Positions 1 to 43,242 of a stretch of 43,242 nucleotides of DNA are shown one piece after another. Below the pieces are notes generated by a model. The model did no database searches. It was given only the letters and a program-made list of their open reading frames with translations, and was not told where the DNA came from. Source of the DNA: Prolixibacteraceae bacterium (GTDB lineage Bacteria; Bacteroidota; Bacteroidia; Bacteroidales; Prolixibacteraceae); the NCBI GenBank assembly GCA_018648265.1, contig JABGRN010000044.1, forward strand, positions 1 to 43,242, in the 5' to 3' direction. A program made the translations under genes and the position numbers. Each line of letters opens with the position of its first letter. Position 1 is the stretch's first letter.

Positions 1-66
1 CCTCATATAATGGGATAGATAAATTAAATTTGAAAACGTTTAGGACAGCTCTGATAATGGGTGTAT

Positions 67-96
67 TTTGTGAAACCAATTAAGGTGCTATTTTTG
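67..96 (+). promoter_or_regulatory. Bacteroidota-type promoter of the POT transporter gene
   Basis: TTTG at 67-70, an 18-base spacer and TATTTTTG at 89-96 fit the Bacteroidota -33/-7 pattern (TTTG, about 19 bases, TAnnTTTG). It predicts a transcript start near 103, about 20 bases before the ATG at 123. The spacer is one base short of the usual 19. Confidence 0.5.
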
Positions 97-122
97 TTGA
101 CTTAATTTCTTTAAATTATAAT

Positions 123-1499
123 ATGGAACAGAAAGAAGGCTGGAAATTCTCCAAGGCATTTTGGGTGGCCAACACGGTAGAATTATTTGAACGTGCAGCA
201 TACTATGGCGTGTTTATCGTAATTACACTTTATTTGTCCCGGATTCTTGGTTTTGGCGATATTGAAGCAGCGGCAATTGCAGGTGTTTTTCAAGCAATGC
301 TTTACTTATTGCCTACATTTGCAGGTGGTTATGCCGACAAACTTGGATTTCGAAAATCGTTAATGTTAGCATTTGGCTTATTAACATTGGGTTATGCGGG
401 GATGGGGATTTTGCCAACTGTGTTGGAATCAGCAGGATTAGTTAAGTATGGCGATACTACTTTATTTAGCGGCTTAGATACTTCTTCGTCAAAATATGCG
501 ATAATTCCGGTGATGGCACTTATTGTTTTGGGTGGGGCATTCATAAAATCGGTAATTACCGGAACAGTTGCCAAAGAAACCACCAAAGAGAACAGGGCAC
601 GTGGTTATAGTATTTTTTACGCCATGGTAAATATAGGGGCTTTTTCGGGCAAGACTATTGTAAAACCTTTGCGCGAAGCCATGGGAAATACAGGTCTTAT
701 TTGGATTAGTTATTTCTCTGCGGCCATGACTTTACTTGGATTAATTGTAGTATTTCTATGGTTTAGAAGCAATCAAAATCAAGGTGAAGGTAAAACTACC
801 CGTGAAATATTTGACGGATTTATCAGGGTCATTTTTAATGTTCGTTTGTTGGTATTAATATTAATAATTACAGGATTTTGGATGGTTCAAACGCAAATGT
901 ATGCAACAATGCCAAAATATGTGTTGCGTTTGGCCGGAGAAGGAGCTTCTCCATCGTGGTACGCTAATGTAAATCCCTTAGTTGTATTCTTGACGGTTGG
1001 TTTTGTTACTCATTTTTTGCGAAAAAGAACCGCATTGTTTAGTATGACTGTAGGAATGATTATTATGCCTGTTTCGGCTTTGTTTATGGCTTCAGGAAAT
1101 TTGGTGTCGGGAAATATATTAGGGATGCACCCGGTTGCATTTATGATGGTTATTGGAATTGCATTCCAGGGTTTTGCCGAAACGTTTATTTCTCCTCGAT
1201 ATTTAGAGTATTTTTCTTTTCAAGCCCCAAAAGGTGAGGAAGGGTTATATCTGGGATTTAGCCATTTACACTCATTTCTTTCATCTATTTTTGGTTTTAT
1301 TATGTCGGGGGTTTTGTTGGATCGTTATTGTCCCGATCCCCGTTTGTTTGCTTCGCAGGCTGAATGGGAAATTGCAGCGTCAAATGCTCATTATATATGG
1401 TATTTCTTTGTAGGAATTGCCTTAATATCAGCAATCGCGTTAATTGTTTACGGACGGGTGGTAGGAAGAATAGACAGTAAAAAGCAAATTTCAGTTTAA
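123..1499 (+). CDS. POT/PTR2-family (MFS) proton-coupled peptide transporter
   Basis: A 458-residue polytopic inner-membrane protein with about 12 hydrophobic segments. Residues 20-29 read ELFERAAYYG, which matches the E-R-x-x-Y-Y-G signature of the first helix of proton-dependent oligopeptide transporters. The FYAMVNIGAFSG stretch near residue 162 matches the second POT signature. Known members import di- and tripeptides with protons; the substrate here is not known, and some Bacteroidota members of this group are only distantly related to characterised peptide carriers. It has its own promoter and stands alone before tRNA-Leu. The ATG start gives a short cytoplasmic N-terminus before helix 1, as usual for the family. 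Confidence 0.85.
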   Translation: MEQKEGWKFSKAFWVANTVELFERAAYYGVFIVITLYLSRILGFGDIEAAAIAGVFQAMLYLLPTFAGGYADKLGFRKSLMLAFGLLTLGYAGMGILPTVLESAGLVKYGDTTLFSGLDTSSSKYAIIPVMALIVLGGAFIKSVITGTVAKETTKENRARGYSIFYAMVNIGAFSGKTIVKPLREAMGNTGLIWISYFSAAMTLLGLIVVFLWFRSNQNQGEGKTTREIFDGFIRVIFNVRLLVLILIITGFWMVQTQMYATMPKYVLRLAGEGASPSWYANVNPLVVFLTVGFVTHFLRKRTALFSMTVGMIIMPVSALFMASGNLVSGNILGMHPVAFMMVIGIAFQGFAETFISPRYLEYFSFQAPKGEEGLYLGFSHLHSFLSSIFGFIMSGVLLDRYCPDPRLFASQAEWEIAASNAHYIWYFFVGIALISAIALIVYGRVVGRIDSKKQISV

Positions 1500-1502
1500 T
1501 AT

Positions 1503-1533
1503 TTTGTTGATTGATATGAAATAGTTAGTTTTG
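1503..1533 (+). promoter_or_regulatory. Promoter of tRNA-Leu
   Basis: TTTG at 1503-1506, exactly 19 bases, then TAGTTTTG at 1526-1533: a perfect match to the Bacteroidota consensus. Predicted transcription starts about 1540, some 18 bases before the mature tRNA. It is the cleanest reference for the promoter type used in this window. Confidence 0.75.
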
Positions 1534-1557
1534 CACACCAATTTCCACAAATGGAAA

Positions 1558-1641
1558 GCCCGGATGGCGGAATTGGTAGACGCGCTGGATTCAAAATCCA
1601 GTTTCTGCAAGGAAGTGTGGGTTCGATTCCCACTCCGGGTA
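1558..1641 (+). tRNA. tRNA-Leu (anticodon CAA)
   Basis: A cloverleaf can be drawn by hand. The acceptor stem is GCCCGGA paired with TCCGGGT (first pair G-U). The D-loop contains GGTAGAC, the anticodon arm is CTGGA/TCCAG around a seven-base loop with anticodon CAA at 1592-1594, and there is a long variable arm and a GTTCGATTC T-loop. The long variable arm and CAA anticodon give leucine. The 3' CCA is not encoded. A rho-independent terminator follows directly. Confidence 0.97.
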
Positions 1642-1644
1642 CAA

Positions 1645-1687
1645 AAGAACCGCCTAACTGGTTGTCAGTTAGGCGGTTCTTGTTTTT
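1645..1687 (+). terminator. Rho-independent terminator after tRNA-Leu
   Basis: A perfect 16-bp stem (1645-1660 with 1666-1681), loop GTTGT, followed by GTTTTT. The stem core is CCGCCTAACTG, GC-rich for this DNA. It starts four bases after the tRNA discriminator base. Confidence 0.93.
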
Positions 1688-1754
1688 AAAGAAAAGGGTG
1701 ACGAGAAAATTTATTAATTTTCATAGTTATTTATACAATACAATCTTAGATTTT

Positions 1755-1762
1755 TATCTTTG
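1755..1762 (+). promoter_or_regulatory. -7 element of the SGNH hydrolase gene
   Basis: TATCTTTG is a perfect -7 element. No good TTTG lies 19 bases upstream. It predicts transcription from about 1769, so an in-frame ATG at 1760 would not be in the message; this supports the ATG at 1787 as the start. Confidence 0.5.
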
Positions 1763-1786
1763 ATATTCATCCATAAATTTAAAATA

Positions 1787-2449
1787 ATGAAACAAAAAAT
1801 AATTTTTAAACTGTTTGTCCTGGGAATCTTATTACTAGGATCTTTAGCAACAAATGCCCAGGATCCAACCCGGTTCAAAAATCAGGTTGATGAGTTATTT
1901 AATGCTGAATACAATTTTAGTCCAGATAAAAAACTGGTGATTTTTACGGGAAGTTCAAGTGTTAGAATGTGGAAAGATGTTCAACAACGTTTCCCGGAAT
2001 ATAATATTATTAACAATGGTTTTGGAGGTTCACAATTTAGCGACCTCATTTATTTTTACGATGAATTAATAACAAAACGAACTCCGGAAATCTTATTTAT
2101 TTATGAAGGTGATAATGATATTGCCAGCGATAAAAAACCAAACAAAATTTTAAAGGAAGCCAAAGGATTAATTGCAAGAATTCAAAGAGATTTGCCGCAA
2201 ACAAAAGTTGTTTTTATTTCGCCAAAACCGAGTATCGCTCGCGAAAACCTGAAGAAGGATTACATTAAGCTTAACAAAAAATTAAAAAAATACTGCGAGA
2301 AACAAGAGAATCTTGAGTTTGCTGATGTGTGGAATATTATGCTCGATGAAAATGGAAATGTTTACACCGATATTTTTATCGAAGATGGCTTGCATATGAA
2401 CAAAAAAGGATACGATTTGTGGGCAAAGGTGATTGGCGAATTTTTGTAA
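1787..2449 (+). CDS. Secreted SGNH/GDSL-type hydrolase
   Basis: 220 residues. A signal peptide ends near ATNAQD (residue 25). SGNH blocks are visible: block I TGSSSVRMW (residues 54-62, probable nucleophile Ser57), block II NNGFGGSQ (oxyanion Gly), block III GDND, and block V DGLHMN carrying the catalytic Asp and His. This is the family of acyl-ester hydrolases that includes lipases and carbohydrate acetylesterases; the short single-domain form with SSSVRMW is common in Bacteroidota secreted esterases acting on platelet-activating-factor-like or acetylated sugar substrates. Substrate not known. The ATG at 1787 was chosen because it opens directly into the signal peptide and lies downstream of the -7 element. 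A strong terminator follows. Confidence 0.85.
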   Translation: MKQKIIFKLFVLGILLLGSLATNAQDPTRFKNQVDELFNAEYNFSPDKKLVIFTGSSSVRMWKDVQQRFPEYNIINNGFGGSQFSDLIYFYDELITKRTPEILFIYEGDNDIASDKKPNKILKEAKGLIARIQRDLPQTKVVFISPKPSIARENLKKDYIKLNKKLKKYCEKQENLEFADVWNIMLDENGNVYTDIFIEDGLHMNKKGYDLWAKVIGEFL

Positions 2450-2484
2450 AATGCCTTTGAAAAAATTACTTTAAATTGAACAAA

Positions 2485-2523
2485 AAAAAGATGTCATCTT
2501 TAATTAGTAGATGACATCTTTTT
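2485..2523. terminator. Bidirectional terminator
   Basis: A 15-bp perfect stem (2485-2499 with 2509-2523) with core GATGTCATCT and a nine-base loop. It has an A-run on the left and a T-run on the right, so it can stop both the SGNH gene and the convergent lipoprotein operon. Confidence 0.9.
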
Positions 2524-2535
2524 CATTTTGGTTAT

Positions 2536-2892
2536 TTAACCAACCTCTGCATGTGCTCCCCACGTTTCAAAATTTTCACTGATTGCCGGGAGCGAAACAT
2601 TTTTAATTTCGCCGGGAGCAAGATCTGTATTAGCTGTTGGCCCTAACTCCGTTCCGTTTGATAAATGTACTTCAACACGAATTTTCGATATTGCTTTGTC
2701 GGTCGTGTTTTCAATCGAGCCAACAAAAGTACTGCTTTGCGCATCGAAATAAAGTATTAACCTTACACCATTTCGAACCTCGTCAAAAGTGTCATTAATA
2801 CTAAATTGGGTTGCAGATTCTTCATCTTCACAAGAAGCTGTAAAAAGTGAAACTGCCAGGAACATTGTGAACATCAAAATAACTCTTTTCAT
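2536..2892 (-). CDS. Small lipoprotein, FxLYD-like domain, last gene of the blaI operon
   Basis: 118 residues. The signal peptide has a lipobox ending at Cys21 (FTASC), followed by an acidic EDEES stretch that favours outer-membrane sorting. Residues about 35-118 form one beta-rich domain resembling FxLYD-type modules (alternating strands, ENTTDKAI turn). It is clearly paralogous to the next gene upstream: both share DEVRNGxRLIL, the V-N/E-NTT-K core, VRVEVHLSNG and the SAHAEVG/GAHAEVG end. Here the protein stops at AEVG, so it is the core without the low-complexity tail. Function not known. It lies 91 bases after its paralogue with no clear promoter between them. Confidence 0.75.
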   Translation of the reverse strand: MKRVILMFTMFLAVSLFTASCEDEESATQFSINDTFDEVRNGVRLILYFDAQSSTFVGSIENTTDKAISKIRVEVHLSNGTELGPTANTDLAPGEIKNVSLPAISENFETWGAHAEVG

Positions 2893-2983
2893 GATTTAAA
2901 AATTTAATTGTAAATAAAAAGTGAGGTAAAATTTTATTCATGAATTTTCTGATTATTTAAGATGCTCAATTTTGATTCCTTTA

Positions 2984-3553
2984 CTATTTGTGTTCTCCCT
3001 CTTTTTCGCCACCGTGCTCGCCGCTCTCTTTTCTTTTAACACCGTGTTCTCCTTCCCCTTCACTACCGTGGCCTTCTTCTCCGCCTTCGCCATGTTCTTC
3101 GTTGCCAACTTCGGCGTGTGCCGACCAGCTTTTAAATTCTTTCTCGCTGCCTTTTAAGGTGACATCCATTTTTTCGCCCGATTTTAAATTTTTAGCGGTT
3201 GTAGGTCCTAACTCAATTCCGTTTGACAAATGAACTTCTACACGAACACGGTCTAACTCTTTTTCAGTGGTGTTTTCAACTGTTCCTTTAAAAGAATTGC
3301 TTGCTTTGTCGAAAGACAAAATTAATCGTGCACCGTTTCTAACTTCATCGTATTTGTCGCTTAAAGAAAACTGGGTTCCATCTTCTTCACCTTCCCCTTC
3401 ACCGCCTTTTTCGCGAGAATGTTCCCCTCGCTCACTACTTTCATGGCTCTCTCCACTTTCTTTTTTTTCTCTGCTCTGACCTGTGCAACTTGTACTTGCA
3501 ATTACCGCAGAAAAAAAGAATACTGCGATGAATGACTTTAAAATGATTTTCAT
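2984..3553 (-). CDS. Lipoprotein with His/Glu/Gly-rich segments around an FxLYD-like domain
   Basis: 189 residues with a lipobox Cys23 (ASTSC). Residues about 30-60 are rich in Glu, Gly, Ser and His. Residues about 61-150 are the same beta-domain as in the downstream paralogue, ending SAHAEVG. A tail of about 40 residues is almost only His, Glu, Gly and Lys (repeats such as EHGEGGEEGHG and GEHGGEKEGEHK). Such segments can bind divalent metal ions; this is inference from composition. Only 37 bases separate it from the stop of the blaR-like gene, so it should be part of the BlaI-controlled unit. It may be a surface or periplasmic metal buffer or envelope-stress protein; no function is established. 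Confidence 0.78.
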   Translation of the reverse strand: MKIILKSFIAVFFFSAVIASTSCTGQSREKKESGESHESSERGEHSREKGGEGEGEEDGTQFSLSDKYDEVRNGARLILSFDKASNSFKGTVENTTEKELDRVRVEVHLSNGIELGPTTAKNLKSGEKMDVTLKGSEKEFKSWSAHAEVGNEEHGEGGEEGHGSEGEGEHGVKRKESGEHGGEKEGEHK

Positions 3554-3590
3554 TTTTTCACTTTTAATTGTTTAAGAAATAATTTATTAA

Positions 3591-4571
3591 TTACTTGTTA
3601 TTTTTTGCTTTGCGATGTTCTTCGTTTCTTATTGTGTAATTTTTTCCTTTTTCATTTTCGTGATTTTCAATCCTAGTTGATTGATGTTCTTCTGAATAAT
3701 TCGAAGACAAAGTTCTATCAGACAACAAAAAAACTAAGGCTATTAAAACAGGGAGGATAATTAGCTTTTTTAGTAAAATAGCTTTTCGGGATTTTGTATT
3801 TCCCATCATAATTAGTCGCTTTCTCGTCAAGCCAAAATTTAAGTTACTCGACAAAACAGAATGATTCTGTACGGATATATTTGCTAAAAGTAATTGCTGA
3901 TACTTGTTGATGTTTTTATGATGAAAAATTGTGTTTTCATCAGCAAGGTATTCGTGATTTAAACGAACTGCTCTTTTCAATAAAAGCAGAAACGGATTGA
4001 ACCAAAAGATTATTTGTAAAAATTCCAGAATCAGAATATCAAAAGTGTGTTTTTGACTTACGTGTGAAATTTCGTGAGTGAACAATTCTTCTTCAATTTT
4101 ACCTGATTCATAATCGTTTTGAGTAATAAAAATGTAATTTAGAAATGTATGCGGAAGTACTTTTTCTTTCAGTAAAATCAGTTTCGAATTTTTAAAATCT
4201 ACTTTCGGATTATTCCTGATTTTTAAACTAATTTGACGAATATTTTTAATGAACCGAAATAATAGTATGCTACTAATTACAAGGTAAAAACCAACAAAAT
4301 AGGAGAAAAATTCGCCGTATTTTTCAATGCTTAAATTAGAACTATTAAATGGATTTTCTGAAATATGTTCTGAATTCATTCCGCCAATTAAAAATTCAAC
4401 GAGTGAGTGTTCGGCGTAAATATTCAGCGTCGGAATTAGCAATGAAAAAACAACACTGCCAATTAAATAAAAACGGTTAAAACAGTGCATTTTTTCTTTT
4501 TCTAAAAAGAGAATATAAAATATAAGGAATGCACCCAGCCCGAGAATCGATTTAAAAATATAAAGAATCAT
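3591..4571 (-). CDS. M56 (BlaR1-like) membrane metallopeptidase
   Basis: 326 residues. Hydrophobic segments lie near residues 3-22, 35-50, 88-108 and 180-200. The zinc site is HEISH at 166-170 with the second conserved block NHEYLAD at 205-211, the BlaR1/MecR1 arrangement. A further membrane segment lies near 270-285, followed by a basic, Glu/Asn/His-rich end of about 40 residues. The C-terminal penicillin-binding sensor domain of true BlaR1 is absent, as in many Bacteroidota M56 proteins, so the signal is not evidently a beta-lactam. The known role of the family is to sense an envelope signal and trigger cleavage of the partner repressor. The start overlaps the end of blaI by four bases (ATGA), implying translational coupling. 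Confidence 0.87.
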   Translation of the reverse strand: MILYIFKSILGLGAFLIFYILFLEKEKMHCFNRFYLIGSVVFSLLIPTLNIYAEHSLVEFLIGGMNSEHISENPFNSSNLSIEKYGEFFSYFVGFYLVISSILLFRFIKNIRQISLKIRNNPKVDFKNSKLILLKEKVLPHTFLNYIFITQNDYESGKIEEELFTHEISHVSQKHTFDILILEFLQIIFWFNPFLLLLKRAVRLNHEYLADENTIFHHKNINKYQQLLLANISVQNHSVLSSNLNFGLTRKRLIMMGNTKSRKAILLKKLIILPVLIALVFLLSDRTLSSNYSEEHQSTRIENHENEKGKNYTIRNEEHRKAKNNK

Positions 4572-4939
4572 TTTTGTTGCTTTTTAATTTGAGTGTCAAT
4601 AATTTTGCGCAGCTCTTCCAGCTCGGAAGTTGTCATGTTAGTTTTAGAAGTAAAAAAAGAGGCAAATTGCGAAGTTGAATCGTTAAAAAAGTTCTTAATC
4701 AAACCATTTAAATGATTGGAAAAATAGTCGCCCTTTTTTACAAGCGGATAGTATTCTCTCGATTTTCCGTAAAGTTTATATGCAACAAAACCTTTATCGG
4801 CCATTCGCTTTAAAAGTGTTGCAACCGTTGTTGTTGCGGGTTTTGGGTTGGGGTAAGCATCAAGCAAATCTTTCATGAAAGCTTTTTTACAGCTCCACAA
4901 ATATTGCATCAATTGCTCTTCTGTTTTCGACAAATTCAT
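4568..4939 (-). CDS. BlaI/MecI/CopY-family repressor
   Basis: 123 residues from the ATG at 4939; a GTG seven codons earlier lies next to the operator-like dyad and is less likely. The winged helix spans about residues 1-75: NLSKTEEQLMQYLW, then KPATTTVATLLKRMADKGFV as recognition helix and wing start. The C-terminal part (residues 80-123) is the dimerisation helix region. Family members bind dyads over their own promoter and are released after proteolysis by the paired M56 peptidase. The downstream blaR-like gene overlaps it, and the two lipoproteins follow. The first gene of a four-gene unit, with a very good promoter and dyad upstream. Confidence 0.88.
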   Translation of the reverse strand: MNLSKTEEQLMQYLWSCKKAFMKDLLDAYPNPKPATTTVATLLKRMADKGFVAYKLYGKSREYYPLVKKGDYFSNHLNGLIKNFFNDSTSQFASFFTSKTNMTTSELEELRKIIDTQIKKQQK

Positions 4940-4959
4940 CTCTACGTTTTTAGAACACA

Positions 4960-4995
4960 CTCTACAAACATAGAGATAAAAACTATAGATGCAAA
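4960..4995 (-). promoter_or_regulatory. blaI promoter with overlapping operator-like dyad
   Basis: On the minus strand TTTG (4995-4992), exactly 19 bases, then TATGTTTG (4972-4965): a perfect Bacteroidota promoter. The -7 element lies inside the dyad CTCTATGTTTGTAGAG (4975-4960), arms CTCTA/TAGAG. A repressor bound there would cover the -7 element and the start point. The inner part partly resembles the TACAnnTGTA core of known BlaI/MecI sites. Autoregulation by the adjacent blaI product is inferred. Confidence 0.65.
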
Positions 4996-5101
4996 TACTA
5001 ACTAAAATTTTAACTTTTCTTTAACTTTTTTCAAAGAGTTAAATCTCCTTTTATGATTTTTATAAGTCATATAAAAATTAAACACATCCAAATTTTGTCA
5101 A

Positions 5102-6208
5102 TTATTCAGGTTTTAACTTTAGCAGCGCTATTTCACTTTTGGTACCAACTCGCATTGGCGGGCCAAAAGTTCCTGCTCCTTGCGACACAAAAATCTGTGT
5201 TCCTTTAAAATTGTGCAAGCCTTTGTTGTATGCAAAAAGAAGATTGGCAATGTATTTAATTGGGAATAGCTGACCTGCATGTGTATGACCCGCCAGATAC
5301 AAATCTACTCCGTGTTGATTGGCGTATTTAATTCCGTCGGGACTGTGATGCAGCAAAACAGTTGGTTTCTCTTTAAAAATATTAAGGGTAGAAAGTACAT
5401 TTTTTATTGTATGTCCATTATCGTTTACGTGCATATTAAACGATTCGCTGTCGGCCCGCATGTGGTTTAATCCAATAATTTGCAGTTCACTAAAATGGGT
5501 GACTTCGTTTTCAAGTACATCAACACCACTTTCGCGTAGATATTTCTTTATGGTTTGTATACCCGAATAATTATCGTGGTTTCCTTCCACAAAATAAACC
5601 GGGGCATTTAATTGTGTTAGTGGGACTAATTCTTCCATTGTCAGATTTATCCTGCCATCAAATAAATCGCCGGTAATAAAAACAACATCTACATTTTGTT
5701 CGTTGGTTTTATCGACAATTCGTTGAAGAAAATTTTTCCCGCGGAAATGTCCAATGTGAATATCGGAAAGGTGCATTGCACGAATTTCACTGCTTATTCC
5801 TTTAATTGAAATTTCTTGTTGAGTGACCTGAATATTCCATGAATTAAGAATTCCACCCAAAGAAATTGCAGCTGTTAAAACGATAGCTGAAATTCCGTAA
5901 GTTTTGGGTGGAAAATTTGTGAATAGTTGAACTAAATTTACCAACAAAACTGATAATACAAGATAAAGTAGAACACCCATTGTTATTGCAGCCAGCATAT
6001 AAATAAAGCTTCCGAAGCCATTTGTTGTGTTCGATAAAGGAAGTACTCCAAAAATCATTAAAATAGTTAATCCTGGAAATATAAAATAAAGAATTTTGGT
6101 GTTTTCAATGCTAAAATAAAAATTGAAGCGACGGGATAAATAAATGTTTACTCCAACCAAAATTCCTATAAAAACGATAAAAAAAAGGAGTGGAAAAAAT
6201 TGTCTCAT
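5102..6208 (-). CDS. Membrane-anchored calcineurin-type metallophosphoesterase
   Basis: 368 residues. The N-terminal third has four or so membrane helices (about residues 5-22, 38-58, 66-96, 104-122). The catalytic domain follows with all family motifs: SDIH (148-151), GDLFDG (180-185), GNHDN (209-213), LLHHSP near 285 and GHTHAGQ near 308. This is the YkuE/YaeI type, whose known members are UDP-diacylglucosamine- or lipid-associated phosphohydrolases or of unknown substrate. The catalytic domain after an even number of helices should face the cytoplasm if the N-terminus does. Gene stands alone, 62 bases downstream of the SDR gene. Confidence 0.85.
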   Translation of the reverse strand: MRQFFPLLFFIVFIGILVGVNIYLSRRFNFYFSIENTKILYFIFPGLTILMIFGVLPLSNTTNGFGSFIYMLAAITMGVLLYLVLSVLLVNLVQLFTNFPPKTYGISAIVLTAAISLGGILNSWNIQVTQQEISIKGISSEIRAMHLSDIHIGHFRGKNFLQRIVDKTNEQNVDVVFITGDLFDGRINLTMEELVPLTQLNAPVYFVEGNHDNYSGIQTIKKYLRESGVDVLENEVTHFSELQIIGLNHMRADSESFNMHVNDNGHTIKNVLSTLNIFKEKPTVLLHHSPDGIKYANQHGVDLYLAGHTHAGQLFPIKYIANLLFAYNKGLHNFKGTQIFVSQGAGTFGPPMRVGTKSEIALLKLKPE

Positions 6209-6270
6209 TGTTTTAAATGGTTGTATGAAATTGCAAATCTTTCGACTAAATACTAACTACTAATTACTAT

Positions 6271-7050
6271 TTATTTTACTTCCTGCATTTGCCGAATTTG
6301 TTTTAACACCATTTTCTTCGGTGAAAAGGGTATCATTGACATCATCAGTTTCTGCGAAAAAGTCAATCCGGAGATAACATCAAGTTTCCCTTTTATCATT
6401 CCGTTGTAGCCATCTTCGGCAACTCCACGAGCACTAACTGTCTTTTTGAACATATCGGTTTTGTCCATTCCCGAAACTGCGCCAAATTCAGTTTCTGTAG
6501 CTCCCGGCATCAGGTTGGTTACGGTAACATTTGTGTCGTGTAATTCTTCTGCAATGGCATTACTGAAAAATGTAACATAAGCTTTTGTTGCAAAATAAAC
6601 CGCTTGCAGTGGACCGGGCATAAAACTAGCCGTTGACGAAACGTTTAAAATTTTACCTTCGTTTCTTTTTACAAAGTCGGGCAAGAAAAATCGTGTTAAA
6701 GCTGTTAATGCAATAATATTTAGGTTAATCATAGCAAGGTCTAGTTCCCATTCTCTTTCATGGAATTTTCCCAGTCCGCCAAAACCAGCATTATTAATTA
6801 GATAATCTATTTCTATACCTGCGTTTTTAACTTCTTCGTAAATTTCTTTTGGTGCTTCCGGTAAACCAAGGTCTTTGGCAATTACCAACACTTCTACTGA
6901 ATATTTTTTCTCCAGTTCTGTTTTTAAACCATCCAGTTTATCTTTGCTTCTGGCAACAATTATTAAGTCGCCACCTTTTTCGGCATGAATATTTGCCAAC
7001 TCTTTTCCGATGCCTGTCGAGGCGCCGGTTATTAATGCTACATTCTTCAT
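6271..7050 (-). CDS. Short-chain dehydrogenase/reductase, DltE/YqjQ-like
   Basis: 259 residues, the usual length of a classical SDR. The Rossmann start is TGASTGIGKEL (residues 8-18), then NNAG near 89, the catalytic Ser in NVSSTASF near 140 and the YFATK catalytic Tyr/Lys near 155. Arg in VARSKDKL after strand 2 suggests NADP(H) preference. The substrate is not evident. It follows the TetR gene by 75 bases in the same direction and has the same 16-bp motif upstream as that gene, so the TetR protein probably controls both. Confidence 0.87.
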   Translation of the reverse strand: MKNVALITGASTGIGKELANIHAEKGGDLIIVARSKDKLDGLKTELEKKYSVEVLVIAKDLGLPEAPKEIYEEVKNAGIEIDYLINNAGFGGLGKFHEREWELDLAMINLNIIALTALTRFFLPDFVKRNEGKILNVSSTASFMPGPLQAVYFATKAYVTFFSNAIAEELHDTNVTVTNLMPGATETEFGAVSGMDKTDMFKKTVSARGVAEDGYNGMIKGKLDVISGLTFSQKLMMSMIPFSPKKMVLKQIRQMQEVK

Positions 7051-7087
7051 TTTAATATTTTAAATTGTTTTTGATAATCATTTTTAC

Positions 7088-7103
7088 GTGAGTACTTACT
7101 TGC
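7088..7103 (-). promoter_or_regulatory. Candidate TetR operator before the SDR gene
   Basis: Minus strand GCAAGTAAGTACTCAC, 38 bases upstream of the SDR start. It matches 13 of 16 bases with GCAAGTGATTACTTAC just upstream of the tetR start. Both are imperfect dyads. Shared placement suggests one regulator for both genes. Confidence 0.5.
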
Positions 7104-7108
7104 AATGG

Positions 7109-7128
7109 TGAACAAATTTTTTTGTTCA
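7109..7128. repeat. Perfect 8-bp dyad at the end of the tetR gene
   Basis: TGAACAAA, four T, TTTGTTCA. The right arm includes the tetR stop codon (TCA on the plus strand, 7126-7128). It may be a weak attenuator between tetR and the SDR gene, or a protein-binding site. On RNA it has no GC in the stem beyond two pairs, so terminator function is doubtful. Confidence 0.4.
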
Positions 7129-7647
7129 AAGTTCATATTTTCTTAAAAGGAACTGAATCATCTCCGTTGGATTTAGACTTGAACCTTTTAGAACAGCAGA
7201 ACCCATTCCATCGATAAATAGAATTAATAACTGGGCTTCCATTTTCGGTGATTCATATTTTAATTTTTGGAATGCATTTGTTAAAGCCATTTTTAATGGC
7301 TCCATCTTTTTGTCGCTATTGATTTCCAGTTCCCACTTCAACTTAAATTGCAATTTCCAGAAATCATAGTCGGAAACATCAATTTTACTGGTCATTTCAA
7401 TTGTTTTTCGGATAACTTGTTTTGGCTCCGATTCCATTACAATATCAACAAACAAAGTCTTCATCTTATTTTCTCCCACTGCAAGTATGGCATACAATAG
7501 TCCCTCTTTGTTTCCAAAATGCCTAAAAATTAATCCTTCAGAAACACCTGCTAATTTTGCTACTTTGCTGGTTGATGTCGCGTGGTATCCTTCTTTTGCA
7601 AACAATTGCAAAGCTGCCCGTAATATTTTTTCTTGCTTCTCAGTCAT
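7126..7647 (-). CDS. TetR-family transcriptional regulator
   Basis: 173 residues, slightly shorter than the common 190-210. The N-terminal HTH is typical: EKILRAALQLFAKEGYHATS (residues 5-24), then KVAKLAGVSEGLIFRHFGNKEGLL, where GLIFRHFGNKE is the recognition helix and following turn. The ligand domain (residues 60-173) is helical and not assignable. Upstream is a promoter whose start region is covered by the 16-bp motif shared with the SDR gene, so autoregulation and control of the SDR gene are likely. Confidence 0.88.
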   Translation of the reverse strand: MTEKQEKILRAALQLFAKEGYHATSTSKVAKLAGVSEGLIFRHFGNKEGLLYAILAVGENKMKTLFVDIVMESEPKQVIRKTIEMTSKIDVSDYDFWKLQFKLKWELEINSDKKMEPLKMALTNAFQKLKYESPKMEAQLLILFIDGMGSAVLKGSSLNPTEMIQFLLRKYEL

Positions 7648-7654
7648 AACAAAT

Positions 7655-7699
7655 GTAAGTAATCACTTGCAAAAATATGGTTATTTTTTAATATCCCAA
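7655..7699 (-). promoter_or_regulatory. tetR promoter with candidate operator
   Basis: Minus strand: CTTG (7700-7697, supplying the TTG of the -33), 19 bases, then TATTTTTG (7677-7670), a perfect -7. The motif GCAAGTGATTACTTAC (7670-7655) begins at the last base of the -7 and covers the predicted transcript start. It is the better conserved copy of the motif before the SDR gene. Confidence 0.55.
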
Positions 7700-7838
7700 G
7701 TTTTTAGTGAGAATTTTTTTATCCTTACACAAATAATCTTAGCTATTTTGAGGAACAAAAATTGAGCAAGTTCTTAACTCAAAGCGGTTTGGTTTCAGAG
7801 TAGAATATTTTAATGAATGTTATAAATTAGATTGACGA

Positions 7839-9086
7839 TTAAAACAGAACGTCGAGTCTTGGGTTAACCACATTGTTATAAATTGAACCAAAGCGGTATG
7901 TTAATCCAACACTTGTTCCATAAGAATAAGTAGTAGATAATTCTTTTCGGTTCAAAAGAATATCTTCCACGCTTGCACTCCCTTTTCGTAATGAAATTTG
8001 GTCGTGAATAAAAGCATAGCCCCCGTGCATGTCGAATGTGAGTCCCTTGGCTACTTTTATGCTAATATAGGCTCCAAGCGAGAAACGATTCAGGGAAAAA
8101 TCGTGTAAATAATTTCTCCATCCTGCCGTTAAGTTAATGGTTCCCCACTGTTGAAAAGAGGTGTATGAAGTTTCGAGGCGTTGAGACCAAAGAGATTCTT
8201 TTGTTTTTAAAAATACAGTTGTATCGGCATAGTTGTTATGGCCATAATTTAAAACATAAAAAATCCGAAAAATTCTTCTTGTAGATTCTGAATATGGAAA
8301 AATATCGTATTCTATGGCCGGGCCTACTACAAAACCCATGTCGTAATTTGAATAAATTGATTTGAAAATATCTGATGAAGCACCAAGAGCCCAATGGCCG
8401 CCGAGACTTTTTACTATATCTCCATAAATTCTGCTCTCTTCTTTTTTATCACTAGCATTTACATCACCATAATTGTATTCAGTTGTTGAAGTGTTGTGGT
8501 AAAGTCCGCTGCTAATTTTCCAGTCAGCCGTTGTTCTTCCGGCATTAAAAGAAGTATTTAAGCTTCGGGAATCAGCTGACTGCTGACCTTGTAAAGTTCC
8601 GCGTAAACTTGTCGTAAATACCCAATTGTTCCATTTGTCGGTAGAAACTTCTTCAGCAATGGGTTCCGTAAACTGAATATCGATAAACTCCGCCAAAGGA
8701 GTATTTATCATGTATCTCATCAATCCCATTTTTAAAGTTCGTACGCCCTTTTGTCGCACTGCTTCATCGGTTTCATCCGGATAAGTATAAAAGCTCACGG
8801 TATCTTTTACTCCAGCAAACTTTTTATATCCTTCAACAAAAAACGTGTATTCTCCTCCACCGGAGCCCGTAGATTGAAAGGTACCAAGTACAACCAGATC
8901 TGCATCTTGTATGTCCCTGACATAATTAATAAACGGAACTTCTGTTTTCATATAACTGTCCGCATTCATATACACATTAATTGCATCTTTCCGTAGTGCT
9001 TTCTTTTTAATTTCGGGAGGACTTTGTTGCGCAAAAAGGGTAGAAAAAAATATTGAGAATAGTAAAAGAATAGGAAAGACTTTCAT
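7839..9086 (-). CDS. Outer-membrane beta-barrel protein of unknown function
   Basis: 415 residues. The signal peptide ends at TLFAQQ (about residue 20). Residues about 30-130 look like a compact mixed alpha/beta periplasmic domain (DADLVVLGTFQSTGSGGGEYTF region). From about residue 150 the chain alternates polar and apolar residues with many aromatics (NNWVFTTSLRG, WKISSGLYHN, WGTINLTAGW), typical of about ten to twelve barrel strands, and it ends in Phe (DVLF), the usual barrel terminus. I do not recognise the family. No partner is evident: the gene stands alone, downstream of no gene on its strand and followed by the tetR promoter. Confidence 0.65.
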   Translation of the reverse strand: MKVFPILLLFSIFFSTLFAQQSPPEIKKKALRKDAINVYMNADSYMKTEVPFINYVRDIQDADLVVLGTFQSTGSGGGEYTFFVEGYKKFAGVKDTVSFYTYPDETDEAVRQKGVRTLKMGLMRYMINTPLAEFIDIQFTEPIAEEVSTDKWNNWVFTTSLRGTLQGQQSADSRSLNTSFNAGRTTADWKISSGLYHNTSTTEYNYGDVNASDKKEESRIYGDIVKSLGGHWALGASSDIFKSIYSNYDMGFVVGPAIEYDIFPYSESTRRIFRIFYVLNYGHNNYADTTVFLKTKESLWSQRLETSYTSFQQWGTINLTAGWRNYLHDFSLNRFSLGAYISIKVAKGLTFDMHGGYAFIHDQISLRKGSASVEDILLNRKELSTTYSYGTSVGLTYRFGSIYNNVVNPRLDVLF

Positions 9087-9441
9087 AAAGCGTACTGTTT
9101 TATTATCAAAAAATAATGTTTAACTGAAATAGATTTCATCCATAATATTCCGGATTAGTTTCAGTTGGTTTTAAATTGTTGCCAAAAATTGTTATGATTA
9201 TCTGGAATACCAAAAAAATGGGGCAAGAGTACATATTTAGGGGTGAAGCGCTATGCCTTGGTATAAATTATAGATATGTGAATTAAAAGGGCAAATGAAA
9301 TTACTTATAACTGATTCAACTGAAAACCTTAATAATAGTTCAAATTTTAGTTTTGGTGAAATAAGGGAAATAAAATGTTACTTCGATTGAACAAATTCTT
9401 CCAAAATTCCTTAAATTGTTGTGTAAACTAAATCTAAAGCA
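9087..9441. other. Divergent intergenic region
   Basis: About 355 bases between the outer-membrane protein and the PQQ dehydrogenase, which are transcribed away from each other. I see no tRNA, hairpin terminator or convincing promoter match. A TAAATTG near 9412 may be a degenerate -7 for the dehydrogenase. An ATG at 9297 opens a frame of about 31 codons without a recognisable product. Confidence 0.5.
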
Positions 9442-10860
9442 ATGACATCTAAAATTCGCAAATTCAATTATCTTTTTCTTATAACTCTTTTCTTAGTTTC
9501 TTTTTTGAAAACAAATGCACAAAACGGTGCAGCTCTCTACCAGCAAAATTGCGCCCAGTGCCATGGTGCCGATTTAAAGGGTGGAAATGCCACAAGTTTA
9601 ATCGATGGTATTTGGCAATTTGGTGCTGAAGACGGCTACTTGTTTCGCAATATAAAATTTGGAATAGCACACTTAGGAATGCCGTCATATGAGAAAGTAT
9701 TAGAGGATACTGAGATTCGCGAAATTATGAAATACATTCGTGAATCGGAAAAAAAGGTTGGTGCTGAAAAACCTCCAATTGCAAAAATGTTGGAAACTTT
9801 AGACTACGATGTAAATGTTGAAATTTTTGCAGAAGGGCTTGAGGTTCCGTGGGCAATTGATTTTATTGATGCAACTACTGCTTTAATTACAGAGCGTCCG
9901 GGAAGATTGCGCGTTGTAACAAATGGAAAATTACAAACAGAGCCGGTAAAAAATATTCCAAAAGTTTTGAATGAAGGACAAGGCGGTTTGTTGGATGTTG
10001 CAATTGACCCAGATTACTATGAAAATGGTTGGATTTATTTGGCGTATAGTCATGTACTAGAGCACATTATCGAAGGGAAGCGTCCTCCTGCAATGACCCG
10101 TTTAGAGCGTGGAAAAATTAAAAATAATACATGGACAGACAGCGAAATTATTTTTGAAGCACCTCACGAAACTTACCGAACAACCCGTCATCATTATGGT
10201 TGCCGAATAGTATTCGATCCGGCAGGGTATCTTTATTTTACAATTGGTGACCGTGGAACCAGCGAACATGCACAAGATTTTACCCGCCCTAATGGGAAAG
10301 TGCATCGTATTAATAAAGATGGATCTATTCCGGAAACCAATCCATTTATAGATGAAGAGGCTGCCATAAAATCTATTTTTTCGCTGGGAAACAGGAATAT
10401 CCAGGGAATGGCAATTCACCCCAAAACAGGACAACTTTGGGTAACCGAACACGGACCAATGGGTGGCGATGAACTTAATTTAATTAAAGCCGGCAAAAAT
10501 TATGGTTGGCCTGTAATTACTTATGGTCTAAATTATAATGGAACAGTTATAACGGATTTAACACATAAACCCGGGTTGGAACAACCCATTTTATATTGGA
10601 AACCTTCAACAGCAGTTTGTGGACTGGATTATTATTCCGGGGACTTATTCAAAAAATGGAAAAACAAATTGCTGGTGGGTGCTTTAAAATATGAAGAAGT
10701 TCGCTTGCTTGATATTGAAAACAATAGAGTAATGCATCAGGAAATAATTGTAAAAGGACAGGGACGGGTTCGAGATGTTTCAACTGGACCCAACGGTGCT
10801 ATTTATGTTGTGTTGAATAAACCTGGAACGGTTTTGAGGTTGACACCAAAAACAGATTAG
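9442..10860 (+). CDS. PQQ-dependent aldose sugar dehydrogenase with N-terminal cytochrome c domain
   Basis: 472 residues. Signal peptide to KTNAQ (about residue 27). A small cytochrome c domain follows with heme site CAQCH (about 37-41) and a likely axial Met in HLGMPSY near 80. From about residue 125 is the six-bladed propeller of soluble glucose/aldose dehydrogenases: AEGLEVPWAIDF, ERPGRLRVV, HHYGCRIVFDP, GDRGTSEHAQD, LGNRNIQGMAIHP and TEHGPMGGDELN, the last including residues around the PQQ and calcium site. It should oxidise aldoses in the periplasm and pass electrons through the fused heme. A 25-codon copy of its C-terminus survives 5.3 kb downstream. Confidence 0.88.
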   Translation: MTSKIRKFNYLFLITLFLVSFLKTNAQNGAALYQQNCAQCHGADLKGGNATSLIDGIWQFGAEDGYLFRNIKFGIAHLGMPSYEKVLEDTEIREIMKYIRESEKKVGAEKPPIAKMLETLDYDVNVEIFAEGLEVPWAIDFIDATTALITERPGRLRVVTNGKLQTEPVKNIPKVLNEGQGGLLDVAIDPDYYENGWIYLAYSHVLEHIIEGKRPPAMTRLERGKIKNNTWTDSEIIFEAPHETYRTTRHHYGCRIVFDPAGYLYFTIGDRGTSEHAQDFTRPNGKVHRINKDGSIPETNPFIDEEAAIKSIFSLGNRNIQGMAIHPKTGQLWVTEHGPMGGDELNLIKAGKNYGWPVITYGLNYNGTVITDLTHKPGLEQPILYWKPSTAVCGLDYYSGDLFKKWKNKLLVGALKYEEVRLLDIENNRVMHQEIIVKGQGRVRDVSTGPNGAIYVVLNKPGTVLRLTPKTD

Positions 10861-10948
10861 TAGAAAATGTTTTCCCTCAAAAATGTTTTGATTTTACAGA
10901 TAGGACAACCATTATGAACTACAATTTTATCTAGAAACCATAAATAGA

Positions 10949-11695
10949 TTAAGCTAAAATCAAATCGACCCCCGCATTATTAAATTCGTTTTGAAAATGA
11001 ACATCAAGTTCATTGTTAGTAGCAATGTGTTGAATATCTGCTGTGTAGCAAATATTTGTAAGTTCGGTTTTACCAAACTTGCTTGAATCGGAAACAATAA
11101 AAACATCCTTTGCTTTTTGAATGATGTAACTTGAAATTTCCGCTCTGAAAAGATCGTACAATGTAAATCCAGAGTCAGTTTCATATCCGTCAATTCCAAT
11201 AAAAGCTTTATCAATATTTATTTGCTCAATGCAGGTTTTGGTAATTTTTCCCACCAGAGTTTCACTGTCGTGTTGATAAATACCACCCAGAATAATAATA
11301 TTGGCTTGTTCGTTTTTTCTGAATTGCCGGGCGATGTAAACATTTGTGGTAATGATTGTAACCTTTTTAATTTTTAAAAGTTCCCGTGCCAGAAGTACAT
11401 TTACCGAGCCTGACTCGATAAGAATTGTTTCCCCTTCATTTACAAAAGTTGCCACCTTTTTGGCAATCCTGAGTTTTTTTTCATAATTCACACCCAGCCT
11501 GTTGGTCAAATCATCCGCATCTTTTAGCACGGCGCCGCCATGAACACGTTTCAAAAGACCCTCAGTTGCTAAAAAATTCAAATCCTGCCTGATGGTAACC
11601 GATGAAACATTTAGTTTTTCAGTGAGCTCAATTACAGAAGTCTGATCGTTTTTTTCTAAAATTTCCAGAATTTTATTTTGTCGATTATTTATCAT
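10949..11695 (-). CDS. DeoR-family repressor of the glycyl radical cluster
   Basis: 248 residues, the normal DeoR length. The N-terminal HTH has the family signature: NRQNKILEILEKNDQTSV, then LTEKLNVSSVTIRQDLNFL and GLLKRVHGGAV at about residues 45-56. The C-terminal DeoRC domain (about 75-230) contains the IDKAFIGIDGYE and KFGKTEL sites typical of sugar-phosphate sensing members. It is the last gene of the four-gene unit; its ATG overlaps the ROK stop by one base (TAATG), so translation is probably coupled. It likely represses the promoter in front of the activase gene. Confidence 0.88.
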   Translation of the reverse strand: MINNRQNKILEILEKNDQTSVIELTEKLNVSSVTIRQDLNFLATEGLLKRVHGGAVLKDADDLTNRLGVNYEKKLRIAKKVATFVNEGETILIESGSVNVLLARELLKIKKVTIITTNVYIARQFRKNEQANIIILGGIYQHDSETLVGKITKTCIEQINIDKAFIGIDGYETDSGFTLYDLFRAEISSYIIQKAKDVFIVSDSSKFGKTELTNICYTADIQHIATNNELDVHFQNEFNNAGVDLILA

Positions 11696-12657
11696 TATTC
11701 CAATGTTAAAGCGGCAGCTCCAATAACTCCGGCATCGGCACCAATATTTGAGATTACTATTTCAATGGGATCGAAAATCATATCGCGGGCTAATTCGTAA
11801 AAAGTCGATTTTATTTTATCAAGATAAAAATCTCCCCAGTTCGTAAGTCCACCACCCAAAACAATAAGTGGCGGATTTAAAGTTTGAAAAATATTATAAA
11901 TTCCTAATCCTACATAATACCCGCTGTCTAAAATAATTTCTTTGGAAACCGGATCATCTATTTCAAGGCCTTTTTTCAAATGTTGACCACTTAATTTCGA
12001 CAGGTTAAAATTTGATGGAAGATTAAGTTTGCTTTTTTTACCTTCCTTTATTTTTTGTTCAAAAAGGTAGGGAAGTGCCATTCCACAGGCACATGCCATC
12101 AAACAGCCACGGTTTCCACAAGTACATGTCAGCTCGCTGTTTGGTTCTACAATTGTGTGGCCAAATTCACCGGCGGTTCCTGTAACACCTCTGTACAGTT
12201 TTTTATTAATGATAATTCCGGCACCAATTCCTGTGCTAATAGTGAGAAAAACCATGTCGTTAAAACCTTTTCCGGCACCAAATTTAAATTCACCAAAAGC
12301 CTGAGCATTGGCATCATTATCCAAAACTACAGGTATTTTGAAATAGGATTGGACAGCATCGCGAAGGGGATAATTTTTAAAACCTTTCAGGTTGGAAGTT
12401 GTAATAATTGTACCATCGCGAAAACGGATATGACCGGCACAACCCATTCCGATTCCCAAAAGGTCTGATTCCTGAAAATCGTTTCTTTTGATTATTTCTT
12501 TTATGTTTTCGGCTACAAGTTTAACCAGGTCTTCTTCGTTTCTGTCAACATGCGCACAAGTATGGATTTTGTCAATTATTTGTCCTTCAACATTAACCAG
12601 AACAATGGAACATTTGGTACCACCAATATCGACTCCGCAAAGTAATTTTTTCATCAT
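11695..12657 (-). CDS. ROK-family sugar kinase
   Basis: 320 residues. ATP-binding DIGGTK at 10-15, catalytic Asp115 in DNDAN, the glycine-rich STGIGAGI at 141-148 and AGEFGH at 162-167. The ROK zinc site is His167 plus Cys178, Cys180 and Cys185 (CTCGNRGC); the position normally holding Glu two residues after the last Cys is Met. Known members phosphorylate glucose, ManNAc, fructose, allose or related sugars at O6. Its start codon directly follows the stop of the glycyl radical enzyme (no gap), so it probably makes the phosphorylated substrate for that enzyme or handles its product. It may also carry a non-glucose specificity, which cannot be read from sequence. Confidence 0.87.
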   Translation of the reverse strand: MMKKLLCGVDIGGTKCSIVLVNVEGQIIDKIHTCAHVDRNEEDLVKLVAENIKEIIKRNDFQESDLLGIGMGCAGHIRFRDGTIITTSNLKGFKNYPLRDAVQSYFKIPVVLDNDANAQAFGEFKFGAGKGFNDMVFLTISTGIGAGIIINKKLYRGVTGTAGEFGHTIVEPNSELTCTCGNRGCLMACACGMALPYLFEQKIKEGKKSKLNLPSNFNLSKLSGQHLKKGLEIDDPVSKEIILDSGYYVGLGIYNIFQTLNPPLIVLGGGLTNWGDFYLDKIKSTFYELARDMIFDPIEIVISNIGADAGVIGAAALTLE

Positions 12658-15078
12658 TTAAAAATTTAGTGAATGCTCGGTTCTTGCAATAATATCATCT
12701 TGAGTATCGGGTGATAAGGTAGTGAAAAAAGCAGAATATCCGGCCACCCTTACAATCAGATCTCTGTGATTTTCGGGATTCTTTTTGGCGGCTAGCAATG
12801 TTTCCTTTGAAACAATGTTGTACTGAACATGCGAGCCTTTCAAATCTTTGAAAAAAGTTCTGACTATCGAAATCAATTTTTGTTTATCAGAATCTTTTTG
12901 AATGGTAGCAGGAGATAATTTTTGATTCAGGAGTACGCCGCCCATAATCTTATCTGTGGGCAACTTCGATACAGATTTAAAAACAGCAGTCGGGCCCAAC
13001 GTATCCGTTCCCGACGATGGTGAACTTCCTTCAGCAACCGGGGTAAATGCTTTTCTTCCATCAGGTGTTGCCGGAACAACAGCCCCGCTGGGAACGTTAG
13101 CCGAAATACTGGAGGTTCCAGCATAATATTTGCATCCGATGGGTCCGCGGTTATTTCGTGTAGTATGATAATTTTCAAGTTCGTCGATAAATTCCATGTA
13201 GGCATCTTTTAAAAGGAGATCCACATAATCATCATCATTTCCATATTTAGGTGCAAAATTCAATAACAATTGTCTGATTTTTTCACCTTCTTTTCCTTCA
13301 AAGTTGTTTTCAATAACTTCAATGAGCTGTTCTTTCGTTATTCTTTTTTCTTCGAAAATCAGTTTTTTAATGGCGGCCATTGAATTCCCTAAATTCGCAA
13401 TTCCTACCTGAAGACCTGAAATAAAATCGTATTTCGATCCGCCCTCCTTTATGGTTTTTCCCCGCGGAATACAACTATCAACAAAAGCAGAGCAAAGTAT
13501 ATCCGGAACATTTTCTTCGAGGGCAGTATCAACTGCGGTATCTATTTCTACCGTTTTTTGTGTGTAATATTTTATCTGGTGTTGCCACGAATTAAAAACT
13601 TCATCAAAAGAATCGAATTCAGTAAAATTTCCAATACCTTCCTGAAATACTATCCCCGACTGTTTGTCGAGTCCGTTGTACAACGAAGCCAGAAAAACCC
13701 GCATCAGGTTCAGAAAACTCATACCAGTACAACGATAACCCCATTTCCCGGGTACAGCAATTTCGATACATCCAATGGCTGAAAAATTATAAGCATCTTC
13801 CGGCTCAACACCAAGTTTAATAAGTTCCGGAATCACAATTTCATCGTTATTAAAAGAGGGCATCCCAAATCCTTTTTCTATAATCCGCATGCACTTTATC
13901 ATAAATTTATTGTTTATATTTTTATGAAATCTTACAGACAGATTTGGTTGAGTGAGTTTCATTTTTCCCACCGAATCGAGAATAAGATAACTTAAATCAT
14001 TTACTGCATCCTGCCTATCTGTTGTTTGTCCGCCAATAGTAACGTTCTGGTAAAGTGGGCCTCCCGCTGAAAAACGAGTGTGCGACCAGGGACGGATTTT
14101 ATTTATGGAAAGCAATTTTATCCATGTATTTTCCAATAACTCTGAAACAAAATCATCAGAAATATTTCCTGTAGTTTTATCTTTCTGATAAAAGGGGAAT
14201 AGATACTGATCCATTCTTCCCAACGATACTGAATGGCCGTTACTTTCAATTTGAAGTACAAGCTGCACAAAATAAACAAGCTGCAAAGCCTGATAAAAAT
14301 TTTGAGGCGGTTTTTCTGCAATTACTTCACAATTGTTGGCGATTAAAAGGAGTTCCTGTTCTCGTAACTTGTTCTGTTCTTTTTTGCTGATTGAGAGAGC
14401 CAAATCTTTGTATCTTCGGATAAAAGTCTGAAATGCTTTAATGGAAATTGTTAGAGCCGTATAAAAATGATTTTTTTTTATTCCGTCCTTTTCGAATCTT
14501 TTTACTTGTTTATGATACTGATTGATTTCTTCAAAATAACCACTCAATCCGACTGATAATATTTTATAAAAATCAACTGCAATATGTGCATCTCCCGACG
14601 TGAGGTTGCCGGTAGCTTTAATAATTGCTGAATCTTGTAAATCGCGCAATTCTTGTGACATTAAAGCTCTGCCACGATCCCATAAAACTTTTCCTTTCCA
14701 CCATTTTGCAATTTCAACCAGCTCCTCTTTATATTCTTCTGTAATAAAAAAAGCATCTCCCGGCCGTTTATCCAGTTCATTCATTTCCAGGGGCAACCAA
14801 TCAACGGCATATTCCGGAAAAATGGGAGCTGCCCTATTTTGCGACGACTGATTGCCAACAATTAATTCTCCTTCGTCGATGAAAATGGTCATCTCTTTCA
14901 GAGTCTTTTCAAGTGCAAGTGCCCGTTTTATAATTATTGGTTTATCCTCATTTCCCCGATATATTTCAGTATAAAACTTTGCCCTTTCGGTGCAAACCGA
15001 TGGTTTTGAGTTCAATACCTTTTCTCGTAAAAATGCTATTCTTTCAGTTATTTTTGACTGCTTTTTTTCAATTATCAT
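12658..15078 (-). CDS. Glycyl radical enzyme, PflD/YbiW-like group
   Basis: 806 residues. Active-site Cys437 lies in SAIGCIE (433-439) followed by VPGKWGYRCTG, and the glycyl radical is Gly780 in VRVAGYSAFF. GCxE rather than the double Cys of pyruvate formate-lyase marks a dehydratase/lyase-type member. Overall it resembles the E. coli PflD/YbiW group more than glycerol dehydratase, choline lyase or HypD; this is from memory of motifs. I recall a report assigning 1,5-anhydroglucitol 6-phosphate ring opening to YbiW-type enzymes, unverified here; the adjacent ROK kinase fits a sugar-phosphate substrate. The start at 15078 was chosen because GGAGG lies five bases upstream; a TTG at 15090 is less likely. 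Oxygen-sensitive, cytoplasmic. Confidence 0.88.
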   Translation of the reverse strand: MIIEKKQSKITERIAFLREKVLNSKPSVCTERAKFYTEIYRGNEDKPIIIKRALALEKTLKEMTIFIDEGELIVGNQSSQNRAAPIFPEYAVDWLPLEMNELDKRPGDAFFITEEYKEELVEIAKWWKGKVLWDRGRALMSQELRDLQDSAIIKATGNLTSGDAHIAVDFYKILSVGLSGYFEEINQYHKQVKRFEKDGIKKNHFYTALTISIKAFQTFIRRYKDLALSISKKEQNKLREQELLLIANNCEVIAEKPPQNFYQALQLVYFVQLVLQIESNGHSVSLGRMDQYLFPFYQKDKTTGNISDDFVSELLENTWIKLLSINKIRPWSHTRFSAGGPLYQNVTIGGQTTDRQDAVNDLSYLILDSVGKMKLTQPNLSVRFHKNINNKFMIKCMRIIEKGFGMPSFNNDEIVIPELIKLGVEPEDAYNFSAIGCIEIAVPGKWGYRCTGMSFLNLMRVFLASLYNGLDKQSGIVFQEGIGNFTEFDSFDEVFNSWQHQIKYYTQKTVEIDTAVDTALEENVPDILCSAFVDSCIPRGKTIKEGGSKYDFISGLQVGIANLGNSMAAIKKLIFEEKRITKEQLIEVIENNFEGKEGEKIRQLLLNFAPKYGNDDDYVDLLLKDAYMEFIDELENYHTTRNNRGPIGCKYYAGTSSISANVPSGAVVPATPDGRKAFTPVAEGSSPSSGTDTLGPTAVFKSVSKLPTDKIMGGVLLNQKLSPATIQKDSDKQKLISIVRTFFKDLKGSHVQYNIVSKETLLAAKKNPENHRDLIVRVAGYSAFFTTLSPDTQDDIIARTEHSLNF

Positions 15079-15079
15079 C

Positions 15080-15967
15080 TTAACCTCCAATCTTTGTTTC
15101 GAATCCTTTTAATTGTGCGTATTGAATATATTTGGTGATTTCTAAATCCTCAACTTGTTCTTGGTTCCCGAAAATGTAATCCATACCCAACATTTTGTAT
15201 TTTTCAACTCCGAAAGTATGGTAAGGTAGAAAATGAATCTCATTGACATTTTTTAGTGAATAGACAAAATCAATTATTTGTTTCATTTCATTTTCAGAAT
15301 GATTAAAACTAGGGATTACCGGAATGCGAACAATTACATGTGAACCGGAATCTGTAAGTTTTTTAAGATTTTTCATAACCAGTTCCGCTTCGCCATGGGT
15401 AAAAGTTTTGAACTTATTTTTATCGGTATGTTTTAAATCTACCAGAAAAGTTTCTATGAATCCAATACTTCTTTCCACTTTTTCCCAGTTCACATGAAGT
15501 GTTGTTTCAATGTTTACTTTTATGTTTCTTACTTCGAGTTCTTTCAACAATTCAATTATATTTTCTTCCTGTGAAAGTGGCTCCCCACCAGAAAGTGTTA
15601 CACCTCCATCATTCCGGTAAAAAAGAGTGTCTTTTTCTATTTCTGCTAAAAGTTCATGAACGCTTTTAGATTCTCCCGATACCGTTAATGCTTTTGATGC
15701 GCAAATATTTCTGAGATTTTCCGGATTTTGCAAAAGTTCCCGATTTATCTGAATTCCATTATTGTTTATTCTGATTATAGCTTTATTTACTTTAGTACAA
15801 TCTCCAAAGTTTTTGCAATTTTTTTTGTCGTATATAACGCTATAATTGAAAGACTGACTTTCAGGGTTACTGCACCATTGGCAACGAAGCGGACAACCTT
15901 TATAAAAAATCAGGGTTCTAATGCCCTTGCCATCGTGTGTAGAATATCGTTGAATATTAAAAATCAT
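15080..15967 (-). CDS. Glycyl radical enzyme activase (radical SAM)
   Basis: 295 residues. The radical SAM cluster motif is Cys25-x3-Cys29-x2-Cys32 (GCPLRCQWC), with SAM-binding GGEP at 127-130. An insertion between the motif and the barrel (residues about 45-100) is where related activases hold two extra 4Fe-4S clusters with about eight Cys; here only Cys51, Cys57 and Cys89 remain, although the surrounding frame (KALTVSGE) is still recognisable. It installs the radical on Gly780 of the enzyme encoded next, whose ATG is one base after this stop. It is the first gene of the unit and follows a predicted promoter. Confidence 0.9.
   Translation of the reverse strand: MIFNIQRYSTHDGKGIRTLIFYKGCPLRCQWCSNPESQSFNYSVIYDKKNCKNFGDCTKVNKAIIRINNNGIQINRELLQNPENLRNICASKALTVSGESKSVHELLAEIEKDTLFYRNDGGVTLSGGEPLSQEENIIELLKELEVRNIKVNIETTLHVNWEKVERSIGFIETFLVDLKHTDKNKFKTFTHGEAELVMKNLKKLTDSGSHVIVRIPVIPSFNHSENEMKQIIDFVYSLKNVNEIHFLPYHTFGVEKYKMLGMDYIFGNQEQVEDLEITKYIQYAQLKGFETKIGG
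15084..15088 (-). promoter_or_regulatory. Shine-Dalgarno GGAGG of the glycyl radical enzyme
   Basis: Minus strand GGAGG, spacer TTAAG, ATG at 15078. A full Shine-Dalgarno sequence is uncommon in Bacteroidota. It sits inside the last two codons of the activase gene, and the stop codon lies in the spacer, so terminating ribosomes can restart. It decides the start of the enzyme. Confidence 0.7.
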
Positions 15968-15997
15968 GTACGATAAATTATCTTATTTTTTTAGAAG

Positions 15998-16028
15998 TAA
16001 ATTTAACGAGTTTTCATATGAAAGCAAA
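15998..16028 (-). promoter_or_regulatory. Promoter and dyad of the glycyl radical operon
   Basis: Minus strand TTTG (16028-16025), 19 bases, TAAATTTA (16005-15998): seven of eight bases of the -7 consensus. The spacer holds the perfect 12-bp palindrome TTTCATATGAAA (16012-16023). Its position between the promoter elements suits a repressor, most simply the DeoR protein at the end of the operon; this is inferred. Confidence 0.55.
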
Positions 16029-16129
16029 ACAGCCTTCGTTTAAAATCAATATAAATGCTGAATAACACTTTTTATACATAAAATCATAAATAGTAATTGT
16101 TTTTGCGCACTATTCTATTCTTCATAGAG

Positions 16130-16207
16130 AGCGGACCAAACGATGTTATTTATGTAGTACTGAATAAACCCGGAACAGTTTTGAGGTTGACGCCAAAAGA
16201 GGAGTAA
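16130..16207 (+). pseudogene. C-terminal remnant of a PQQ sugar dehydrogenase gene
   Basis: Twenty-five codons then TAA, encoding GPNDVIYVVLNKPGTVLRLT followed by PKEE. The last residues of the intact dehydrogenase at 9442-10860 are GPNGAIYVVLNKPGTVLRLT then PKTD. The DNA agrees at roughly five of six positions, so it is a diverged paralogue rather than a recent copy. Similarity stops abruptly upstream at about 16133, and no other part of such a gene is present. It marks a deletion or insertion border beside the glycyl radical operon. Confidence 0.82.
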
Positions 16208-16274
16208 ATTTGTAATTGCTTTTAATTAAACTTATTTTGTGGGTGTGAGTCAAAAGCTCGATTAACCTTTTTAT

Positions 16275-17390
16275 ATGGCTGAGTGGATTGTAATTATAGG
16301 GTTTGTACAAGCACTTTTTGGAATACTAATTTTTATTTCAAAACGTCCGCGCCATTTATGTTTTACGTTTTTAACCATTTGGCTTTCCATAATCGCAGTC
16401 TTTCTTGGTGCCCAATTACTTCCCTTCGAGGTTGTAAATTATTTTAAACCGGGGATTTTCCCCCTTATTTTTTTGTTTGGACCGTTATTATATTTTTATG
16501 TAAGCTCACTAACCATTGAAGACTTCAAGCTTAAATTGAATCATTTTTGGCATATAATACCCTTAATACTAATTAGTATTCATCGGTCAACAATTAATGC
16601 CGTTTCCGTGTCAAGCTCTTCAATTTTAACCGAAAATCCACCATTCATTTACAACAAAATCTATTTTATTTTATTAATAATCTCGACGTTTATTTATTGG
16701 ATTTTCAGTGTGAAACTTATTTTAATACACAGGAAAAATATACCGTTTTATTTTTCAAACTATACATCAAAAAATACTTTAAACTGGTTGATTTTTGTAG
16801 TTCTCATATTTCTACTCTTTTTTGTGGCTCAACTGTTCGTTTCTTCCTTCGAAAAAGTGTTTGATACGAATATTATTAAGTTCCCAATACTTTTTACCAA
16901 TCTCACTATTTTCACTTTTATAATGGTCTTTTTCGGAATAAATCAATCTGTTATATATAATTCAAAAAAGCAAAATCGAGAAAAAATAATTGGTAATACT
17001 GAGGCCAAATATTCAAATTCAGCATTAAATAAAAAACAAATTGAAGTTCTTAATAATACTGTTTTTAGCTATTTGAAAAGTAAAAAACCATTTCTAAATC
17101 CGGAATATAGTTTGCAAATGATGGCAGAAGATTTAAGTATTTCAAGGCAAAAATTATCGCAGACATTTAATATTGGTAAACAAAAGAATTTTTACAAGAT
17201 TATAAACGAATTTCGCATCGAAGAAGTAAAACAGATGATTAACAATCCTGATTTCAACCATTTTTCAGTTTTAGGAATTGCTTTTGAATGTGGCTTTAAT
17301 TCGAAAACTTCTTTTAACCGGATTTTCAAAGAGGAAACAGGGCACACTCCAACCTCATATAAAAAATCAGAATCAATATTAATTACCTGA
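16275..17390 (+). CDS. Membrane-bound AraC-family regulator
   Basis: 371 residues. The first 230 are hydrophobic with about seven membrane helices (starting AEWIVIIGFVQALFGILIFI). Residues about 265-371 are an AraC/XylS HTH domain: YSLQMMAEDLSISRQKLSQTF is the first helix-turn-helix and FSVLGIAFECGFNSKTSFNR with FKEETGHTPTSYKK the second and the family signature. This 7TM-AraC layout is frequent in Bacteroidota, but the ligand is generally unknown. It lies just before the GH2-GH3 genes in the same direction and may control them; inferred from position only. Confidence 0.85.
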   Translation: MAEWIVIIGFVQALFGILIFISKRPRHLCFTFLTIWLSIIAVFLGAQLLPFEVVNYFKPGIFPLIFLFGPLLYFYVSSLTIEDFKLKLNHFWHIIPLILISIHRSTINAVSVSSSSILTENPPFIYNKIYFILLIISTFIYWIFSVKLILIHRKNIPFYFSNYTSKNTLNWLIFVVLIFLLFFVAQLFVSSFEKVFDTNIIKFPILFTNLTIFTFIMVFFGINQSVIYNSKKQNREKIIGNTEAKYSNSALNKKQIEVLNNTVFSYLKSKKPFLNPEYSLQMMAEDLSISRQKLSQTFNIGKQKNFYKIINEFRIEEVKQMINNPDFNHFSVLGIAFECGFNSKTSFNRIFKEETGHTPTSYKKSESILIT

Positions 17391-17455
17391 ATTCGATTAA
17401 AAAGATACACACAGCTTTATAGGTTCCAACTAATCGGGTGGGACTTTTATTCCTC

Positions 17456-17486
17456 TTTTTCGCATTATATTTGAATATTATTTTTG
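17456..17486 (+). promoter_or_regulatory. Promoter of the GH2-GH3 genes
   Basis: TATTTTTG at 17479-17486 is a perfect -7, with TTTT at the -33 position 19 bases upstream (17456-17459). A second perfect -7, TATATTTG, lies at 17466-17473 but lacks a -33. Transcription would start near 17493, about 40 bases before the ATG at 17534. Confidence 0.5.
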
Positions 17487-17533
17487 AGTGAAAAGCACTC
17501 TAAGAATAATTGCGTTTCAAAAAAATCATACTC

Positions 17534-19816
17534 ATGAAAAGAATTCATAAATTATTGGTTTCGGTTTTATTGGTCTGTTTAATTTTGCCTGCAGCCGGAC
17601 AAAGACAAACCATTTCGTTAATCAAAGATTGGAATTTTAAAGGTTCTTCAATTTGGGAGGAATCGATTAACAAAAAGGTGAATTTGCCACACACATGGAA
17701 TTCACATGATGCAGCTCAGGGTTATAAGTATTACCAAGGCAAAGGCATTTATACTAAAAATTATTTTGTTGACAATTCTCTTTTTAACAAAAGATTATTC
17801 TTAAAGTTTGAAGGTGCTCAAACTGTGGCAGATGTTTCGATAAACGGAAAATACATTGGGCAACATCGAGGTGGATATTCTGCATTTGTATTTGAAATTA
17901 CTAATGCTGTTAATTTTGATGAAGAAAATATTTTAGAGGTAAAAGTTGATAATTCTGAAACGGAAGATGTTTTGCCTCTTGGCGGTGATTTTAATATTTA
18001 TGGAGGTATTTATCGCCCGGTTGAATTACTAATTACCGAAAAAGCATGTATCACTCCACTTGATTTTGCTTCTCCGGGAATGTTCCTTGTTCAAAAAAAT
18101 GTTTCGAAAGAAAGTGCTGAAATTGAAGTGATAAGCAAAATTTCAAATGGCAAATCCAACAATGAAAATTTTGAGATTGAAGCAACAATTAAAGATGCCA
18201 GCGGAAATATTGTTCAATCGGGTGTTTCATCTCTTTTAGTAAATGCTTTTGAAACAAAACAAACGGTAATTCCAATCAATATTCAAAATCCACATCTTTG
18301 GAATGGAATTGAAAATCCGTATTTATATTCTGTAGTAGTACAACTTAAAGAAGATGGTAAAGTTCTCGATGAAGTAACTCAGCCACTTGGAATAAGATAC
18401 TACAGCACTGACGCTGAAAAAGGATTTTATTTGAATGGCGAGCATGTAAAAATAAAAGGAGTAAGCCGTCATAACGATTTTGCTGGCGTGGCTTCTGCAT
18501 TAAAAAGCAAACATCATAGGATTGACATGGAGCTTATTAAAGAAATGGGTGCCAATGGAATTAGATTAGCTCATTACCAACATTCAGATTTTTTTTATTC
18601 CCTGGCTGACACAAGTGGAATGATTGTTTGGGCCGAGATTCCTTTTGTTGGAAGCGATCAACAAGGGTTTCACGATTCCGAAGAATTTCAGAAGAATGCA
18701 AAACAGCAATTACAGGAATTAATAAGACAAAACTACAATCACCCTTCAATATTGTTTTGGGGCTTGTACAACGAGATTGGAATGAAATACGATTCCACGT
18801 TAACAAGTATTATTACCGACCTTCACCAGTTGGCAATTGAAGAAGACCCAAGCCGCCCAACTGTTGCAGCAACGTTTGTTACAAGAAGTGCTGACCCGCT
18901 TCATAAAATTCCTGAAATGATTGCCTGGAATCAATACTATGGATGGTACTATAGTAAACCAGATAAATTAGGAGATTTTCTTGACAGAATCCATAAAGAA
19001 GAACCTGCATATAAAATTGGAGTTTCGGAATATGGTGCGGGTGGCAGTACCAATCAGCACGAAGAGAAAATTAGAAGACCCTTTCCCTTTTTCCATGAAT
19101 GGCATCCCGAAGAATTTCAGGCAACAGTTCACGAAGGCAACTGGAAAGCCATAAACGATCGCCCTTTTGTTTGGGGAAGTTTTGTGTGGAATATGTTTGA
19201 TTTTGGTTCGCATTTCAGGCGCGAAGGCGATGCTATTGGAATTAATGACAAGGGAATGGTAAGCTACGATCGCAAAAGGAAAAAGGATGTCTTCTATTTT
19301 TACAAGGCAAATTGGAGTGAAGAACCTGTAATTCGAATATGCAACTCACGGTTTGCTATTCGCGAGAAAGATAAAATAAAAGTTAAAATTTATTCAAATC
19401 TCGAAAATGTTGAATTATTTGTAAATGGCAAATCTGCTGGCACACAAACCGGAGAAAATGCCACACTTGTTTGGGAAAATATTTCGTTGTTAAAAGGAAA
19501 TAACAGAGTTAAAGCTGTCGGTCAAAAAAATGAAAAAACTTATTCTCATTCTGTAGTTTGGATGTACGAAAAAAGTGCGGCCATTTCTTTTGCAATAACC
19601 TTTTTACGCTGGCTAATAAAACCATTTATTGTTTTATTGCTGGCTTCTACAATGTGGTTTATCTGGCTTCTATTTAAAAAGCGTGTTAAAAACTGGAGAA
19701 AAATATCTGTTATCTTTTTATTGGTGTTAATGGTTTTAATATTAGTTGCAATAGCAGTCGCCCAAATTTTTGGTGCTCGTTTCGGGATTAATCTTTTCGA
19801 GTATAGTTTAATTTGA
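17534..19816 (+). CDS. GH2-family glycosidase with two C-terminal membrane helices
   Basis: 760 residues. Signal peptide to PAAGQ (about residue 22). The GH2 order is complete: sugar-binding jelly roll (about 25-170), immunoglobulin-like domain (180-290), TIM barrel (295-590). Acid/base Glu414 in YNEIG, nucleophile Glu499 in VSEYGAGG. A further beta domain (about 605-675) is followed by two strong hydrophobic segments (about 685-714 and 723-747) separated by a basic loop (KKRVKNWRK). Most GH2 enzymes have no such tail, so this one is probably membrane-held. Likely a beta-galactosidase or beta-glucosidase type; specificity unknown. The ATG at 17534 opens into the signal peptide; a TTG at 17510 is unlikely. 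The GH3 gene follows after 36 bases. Confidence 0.87.
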   Translation: MKRIHKLLVSVLLVCLILPAAGQRQTISLIKDWNFKGSSIWEESINKKVNLPHTWNSHDAAQGYKYYQGKGIYTKNYFVDNSLFNKRLFLKFEGAQTVADVSINGKYIGQHRGGYSAFVFEITNAVNFDEENILEVKVDNSETEDVLPLGGDFNIYGGIYRPVELLITEKACITPLDFASPGMFLVQKNVSKESAEIEVISKISNGKSNNENFEIEATIKDASGNIVQSGVSSLLVNAFETKQTVIPINIQNPHLWNGIENPYLYSVVVQLKEDGKVLDEVTQPLGIRYYSTDAEKGFYLNGEHVKIKGVSRHNDFAGVASALKSKHHRIDMELIKEMGANGIRLAHYQHSDFFYSLADTSGMIVWAEIPFVGSDQQGFHDSEEFQKNAKQQLQELIRQNYNHPSILFWGLYNEIGMKYDSTLTSIITDLHQLAIEEDPSRPTVAATFVTRSADPLHKIPEMIAWNQYYGWYYSKPDKLGDFLDRIHKEEPAYKIGVSEYGAGGSTNQHEEKIRRPFPFFHEWHPEEFQATVHEGNWKAINDRPFVWGSFVWNMFDFGSHFRREGDAIGINDKGMVSYDRKRKKDVFYFYKANWSEEPVIRICNSRFAIREKDKIKVKIYSNLENVELFVNGKSAGTQTGENATLVWENISLLKGNNRVKAVGQKNEKTYSHSVVWMYEKSAAISFAITFLRWLIKPFIVLLLASTMWFIWLLFKKRVKNWRKISVIFLLVLMVLILVAIAVAQIFGARFGINLFEYSLI

Positions 19817-19852
19817 AAATTCATTTTTTTTAAACCTATAAATCTGATTGAA

Positions 19853-21880
19853 ATGAAAAACATTCTAAAACTTTTAAAAATAGTCCCCATTGTAATTTTT
19901 GTTTTAACTATTAGTTCGTGCACCCAAAAACAAAAATACGAACAAGCCGTTCTAGGTGTTCGTTCGGCAGAAATCTTAAATATTGATGATTATCAGTTTA
20001 AAGATTTGAATAAAAATGGTGAGCTTGATAATTATGAAGATTGGCGTTTGTCGATTGACGAGCGGGTTGGCAATTTGTTGTCGCAAATGACGCTGGAAGA
20101 AAAAGTTGGATTTATGCTTATTAGTACCATTAACATGGGTGGCAGTTCAATGACGGGTATTCCCGGAGGAAGGGGAGGCAAAATTACCAGTGACCTTTCA
20201 GAAGAGGAGACAATTATGAAGCTGAATTTTTTTACTCGCAAACCACTTCCAGCTCACGCAATGTTTGTTTCAGGAACAACAAAAGGAATTAACGAAAGAC
20301 ATTTACGGCACTTTATTTTGCGTGCCAATACCGAAGCAAAAACAATAGCAGAATGGTCGAATAAAGTGCAGGCACTCGCCGAAAATACCCGATTGGGAAT
20401 TCCGGTAATTTTGGCTTCTAATCCGCGCAACCATGTTAGTATCGACAATTCCACAGGCCTTGGTTTGGGTGAAACAGTCTTTTCAAAATGGCCTGGTGAA
20501 TTGGGTTTGGCTGCCATGCGAGATTTTGAACTTACCCGCGAATTTGCCGAAACCGCCGCAAAAGAGTGGGTTTCTGTTGGAATTCGAAAAGGTTATCAAT
20601 ACATGGCTGATTTGGCGACAGAACCACGATGGGGAAGAACAGAAGGTACTTTTGGTGAAAATGCAGAATTGGCTGCCAACATGATTAGGGAAATTACTCT
20701 TGGATTTCAAGGGGAAAAACTTGGAAATCATTCGGTGGCTTTAACCACAAAACATTTTCCAGGTGGCGGCCCTCAAGTTGACGGACAAGACCCACATTTC
20801 GATTGGGGGAAAGACCAGCATTATCCGGGAGACATGTTTGATTACCACTTAAAACCATTTGTTGCTGCTATTGAAGCAGGAACTTCAGCGATTATGCCAT
20901 ACTATGCCAAGCCAATAAATTCAGAACACGAAGAAATTGCTTTTGCCTATAATAAGGGAATAATTAACGACTTACTTCGTGGAGAACTTGGGTTTCAGGG
21001 AATAATAAATTCCGATACCGGTCCAATTTACATGATGCCGTGGGGAGCGGAAGATCTCTCTATTCATGAACGTTATCAAAAAGCACTGGAAGCCGGAGTT
21101 GATATTTTTTCCGGAATTGCCGACCCAACTAAACTTTTAGAAACGGTTAAAATGGGATTGGTTGCTGATACAAGAATCGATGAATCAGTTACCCGGCTTC
21201 TGAAAGAAAAATTTGAATTGGGCATTTTTGAAAATCCTTATGTGAATGTAGTAGAAGCTGAATCTATTGTTGGTAACGAACAATTCCAGGAAAGTGCAAA
21301 TCTGGCTTTTCGGAAGTCAATCGTTTTATTGAAAAATGAGCATAAAGTTCTTCCTCTAAAATCCAAAACAAAAGTATATTTTGAAAAATATATGGTTGCA
21401 AGAGGTTCTGTGGATCATCATAATATAGTAGCACCCGAAGAAAATAGCTGGGATGTGGAATTCGTAAATTCAGCTGATGAGGCAGATGTAAATATTCTTT
21501 GGCTTATACCCAAGACTGGCGGTCTTTTTGGTTCAACCGGTGCTGAATTAAATATTGAATTATCGAACAACAACATTGACGTAGAATATGTCAATAAAAT
21601 TAAAGCAGAAAAGCCAACAGTGATTGTCATTAATTTCAGTAATCCGTGGGTAATTAGCGAAATTGATACCGGCAATGCGAATACAATTCTGGCAACTTTT
21701 GGTACTACCACCGATGCTTTGTTAGATGTTTTAACAGGGAAATTTAATCCAACCGGCAAAATGCCATTTTCTATTCCGAGTTCAACCCAATTTGTTTTAA
21801 GTAATAAATCTGATGTTCCGGGATATTTGGAGTCAGAAGGTTATGCCCTTTTCAAATTTGATGATGGTATAAGTTATTAA
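19853..21880 (+). CDS. GH3 beta-glucosidase lipoprotein
   Basis: 675 residues with lipobox Cys23 (ISSC). An acidic DLNKNGELDNYEDW loop at 51-64 resembles a calcium-binding EF-hand and is common in Bacteroidota GH3 enzymes. The TIM barrel carries KHFPGGG at 300-306 and the nucleophile Asp388 in INSDTG (the more usual sequence is SDW). The alpha/beta sandwich domain spans about 480-640. The FnIII domain found in longer GH3 enzymes is missing. Close relatives by architecture include the Bacteroides sophorose-acting GH3 that sits beside a GH144 gene; that pairing recurs here 1.5 kb downstream, so beta-1,2-linked glucose is a reasonable, unproven substrate. Confidence 0.85.
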   Translation: MKNILKLLKIVPIVIFVLTISSCTQKQKYEQAVLGVRSAEILNIDDYQFKDLNKNGELDNYEDWRLSIDERVGNLLSQMTLEEKVGFMLISTINMGGSSMTGIPGGRGGKITSDLSEEETIMKLNFFTRKPLPAHAMFVSGTTKGINERHLRHFILRANTEAKTIAEWSNKVQALAENTRLGIPVILASNPRNHVSIDNSTGLGLGETVFSKWPGELGLAAMRDFELTREFAETAAKEWVSVGIRKGYQYMADLATEPRWGRTEGTFGENAELAANMIREITLGFQGEKLGNHSVALTTKHFPGGGPQVDGQDPHFDWGKDQHYPGDMFDYHLKPFVAAIEAGTSAIMPYYAKPINSEHEEIAFAYNKGIINDLLRGELGFQGIINSDTGPIYMMPWGAEDLSIHERYQKALEAGVDIFSGIADPTKLLETVKMGLVADTRIDESVTRLLKEKFELGIFENPYVNVVEAESIVGNEQFQESANLAFRKSIVLLKNEHKVLPLKSKTKVYFEKYMVARGSVDHHNIVAPEENSWDVEFVNSADEADVNILWLIPKTGGLFGSTGAELNIELSNNNIDVEYVNKIKAEKPTVIVINFSNPWVISEIDTGNANTILATFGTTTDALLDVLTGKFNPTGKMPFSIPSSTQFVLSNKSDVPGYLESEGYALFKFDDGISY

Positions 21881-21956
21881 ATAAATGGGTTGATTTGTTA
21901 AATGAAAATTTGGCCGATTGTGATTCCCTGGTAAACCCGAAGAAATTTTGCTTAGT

Positions 21957-21978
21957 ATTTGATTCGAAAAAATCAAAT
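21957..21978 (+). terminator. Hairpin after the GH3 gene
   Basis: A perfect 8-bp stem ATTTGATT/AATCAAAT with loop CGAAAA. There is no T-run after it and the stem is AT-rich, so it may be a weak terminator or an RNA-stability hairpin between the GH3 and nitrilase genes. Confidence 0.4.
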
Positions 21979-22024
21979 CCGTGAATAATTAATTTTCTTA
22001 ATTTTAAAGGATTAAATATAAGTC

Positions 22025-22927
22025 ATGAAATCTATTCCGTACTATCTTTTAATTTTTACTCTAATGGTTAATCTCACTGGCTATTCTCAAGAAAAAAGCA
22101 AGCTCAAACTAGCCATGGCTCAAATGTTGGTTGAAGGTGGCGAAAAACAAAAAAATCTAAATCGGGCTGTTGAAAGAATTGAAGAGGCAGCAAAAAACAA
22201 AGCTGACATTATTTTGCTTCCGGAAGCAATGGATTTGGGATGGACACATTCAAAAGCTAAAACCGAAGCCGAACCGATTCCGTTAGGATCTACATTTCAA
22301 ACTCTTGCGAAAGCTGCAAAAATGAATAAAATTTATGTTTGTGCAGGAATAATTGAAAAAGATGGTGACCGTACTTTTAATTCAGCGGTATTAATAAACC
22401 GAAATGGAGAACTCGTTTTAAAACATCGTAAAATTAATGAGTTAAGTATTGCCCACGGTTTGTATGATCAGGGTGACAGAATAAATGTTTGCGAAACTGA
22501 ATTTGGCACAATCGGACTTTTAATTTGTGCAGATGCCAATGCAAAAGATCATGTTTTAACCCGGTCGCTGGGGTATTTGGGTGCCGACTTAATTTTATTG
22601 CCTAGCAGTTGGGCAGTAAAAGCGGATCACGATAATAAAACAGATCCTTATGGAAGCACCTGGACTAAAGCTTTTAACCCGGTTTGTAAAGAGTTCAAAT
22701 TAAATATAGCATCGGTAAGTAATGTGGGTAAAATTGTGGACGGCCCCTGGAAGGATTGGAATTGCATTGGAAACTCAATTTTTGTTGAAAATGGAGGCGA
22801 AGAAATGACGGTTTTACCGTACGGATTAAATGCCGACACAATAGTTTATCAGGATGTTACACTACTTCAGCGCCCCGAGAGAGGAACTTCGTGGAATAAA
22901 TATTGGAATTCTTTACGAAACAAATAG
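22025..22927 (+). CDS. Secreted carbon-nitrogen (nitrilase-superfamily) hydrolase
   Basis: 300 residues. Signal peptide to GYSQ (about residue 22), which is unusual for this mostly cytoplasmic superfamily. The catalytic triad is visible: Glu67 in LLPEAMD, Lys136 in KHRKINEL and Cys168 in LLICADA. The superfamily hydrolyses amides, carbamoyl compounds or nitriles. The ICADA context rather than ICYD points away from NitFhit types. A periplasmic amidase acting on an amidated sugar or amino compound is possible. It follows the GH3 gene by 144 bases with a hairpin between. Confidence 0.83.
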   Translation: MKSIPYYLLIFTLMVNLTGYSQEKSKLKLAMAQMLVEGGEKQKNLNRAVERIEEAAKNKADIILLPEAMDLGWTHSKAKTEAEPIPLGSTFQTLAKAAKMNKIYVCAGIIEKDGDRTFNSAVLINRNGELVLKHRKINELSIAHGLYDQGDRINVCETEFGTIGLLICADANAKDHVLTRSLGYLGADLILLPSSWAVKADHDNKTDPYGSTWTKAFNPVCKEFKLNIASVSNVGKIVDGPWKDWNCIGNSIFVENGGEEMTVLPYGLNADTIVYQDVTLLQRPERGTSWNKYWNSLRNK

Positions 22928-22985
22928 TGTCGCTCTTCAAGGTGAAAATTAATTCAATCCGCAGTTTTAAATATTGTAGATTTAT

Positions 22986-23170
22986 TTAGATTGTGGATAT
23001 GGTAGTTACCAAACTGCCATCGTGTTCAAGGTTTATTTTTTTATGCAGGCGATAACGGTGATTTTCAACTCTGCGTGCCGAAATTCCCAATAGAGGGGCA
23101 ATTTCTTTTGAAGTAAGATTCATTCTAAGATAGGCGCACAAACGTAAATCGCGATGAAAAAATTGAACAA
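22986..23170 (-). pseudogene. C-terminal HTH remnant of a LuxR-type regulator
   Basis: Reading the minus strand from about 23170 to the TAA at 22986 gives DLRLCAYLRMNLTSKEIA, then PLLGISARRVENHRYRLHKK. This is the GerE/LuxR helix-turn-helix seen at the end of Bacteroidota Y_Y_Y-propeller regulators. Upstream, stop codons appear at once (TAG then TAA before GGF), and no sensor part exists in the window. A 46-residue peptide from the internal Met is possible but unlikely to be a gene. It marks a second rearrangement border, just before the GH144 module. Confidence 0.82.
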
Positions 23171-23313
23171 ATCCCCCCTAATTTTATAAAACAATAATGT
23201 GAATATGTGGCTTAAAATTAGGTCTTTAATAACTAATAATAAATGAGTTAGTTTTAAGTAAAATGGAAATACTAATAATTTAAAACTTCCAGTTTCCTTC
23301 TTTTTAAAATTAT

Positions 23314-23321
23314 TAAATTTG
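23314..23321 (+). promoter_or_regulatory. -7 element before the first GH144 gene
   Basis: TAAATTTG, perfect -7. The best -33 candidate is TTTC 17 bases upstream. Predicted start near 23328, 23 bases before the ATG. Confidence 0.45.
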
Positions 23322-23350
23322 CACTCTGAAATACAAGAAATAACGTCTTT

Positions 23351-24721
23351 ATGAATCAAAAAACATATAACTTAATAATTACAATTTTTCTTTTTGGGCT
23401 GGGTTTTACAGCGTGTAACCACTCCAACAAGAAACAATTACCTATCTCTGAAAATGAAGAAAAGATTTTAACCGACTCGCTACTTGATTTGGTTCAGTAC
23501 CAGACGTTTCAGTACTTCTGGGATGGAGCTGAGCCTACGTCAGGAATGGCGCGTGAACGAATTCATTTAGACAACTCTTATCCGCAAAACGACCAGAATG
23601 TAATTACACTCGGTGGATCGGGTTTTGGTGTAATGGCCATTTTAGTTGGTATTGAACGTAGATTTATAACCCGCGAACAAGCCTTAAAAAGGTATCAGAA
23701 AATTGTTGATTACCTGGGGAAAGCCGACCGTTTTCATGGAGTTTGGCCACACTGGTTAAATGGGGAAACCGGGAAGGTCAGGCCGTTTAGTAATAAAGAC
23801 GATGGTGGCGATTTGGTGGAAACAGCTTTTATGATTCACGGGCTGTTAACAGTTGCCGAATACTATCGAAGTGGAAATGAAGAAGAACAACAATTGGTAA
23901 AAGACATTACCAAACTATGGGAAGAAGTAGAATGGGATTGGCACACCAAATGTGGCGAAGATGTTTTATACTGGCACTGGTCGCCAAATTTTGGTTGGGA
24001 AATGAATTTCCCTGTGGGCGGCTACAACGAGTGTTTGATAATGTACGTTTTGGCGGCATCGTCACCAACCCATCCAATTAATCCAAGTGTATATCATAAA
24101 GGTTGGGCACTTAACGGAGCAATCGCAAACGATACCGTTTACTACGGATTAAACACTATTCTCAATTTTTATGAACACGACGAAGACCCTATTGGCTCAC
24201 TTTTCTGGGCGCACTATTCTTATTTAGGATTAAATCCTAAAGGGTTAACAGATAAATATGCCGACTATTGGGAGTTGAATAAAAACCATGCAACAATTCA
24301 TTACAAATATTCTTTAGATAACCCAAAAGGTTACAAAGGTTACGGCGAAAAGCAATGGGGATTTACCTCAAGCTATTCAATGAATGGTTATGCAGGACAT
24401 CGTCCCGGTGAACGTGATTTGGGTGTAATTTCACCAACGGCAGCCCTTTCTTCATTTCCATACACTCCAACAGAATCCATGCAGTTTTTAAAGTATTTGT
24501 ACACCGAAGCCGATTCTTTAGTTGGTAAATATGGCCCGTACGATGCTTACAATCAAACAACTGGTTGGTATTTACCACGGTATCTGGCCATCGATCAGGG
24601 ACCAATTCCGGTTATGATTGAAAACCATCGAACAGGGTTAATATGGAATCTTTTTATGAAAAATGAAGATGTGCAGGTTGGTTTGAAAAAATTGGGATTT
24701 TCGTATTCACAGGTAAAATAG
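23351..24721 (+). CDS. GH144-type (glycoamylase-fold) glucanase lipoprotein
   Basis: 456 residues with lipobox Cys22 (GFTAC). The rest is a single (alpha/alpha)6 domain of the glycoamylase-like family: TFQYFWDGAEP at the start, GGDLVETAF, YWHWSPNFGW, GGYNECLIMY, SSPTHPI, SPTAALSSFPYTP, GKYGPYDAYN and AIDQGPIPVMIENHRTGLIW at the end. GH144 members of Bacteroidota cleave beta-1,2-glucan either internally or as sophorose from an end. The same set of motifs recurs in the second protein of this module. It is likely anchored on the outer membrane and acts on oligosaccharides. A MITE-like element follows. Confidence 0.85.
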   Translation: MNQKTYNLIITIFLFGLGFTACNHSNKKQLPISENEEKILTDSLLDLVQYQTFQYFWDGAEPTSGMARERIHLDNSYPQNDQNVITLGGSGFGVMAILVGIERRFITREQALKRYQKIVDYLGKADRFHGVWPHWLNGETGKVRPFSNKDDGGDLVETAFMIHGLLTVAEYYRSGNEEEQQLVKDITKLWEEVEWDWHTKCGEDVLYWHWSPNFGWEMNFPVGGYNECLIMYVLAASSPTHPINPSVYHKGWALNGAIANDTVYYGLNTILNFYEHDEDPIGSLFWAHYSYLGLNPKGLTDKYADYWELNKNHATIHYKYSLDNPKGYKGYGEKQWGFTSSYSMNGYAGHRPGERDLGVISPTAALSSFPYTPTESMQFLKYLYTEADSLVGKYGPYDAYNQTTGWYLPRYLAIDQGPIPVMIENHRTGLIWNLFMKNEDVQVGLKKLGFSYSQVK

Positions 24722-24750
24722 AATATTTACTTTATTTTTGATTCAAATTA

Positions 24751-24893
24751 TGAGTCTGCTCCGAAAAGTCCGAGTTCATTATTTTTCAGCTCTTTTACCC
24801 CTAACCCCTAAAGGGGAACTCGCTGAAAATCAATGAACTCTTCAAAGTCCCCTTAGGGGGTTTAGGGGTAATACACTTTTCGGAGTGGACTCA
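24751..24893. mobile_element. MITE-like element with nested and interlocked inverted repeats
   Basis: 143 bases with 19-base ends TGAGTCTGCTCCGAAAAGT (24751-24769) and ACTTTTCGGAGTGGACTCA (24875-24893), matching at 17 of 19. Inside are two more pairs in the order C-D-C'-D': C GAGTTCATTATTTTTCAGC (24772-24790) with C' (24822-24840), and D around ACCCCTAACCCC (24793-24819) with D' around GGGGTTTAGGGG (24846-24872). C/C' and D/D' interlock, so they cannot pair together except as a pseudoknot. No coding capacity; no clear target duplication. It separates the GH144 and DUF1080 genes. Confidence 0.75.
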
Positions 24894-24920
24894 GTTATTA
24901 AATCAATAAAATTTACCAAT

Positions 24921-25676
24921 ATGAAAAATTTGAAATCTTTAATTACAAGTGTTTTTATAATTTTTATTTCTTCAAGTGCTGGTTTCTCGCAGGCAAAATG
25001 CATTTTTCAAGAAGAAGGTTTTACACAACTGTTTAATGGCAAAAACCTGGCTGGCTGGAAAGCACCAGATGGTGACAACGGACACTGGAGTGTAATTAAC
25101 GGAGTAATAGATTACGATGCCCGTTCTGAAGCTGAAGGAGATAAAAACCTCTGGTCGGAAAAAGAATACAATGATTTTACATTACACGTAGAATGGCGCT
25201 TTAAAGGATATGGCGACCACCTTTTTAAACTGCCCACAATTCTTCCAAGTGGCGAATATTTGCGCGATGAGGAAGGTAAAATAATTGAGCCACTTGGACC
25301 AAATTCCGATTCCGGCATTCTTTTAAAAGGAGCTGGTCAGACCAATCTTTGGTGTTGGTCGGTTGGTTCTGGCGAATTATGGTCTGTTCGGAATAATAAA
25401 GATTTACCGGCCGAAACGCGCGCAGCTGCAGTACCCAGTTCAAACCAGGATAATCCGGTTGGTTTTTGGAATGCCTTTGATATTACCGTTAAAGGAGAGT
25501 TCATTACAATAAAAAATAATGGGATTGTTGTAATTAATAATGCTTTTTATCCCGGATTAAATATTGAAGGGCCAATCGGTTTTCAACATCATGGTGGAAT
25601 AGATGCAAAAACAGGGAAATTAAAAGGTGCGTCAAGTTTGGTTCAGTTTCGGAATGTTTGGATAAAAGAACTTTAG
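24921..25676 (+). CDS. DUF1080 (3-keto-disaccharide hydrolase-type) secreted protein
   Basis: 251 residues from the ATG at 24921; an in-frame GTG at 24885 lies inside the mobile element's end and is rejected. Signal peptide to AGFSQ. One DUF1080/PF06439 jelly-roll domain: FTQLFNGKNLAGWKAP, NGVIDYDA, SDSGILLKG, GPIGFQHHG and FRNVWIKEL at the end. Known members hydrolyse 3-keto-glucosides or act as 3-keto-glycoside lyases after a Gfo/Idh-type oxidation. Placed between two GH144 genes, it may process 3-keto derivatives of beta-1,2-glucan fragments; this is inferred from the neighbours. Twelve bases separate it from the next gene. Confidence 0.88.
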   Translation: MKNLKSLITSVFIIFISSSAGFSQAKCIFQEEGFTQLFNGKNLAGWKAPDGDNGHWSVINGVIDYDARSEAEGDKNLWSEKEYNDFTLHVEWRFKGYGDHLFKLPTILPSGEYLRDEEGKIIEPLGPNSDSGILLKGAGQTNLWCWSVGSGELWSVRNNKDLPAETRAAAVPSSNQDNPVGFWNAFDITVKGEFITIKNNGIVVINNAFYPGLNIEGPIGFQHHGGIDAKTGKLKGASSLVQFRNVWIKEL

Positions 25677-25688
25677 ACAGTAAATTGA

Positions 25689-28082
25689 ATGAAATTTGAA
25701 AGGTACTTTGCAGTTTTTATAATCTTATTTGTTATTATTTCGACAACAACCTATGCGCAGGAAGTATATTTTTTTGACGAGGGTACCGACAACAATTTTT
25801 ACGATCAGGGAATTGTTGAAGTAAACAATTTAGGACAAAGTACATTCGAACACACTTATCCTCCGGGAGGTTCACCATCACAATGGAACGATAAAGTACC
25901 CTGTTCAACAAACGCTTTTAAAGGTGCGAATTCTCTAAAATTTTCTTATAAATCGTCTGTCAACGGAAACTGGAAAGTACGAATTCATCGAAAAGGTTGG
26001 GAATCTGCAAGTGTTGTCGGATTAGATTCATTGTCTTTTTATGTTTATTCTGAAACAGGTTTACCCAAATCGGCGCTGCCACTAATCGGTCTAAATTGCG
26101 AAGGAGGAACCTCAGATTTGTATGCTTTATCCAACTTTAACAATGATATTCCGGCAGGTCAATGGACTCATGTAATTTTCCCTCTCGATTCTATTTTTCA
26201 AAACAATGCAGGACTGGATTATTCGCAGGCAAAGGCAGTAATTTTTAACCAATCGGAACACGACAACAGTTCGAGGCTAATTTTAATTGATGAAATAACT
26301 GCATTTAAAAGTGTAGATGTTGTTCCTCCAGTTGCCAATTTTTCAGCAAAAGGATACGATAGCCACGCAGAATTAAACTGGACTCAACCAACTTTTGGTT
26401 TACTTTATCGCATTTACGCCTCGTTTAATAATGGGCAAACTTTTGAATTACGTAAAGAAACCCCGGAAAACTTCTATTTGGATTTTGTTCCTGAAAACTG
26501 TAAAAATACAAGTGTAATTTATAAGATTGTTTCTGTTATTCAGAACAAAGAATCGGAGGCCAATGAAAGGATAGCTGAAATTCGCGACTTTTCCGACGAA
26601 GAATTATTGGATTTAGTGCAGGAATATTCATTCCGCTATTTTTGGGAAGGTGCGCATCAAAACACTGGCATGGCACTCGAACGCTCAAACGGGAGTGGAA
26701 GGACGGCTGCTTCTGGGGCAACCGGGTTTGGATTAATGGCAATGATTGTTGCTCACGAACGGGAATACCGGCCACGTGAAGATGTAAAAGACCGGATACT
26801 TATGATTTTGGAATTTCTGGAAACATGCGATCGCCATCACGGTGCCTGGTCGCATTGGTACAATGCTGATACAAAAAAAACGCAAGCTTTTTCGCCAGGC
26901 GACGATGGTGGCGATTTAGTAGAAACATCGTTTGTTGCACAAGCCTTAATTGCCTTAAAACATTATTTTTCAGGTGGCGATTCTAAGTCGATTCAAATTC
27001 GCGAAAAGGCGGATCAACTTTGGGAAGAAATAGATTGGGATTGGTACCGGAATTTTGGAGAAAATGTGCTTTACTGGCATTGGTCGCCAAATACCAATTT
27101 CGATAAAAACATGAAAGTTGGTGGCTGGAACGAAGCATTGATAACATACATTATGGCAGCTTCTTCTCCAACACACGGTATTCCAAAAGAAGTTTACACC
27201 AATGGATGGGCAAAAAATGGAAATATTGTTAGTCCTAATCGAAGTTATTATGGATACGAAATAAACCTGGCATGTAACTGGGGCGGCCCTCTTTTTTGGA
27301 TACATTACACACATCATGGAATTAATCCACACGGTTTAAAAGATGAATATGCCGACTATTGGCAGGAACATGTAAATACGGCAAAAATTCATTATGAATA
27401 TGCAAAAGATAATCCGCTGAATTTTGAAAATTATAGCGAAAAATGCTGGGGATTAACAGCCAGCGACGATCCAGATGGTTACTCTGCCCACAAACCCATG
27501 GACAACGATAATGGCACAGTTAGCCCGACCGCTGCCCTGGCAAGTATGCCTTATACTCCGGATGAATCGATAAAAGCACTGAAATATTTTTACCAAGAAC
27601 GTGGAAGCGAATTGTTCGGGAAATACGGACCTTATGACGCATTCAACGACAGTCGTGATTGGGTGCAGGAGGCATATATTGGAATCGATCAGGGACCAAT
27701 TGTGATTATGATTGAAAACCACAGAACCGGCCTTTTGTGGAAGAATGTAATGGAGGATACCGATGTGCAAGCAGGGCTTGACAAGCTTGGATTTCAGTAT
27801 GAAGTGGATGTTGTTTCGGGGGTAATAGAAACGCAAAAAAAAGGGGAACTTTTGGTATATCCCAATCCGGCAAAAAACCAAATTAATGTGTCGCTGCCCG
27901 GTATCCATTTTCCGGCGCAAATTAATGTTTATGGTATCGACGGACAAAAACACAGTAACTATTTTATTCAGCAAAAAGAGACAAATTTAACATTAAATTG
28001 TTCGACCCTAAAAAGCGGAATGTATATTTTAAGAGTGTCGGATTCATCTCAAATGTGGAGTAAAAAATTCGCAAAAAAATGA
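25689..28082 (+). CDS. Multidomain GH144-type glucanase with T9SS sorting domain
   Basis: 797 residues. Signal peptide to TTYAQ (about 23). Residues about 24-210 are a carbohydrate-binding-like beta sandwich (WKVRIHRKGW, LDSLSFYVYSETG, ILIDEITAFK). About 215-300 is an FN3 domain. About 305-720 is the GH144 domain, closely parallel to the preceding GH144 protein (YSFRYFWEGAHQ, GGDLVETSF, YWHWSPN, SPTAALASMPYTP, IGIDQGPIVIMIENHRTGLL). The last 75 residues form a type IX sorting domain (LLVYPNPAKNQINV ... LKSGMYILRV). So it is secreted through T9SS to the surface, the likely first attack on polymer. Its stop overlaps the start of a truncated GH43-like frame. Confidence 0.87.
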   Translation: MKFERYFAVFIILFVIISTTTYAQEVYFFDEGTDNNFYDQGIVEVNNLGQSTFEHTYPPGGSPSQWNDKVPCSTNAFKGANSLKFSYKSSVNGNWKVRIHRKGWESASVVGLDSLSFYVYSETGLPKSALPLIGLNCEGGTSDLYALSNFNNDIPAGQWTHVIFPLDSIFQNNAGLDYSQAKAVIFNQSEHDNSSRLILIDEITAFKSVDVVPPVANFSAKGYDSHAELNWTQPTFGLLYRIYASFNNGQTFELRKETPENFYLDFVPENCKNTSVIYKIVSVIQNKESEANERIAEIRDFSDEELLDLVQEYSFRYFWEGAHQNTGMALERSNGSGRTAASGATGFGLMAMIVAHEREYRPREDVKDRILMILEFLETCDRHHGAWSHWYNADTKKTQAFSPGDDGGDLVETSFVAQALIALKHYFSGGDSKSIQIREKADQLWEEIDWDWYRNFGENVLYWHWSPNTNFDKNMKVGGWNEALITYIMAASSPTHGIPKEVYTNGWAKNGNIVSPNRSYYGYEINLACNWGGPLFWIHYTHHGINPHGLKDEYADYWQEHVNTAKIHYEYAKDNPLNFENYSEKCWGLTASDDPDGYSAHKPMDNDNGTVSPTAALASMPYTPDESIKALKYFYQERGSELFGKYGPYDAFNDSRDWVQEAYIGIDQGPIVIMIENHRTGLLWKNVMEDTDVQAGLDKLGFQYEVDVVSGVIETQKKGELLVYPNPAKNQINVSLPGIHFPAQINVYGIDGQKHSNYFIQQKETNLTLNCSTLKSGMYILRVSDSSQMWSKKFAKK

Positions 28083-28249
28083 AAATGGTACTTAGGTTTA
28101 GAATTTTGATTTTGTCCAGTTTATTACTGATGGGATTTTTTGCGAATGCGCAAATAGAGTATCAAAAAACTTATTGCAACCCCTTAAATATTGGTTACGG
28201 CCATACTCCAATTCCAAATTTTGCTGATGCTATTTTGAATTATTTCTGA
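28079..28249 (+). pseudogene. N-terminal remnant of a GH43-like glycosidase gene
   Basis: Starts at an ATG overlapping the previous stop (ATGA) and runs 56 codons: a signal peptide ending FFANAQ, then IEYQKTYCNPLNIGYGHTPI and PNFAD, then unrelated AILNYF and stop. CNPLNIGYG-TPIPNFA is how a group of Bacteroidota GH43-like enzymes begins, before a blade starting HRATADP, which is missing here. The reading frame ends exactly where that should follow. A translated 56-residue secreted peptide is possible but a truncated gene is more likely. Confidence 0.7.
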
Positions 28250-28294
28250 AGGGAAAACAATATTTTTTGATATGTTTAGAAGATACTTATAGGT

Positions 28295-29446
28295 ATGGAA
28301 AAAAGAATATTAATAATTCTATTTTTAGTGGTGAACTTTGCATTTTCGTGCTCAAAGGATACTGACCTTCCTGATAATGATCTGATTCTTGAAGATCCTG
28401 CTGAAAAACACGAAACCTGGACAGGCTTACAAATAGTGATGTTTACCCCTTCTAATATTGAATTACCAGCTGATTATAAAGAGCGAATGAAAGAAGCAAT
28501 TAATTATACCGAATGGTTTTTCAAAAAATGGTTGAATCATTGGGGATATTCTTGCGAAGACCCTTTGAAAATTAAAAGGGATGAAGATGGTTATCCAATA
28601 CTTTGGAGAGTAAAAGGGGAACATACAGCTGCAAGTGGTGAATATAATGAGTTAGGATATGCATCAAAAGAAGTAATTCCAAAAGCCATTGACCAATTTG
28701 GCATCTCAGAAGAGAATCAAACTTGGTGTATAATAAGTTATCCCGGACCTCCCAGCCAAGCTTTTCGGGGTGGTGGCAATTTCCGGGGAGGTACGTCTTC
28801 TGCCAATTTTACCTCAAATACAGGTGAACTAATAAAACCCGGAGATGTTAATCTGGCAACCGGAGCAGCAGCAGAATTTAAATTGAAAGCAATTATTCAC
28901 GAGTTGACACATGCTTTGGGAATTGCTCATATTGGACCATTAACAAATGACAATTTTGGCAATTCGTTAATGGGACCGACCAATAATGCTTATCATGGAA
29001 AATACCCGGATGATAACAGGGTTTACCTTACTAAAGCATCGGCAGCAATATTGTGGAAACATCCTTTATTTGAAGGAAATTTTAATGAAGTTAATACAAC
29101 TCCTTCAGTTCAAATTGCCAATTTTCAGGCGTCATTCGATAGCGAGAAAAATACCATACAAATTTCGGGTAAATTAAGCTCAGAGAGTTCTGCTCATAGT
29201 GTTATTGCAGTTAACGAATCGAACGCTGATAAATCGGAATATTGGCGAAAAACCTTTACTGGAGATGTTGCCGAAGACGGAACTTTTAATTGCGAAATAA
29301 GTGAGTTGAGTGAATCTTCCGGAAAACTCATCATTACGTTTTGTTTTAATAATGGAGCAATTTCGGGAGTAAGCGGTAAATTTGGAATTACAAAGGGAGT
29401 TGTAAAGAGTTATCAATTTAAAAACGACACTTATTCTTTTAACTAA
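28295..29446 (+). CDS. Metzincin-type metallopeptidase lipoprotein (copy 1)
   Basis: 383 residues, lipobox Cys19 (FAFSC). The zinc site HELTHALGIAH (202-212) fits HExxHxxGxxH, and NSLMGP with Met226 supplies the Met-turn 14 residues later, so it is a metzincin fold. A beta-rich domain of about 110 residues follows (from about 265: PSVQIANFQASFD). I cannot assign it to a named peptidase family. The next gene encodes a clear paralogue with the same layout 17 bases downstream. A TATGTTTA at 28271 may be its -7. Its substrates may be glycoproteins, given the surrounding glycosidases; inferred. Confidence 0.75.
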   Translation: MEKRILIILFLVVNFAFSCSKDTDLPDNDLILEDPAEKHETWTGLQIVMFTPSNIELPADYKERMKEAINYTEWFFKKWLNHWGYSCEDPLKIKRDEDGYPILWRVKGEHTAASGEYNELGYASKEVIPKAIDQFGISEENQTWCIISYPGPPSQAFRGGGNFRGGTSSANFTSNTGELIKPGDVNLATGAAAEFKLKAIIHELTHALGIAHIGPLTNDNFGNSLMGPTNNAYHGKYPDDNRVYLTKASAAILWKHPLFEGNFNEVNTTPSVQIANFQASFDSEKNTIQISGKLSSESSAHSVIAVNESNADKSEYWRKTFTGDVAEDGTFNCEISELSESSGKLIITFCFNNGAISGVSGKFGITKGVVKSYQFKNDTYSFN

Positions 29447-29463
29447 GTATAGAAAAATGAATT

Positions 29464-30600
29464 ATGAAAAACTTAAAACGATTATTTTGCCTTGCTATTG
29501 TACTTATAATTATTTCAGCGCAAGTATCAGCAATAGAGGATATTGGAGAAAAGAATAATCCTGCAAATGAAATGAAAATTCGAATGGTGCTTTTTACGCC
29601 TGCCGACAAATCTTTGCCTGAAGAATATAAAGAGCGTTATAAACAAGTAGCCGATTATGCAGAATCATTTTTTTCAAAATGGATGAATCACTGGGGATAT
29701 TCTTGCAAAAATCCTCTGAAAATTGAACGTGATGAACAAGGTTATCCTAATATTTTAGTAGTAAAAGGAAAGCAAAATTACGATTTCGAAGGATATCAAA
29801 AGCTAAATGGCATTCGAAAAGAAGTTGTTGAAAGGGCAAAAAGTGAATACGGAATAAGCGACGAAAAGCAAGTTTGGTGGATTTTGAATTATCCCAGACG
29901 TAACAGAGGAAGCCGGGGAGGAGGAAATGTACAAAATGGCGGAACCTGTTTTGCAAATTATGTAGATGCTGAAGCTCCGATAGAAATAGATGCTGACTTT
30001 GCTTCTGGTATTGCTGAAGAGATATTGCTAAAATCACTTATACACGAATTAACTCATGCACTTGGCGTCGGGCACATTGGTCCCAGAATAGAACGCGATT
30101 TAGGAAATTCGTTAATGGGTCCTGTAAATAAAGCTTATAAAAAGTTTTACGAAAACGACAGTCGGGTATATTTAAGTGAAGCTGCAGCGGCAATTTTATG
30201 GAAACATCCTTTGTTTGATGGTAATGAAAATGAAAGTTATTTTACTCCTAAAGTTCAAATGGAAAATGTAAATGTCAGTTTTAATAAAAGTAAGGGACAA
30301 ATTCTGGTAGAAGGAAAACTTAAATCAAACTCAACTGCACATAGTGTTGTTATTTCCGATGCTTCAAAGGGAAACAAATCTCCATACTGGCATCGTGCAT
30401 TTGTAAGCAAGGTAAATCCTGATGGAACTTTTAAATGCGAAATTTTTGAACTAAAAGAAGCAAACGGAGAACTGGTAGTTGGATTCTGTTTTAAAAATGG
30501 AGCAATTACAGGAAATGGGACAAAGTTGGGATTAAATAGCAGTGGAATAAAAATCCCTTACTATTTCAGTGTAGATAATTTTACTTTTGACATCAAATAA
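29464..30600 (+). CDS. Metzincin-type metallopeptidase, secreted (copy 2)
   Basis: 378 residues, signal peptide to VSAIED (no lipobox, unlike copy 1). Zinc site HELTHALGVGH (194-204) and Met-turn NSLMGP (Met218). Shared with copy 1: LPxxYKERxK, KWxNHWGYSC, RDExGYPxI, RVYLxxAAAAILWKHPLF and the C-terminal STAHSVxxxxxSxxNKSxYW domain. The pair arose by tandem duplication and then diverged in localisation: one lipid-anchored, one apparently soluble periplasmic or exported. Two Cys (GYSC and GGTC) may pair. Function unknown. Confidence 0.75.
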   Translation: MKNLKRLFCLAIVLIIISAQVSAIEDIGEKNNPANEMKIRMVLFTPADKSLPEEYKERYKQVADYAESFFSKWMNHWGYSCKNPLKIERDEQGYPNILVVKGKQNYDFEGYQKLNGIRKEVVERAKSEYGISDEKQVWWILNYPRRNRGSRGGGNVQNGGTCFANYVDAEAPIEIDADFASGIAEEILLKSLIHELTHALGVGHIGPRIERDLGNSLMGPVNKAYKKFYENDSRVYLSEAAAAILWKHPLFDGNENESYFTPKVQMENVNVSFNKSKGQILVEGKLKSNSTAHSVVISDASKGNKSPYWHRAFVSKVNPDGTFKCEIFELKEANGELVVGFCFKNGAITGNGTKLGLNSSGIKIPYYFSVDNFTFDIK

Positions 30601-30613
30601 TTCAATTTCATAT

Positions 30614-30644
30614 TTTAATTGGTTCCTTATTATTTGTAAGTTTG
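30614..30644 (+). promoter_or_regulatory. Promoter of the GH95 gene
   Basis: TTTA (30614-30617), 19 bases, TAAGTTTG (30637-30644). The -7 is perfect and the -33 has one mismatch. Predicted start near 30651, 22 bases before the ATG. Confidence 0.55.
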
Positions 30645-30672
30645 GGAAATAGAAAATCCTAAATCTTACAGA

Positions 30673-33063
30673 ATGAAAAACCTTTCTCTTTTTATATTAG
30701 TCTTACTTTTATTACCCCAGGTCTCATGTAATAGTGTTGAAGAGTTTGAAAAGGAATTTAATCCATCGTTAGTTTTGTGGTACGATAAACCCGCTACAAA
30801 CTGGACAGAAGCACTGCCGGTGGGAAATGGTCGTTTGGGAGCAATGGTTTATGGCAGAACTGAAAAGGAAACCATTCAGTTTAACGAGGAGACTTTATGG
30901 ACAGGTCAACCTCACGATTACGCCAACGAAGGAGCGCACGAAGTTTTTGATGAACTCCGACAATTGCTTTGGGATGGAAAACAGGATGAGGCGCACCAAT
31001 TAGGAAATGAACGTTTTATGTCACAACCATTTGGGCAACTCTGTTACCAGCCATTTGGAAACATTTTACTCGATTTTCCGGGACATAAAAATGCCACAAA
31101 CTTTCAACGTAAATTAGATTTAGAAGATGCTGTTTCAACTGTTTTTTACGAAGTTGATGAGGTGAAATTCAAGCGAGAGGTTTTTGCGTCGGAACTTGAT
31201 CAGGCAGTTGTAGTAAGAGTTGAATCGTCAAAAAACGGGGCACTAAATTTTATCGCCGGAATGAATTCGCCGCATTCAAATTACGAGGTATCTGTTGATG
31301 GCGATGAAATTATTATCACTGGGAAAGCCAATAATTACCCAAAAGAGTTGGGGCGCGATGGCAAACCATATCCTGAAAGCAAACTAACTTTCGAAGCCCG
31401 GTTAAAAATTATTAATGAAGGTGGCGGACTTGTTCAGGATGAAAAAACCATAAAAGTAGTAAATGCTAAAAGTGCAACGCTTATTTTGGTGGCTGCAACC
31501 AGTTTTGTTGATTATAGCGATATTAGTGCGAATCCATCCAATCGCTGTAAAAACTATTTAAATGATTTAGAAGGAAAAAGTTACAACTCACTAAAATCTG
31601 AACATCTCGCCGATTACCAATCACTTTTCAGTCGAGTAGATTTAGATTTGGGAAAATCGGAAATATCCAACCGCCCCACCAACGAAAGGTTGATTTCATT
31701 TAAACAAGATGAAGATCCCAGCCTCGTTTCACTCTTATTTCAATATGGTAGATATTTGTTGATTTCATCCTCACGCGAAGGAACGCAACCTGCCAACTTG
31801 CAGGGCATTTGGAACGATAAACTTTCGCCGTCGTGGGACAGCAAATACACCATAAATATAAATACTGAAATGAATTACTGGCCAGCCGAAATTACCAACC
31901 TTTCGGAATTGACAGACCCGGTAATACAAATGGTGGAGGATTTGGCTGTTACCGGACAAAAAGTAGCCAAGGAACATTACAATCTCGACGGTTGGGTAAC
32001 ACACCACAACACCGATTTATGGAGAGGGGCTGCACCAATTAACAATGCAAATCATGGAATCTGGCCGGTTGGCGGGGCGTGGTTAAGTCAACATTTATGG
32101 TGGCATTATCAATTTAACGGCGATAAAGAATTTCTGAAAAACAGAGCCTATCCAATTTTAAAAGAAGCCTCAATATTTTTTGCAGATTATCTTGTTCCCG
32201 ATCCAATAAATCCGGAATGGCTGGTTAGCGGACCGAGTAATAGTCCCGAAATCGGGGGATTAGTTATGGCGCCAACAATGGATCACCAGATTATTCGAAA
32301 CCTTTTGGGAAATACAATTGAAGCTGCTGAAGTACTTGGAGTTGATGCAGATTTTGTAGGATCGCTAAAAGAAAAGCGTGCTAAAATTGCACCCAATTTG
32401 ATTGGTCAACACGGACAATTACAAGAGTGGTTAATCGACAATGACGACCCAAAAAATCAGCACCGTCATGTTTCGCATTTATGGGGATTGCATCCAGGAA
32501 ATGAAATTCATCCTTTAACAACTCCCGATTTGGCTGAAGCGTGCAAGGTAACTCTTTCGCATCGCGGCGATGGCGGAACGGGCTGGTCGAGAGCATGGAA
32601 AATAAACTTCTGGGCAAGGCTGCTCGATGGTGATCACTCTTTTTTATTGTTGAAAAATCTGATGGTTCCGTCAATTACACAAGAAACTGACATGCGCGAC
32701 AAAGGTGGATTGTATTATAATTTATTTGATGCACATCCTCCATTCCAGATTGATGGGAACTTTGGTGCAACATCTGGAATTACTGAAATGCTTTTGCAAT
32801 CGCATTTGCGTGATGAAAACGGCGGTTTTTATATGGATATTCTTCCTGCACTTCCATCTGAACTTTCCAAAGGAAAAATATCAGGAATAAAAGGAAGAGG
32901 AGGTTTTGAAATTAATATTTCCTGGGAAAATGGAGAATTGGCTTCGGTTGAAGTAAAATCACTTATTGGTAATAAATTGAATTTGCGTTATGCCGGCAAA
33001 TTAATTTCTCAAGAAACAACAGAGGGAGAAAGTTATTCTTTTGAAATTGAAAATTTTAAATAA
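30673..33063 (+). CDS. GH95-family alpha-L-fucosidase/alpha-L-galactosidase lipoprotein
   Basis: 796 residues, lipobox Cys19 (QVSC). The GH95 order is intact: N-terminal beta domain opening WYDKPATNWTEALPVGNGRL and GAMVYG, QFNEETLWTG; the (alpha/alpha)6 barrel with LQGIWND, INTEMNYWPAEI, HHNTDLWRG, GIWPVGGAW, SGPSNSPEIG; then HVSHLWGLHPG and QIDGNFGATSGITEMLLQS, and a C-terminal beta domain. GH95 hydrolyses terminal alpha-1,2-linked L-fucose or L-galactose by inversion; which sugar cannot be read here. Its promoter stands between the metzincin pair and this gene. The stop codon touches the left end of the DUF559 unit. Confidence 0.9.
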   Translation: MKNLSLFILVLLLLPQVSCNSVEEFEKEFNPSLVLWYDKPATNWTEALPVGNGRLGAMVYGRTEKETIQFNEETLWTGQPHDYANEGAHEVFDELRQLLWDGKQDEAHQLGNERFMSQPFGQLCYQPFGNILLDFPGHKNATNFQRKLDLEDAVSTVFYEVDEVKFKREVFASELDQAVVVRVESSKNGALNFIAGMNSPHSNYEVSVDGDEIIITGKANNYPKELGRDGKPYPESKLTFEARLKIINEGGGLVQDEKTIKVVNAKSATLILVAATSFVDYSDISANPSNRCKNYLNDLEGKSYNSLKSEHLADYQSLFSRVDLDLGKSEISNRPTNERLISFKQDEDPSLVSLLFQYGRYLLISSSREGTQPANLQGIWNDKLSPSWDSKYTININTEMNYWPAEITNLSELTDPVIQMVEDLAVTGQKVAKEHYNLDGWVTHHNTDLWRGAAPINNANHGIWPVGGAWLSQHLWWHYQFNGDKEFLKNRAYPILKEASIFFADYLVPDPINPEWLVSGPSNSPEIGGLVMAPTMDHQIIRNLLGNTIEAAEVLGVDADFVGSLKEKRAKIAPNLIGQHGQLQEWLIDNDDPKNQHRHVSHLWGLHPGNEIHPLTTPDLAEACKVTLSHRGDGGTGWSRAWKINFWARLLDGDHSFLLLKNLMVPSITQETDMRDKGGLYYNLFDAHPPFQIDGNFGATSGITEMLLQSHLRDENGGFYMDILPALPSELSKGKISGIKGRGGFEINISWENGELASVEVKSLIGNKLNLRYAGKLISQETTEGESYSFEIENFK

Positions 33064-33072
33064 CCATTGCTT

Positions 33073-33098
33073 AGCTGCTCCCCTGTTTTTAGGGGAGC
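33073..33098. repeat. Left end of the DUF559 unit
   Basis: Contains the perfect hairpin GCTCCCCT/AGGGGAGC (33077-33098, loop GTTTTT). CTGCTCCCC-TGTTTTTAGG matches, as an inverted copy with a two-base gap, CTACTCCCCTCCTGTTTTTA on the minus strand at the right end. A second hairpin CTCCGC/GCGGAG (33100-33117) and GAGGGGTAA lead directly to the gene's ATG. Confidence 0.65.
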
Positions 33099-33131
33099 TC
33101 TCCGCCGTTTAGCGGAGTGAGGGGTAAAAAT

Positions 33132-33503
33132 ATGAACCGGGAAAACCAAATAAAAAACCTTGATTACCTTAAAGAACGCAGGCGCAATCTTCGAAAAAGG
33201 TTAACACCTGCAGAAGCTTCTTTATGGTCGATTCTTAAAAATCGTCAGGCATTTGGTTTAAAATTCAGGCGTCAGGCAAGTATTGAGAATTATATTGTAG
33301 ATTTTTATTGTCCTAAATATAAGATTGTAATTGAATTGGATGGTGAACCGCATTTTACAGAAGACCAGGTAAACAAAGATCGATTGCGAGATAAGCGATT
33401 TCAAGAGTTGGGACATAAAGTTTTGAGATATGAAAATCTGCATGTGTTTGATCATCCTGATTTTATTTTTGATGATATTAAAAAGATAATTACCTCCCCT
33501 TGA
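33132..33503 (+). CDS. DUF559 (VSR-like) endonuclease-domain protein
   Basis: 123 residues, a single domain. The family markers are RKRLTPAEASLWSILKN (residues 22-38), GLKFRRQASI, YIVDFYCP with Asp57, IVIELDGEPH with Glu68/Asp70/His74, RDKRFQELGHKVLRY and NLHVF. This is the PD-(D/E)xK fold related to Vsr mismatch endonucleases. Its biological role is not established. The ATG at 33132 was chosen over a GTG at 33117 that lies in the upstream hairpin. The gene is tightly wrapped by related inverted sequences and interrupts the run between the GH95 and dehydrogenase genes, so it looks like a small mobile unit. Confidence 0.85.
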   Translation: MNRENQIKNLDYLKERRRNLRKRLTPAEASLWSILKNRQAFGLKFRRQASIENYIVDFYCPKYKIVIELDGEPHFTEDQVNKDRLRDKRFQELGHKVLRYENLHVFDHPDFIFDDIKKIITSP

Positions 33504-33534
33504 TCCACTCCTAAAAACAGGAGGGGAGTAGTTC
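33494..33534. repeat. Right end of the DUF559 unit
   Basis: Contains hairpin CTCCT/AGGAG (33508-33523, loop AAAAAC) nested within CTCCCC/GGGGAG (33494-33528). On the minus strand it repeats the left-end sequence. The first arm overlaps the last codons of the DUF559 gene. Confidence 0.65.
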
Positions 33535-33560
33535 GGAGATATTAAATAAATATACAAAAT

Positions 33561-34592
33561 ATGAAAGCACTCGTTCTTGACGAATACAACGAATTAAACT
33601 ACCGCGATTTCCCAAAACCGAAAATTGAACCACACGAAGTTTTGGTTAAAGTGAAAGCCTGTGGAATTTGTGGTAGCGATGTTCACGGAATGGACGGAAG
33701 TACCGGACGGCGTAAAACACCTTTAATAATGGGGCACGAAGCTTCCGGTGAAATTGCTGAAATTGGTTCTGAAGTTCAGGGTTGGCAAATTGGCGACAGG
33801 GTTACTTTCGATTCAACCATTTATTATCTTGATGATTGGTACACGCGAAAAGGTCGATATAATTTAAGCGATAACAGAAAAGTGTTGGGTGTTTCACCAA
33901 TGGAATATAAAAAGCACGGTGCTTTTGCTGAGTACGTTTCCATGCCAGCACACATTTTATATAAACTCCCGGTTGATGTTTCTTTTGAACAAGCCGCAAT
34001 GGTTGAACCGGTTGCTGTTGCAGCACATGCAGTTAATGTGTCTAAAATTCAACCCGGAAAAAGTGCAGTGGTTATTGGTGTAGGAATGGTTGGTGTTTTT
34101 GTTGTGAAGATGCTACAAATTGCCGGAGCAAATCCAATAATTGCAGTCGATTTGGATGAAAACAAGTTGGAACTCGCAAAGGAATTTGGGGCGACACACA
34201 CATTCAAAAGTTCAGAAAAAGGAGTGTCAGAAAAAGTATTTGAATTAACAAAAAACCGGGGAGCCGATTTTGGTTTCGAAGTGGTTGGCATTTCCGAAAC
34301 TGTAAATCTTTGCATCAACAGTTTGCGAAAAGGAGGGACTGCTATTTTGGTCGGTAATTTAAAACCGGAAGTTACGATTCCACTTCAAAAAGTAGTTACC
34401 ACCGAATTGTCGCTGCTGGGAAGTTGTGCCATAAACGGCGAATACGAATTGGTACTTGACTTAATGTCATCCGGCAAAATCAGCGTTGACAAAATGATTT
34501 CCGCCGTTGCACCCCTTTCTGAAGGCGCCGACTGGTTTAATCGCCTTTACAACAAAGAATCAGGGCTAAACAAAGTGATTTTAGTTCCATAA
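33561..34592 (+). CDS. Zinc-type medium-chain dehydrogenase, sorbitol/threonine dehydrogenase-like
   Basis: 343 residues. Catalytic zinc ligands are in place: Cys37 (CGICGSD), His59-Glu60 (GHE) and Glu149 (MVEP). The Rossmann site is GVGMVGVF near 175, and Asp in VDLDENK suggests NAD. The structural-zinc loop (about residues 88-104), which in relatives has four Cys, reads YYLDDWYTRKGRYNLS with none, so that zinc is lost while the rest aligns. Likely oxidises a sugar alcohol or a sugar such as L-fucose/L-galactose released by the GH95 enzyme; this is inferred from position. It follows the DUF559 unit by 57 bases. Confidence 0.85.
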   Translation: MKALVLDEYNELNYRDFPKPKIEPHEVLVKVKACGICGSDVHGMDGSTGRRKTPLIMGHEASGEIAEIGSEVQGWQIGDRVTFDSTIYYLDDWYTRKGRYNLSDNRKVLGVSPMEYKKHGAFAEYVSMPAHILYKLPVDVSFEQAAMVEPVAVAAHAVNVSKIQPGKSAVVIGVGMVGVFVVKMLQIAGANPIIAVDLDENKLELAKEFGATHTFKSSEKGVSEKVFELTKNRGADFGFEVVGISETVNLCINSLRKGGTAILVGNLKPEVTIPLQKVVTTELSLLGSCAINGEYELVLDLMSSGKISVDKMISAVAPLSEGADWFNRLYNKESGLNKVILVP

Positions 34593-34599
34593 ATATTGA

Positions 34600-34714
34600 C
34601 TTCTTATAAAATGCCAAAAACTGCGTTACGCGTATCCTGAAAAACGTCATTTACAAGAGTAAAATCCTTATTTTCAGTATTTCGCAAGCCTTGTTCTTGA
34701 CCTTTTCTAAGAAG
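34600..34714. repeat. Possible small intergenic repeat
   Basis: A 115-base stretch bounded by CTTCTTA (34600-34606) and TAAGAAG (34708-34714), with no coding frame. It resembles non-coding repeats I have met in Bacteroidota genomes, but only the short inverted ends are visible here. Confidence 0.3.
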
Positions 34715-34773
34715 CCAAACAGAGAAAAACAATACTAAAGAAAAATTAATTGTCTAAAAGTTGAAATATATTA

Positions 34774-34864
34774 CCCCCGGTTTCAACCGGGGGATTAACA
34801 AAAACATATAAAAATAAGGTGCATCCACGTCTGCGGTTTGAAAATAGGGCTACCATGCACCGCA
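34774..34864. repeat. REP-like hairpin cluster
   Basis: CCCCCGGTT-TC-AACCGGGGG (34774-34793) is a perfect 9-bp stem flanked by TTA/TAA. Further on, GGTGCAT (34818-34824) pairs with ATGCACC (34855-34861) and TGCGGT (34832-34837) with ACCGCA (34859-34864); the right arms overlap, so only one pairing can form at a time. This is the style of REP elements mobilised by REP-associated transposases. The cluster ends 16 bases before the next gene's start. Confidence 0.6.
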
Positions 34865-34879
34865 AAATTGTAAACCAAT

Positions 34880-36025
34880 ATGAAACCACATCAACAAACT
34901 TCCGACTCTCTTTACAACATAGCCATTCTCGGCTGCGGAAAAGTAGCCCACCTTCACGCCAAAGCAATCGAAAATTTGCCTAACTCAAAACTTGCTGGAG
35001 TTTGGAGTCGGACTACAAAAACAGCCGAAGACTTTTCTGCTCAATACAAAGTCCCATTTTACTCTGATATCAAAGAACTTATTCAGCAAGAAAAAATTGA
35101 TTTGGTTATTGTATGTACTCCTCATCCATTTCATTTAAAACCTGTTTTGGAAGCAGCAAATGCAGGAGCACATATTTTGGTTGAGAAACCTCTGGCATCG
35201 ACTTTAGAAGATTCAGATTCAATTATTACTGCATGTAAAAATGCCGGGGTGAAACTGGGAGTAATTAGTCAGCGGCGTTGGTACGAACCTGTAAAACGAG
35301 TAAAAGATGCCATTGAAGCAGGTAAAATTGGACGACCGGTTTTTGGCACAATAAATATGTTGGGTTGGCGCGACAAAGATTATTACGATGCCGACGAATG
35401 GCGCGGAACCTGGAAAATGGAAGGCGGTGGAGTTTTGGTAAATCAGGCTCCTCATCAATTGGATATTCTTCTTTGGTTTATGGGCGAAATCGATGAAGTT
35501 TACGGACAGTGGAAAAACCTGAACCATCCGTACATTGAAGTAGAAGATACGGCCGTTGCAATCGTAAAATTCAAGAATGGTGGAATCGGGAATATAATTG
35601 TAAGTAATTCAGAAAAACCCGGAATTTACGGAAAAGTGCATGTACATGGCGAAAACGGTGCGTCGGTAGGAGTACAAACCGATGGCGGCGCAATGTTTAT
35701 CGCTGGGATGTCAAATATTCTTGAACCTCCAATAAACGATGTTTGGTCGGTGCCGGGCGAAGAAAAAATGTTGGCAAAATGGGTTGAAGAAGATTCTGCG
35801 CATTTTAACAGCATCGACCCCATGGTTTATTACATGGAACGCCAAATCGAAGATTTTTTACAAGCTATTCAAAATAACACTGAGCCAATTGTTACCGGAG
35901 AAGATGGTCGCAGAACAGTGGAACTGTTTACTGCCATTTACCGTTCAACACGAGATAATAAACCGGTTAAATTTCCGCTTCAACCTGAAAATAAAAGTGA
36001 TATGGACGGACGGTTAAAAATTTAA
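34880..36025 (+). CDS. Gfo/Idh/MocA-family oxidoreductase (cytoplasmic)
   Basis: 381 residues, no signal peptide. Rossmann motif ILGCGKVAHLHAKA (about 15-28), EKPLAS in ILVEKPLAS near 96 (the catalytic-Lys motif), and the alpha/beta C-terminal domain with GGGVLVNQAPHQLDILLWFMG near 180, whose His is the usual second catalytic position. Members oxidise or reduce sugars and cyclitols with NAD(P), often at C3. First gene of a tight run of four (gaps of 10, 10 and 2 bases). Context suggests it works with the ThuA-like and second Gfo/Idh proteins on a 3-keto sugar route. Confidence 0.88.
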   Translation: MKPHQQTSDSLYNIAILGCGKVAHLHAKAIENLPNSKLAGVWSRTTKTAEDFSAQYKVPFYSDIKELIQQEKIDLVIVCTPHPFHLKPVLEAANAGAHILVEKPLASTLEDSDSIITACKNAGVKLGVISQRRWYEPVKRVKDAIEAGKIGRPVFGTINMLGWRDKDYYDADEWRGTWKMEGGGVLVNQAPHQLDILLWFMGEIDEVYGQWKNLNHPYIEVEDTAVAIVKFKNGGIGNIIVSNSEKPGIYGKVHVHGENGASVGVQTDGGAMFIAGMSNILEPPINDVWSVPGEEKMLAKWVEEDSAHFNSIDPMVYYMERQIEDFLQAIQNNTEPIVTGEDGRRTVELFTAIYRSTRDNKPVKFPLQPENKSDMDGRLKI

Positions 36026-36035
36026 ATTTGTTGTG

Positions 36036-37298
36036 ATGAGGATAAATCTGTTCAAACGATTATGGCTTCTTTTGCTTTCTGTTGGACCTGGCATATTTTG
36101 TATTGGTTACACCATCGGAACTGGTAGTGTAACATCTATGATTAAATCGGGAAGCCAATACGGATTACAACTGCTTTGGGTCCTTTTTTTAAGTGCATTT
36201 TTTGCATGGATTCTTATGGAGTCGTTTGGGCGGTTTGCCGTTGTTACAGGAAATACCGCAATCAATAGTTTCAAAAATAAATTGAAGTGGGGCAAGTTCT
36301 GGGCTGTCATAACAATAATTGGGGTTGTTATGGGTCAGTGGAGCGCTTTGTCAGGTATTCTGGGACTTACAAGTAACGCCATTTACGAAGTTGTGAGACT
36401 GTTCTTCCCGATAATAAATGAGAGTAATTATTGGGCGGTTTTAGGAATAGCAATCGCTTTAATCGTAATAATGTATGCCTTTTTGTTGGTTGGAAAATAT
36501 TCATTTTTCGAAAAACTACTTGTCATATTTGTTACAATAATGGGGATCTCTTTTATTTTGTCAATGTTTATAGTACTTCCCTCCCCGGCTGAAATTGCAC
36601 GCGGTTTTATTCCCCGTATTCCTCCGGGCGGAAACTTAATGGTTGCTGCTTTTGTGGGTACTACAATGTCGGCTCCAACATTTATCGTACGACCATTAAT
36701 TGTAAAAGAAAAGGGGTGGAAAAAATCTAACATGAAGGATCAAAGGCGGGATGCCCTGACTTCGGCAATTTTTCTGTTTGTAATTAGTGCAACAATTATG
36801 ATAGCAGCAACCGGGGCGCTTTTTCACGAAGGCAAAATTGTAACAAAAGTGTTGGATATGGTTTATGCCCTGGAGCCTGTTGCAGGAAAATTTGCAGTTG
36901 TTGTATTTATGTTTGGTGCCATGAGTGCAGGACTTTCATCAATTTTTCCAATATTAATGGTGCTGCCTCTATTAATCGGCGATTACAGGCAGGGGAAAAT
37001 GGATCTTAAATCCCCAACATTCAAATTACTGGCTGCTGTTGCTTGTTTGGTGGGTTTGGTTGTACCAGTTCTCGGAGCGAATCCAATTATGGCGCAAATA
37101 GCTACACAAGTTGCAACCGTTTTTATATTGCCTGTAGTAATTAGCGGAATCATTATTTTAATCAACCGGAAATCGTTAATGGGCGAGCATAAAGCAAATT
37201 TATTTTTGAATATTGCCCTTTTTGCGGCATTGGCTTTTTCACTTGTAATTTCATACACCGGAATTCTGGGATTAAATGAATATTTTACAAAACTATAA
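36036..37298 (+). CDS. Nramp-like membrane transporter lacking the metal-site residues
   Basis: 420 residues and about 11 membrane helices. GPGIFCIGYTIGTGSVTSM (17-35), followed by SGSQYGLQLLW, aligns with helix 1 of Nramp transporters (GPG ... DPGN ... GSQFGYSLLW). The DPGN metal ligands are replaced by IGTG. In helix 6, where Nramps have a Met/His motif, there is VGTTMSAPTFIVRP. So it belongs to the Nramp/SLC11 superfamily but should not bind divalent metals in the known way. Being inside an operon of sugar oxidoreductases and a cysteine hydrolase, it may move an organic solute. ATG at 36036 chosen over the GTG just before. Confidence 0.75.
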   Translation: MRINLFKRLWLLLLSVGPGIFCIGYTIGTGSVTSMIKSGSQYGLQLLWVLFLSAFFAWILMESFGRFAVVTGNTAINSFKNKLKWGKFWAVITIIGVVMGQWSALSGILGLTSNAIYEVVRLFFPIINESNYWAVLGIAIALIVIMYAFLLVGKYSFFEKLLVIFVTIMGISFILSMFIVLPSPAEIARGFIPRIPPGGNLMVAAFVGTTMSAPTFIVRPLIVKEKGWKKSNMKDQRRDALTSAIFLFVISATIMIAATGALFHEGKIVTKVLDMVYALEPVAGKFAVVVFMFGAMSAGLSSIFPILMVLPLLIGDYRQGKMDLKSPTFKLLAAVACLVGLVVPVLGANPIMAQIATQVATVFILPVVISGIIILINRKSLMGEHKANLFLNIALFAALAFSLVISYTGILGLNEYFTKL

Positions 37299-37308
37299 CT
37301 TCAAAATT

Positions 37309-38931
37309 ATGAAACCTAAAACTTTGAATTACTGTCCACTGATTATACTTCTAATTGTTTTGTCCGGGTTTACGGTTTTTGCAAAAAGCAATGAAAAAGA
37401 ACAAATAATAAAAGTATCACTTCAAAAAAGAATTCCGTCTGAATTAGATGAAGGAGCATTCATGCTTGTAAATGAAATTCAGGAATGGAACAGCATGGAA
37501 ACCGCAATTATTATTTGCGATATGTGGGATGACCACTGGTGCAAAGGAGCTTCAGGAAGGGTAGCAGAAATGGCTCCTTTAATGAATGATATTGTATCTA
37601 ATGCAAGAGAAAAAGGAGTACAGATTGTTCATGCCCCAAGCGATTGTATGGATTATTACGAAGACCACCCTGCCCGAAAATCAGGAAAAAAATATAAATT
37701 AAAGGGAGTCGAAAAAAAGCTGGGTGAAGGGAAACTTGAATACGAAACAGACGAAAACTGGCCGTTTAAAATTTCGGGTGGGGGATGCGATGATGTACCA
37801 CAATGTGAAACCAGAAAAGCATGGACAAAACAAATTGAAACTATTGAAATATTAGAAGGAGACATCATTACAGATTCCGGCGTTGAAGCAGGTAGTTTTT
37901 TTATTAAAAAGGAGATTAAGAATGTTATTCTTTTAGGTGTCCATACAAATATGTGTGTTATTGGACGCTCTTTTGGATTACGAAATATGTCAAGGTTTGG
38001 TATGAACGTTGTATTAATGCGCGATATGACTGACACGATGTATGATTCTGCTTCGTGGCCATTTGTGTCACACTTTACAGGAAATAGTTTGATGCACGAA
38101 TACATTGAAAAATATGTATGCCCGACCATGGTTTCAACCGATTTTACCGGCGAAAAACAATTCAGGTTTAAAAACGATACTCGTCCGGTAATAGCTTTTA
38201 TTGTTGCCGAGGGGGAGTATCGTGCTAATCAAAAACTACCCGAGTTCGCACACGATTTATTAATTGCAAAAAATGTAAATTGTGAATTTGCCATTGGTAA
38301 ACCTGTAATGAAAGGCGAAGGCCGTCATAATATTGAGAATCTTCAAATTTTAAATGATGCCGATCTTGCTGTTCTTTATATTCGGAGAAGGGCACTTGAA
38401 CCTGAAAAAATGACTCTGATTAAAAACTATGTTACTATGGGGAAACCTGTTTTAGGCATCCGCACTGCAAGCCATGCTTTCGATACCAAAGGAAATGTTC
38501 GTCGTGAAAATGTAGGCACAGTTCCGGCTAAAGGGGAATTGTCAGAATTTCTGTCTGGTTGGCCTGAATTTGACCAGGAAATTTTAGGTGGTAATTATCA
38601 TAATCATTATGGACATTTAGATGAGGGGACTTCCGTTTCAATCGTTCCCGGAATGGAAAACCACCCCTTGTTAGTTGGGGTTAATCAGCAAGGTTTTGTA
38701 AGTTCCGGCTCGTTGTACATAAATAAACCTCTGCGGTCTGACAATGCACAGGTATTATTGTTGGGAACCATTCCCGATCAGGATGCCGAACCCGTGTTTT
38801 GGTTGAATGAGAACAAATATGGAAAAGCAATTTATACTTCGCTGGGGCATTGGGAAGACTGGGAGGTTGAAAGTTTTAAAAATACGATGTTGAATTCAGT
38901 AGAATATTTACTTCACTCAAAATCCAAATAA
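37309..38931 (+). CDS. Isochorismatase-like hydrolase fused to a ThuA-like domain, exported
   Basis: 540 residues. Signal peptide to TVFAKS (about 25). Residues about 60-285 are a cysteine-hydrolase domain of the isochorismatase superfamily: Asp71 in IICDMWDD and Cys216 in GVHTNMCVIGR are the probable catalytic pair, followed by RDMTDTMYD. Residues about 305-540 are a ThuA-like flavodoxin-type domain (RPVIAFIVAEGEYRANQKLP, ADLAVLYIRRR, GKPVLGIRTASHAF, NHYGHL). ThuA proteins act with Gfo/Idh dehydrogenases on 3-keto disaccharides. The combination is uncommon. The ATG at 37309 opens the signal peptide; an earlier ATG at 37276 lies within the transporter gene. Confidence 0.8.
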   Translation: MKPKTLNYCPLIILLIVLSGFTVFAKSNEKEQIIKVSLQKRIPSELDEGAFMLVNEIQEWNSMETAIIICDMWDDHWCKGASGRVAEMAPLMNDIVSNAREKGVQIVHAPSDCMDYYEDHPARKSGKKYKLKGVEKKLGEGKLEYETDENWPFKISGGGCDDVPQCETRKAWTKQIETIEILEGDIITDSGVEAGSFFIKKEIKNVILLGVHTNMCVIGRSFGLRNMSRFGMNVVLMRDMTDTMYDSASWPFVSHFTGNSLMHEYIEKYVCPTMVSTDFTGEKQFRFKNDTRPVIAFIVAEGEYRANQKLPEFAHDLLIAKNVNCEFAIGKPVMKGEGRHNIENLQILNDADLAVLYIRRRALEPEKMTLIKNYVTMGKPVLGIRTASHAFDTKGNVRRENVGTVPAKGELSEFLSGWPEFDQEILGGNYHNHYGHLDEGTSVSIVPGMENHPLLVGVNQQGFVSSGSLYINKPLRSDNAQVLLLGTIPDQDAEPVFWLNENKYGKAIYTSLGHWEDWEVESFKNTMLNSVEYLLHSKSK

Positions 38932-38933
38932 AA

Positions 38934-40292
38934 ATGAAAAGAAGAAATTTTATAGGGAAAACTTTAATTGGGGCTACCGGATTGACATTTGGTGTTCCTA
39001 ACGTGCTTCCAGCATCAGCCAGGGGAGCCAACGACAAAGTTATTCTGGCAATTATTGGATCAGGCGACAGGGGAACACCAACAATTATTAATACTTGTAA
39101 AGTTAACTCCAATGTTGAGATTAAATCAGTGTGCGATGTTAACGATGTGAAAGCCGCAAGGGCAATTTCCGCAATTGAAAAAAATTTAGCTTACAAACCT
39201 GCTCATGTCCGGAATATGAAAGAGGTTTTTGACGATAAAGATATCGATGCAGTCTGGATTTCAACTCCCGAACATTGGCACGCATTGGCAATGGTTTGGG
39301 CATGCCAGGCGGGGAAAGATGTTTATGTTGAAAAGAATCCTACAACAAATATTTGGGAAGGGCGCAAAATGGTTGAAGCTGCTAAAAAGTATAACCGGAT
39401 TGTTCAGATCGGGTTTCAAAACAGGAGTGCCCCCTATGGATTTTCAGCATGCGATTATATAAAAAGTGGCAAGCTGGGAAAGGTGGTACATGTTAAATCA
39501 TTTAATATGTTAAAAGGAAGTAAATGGCAAGTGCAACCTGACGAAGAAGTTCCAATGGGACTTGATTGGGATTCATGGTTAGGGCACGCACCTTTTCGTC
39601 CGTACAACCCGGGAGTGCATAGTATGACCAGCCGTGGTGGCTGGGGTAATTTTTGGGATTTTAGCGGAGGGACTCTTGCCGACGATGCAAGTCATGTAAT
39701 GGATTTGGCAAGAATGGTTTTAGGCGATCCGGGACATCCAAAATCAGTTTATGGATGGGGAGGAAACCATGCCTGGGGATCGAAAAGAGAAACACCTGAA
39801 TTTCAAACAATGACTTTTGACTTCGGAGAATATACAATGACTTGTGAAAGTGGAAATGCCACAAGTTACATGAGAAAGACCCCGACCGCAATCCGGATGA
39901 ACGACTCACAATTCCCCGATTGGAAACAGAATGCAACAAGAACAGAGATTTATGGTACAAAAGGAATAATGTTTTTAGGCCGTCATGGCGGTGGCTGGCA
40001 GGTTTTTTCAAACGATGGCGAAATTGTAGAACAGGATGGCGGGATATTTCCTGACGAATGGCACCAAAAGAATTTTATTGAAAGTATAAGATCGCGCAAG
40101 CAACCAAACGGGGATGTGGAGCAGGGACATCTGAGTGCAACCTTAATACATCTTGGAAATATTGCCTATCGTGTTGGAAACAAACAACTTTTTTTTGATG
40201 TTGAGGATGAGCGTTTTGTTGATAATGAAAAAGCAAATCAACTAATTAAATCATCGTATCGCGAAAATTATAGAATTGAGGAATTTGAGTGA
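38934..40292 (+). CDS. Gfo/Idh/MocA-family oxidoreductase with Tat-type signal
   Basis: 452 residues. The N-terminus MKRRNFIGKTLIGATGLTFG is a twin-arginine signal, so it is exported folded with its cofactor. Then IIGSGDRGTPTI (Rossmann), YVEKNPTTN (the EKP motif as EKN) near 135, and DFSGGTLADDASHVMDLA with the conserved Asp/His near 250. This is the GFO-like group of periplasmic NAD(P)-retaining sugar oxidoreductases. Only two bases follow the isochorismatase-ThuA gene. Probably the oxidase/reductase of a periplasmic 3-keto-sugar step; inferred. It converges on the DNRLRE gene. Confidence 0.88.
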   Translation: MKRRNFIGKTLIGATGLTFGVPNVLPASARGANDKVILAIIGSGDRGTPTIINTCKVNSNVEIKSVCDVNDVKAARAISAIEKNLAYKPAHVRNMKEVFDDKDIDAVWISTPEHWHALAMVWACQAGKDVYVEKNPTTNIWEGRKMVEAAKKYNRIVQIGFQNRSAPYGFSACDYIKSGKLGKVVHVKSFNMLKGSKWQVQPDEEVPMGLDWDSWLGHAPFRPYNPGVHSMTSRGGWGNFWDFSGGTLADDASHVMDLARMVLGDPGHPKSVYGWGGNHAWGSKRETPEFQTMTFDFGEYTMTCESGNATSYMRKTPTAIRMNDSQFPDWKQNATRTEIYGTKGIMFLGRHGGGWQVFSNDGEIVEQDGGIFPDEWHQKNFIESIRSRKQPNGDVEQGHLSATLIHLGNIAYRVGNKQLFFDVEDERFVDNEKANQLIKSSYRENYRIEEFE

Positions 40293-40306
40293 ATAAAGTT
40301 TATTCA
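40290..40306. terminator. Palindrome shared by two convergent stop codons
   Basis: TGAATAAA-G-TTTATTCA. It contains the TGA of the oxidoreductase gene and the stop of the DNRLRE gene. It may act as a weak bidirectional terminator; the stem is AT-only except one pair at each end. Confidence 0.4.
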
Positions 40307-40998
40307 ATTTCTATTACCAACTTCGGATGTTTGGAAGGATCTTCGTAATCGCTGGACGCAAACAATATTCTGCGATAATATTTTTCATTTACCAGCCGAA
40401 GCATTAATCCGTGACTTTGTGATGGATTTTCTAAAATATCTTTAATCAGTTTTGTGACAACAATTTCATATTTTAACATTGTGTTACTGGTTCCTGCAAC
40501 CAAAACCTGACTATTTGTTGTAATTGCAGGCTGATTGTTCCATGTTACTGTTTGTTCGTTCCATTTGGAAGTGATGCGCTGAATTAAAAATTCGTTTGAT
40601 CCGCTTCGATTTGAGTGTCCAGTACCATACGAAGTATTTTCCGCAGGGGATAAAATTAGTTTGGCACATTTAATCTGCTTATGAGTAGGGATTAAAGTAA
40701 AGTCAAAATCAATAATTGCCCTTGTAATCATCGGAATTCCTTGTGCAGTCCAGGTCGAAGCTTGAAATGCTTCATGTGTTCCAAAGTTGGTGTTGTTATA
40801 ATCTCTTAAAGGATAATCTTCAATAAACGCATCTTTGCCTTCTTCTGCATTTGGCTGAATAACTATAAAATTATTCTCCGAGTTTTCGTTTTGTACATCT
40901 TCATTATTGCAACAATCATAGTAATTATTAATTGTACATGAAGTAAAAGTGATTATGAAAAGAAAAACTTTGAAAATTGGAATCAAGGGTTTTTTCAT
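40300..40998 (-). CDS. DNRLRE-domain lipoprotein
   Basis: 232 residues from the ATG at 40998; a TTG further upstream would add a poor leader. Lipobox Cys21 (TFTSC) followed by NNYYDCCNNE. Residues about 55-230 form one DNRLRE (CBM96-like) beta domain: DAFIEDYPLRDYNNTNFGTH, TRAIIDFDF, ITSKWNEQTVTWNNQPA, and GLMLRL ending PKLVIEIE. Such domains bind glycans, often as part of larger surface enzymes. Here it stands alone as a lipoprotein and may be a surface glycan-binding protein, taking the part that SusD-like or SGBP proteins play elsewhere. Divergent from the propeller gene. Confidence 0.8.
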   Translation of the reverse strand: MKKPLIPIFKVFLFIITFTSCTINNYYDCCNNEDVQNENSENNFIVIQPNAEEGKDAFIEDYPLRDYNNTNFGTHEAFQASTWTAQGIPMITRAIIDFDFTLIPTHKQIKCAKLILSPAENTSYGTGHSNRSGSNEFLIQRITSKWNEQTVTWNNQPAITTNSQVLVAGTSNTMLKYEIVVTKLIKDILENPSQSHGLMLRLVNEKYYRRILFASSDYEDPSKHPKLVIEIE

Positions 40999-41039
40999 TT
41001 TGATTTTATTAAAAAGTTTACTCAAAACAAAGGTCAACG

Positions 41040-41070
41040 CAAAAATCTTAATTTCCAAAGTTTTCCCAAA
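41040..41070 (-). promoter_or_regulatory. Promoter of the DNRLRE gene
   Basis: Minus strand TTTG (41070-41067), 19 bases, GATTTTTG (41047-41040), seven of eight in the -7. It lies head-to-head with the promoter of the divergent gene, their -33 elements one base apart. Confidence 0.45.
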
Positions 41071-41092
41071 TAAATTAGATTTAATAATTTTG
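41062..41092 (+). promoter_or_regulatory. Promoter of the propeller-protein gene
   Basis: TTTC (41062-41065), 19 bases, TAATTTTG (41085-41092): perfect -7, one mismatch in the -33. Start predicted near 41099, about 34 bases before the ATG at 41133. Confidence 0.55.
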
Positions 41093-41132
41093 ATACAGAA
41101 GATATTTTTTACTTTAGTTGAAAAAGAATTAA

Positions 41133-42914
41133 ATGAAAAAAATAAAGTCGAACATTGGTTTTTGGATTATTTCAGGCGTTTTAAGCATTAGTTGTTTTAT
41201 TACAAGTTTTGATTTGTTAGCTCAGGGAAACGACGGCTCTTTAAAACTAATCGAAGTAAAAAAGATTTGGGATAAAGCACCACACAATGCTTTTACCGAT
41301 TTAATTCGTTTTCAGGATCGCTGGTTCTGTGTATTTCGCGAAGGAGAAAAACATGTTAGTGCCGATGGTGCTTTGAGGGTTATTACTTCTATTGATGGTG
41401 AAAAATGGGAGTCGGCGGCATTAATAAAATCCCCGGATTCAGATTTGCGTGATGCAAAAATTACAGTTACCCCGAAAGGTGAATTGATGTTGAGTGGAGC
41501 CGAAGCATTGAATGACAAATCGAAACACACTCATCAGTCGCTTGCCTGGTTTTCGAAGGACGGATTTACATGGAGTGATAAACACAAAATTGGCGACTCA
41601 AATTTTTGGCTTTGGCGGACAACGTGGCACAACGAATTTGCTTATAACATTGCTTATGGTTGTGGCGAAGAAAAATCAATCAGATTATATAAAAGTTCCG
41701 ACGGAAGAAATTTTGAAACACTGGTCGAAAATATGTCAATCGATGGCTATCCAAACGAAACATCTATTGTATTTAAAAACGACACTGCTTACTGTCTTTT
41801 GCGTCGTGATCAGGAATCAAAAACCGGTATGATTGGCGTTTCACTTCCTCCGTACAATAATTGGTATTGGAAAGATTTAGGTATTCGAATTGGCGGCCCC
41901 GATATGTTGTTACTTCCCGATGGCCGTTTTATTGCAGCAGTTCGTCTTTACGATGGTCCGGAGTGGCATCCGGCGCGTACTTCACTTTGTTGGGTTGATC
42001 CTCATTCGGGAAAAATTTCCGAGGCACTTACACTCCCGTCCGGGGGAGACACAAGTTATGCAGGAATGGTTTATTACGATGGAATTCTTTGGGTCAGTTA
42101 TTATTCTTCTCATGAAGAAAAAACGGCCATTTATTTGGCCAAGGTTAAAATTGAAAATCATAAAACTGTTTCCCAAAATGTTGTATTAGAAAGAATTTCT
42201 TCCGATGCCAATCAGGGAGTTGCAGTTGATAAGAATTATTATTACGCAATTAGTAACACAAAAATTACCAAGCACAAAAAAACAACAAACGAAACAGTTG
42301 CAACATGGCAGGCGGAAACAAAAACCAAAGCATTTGATCATTTTAAACACATGAACAGCGGTACTGTGGTTGATGGAAAATTATATGTTGCTCATTCACG
42401 CTACAACATCGACCCAAATGATAATACTGTTGAAATTTGGAATGTAAAAAAAGATTTGCTCGAACACAAAAAAACAATTCCCATGCCGCGTAAACATGGT
42501 TCTTTAACCTGGATCGACAAACATTCGGATGGTTCGTGGTGGATGTGTTACGCAGTTTATGGGAAGGATAAAAATAGAAAAACCAAACTAATCAAATATC
42601 AATTAAAAAACAAAAAGTTTATTGAAGTTAAGAGTTGGTTTTTTCCACCGGAAGTAACCGAAAATTGGGGAGATATGAGTTGTTCGGGTGGTTCGTGGGG
42701 CTCCGATGGTTTATTATATACTACCGGCCATGATCATGAAAAGGCCTTTGTTTTGGAAATTGATAATTTGGATAAATTAAAATATATGCGGACTGAAAAT
42801 GATGTTGGATTTTTCGGACAAGCAATTGCATGGGATCGATCTTCAGAGAAACCAATTCTTTGGGGAATTGTAAAAAAGGAGCATATTATGGTTACACTTG
42901 TTCCTGAAAAGTAA
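41133..42914 (+). CDS. Exported sialidase-superfamily beta-propeller protein
   Basis: 593 residues. Signal peptide to LLAQG (about 31). Residues about 40-350 form a six-bladed sialidase-type propeller with repeated S-x-D-G-x-x-W Asp-box-like turns (TSIDGEKWES, FSKDGFTWSD, KSSDGRNFET) and an arginine near the start (RFQDRWFCVFREGEKH) and at LLRRD. GGPDMLLLPDGRF near 250 is typical of secreted glycosidase-like propellers in polysaccharide loci. A second propeller-like half (about 360-593) follows. True sialidase activity is doubtful because a full Arg triad with Tyr/Glu cannot be confirmed by eye. Probably a glycoside hydrolase or glycan-binding protein. Confidence 0.65.
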   Translation: MKKIKSNIGFWIISGVLSISCFITSFDLLAQGNDGSLKLIEVKKIWDKAPHNAFTDLIRFQDRWFCVFREGEKHVSADGALRVITSIDGEKWESAALIKSPDSDLRDAKITVTPKGELMLSGAEALNDKSKHTHQSLAWFSKDGFTWSDKHKIGDSNFWLWRTTWHNEFAYNIAYGCGEEKSIRLYKSSDGRNFETLVENMSIDGYPNETSIVFKNDTAYCLLRRDQESKTGMIGVSLPPYNNWYWKDLGIRIGGPDMLLLPDGRFIAAVRLYDGPEWHPARTSLCWVDPHSGKISEALTLPSGGDTSYAGMVYYDGILWVSYYSSHEEKTAIYLAKVKIENHKTVSQNVVLERISSDANQGVAVDKNYYYAISNTKITKHKKTTNETVATWQAETKTKAFDHFKHMNSGTVVDGKLYVAHSRYNIDPNDNTVEIWNVKKDLLEHKKTIPMPRKHGSLTWIDKHSDGSWWMCYAVYGKDKNRKTKLIKYQLKNKKFIEVKSWFFPPEVTENWGDMSCSGGSWGSDGLLYTTGHDHEKAFVLEIDNLDKLKYMRTENDVGFFGQAIAWDRSSEKPILWGIVKKEHIMVTLVPEK

Positions 42915-43242
42915 GAAGACCTTTAAGCCAGGCATTCGAAAAATGCGTGGCTGAGAGAATTAATGCAAAATTAAAAGCCGGAGAATAATCTTCTGTTTTT
43001 TATAGCTTTAGGAAAGGTTAAATTAACTCACACATGGAAAACTATAATACGGTAATTGACTTATGCGATTTTATTATGGCTAATTGGCAACTCCTTTTGT
43101 TTTTCAATATTTTATCCTGTAAATTTTTCATAAATATCTGTTGAAAAAAATATTTTTTGAAGCATAAAAAAATCATACTCTGGCAGAGTTTCTTTCTTGT
43201 TTTAATTTTTGGGACACCTTAGATATACAGCGCATTGTAAGG
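42915..43242. other. Downstream intergenic region
   Basis: About 330 bases to the window end. A hairpin GCCAGGCATT/AATGCGTGGC (42927-42936 with 42942-42951, one mismatch, loop CGAAA) lies 12 bases after the propeller gene but without a T-run. A 36-codon frame from 43034 has no recognisable product. Otherwise AT-rich and featureless. Confidence 0.5.

Follow-up and report, generated by a model that had tools for sequence, protein, structure and literature searches.

Four genes follow one another on the minus strand of the window, by which we mean the whole stretch of 43,242 nucleotides of Prolixibacteraceae DNA that was analysed. In this order they encode a YbiY-like activase of the radical SAM type (15080..15967, 295 aa), a YbiW-type glycyl radical enzyme (GRE; 12658..15078, 806 aa from its ATG), a ROK sugar kinase (11695..12657, 320 aa) and a YciT-like regulator of the DeoR family (10949..11695, 248 aa). 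The genes had been placed here by a first-pass annotation, and Pfam confirms the family of each: Radical_SAM PF04055 (48.4 bits) for the activase, PF02901 (661.6 bits) and PF01228 (109.8) for the GRE, PF00480 (232.7 bits) for the kinase, and DeoRC PF00455 (147.2 bits) together with PF08220 for the regulator. The activase also matches TIGR02494 with 317.1 bits (cut-off 174.35). The reported spacing, a 1-base gap, a 0-base gap and a 1-base overlap, is correct provided that the ATG at 15078 is the start codon of the GRE; a second possible start, a TTG at 15090, is also open.

Upstream of the activase lie two palindromes on the minus strand which we regard as putative operator sites, site 1 (TTTTAAACGAAG, 16034..16045) and site 2 (TTTCATATGAAA, 16012..16023). 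They are 22 bp apart, and site 2 begins 56 bases before the activase ATG. This paired element at 16012-16045 did not figure in the earlier annotation. For the GRE we predict activity as a 1,5-anhydroglucitol-6-phosphate (AG6P) lyase, for the kinase ATP-dependent activity as a 1,5-anhydroglucitol (1,5-AG) 6-kinase, and for the regulator binding to the operator of its own operon.

Relationship of the radical enzyme to YbiW

The GRE shares 57.2% identity with E. coli YbiW over 803 positions and 37.7% with PflD over 763 positions, which places it by sequence in the YbiW group and rules out a PflD-type identity. The link to PflD/YbiW enzymes drawn in the first-pass annotation was right, specifically for YbiW. 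Among PDB matches, the scores of 1011 bits for the close chain 6xs4 and about 1000 for the YbiW entries 8id7 and 8yjn stand well apart from those of glycerol dehydratase (627), 9rco (556), diol dehydratase (546) and PflD (506 bits). A solved structure exists for a protein that is 57% identical. The catalytic features are present: the radical Gly780 and the thiyl Cys437, both correctly assigned before in the 806-residue numbering, and GCIE as the GCxE motif. The stretches GCIE.AV.GKWGYRCTGMSF and AGTSSISANVP are common to the window GRE and YbiW and absent from PflD; stretches shared with YbiW and differing in PflD lie around the thiyl cysteine, around IESNGHS and in the C-terminal part. The same relationship holds for 21 of the 25 known cassette GREs, the window's included (L036, L058, L064 and L066 were left out), which are 55.5–59.7% identical to YbiW and 37.5–40.0% to PflD. 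The adjoining activase is 45.1% identical to E. coli YbiY and 35.7% to PflC.

In NCBIfam the GRE reaches the general subfamily TIGR01774, and the equivalog models for CutC, HypD, HPAD/arylacetate decarboxylase, sulfopropanediol dehydratase and PflD all stay under their cut-offs. PDB scores for the non-sugar groups (choline, hydroxyproline, isethionate, arylacetate) are far below that of YbiW. Clustering with such a group, named earlier as an outcome that would speak against a sugar phosphate pathway, was not found. The genome encodes a second GRE, which is hydroxyproline-dehydratase-like (961.7 bits to 6vxc) and hence not a partner of the window operon.

A 1,5-AG pathway of E. coli based on ybiY-ybiW and fsaA, with steps by FsaA and GldA, is said to have been worked out by Ma et al. 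YbiW is described as cleaving AG6P to 1-deoxyfructose-6-phosphate after phosphorylation by the phosphotransferase system (PTS), and PflD as forming the same product from 1,5-anhydromannitol-6-phosphate, again after PTS phosphorylation (PMC12441222). By its resemblance to YbiW, the window GRE would likewise convert AG6P to 1-deoxyfructose-6-phosphate.

Conservation of the cassette

The order activase, GRE, ROK kinase, DeoR regulator recurs in 24 distinct relatives (L012–L016, L021, L022, L024–L037, L058, L064 and L066, after removal of four duplicate pairs), and every missing gene coincides with a contig end. An activase precedes the GRE in 22 of the 24 (partial in L036; the contigs of L028 and L058 begin after it), a ROK gene follows it in 23 (partial in L036; the contig of L012 ends), and a DeoR gene is found in 22 (partial in L027; L012 and L036 end before it). 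The ROK–GRE pairing which the first-pass annotation proposed to look for across Bacteroidota is conserved in these relatives, and the absence of ROK and DeoR genes beside close homologues, which it took as a possible refutation, was not observed: both are present wherever the contig reaches. In the records of L035 and L036 the GRE is distributed over more than one frame, and L031 and L036 carry a small extra gene between GRE and ROK.

Clustering of 326 reading frames from 25 loci gave the GRE in 25, the ROK kinase in 24, the DeoR regulator in 23 and the activase in 22 (plus the piece in L036), while the next commonest neighbour occurred at only 4 of the 25. Further neighbours are shared within groups of related loci, for example L021, L022, L025 and L031.

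Distribution of the cassette is patchy in both family and order. A GRE match was obtained in 7 of 120 family genomes, the own genome included; one of the seven, L017, is PflD-like (38%) and was dropped. At that locus the PflD-like GRE adjoins a different ROK. Relatives of the kinase at E ≤1e-80 occur in 7 of 393 order genomes, again including the own genome, and the other six all lie in the cassette. A contig pattern scan, which was built from one protein and reaches close relatives only, yielded 17 loci in records titled Bacteroidales, Bacteroidetes, Bacteroidia or Bacteroidota and, in one case (L036), Chlorobiota. L036 is the same contig as L067, whose genome belongs to the order of the window.

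The paired operator and its relation to E. coli YciT

Two TTTYAWNYGAAA-like palindromes are found upstream of the activase in all 22 regions compared, those of the window and of 21 relatives (L028, L036 and L058 do not contain the stretch and were left out). Their spacing is 22 bp in 20 regions and 21 bp in two. All 22 regions score at least 18.4 for the paired operator, compared with a mean of 0.15 and a maximum of two regions in 200 dinucleotide shuffles, a comparison which is generous since the score weights were set by eye from the same 22 regions. Twenty-one of the 22 regions carry the sequence TAnnTTTG, which we take to be the Bacteroidetes -7 box, no more than 90 bases from the start, at varying distance and counted without a chance control. 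The promoter of the window is the sole exception, a point against the proposed reading.

When up to one mismatch is allowed, the own genome contains the paired pattern once, at the cassette; the reversed control also gives one match. The same search of 20 carrier genomes returned 41 rows, with both strands counted, from 16 genomes. Twenty-one of these rows, including all 12 free of mismatches, are at the cassettes of 15 genomes. The other 20 lie outside cassettes (eight of them in G131) versus four for the reversed control, so that some further targets may be real. Five outside places were inspected: three are inside genes and two precede genes without evident link. A single exact site gave 25 rows versus 15 in the reversed control, and the 23 loci concerned comprise four cassettes, 16 positions inside genes and three between genes. 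An intergenic single site is found at L156, where one of the genes resembles a sugar-binding protein by eye. An aldolase was also sought through the operator-site search of the carrier genomes, and none was found there.

Among NCBIfam models, that of YciT fits the regulator best (NF040887, 224.3 bits; next model 157.9). The score is below the cut-off of 450, which speaks against the assignment, and we therefore call the protein YciT-like only. It is 41.0% identical to E. coli YciT (100 of 244 positions), with 27 of 56 identical residues in the DNA-binding domain. ChIP-exo data for E. coli, as far as described in PMC8464067, place YciT upstream of the ybiUVWY operon, ybiV, fsaA and ybiO; ybiV, ybiY and fsaA change upon yciT deletion. 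Forty-nine YciT sites and a palindromic motif are given there, together with the authors' suggestion that YciT has a role related to osmolarity (PMC8464067).

In E. coli K-12, exact copies of the palindrome CTTTCNNNNGAAAG lie in the interval separating ybiY from fsaA and upstream of ybiO, and copies with a single mismatch upstream of ybiV and of ybiU. These are four of six occurrences with up to one mismatch in 48 kb from four K-12 regions, the remaining two being elsewhere (L003:505 and L133:4880); three of the four regions were chosen because of YciT, and the count is thus no genome-wide test. The E. coli palindrome matches the Bacteroidota operator, so that enzyme, regulator and operator are linked in two phyla. 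At the level of sequence, linkage of this operator and regulator type to a YbiW-type enzyme thus appears common to E. coli and Bacteroidota. The cassette DeoR protein resembles YciT in its sequence and in that of its predicted operator, and may bind the site, repress the operon and respond to an effector. It differs from YciT in that its gene lies inside the operon of predicted control, and in that the own genome has one paired match with up to one mismatch, compared with the 49 sites reported for E. coli. If the assignment is true, YciT, a poorly understood regulator, gains a physiological role in anhydroglucitol catabolism.

The kinase and the predicted pathway

The ROK kinase has an intact zinc motif, and Met187 takes the place of the last residue of its GCxE motif. 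The aligned column holds Met in all 24 cassette kinases examined, that of the window and those of 23 relatives, so that the hallmark Glu of glucokinases is lacking in each of them. Control ROK proteins, six from the own genome and the best-scoring 28 among the matches listed from other family genomes, have Glu in 32 of 34 cases; of the remaining two, one has Asp and the other shows a gap because the frame selected for it did not cover this column. Other features of ROK glucokinases and N-acetylmannosamine kinase are kept: the Asn-Asp pair, ExGH and the zinc cysteines (three in the window) in 24 of 24, and DxGxT in the window kinase and the 20 cassette relatives inspected. The glucokinase model TIGR00744 remains below its cut-off (233.3 versus 260.35).

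We presume that the Glu of the ROK GCxE motif contacts O1 and O2 of the sugar. E. coli Glu187 has, in contrast, been assigned to O5 and O6 of glucose and not to O1 (PMC13133996). The two assignments conflict, which counts against our preferred reading. The ROK consensus is given as xCGxxGCx(E/D) (PMC5458393). In the GNE kinase the corresponding Glu is among five sugar-binding residues, according to an alignment with E. coli glucokinase and glucose (PMC2742894), and NagK binds GlcNAc via residues that include Asp187 (PMC10031466), which is probably the same column. Replacement of the acidic residue by Met fits a sugar without an anomeric hydroxyl, and the predicted specificity is for 1,5-AG. 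The Met would then serve as a one-residue sequence marker for the proposed kinase specificity.

Any hexose that lacks an anomeric hydroxyl would be compatible with such a change. The same architecture might therefore serve 1,5-anhydromannitol or another anhydro-hexitol, with the GRE opening the respective 6-phosphate, as PflD acts on anhydromannitol-6-phosphate (PMC12441222); the PflD-like GRE of L017 beside its different ROK is in line with this. We consider it unlikely, since the window GRE resembles YbiW much more strongly than it does PflD and the E. coli pflD region (19 kb) contains no YciT-type palindrome with up to one mismatch. The E. coli pflD-pflC/fsaB-gldA anhydromannitol locus shares with the cassette the radical opening of a 1,5-anhydrohexitol-6-phosphate (predicted here), but PTS genes adjoin it and its GRE is the 37.7% identical one.

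Loss of the Glu is not unique to anhydro-sugars. Listeria 4htl, a PDB entry under the name beta-glucoside kinase, has Asn172 at this position (PMC5458393), again where the sugar would lack a free anomeric hydroxyl. The kinase could by analogy act on C1-substituted sugars, and the GRE on a glycoside-6-phosphate or another, as yet uncharted sugar phosphate, the more so as a missing aldolase (see below) leaves the product open. This appears quite improbable in view of the BglK model, which gives the window kinase only 88 against a cut-off of 550, and of the YbiW-type stretches and the YciT-type operator that link the cassette to the E. coli genes for AG6P.

We conclude that the cassette is probably a PTS-free catabolic operon for 1,5-AG. 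Its ROK kinase would transfer phosphate from ATP to C6 of 1,5-AG. In the absence of oxygen, the activase would install the glycyl radical on Gly780, and a thiyl radical on Cys437 would then open the 1,5-anhydro ring of AG6P, yielding 1-deoxyfructose-6-phosphate. The YciT-like regulator would occupy the two palindromes upstream of the activase until released, probably by AG6P or the product. The sequences themselves establish the gene content, the conserved order, the paired palindromes and the exchange of Glu for Met, whereas substrate, product, kinase specificity, repression and effector are predictions. The evidence from the YbiW likeness and the cassette favours the outline put forward in the first-pass annotation, in which a kinase phosphorylates an anhydro-sugar, a radical enzyme opens it and a DeoR protein senses the sugar phosphate.

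The operon is best read as an ATP-dependent, PTS-free version of a known pathway, in which the kinase step would be new and the YbiW chemistry known. With the E. coli ybiY-ybiW/fsaA pathway it shares a YbiW-type GRE and activase in the same order and, by prediction, AG6P ring opening and YciT-type control through the same palindrome. It differs in having a predicted ATP-dependent ROK kinase instead of the PTS, the regulator gene inside the operon rather than elsewhere, and no fsaA-type aldolase above the cut-off. The literature searched under open licence describes no ATP-dependent 1,5-AG kinase together with a GRE. A PTS EIIC component (PF02378) has no match in the own genome, and a kinase is thus to be expected for formation of the 6-phosphate. 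The cassette may provide PTS-lacking bacteria with a way to use 1,5-AG.

The first-pass annotation had noted that an aldolase is absent from the locus. The absence extends further, as no fructose-6-phosphate aldolase (TIGR00875) above the cut-off is found in the whole genome, where there is only a partial match below it, or in any of 22 carrier genomes. Nine of the 22 have any match, and three a full-length one below the cut-off (G118, G070 and G091). The next step of the known pathway is thereby missing, which counts against the catabolic reading. Among known genomes used as a control, 10 of 14 gave a match, eight of them above the cut-off. Many carriers are metagenome-assembled genomes, so that absences are soft; G000, G117 and G047 are 100%, 99% and 98% complete, and none of the three has a full-length match. 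No recurring transporter was found in or beside the cassette at the 25 loci, a further point against this reading.

Lack of an aldolase above the cut-off and of a recurring transporter would also suit an operon that removes accidentally formed AG6P, which is toxic through a block of hexokinase, rather than one that feeds on 1,5-AG; inhibition of hexokinase by AG6P is described for human cells (PMC12441222). We regard such a clearing function as highly improbable, as a dedicated kinase with a changed pocket would make more AG6P. For the catabolic operon, the absent aldolase points to another enzyme for 1-deoxyfructose-6-phosphate. That a 1,5-AG 6-kinase re-tuned by loss of the acidic residue, a route other than fructose-6-phosphate aldolase and anhydroglucitol catabolism as the natural task of YciT all apply together is proposed tentatively, with the balance tipping slightly against the full combination.

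The own genome encodes one transaldolase-like protein (TIGR00875, PF00923), which is below the NCBIfam cut-offs and whose gene neighbours resemble inositol catabolism genes by eye. PF01791 detects two deoxyribose-phosphate aldolases (DeoC), both on contigs other than that of the cassette.

Palindromes outside the cassettes

In E. coli K-12, the exact CTTTCNNNNGAAAG palindrome is located at two reported targets of the DeoR-family regulator YciT (PMC8464067): ybiY-fsaA (L003:8547-8560) and ybiO (L134:3571-3584). On the basis of these positions, it can be proposed as a candidate YciT operator, whose role in anhydroglucitol use would be testable.

The paired operator pattern was searched in 20 carrier genomes with at most one mismatch, both strands being counted. 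Genome G131 gave eight rows outside cassettes, the highest number of all genomes searched. One operator-like pair, with one mismatch, lies within a kinase-like gene (L128:5443-5475, G131:C68). Apparent sugar-phosphate isomerase and sugar transporter genes, judged by eye, are found nearby.

Other glycyl radical enzymes and a transaldolase-like protein

A second ROK–glycyl radical enzyme–activase pairing was found at L017:6747-10917 (G109:C349). Its enzyme is PflD-like (614 bits to PflD) and scores 745 of 1109 with the PflD equivalog model; the paired ROK kinase is without the zinc motif. A zinc-less ROK of similar look is also present in the window's own genome (L044, G000:C43).

The second glycyl radical enzyme of that genome resembles hydroxyproline dehydratase (961.7 bits to 6vxc) and adjoins its own activase (L018:7849-11372, G000:C133). 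The sole PF00923 match genome-wide is a divergent transaldolase-like protein of 365 residues (L020, G000:C98:17885-18760), which scored under the NCBIfam cut-offs. It is flanked by apparent inositol catabolism genes (iolB-like and iolD-like, named by eye).

Genes beside and within cassettes

A plus-strand run of polysaccharide genes lies next to the window's cassette (17510-33060); it encodes GH2, GH3 and GH95 proteins together with a 3-keto-disaccharide hydrolase and two glucoamylase-like proteins of PF10091. Neighbour comparison of the cassette loci revealed no recurrence of this run next to other cassettes. Two cassettes contain an extra small gene between the radical enzyme and ROK genes (L031:12456-12827 and L036:2907-3278); the two 123-residue products are similar to each other.
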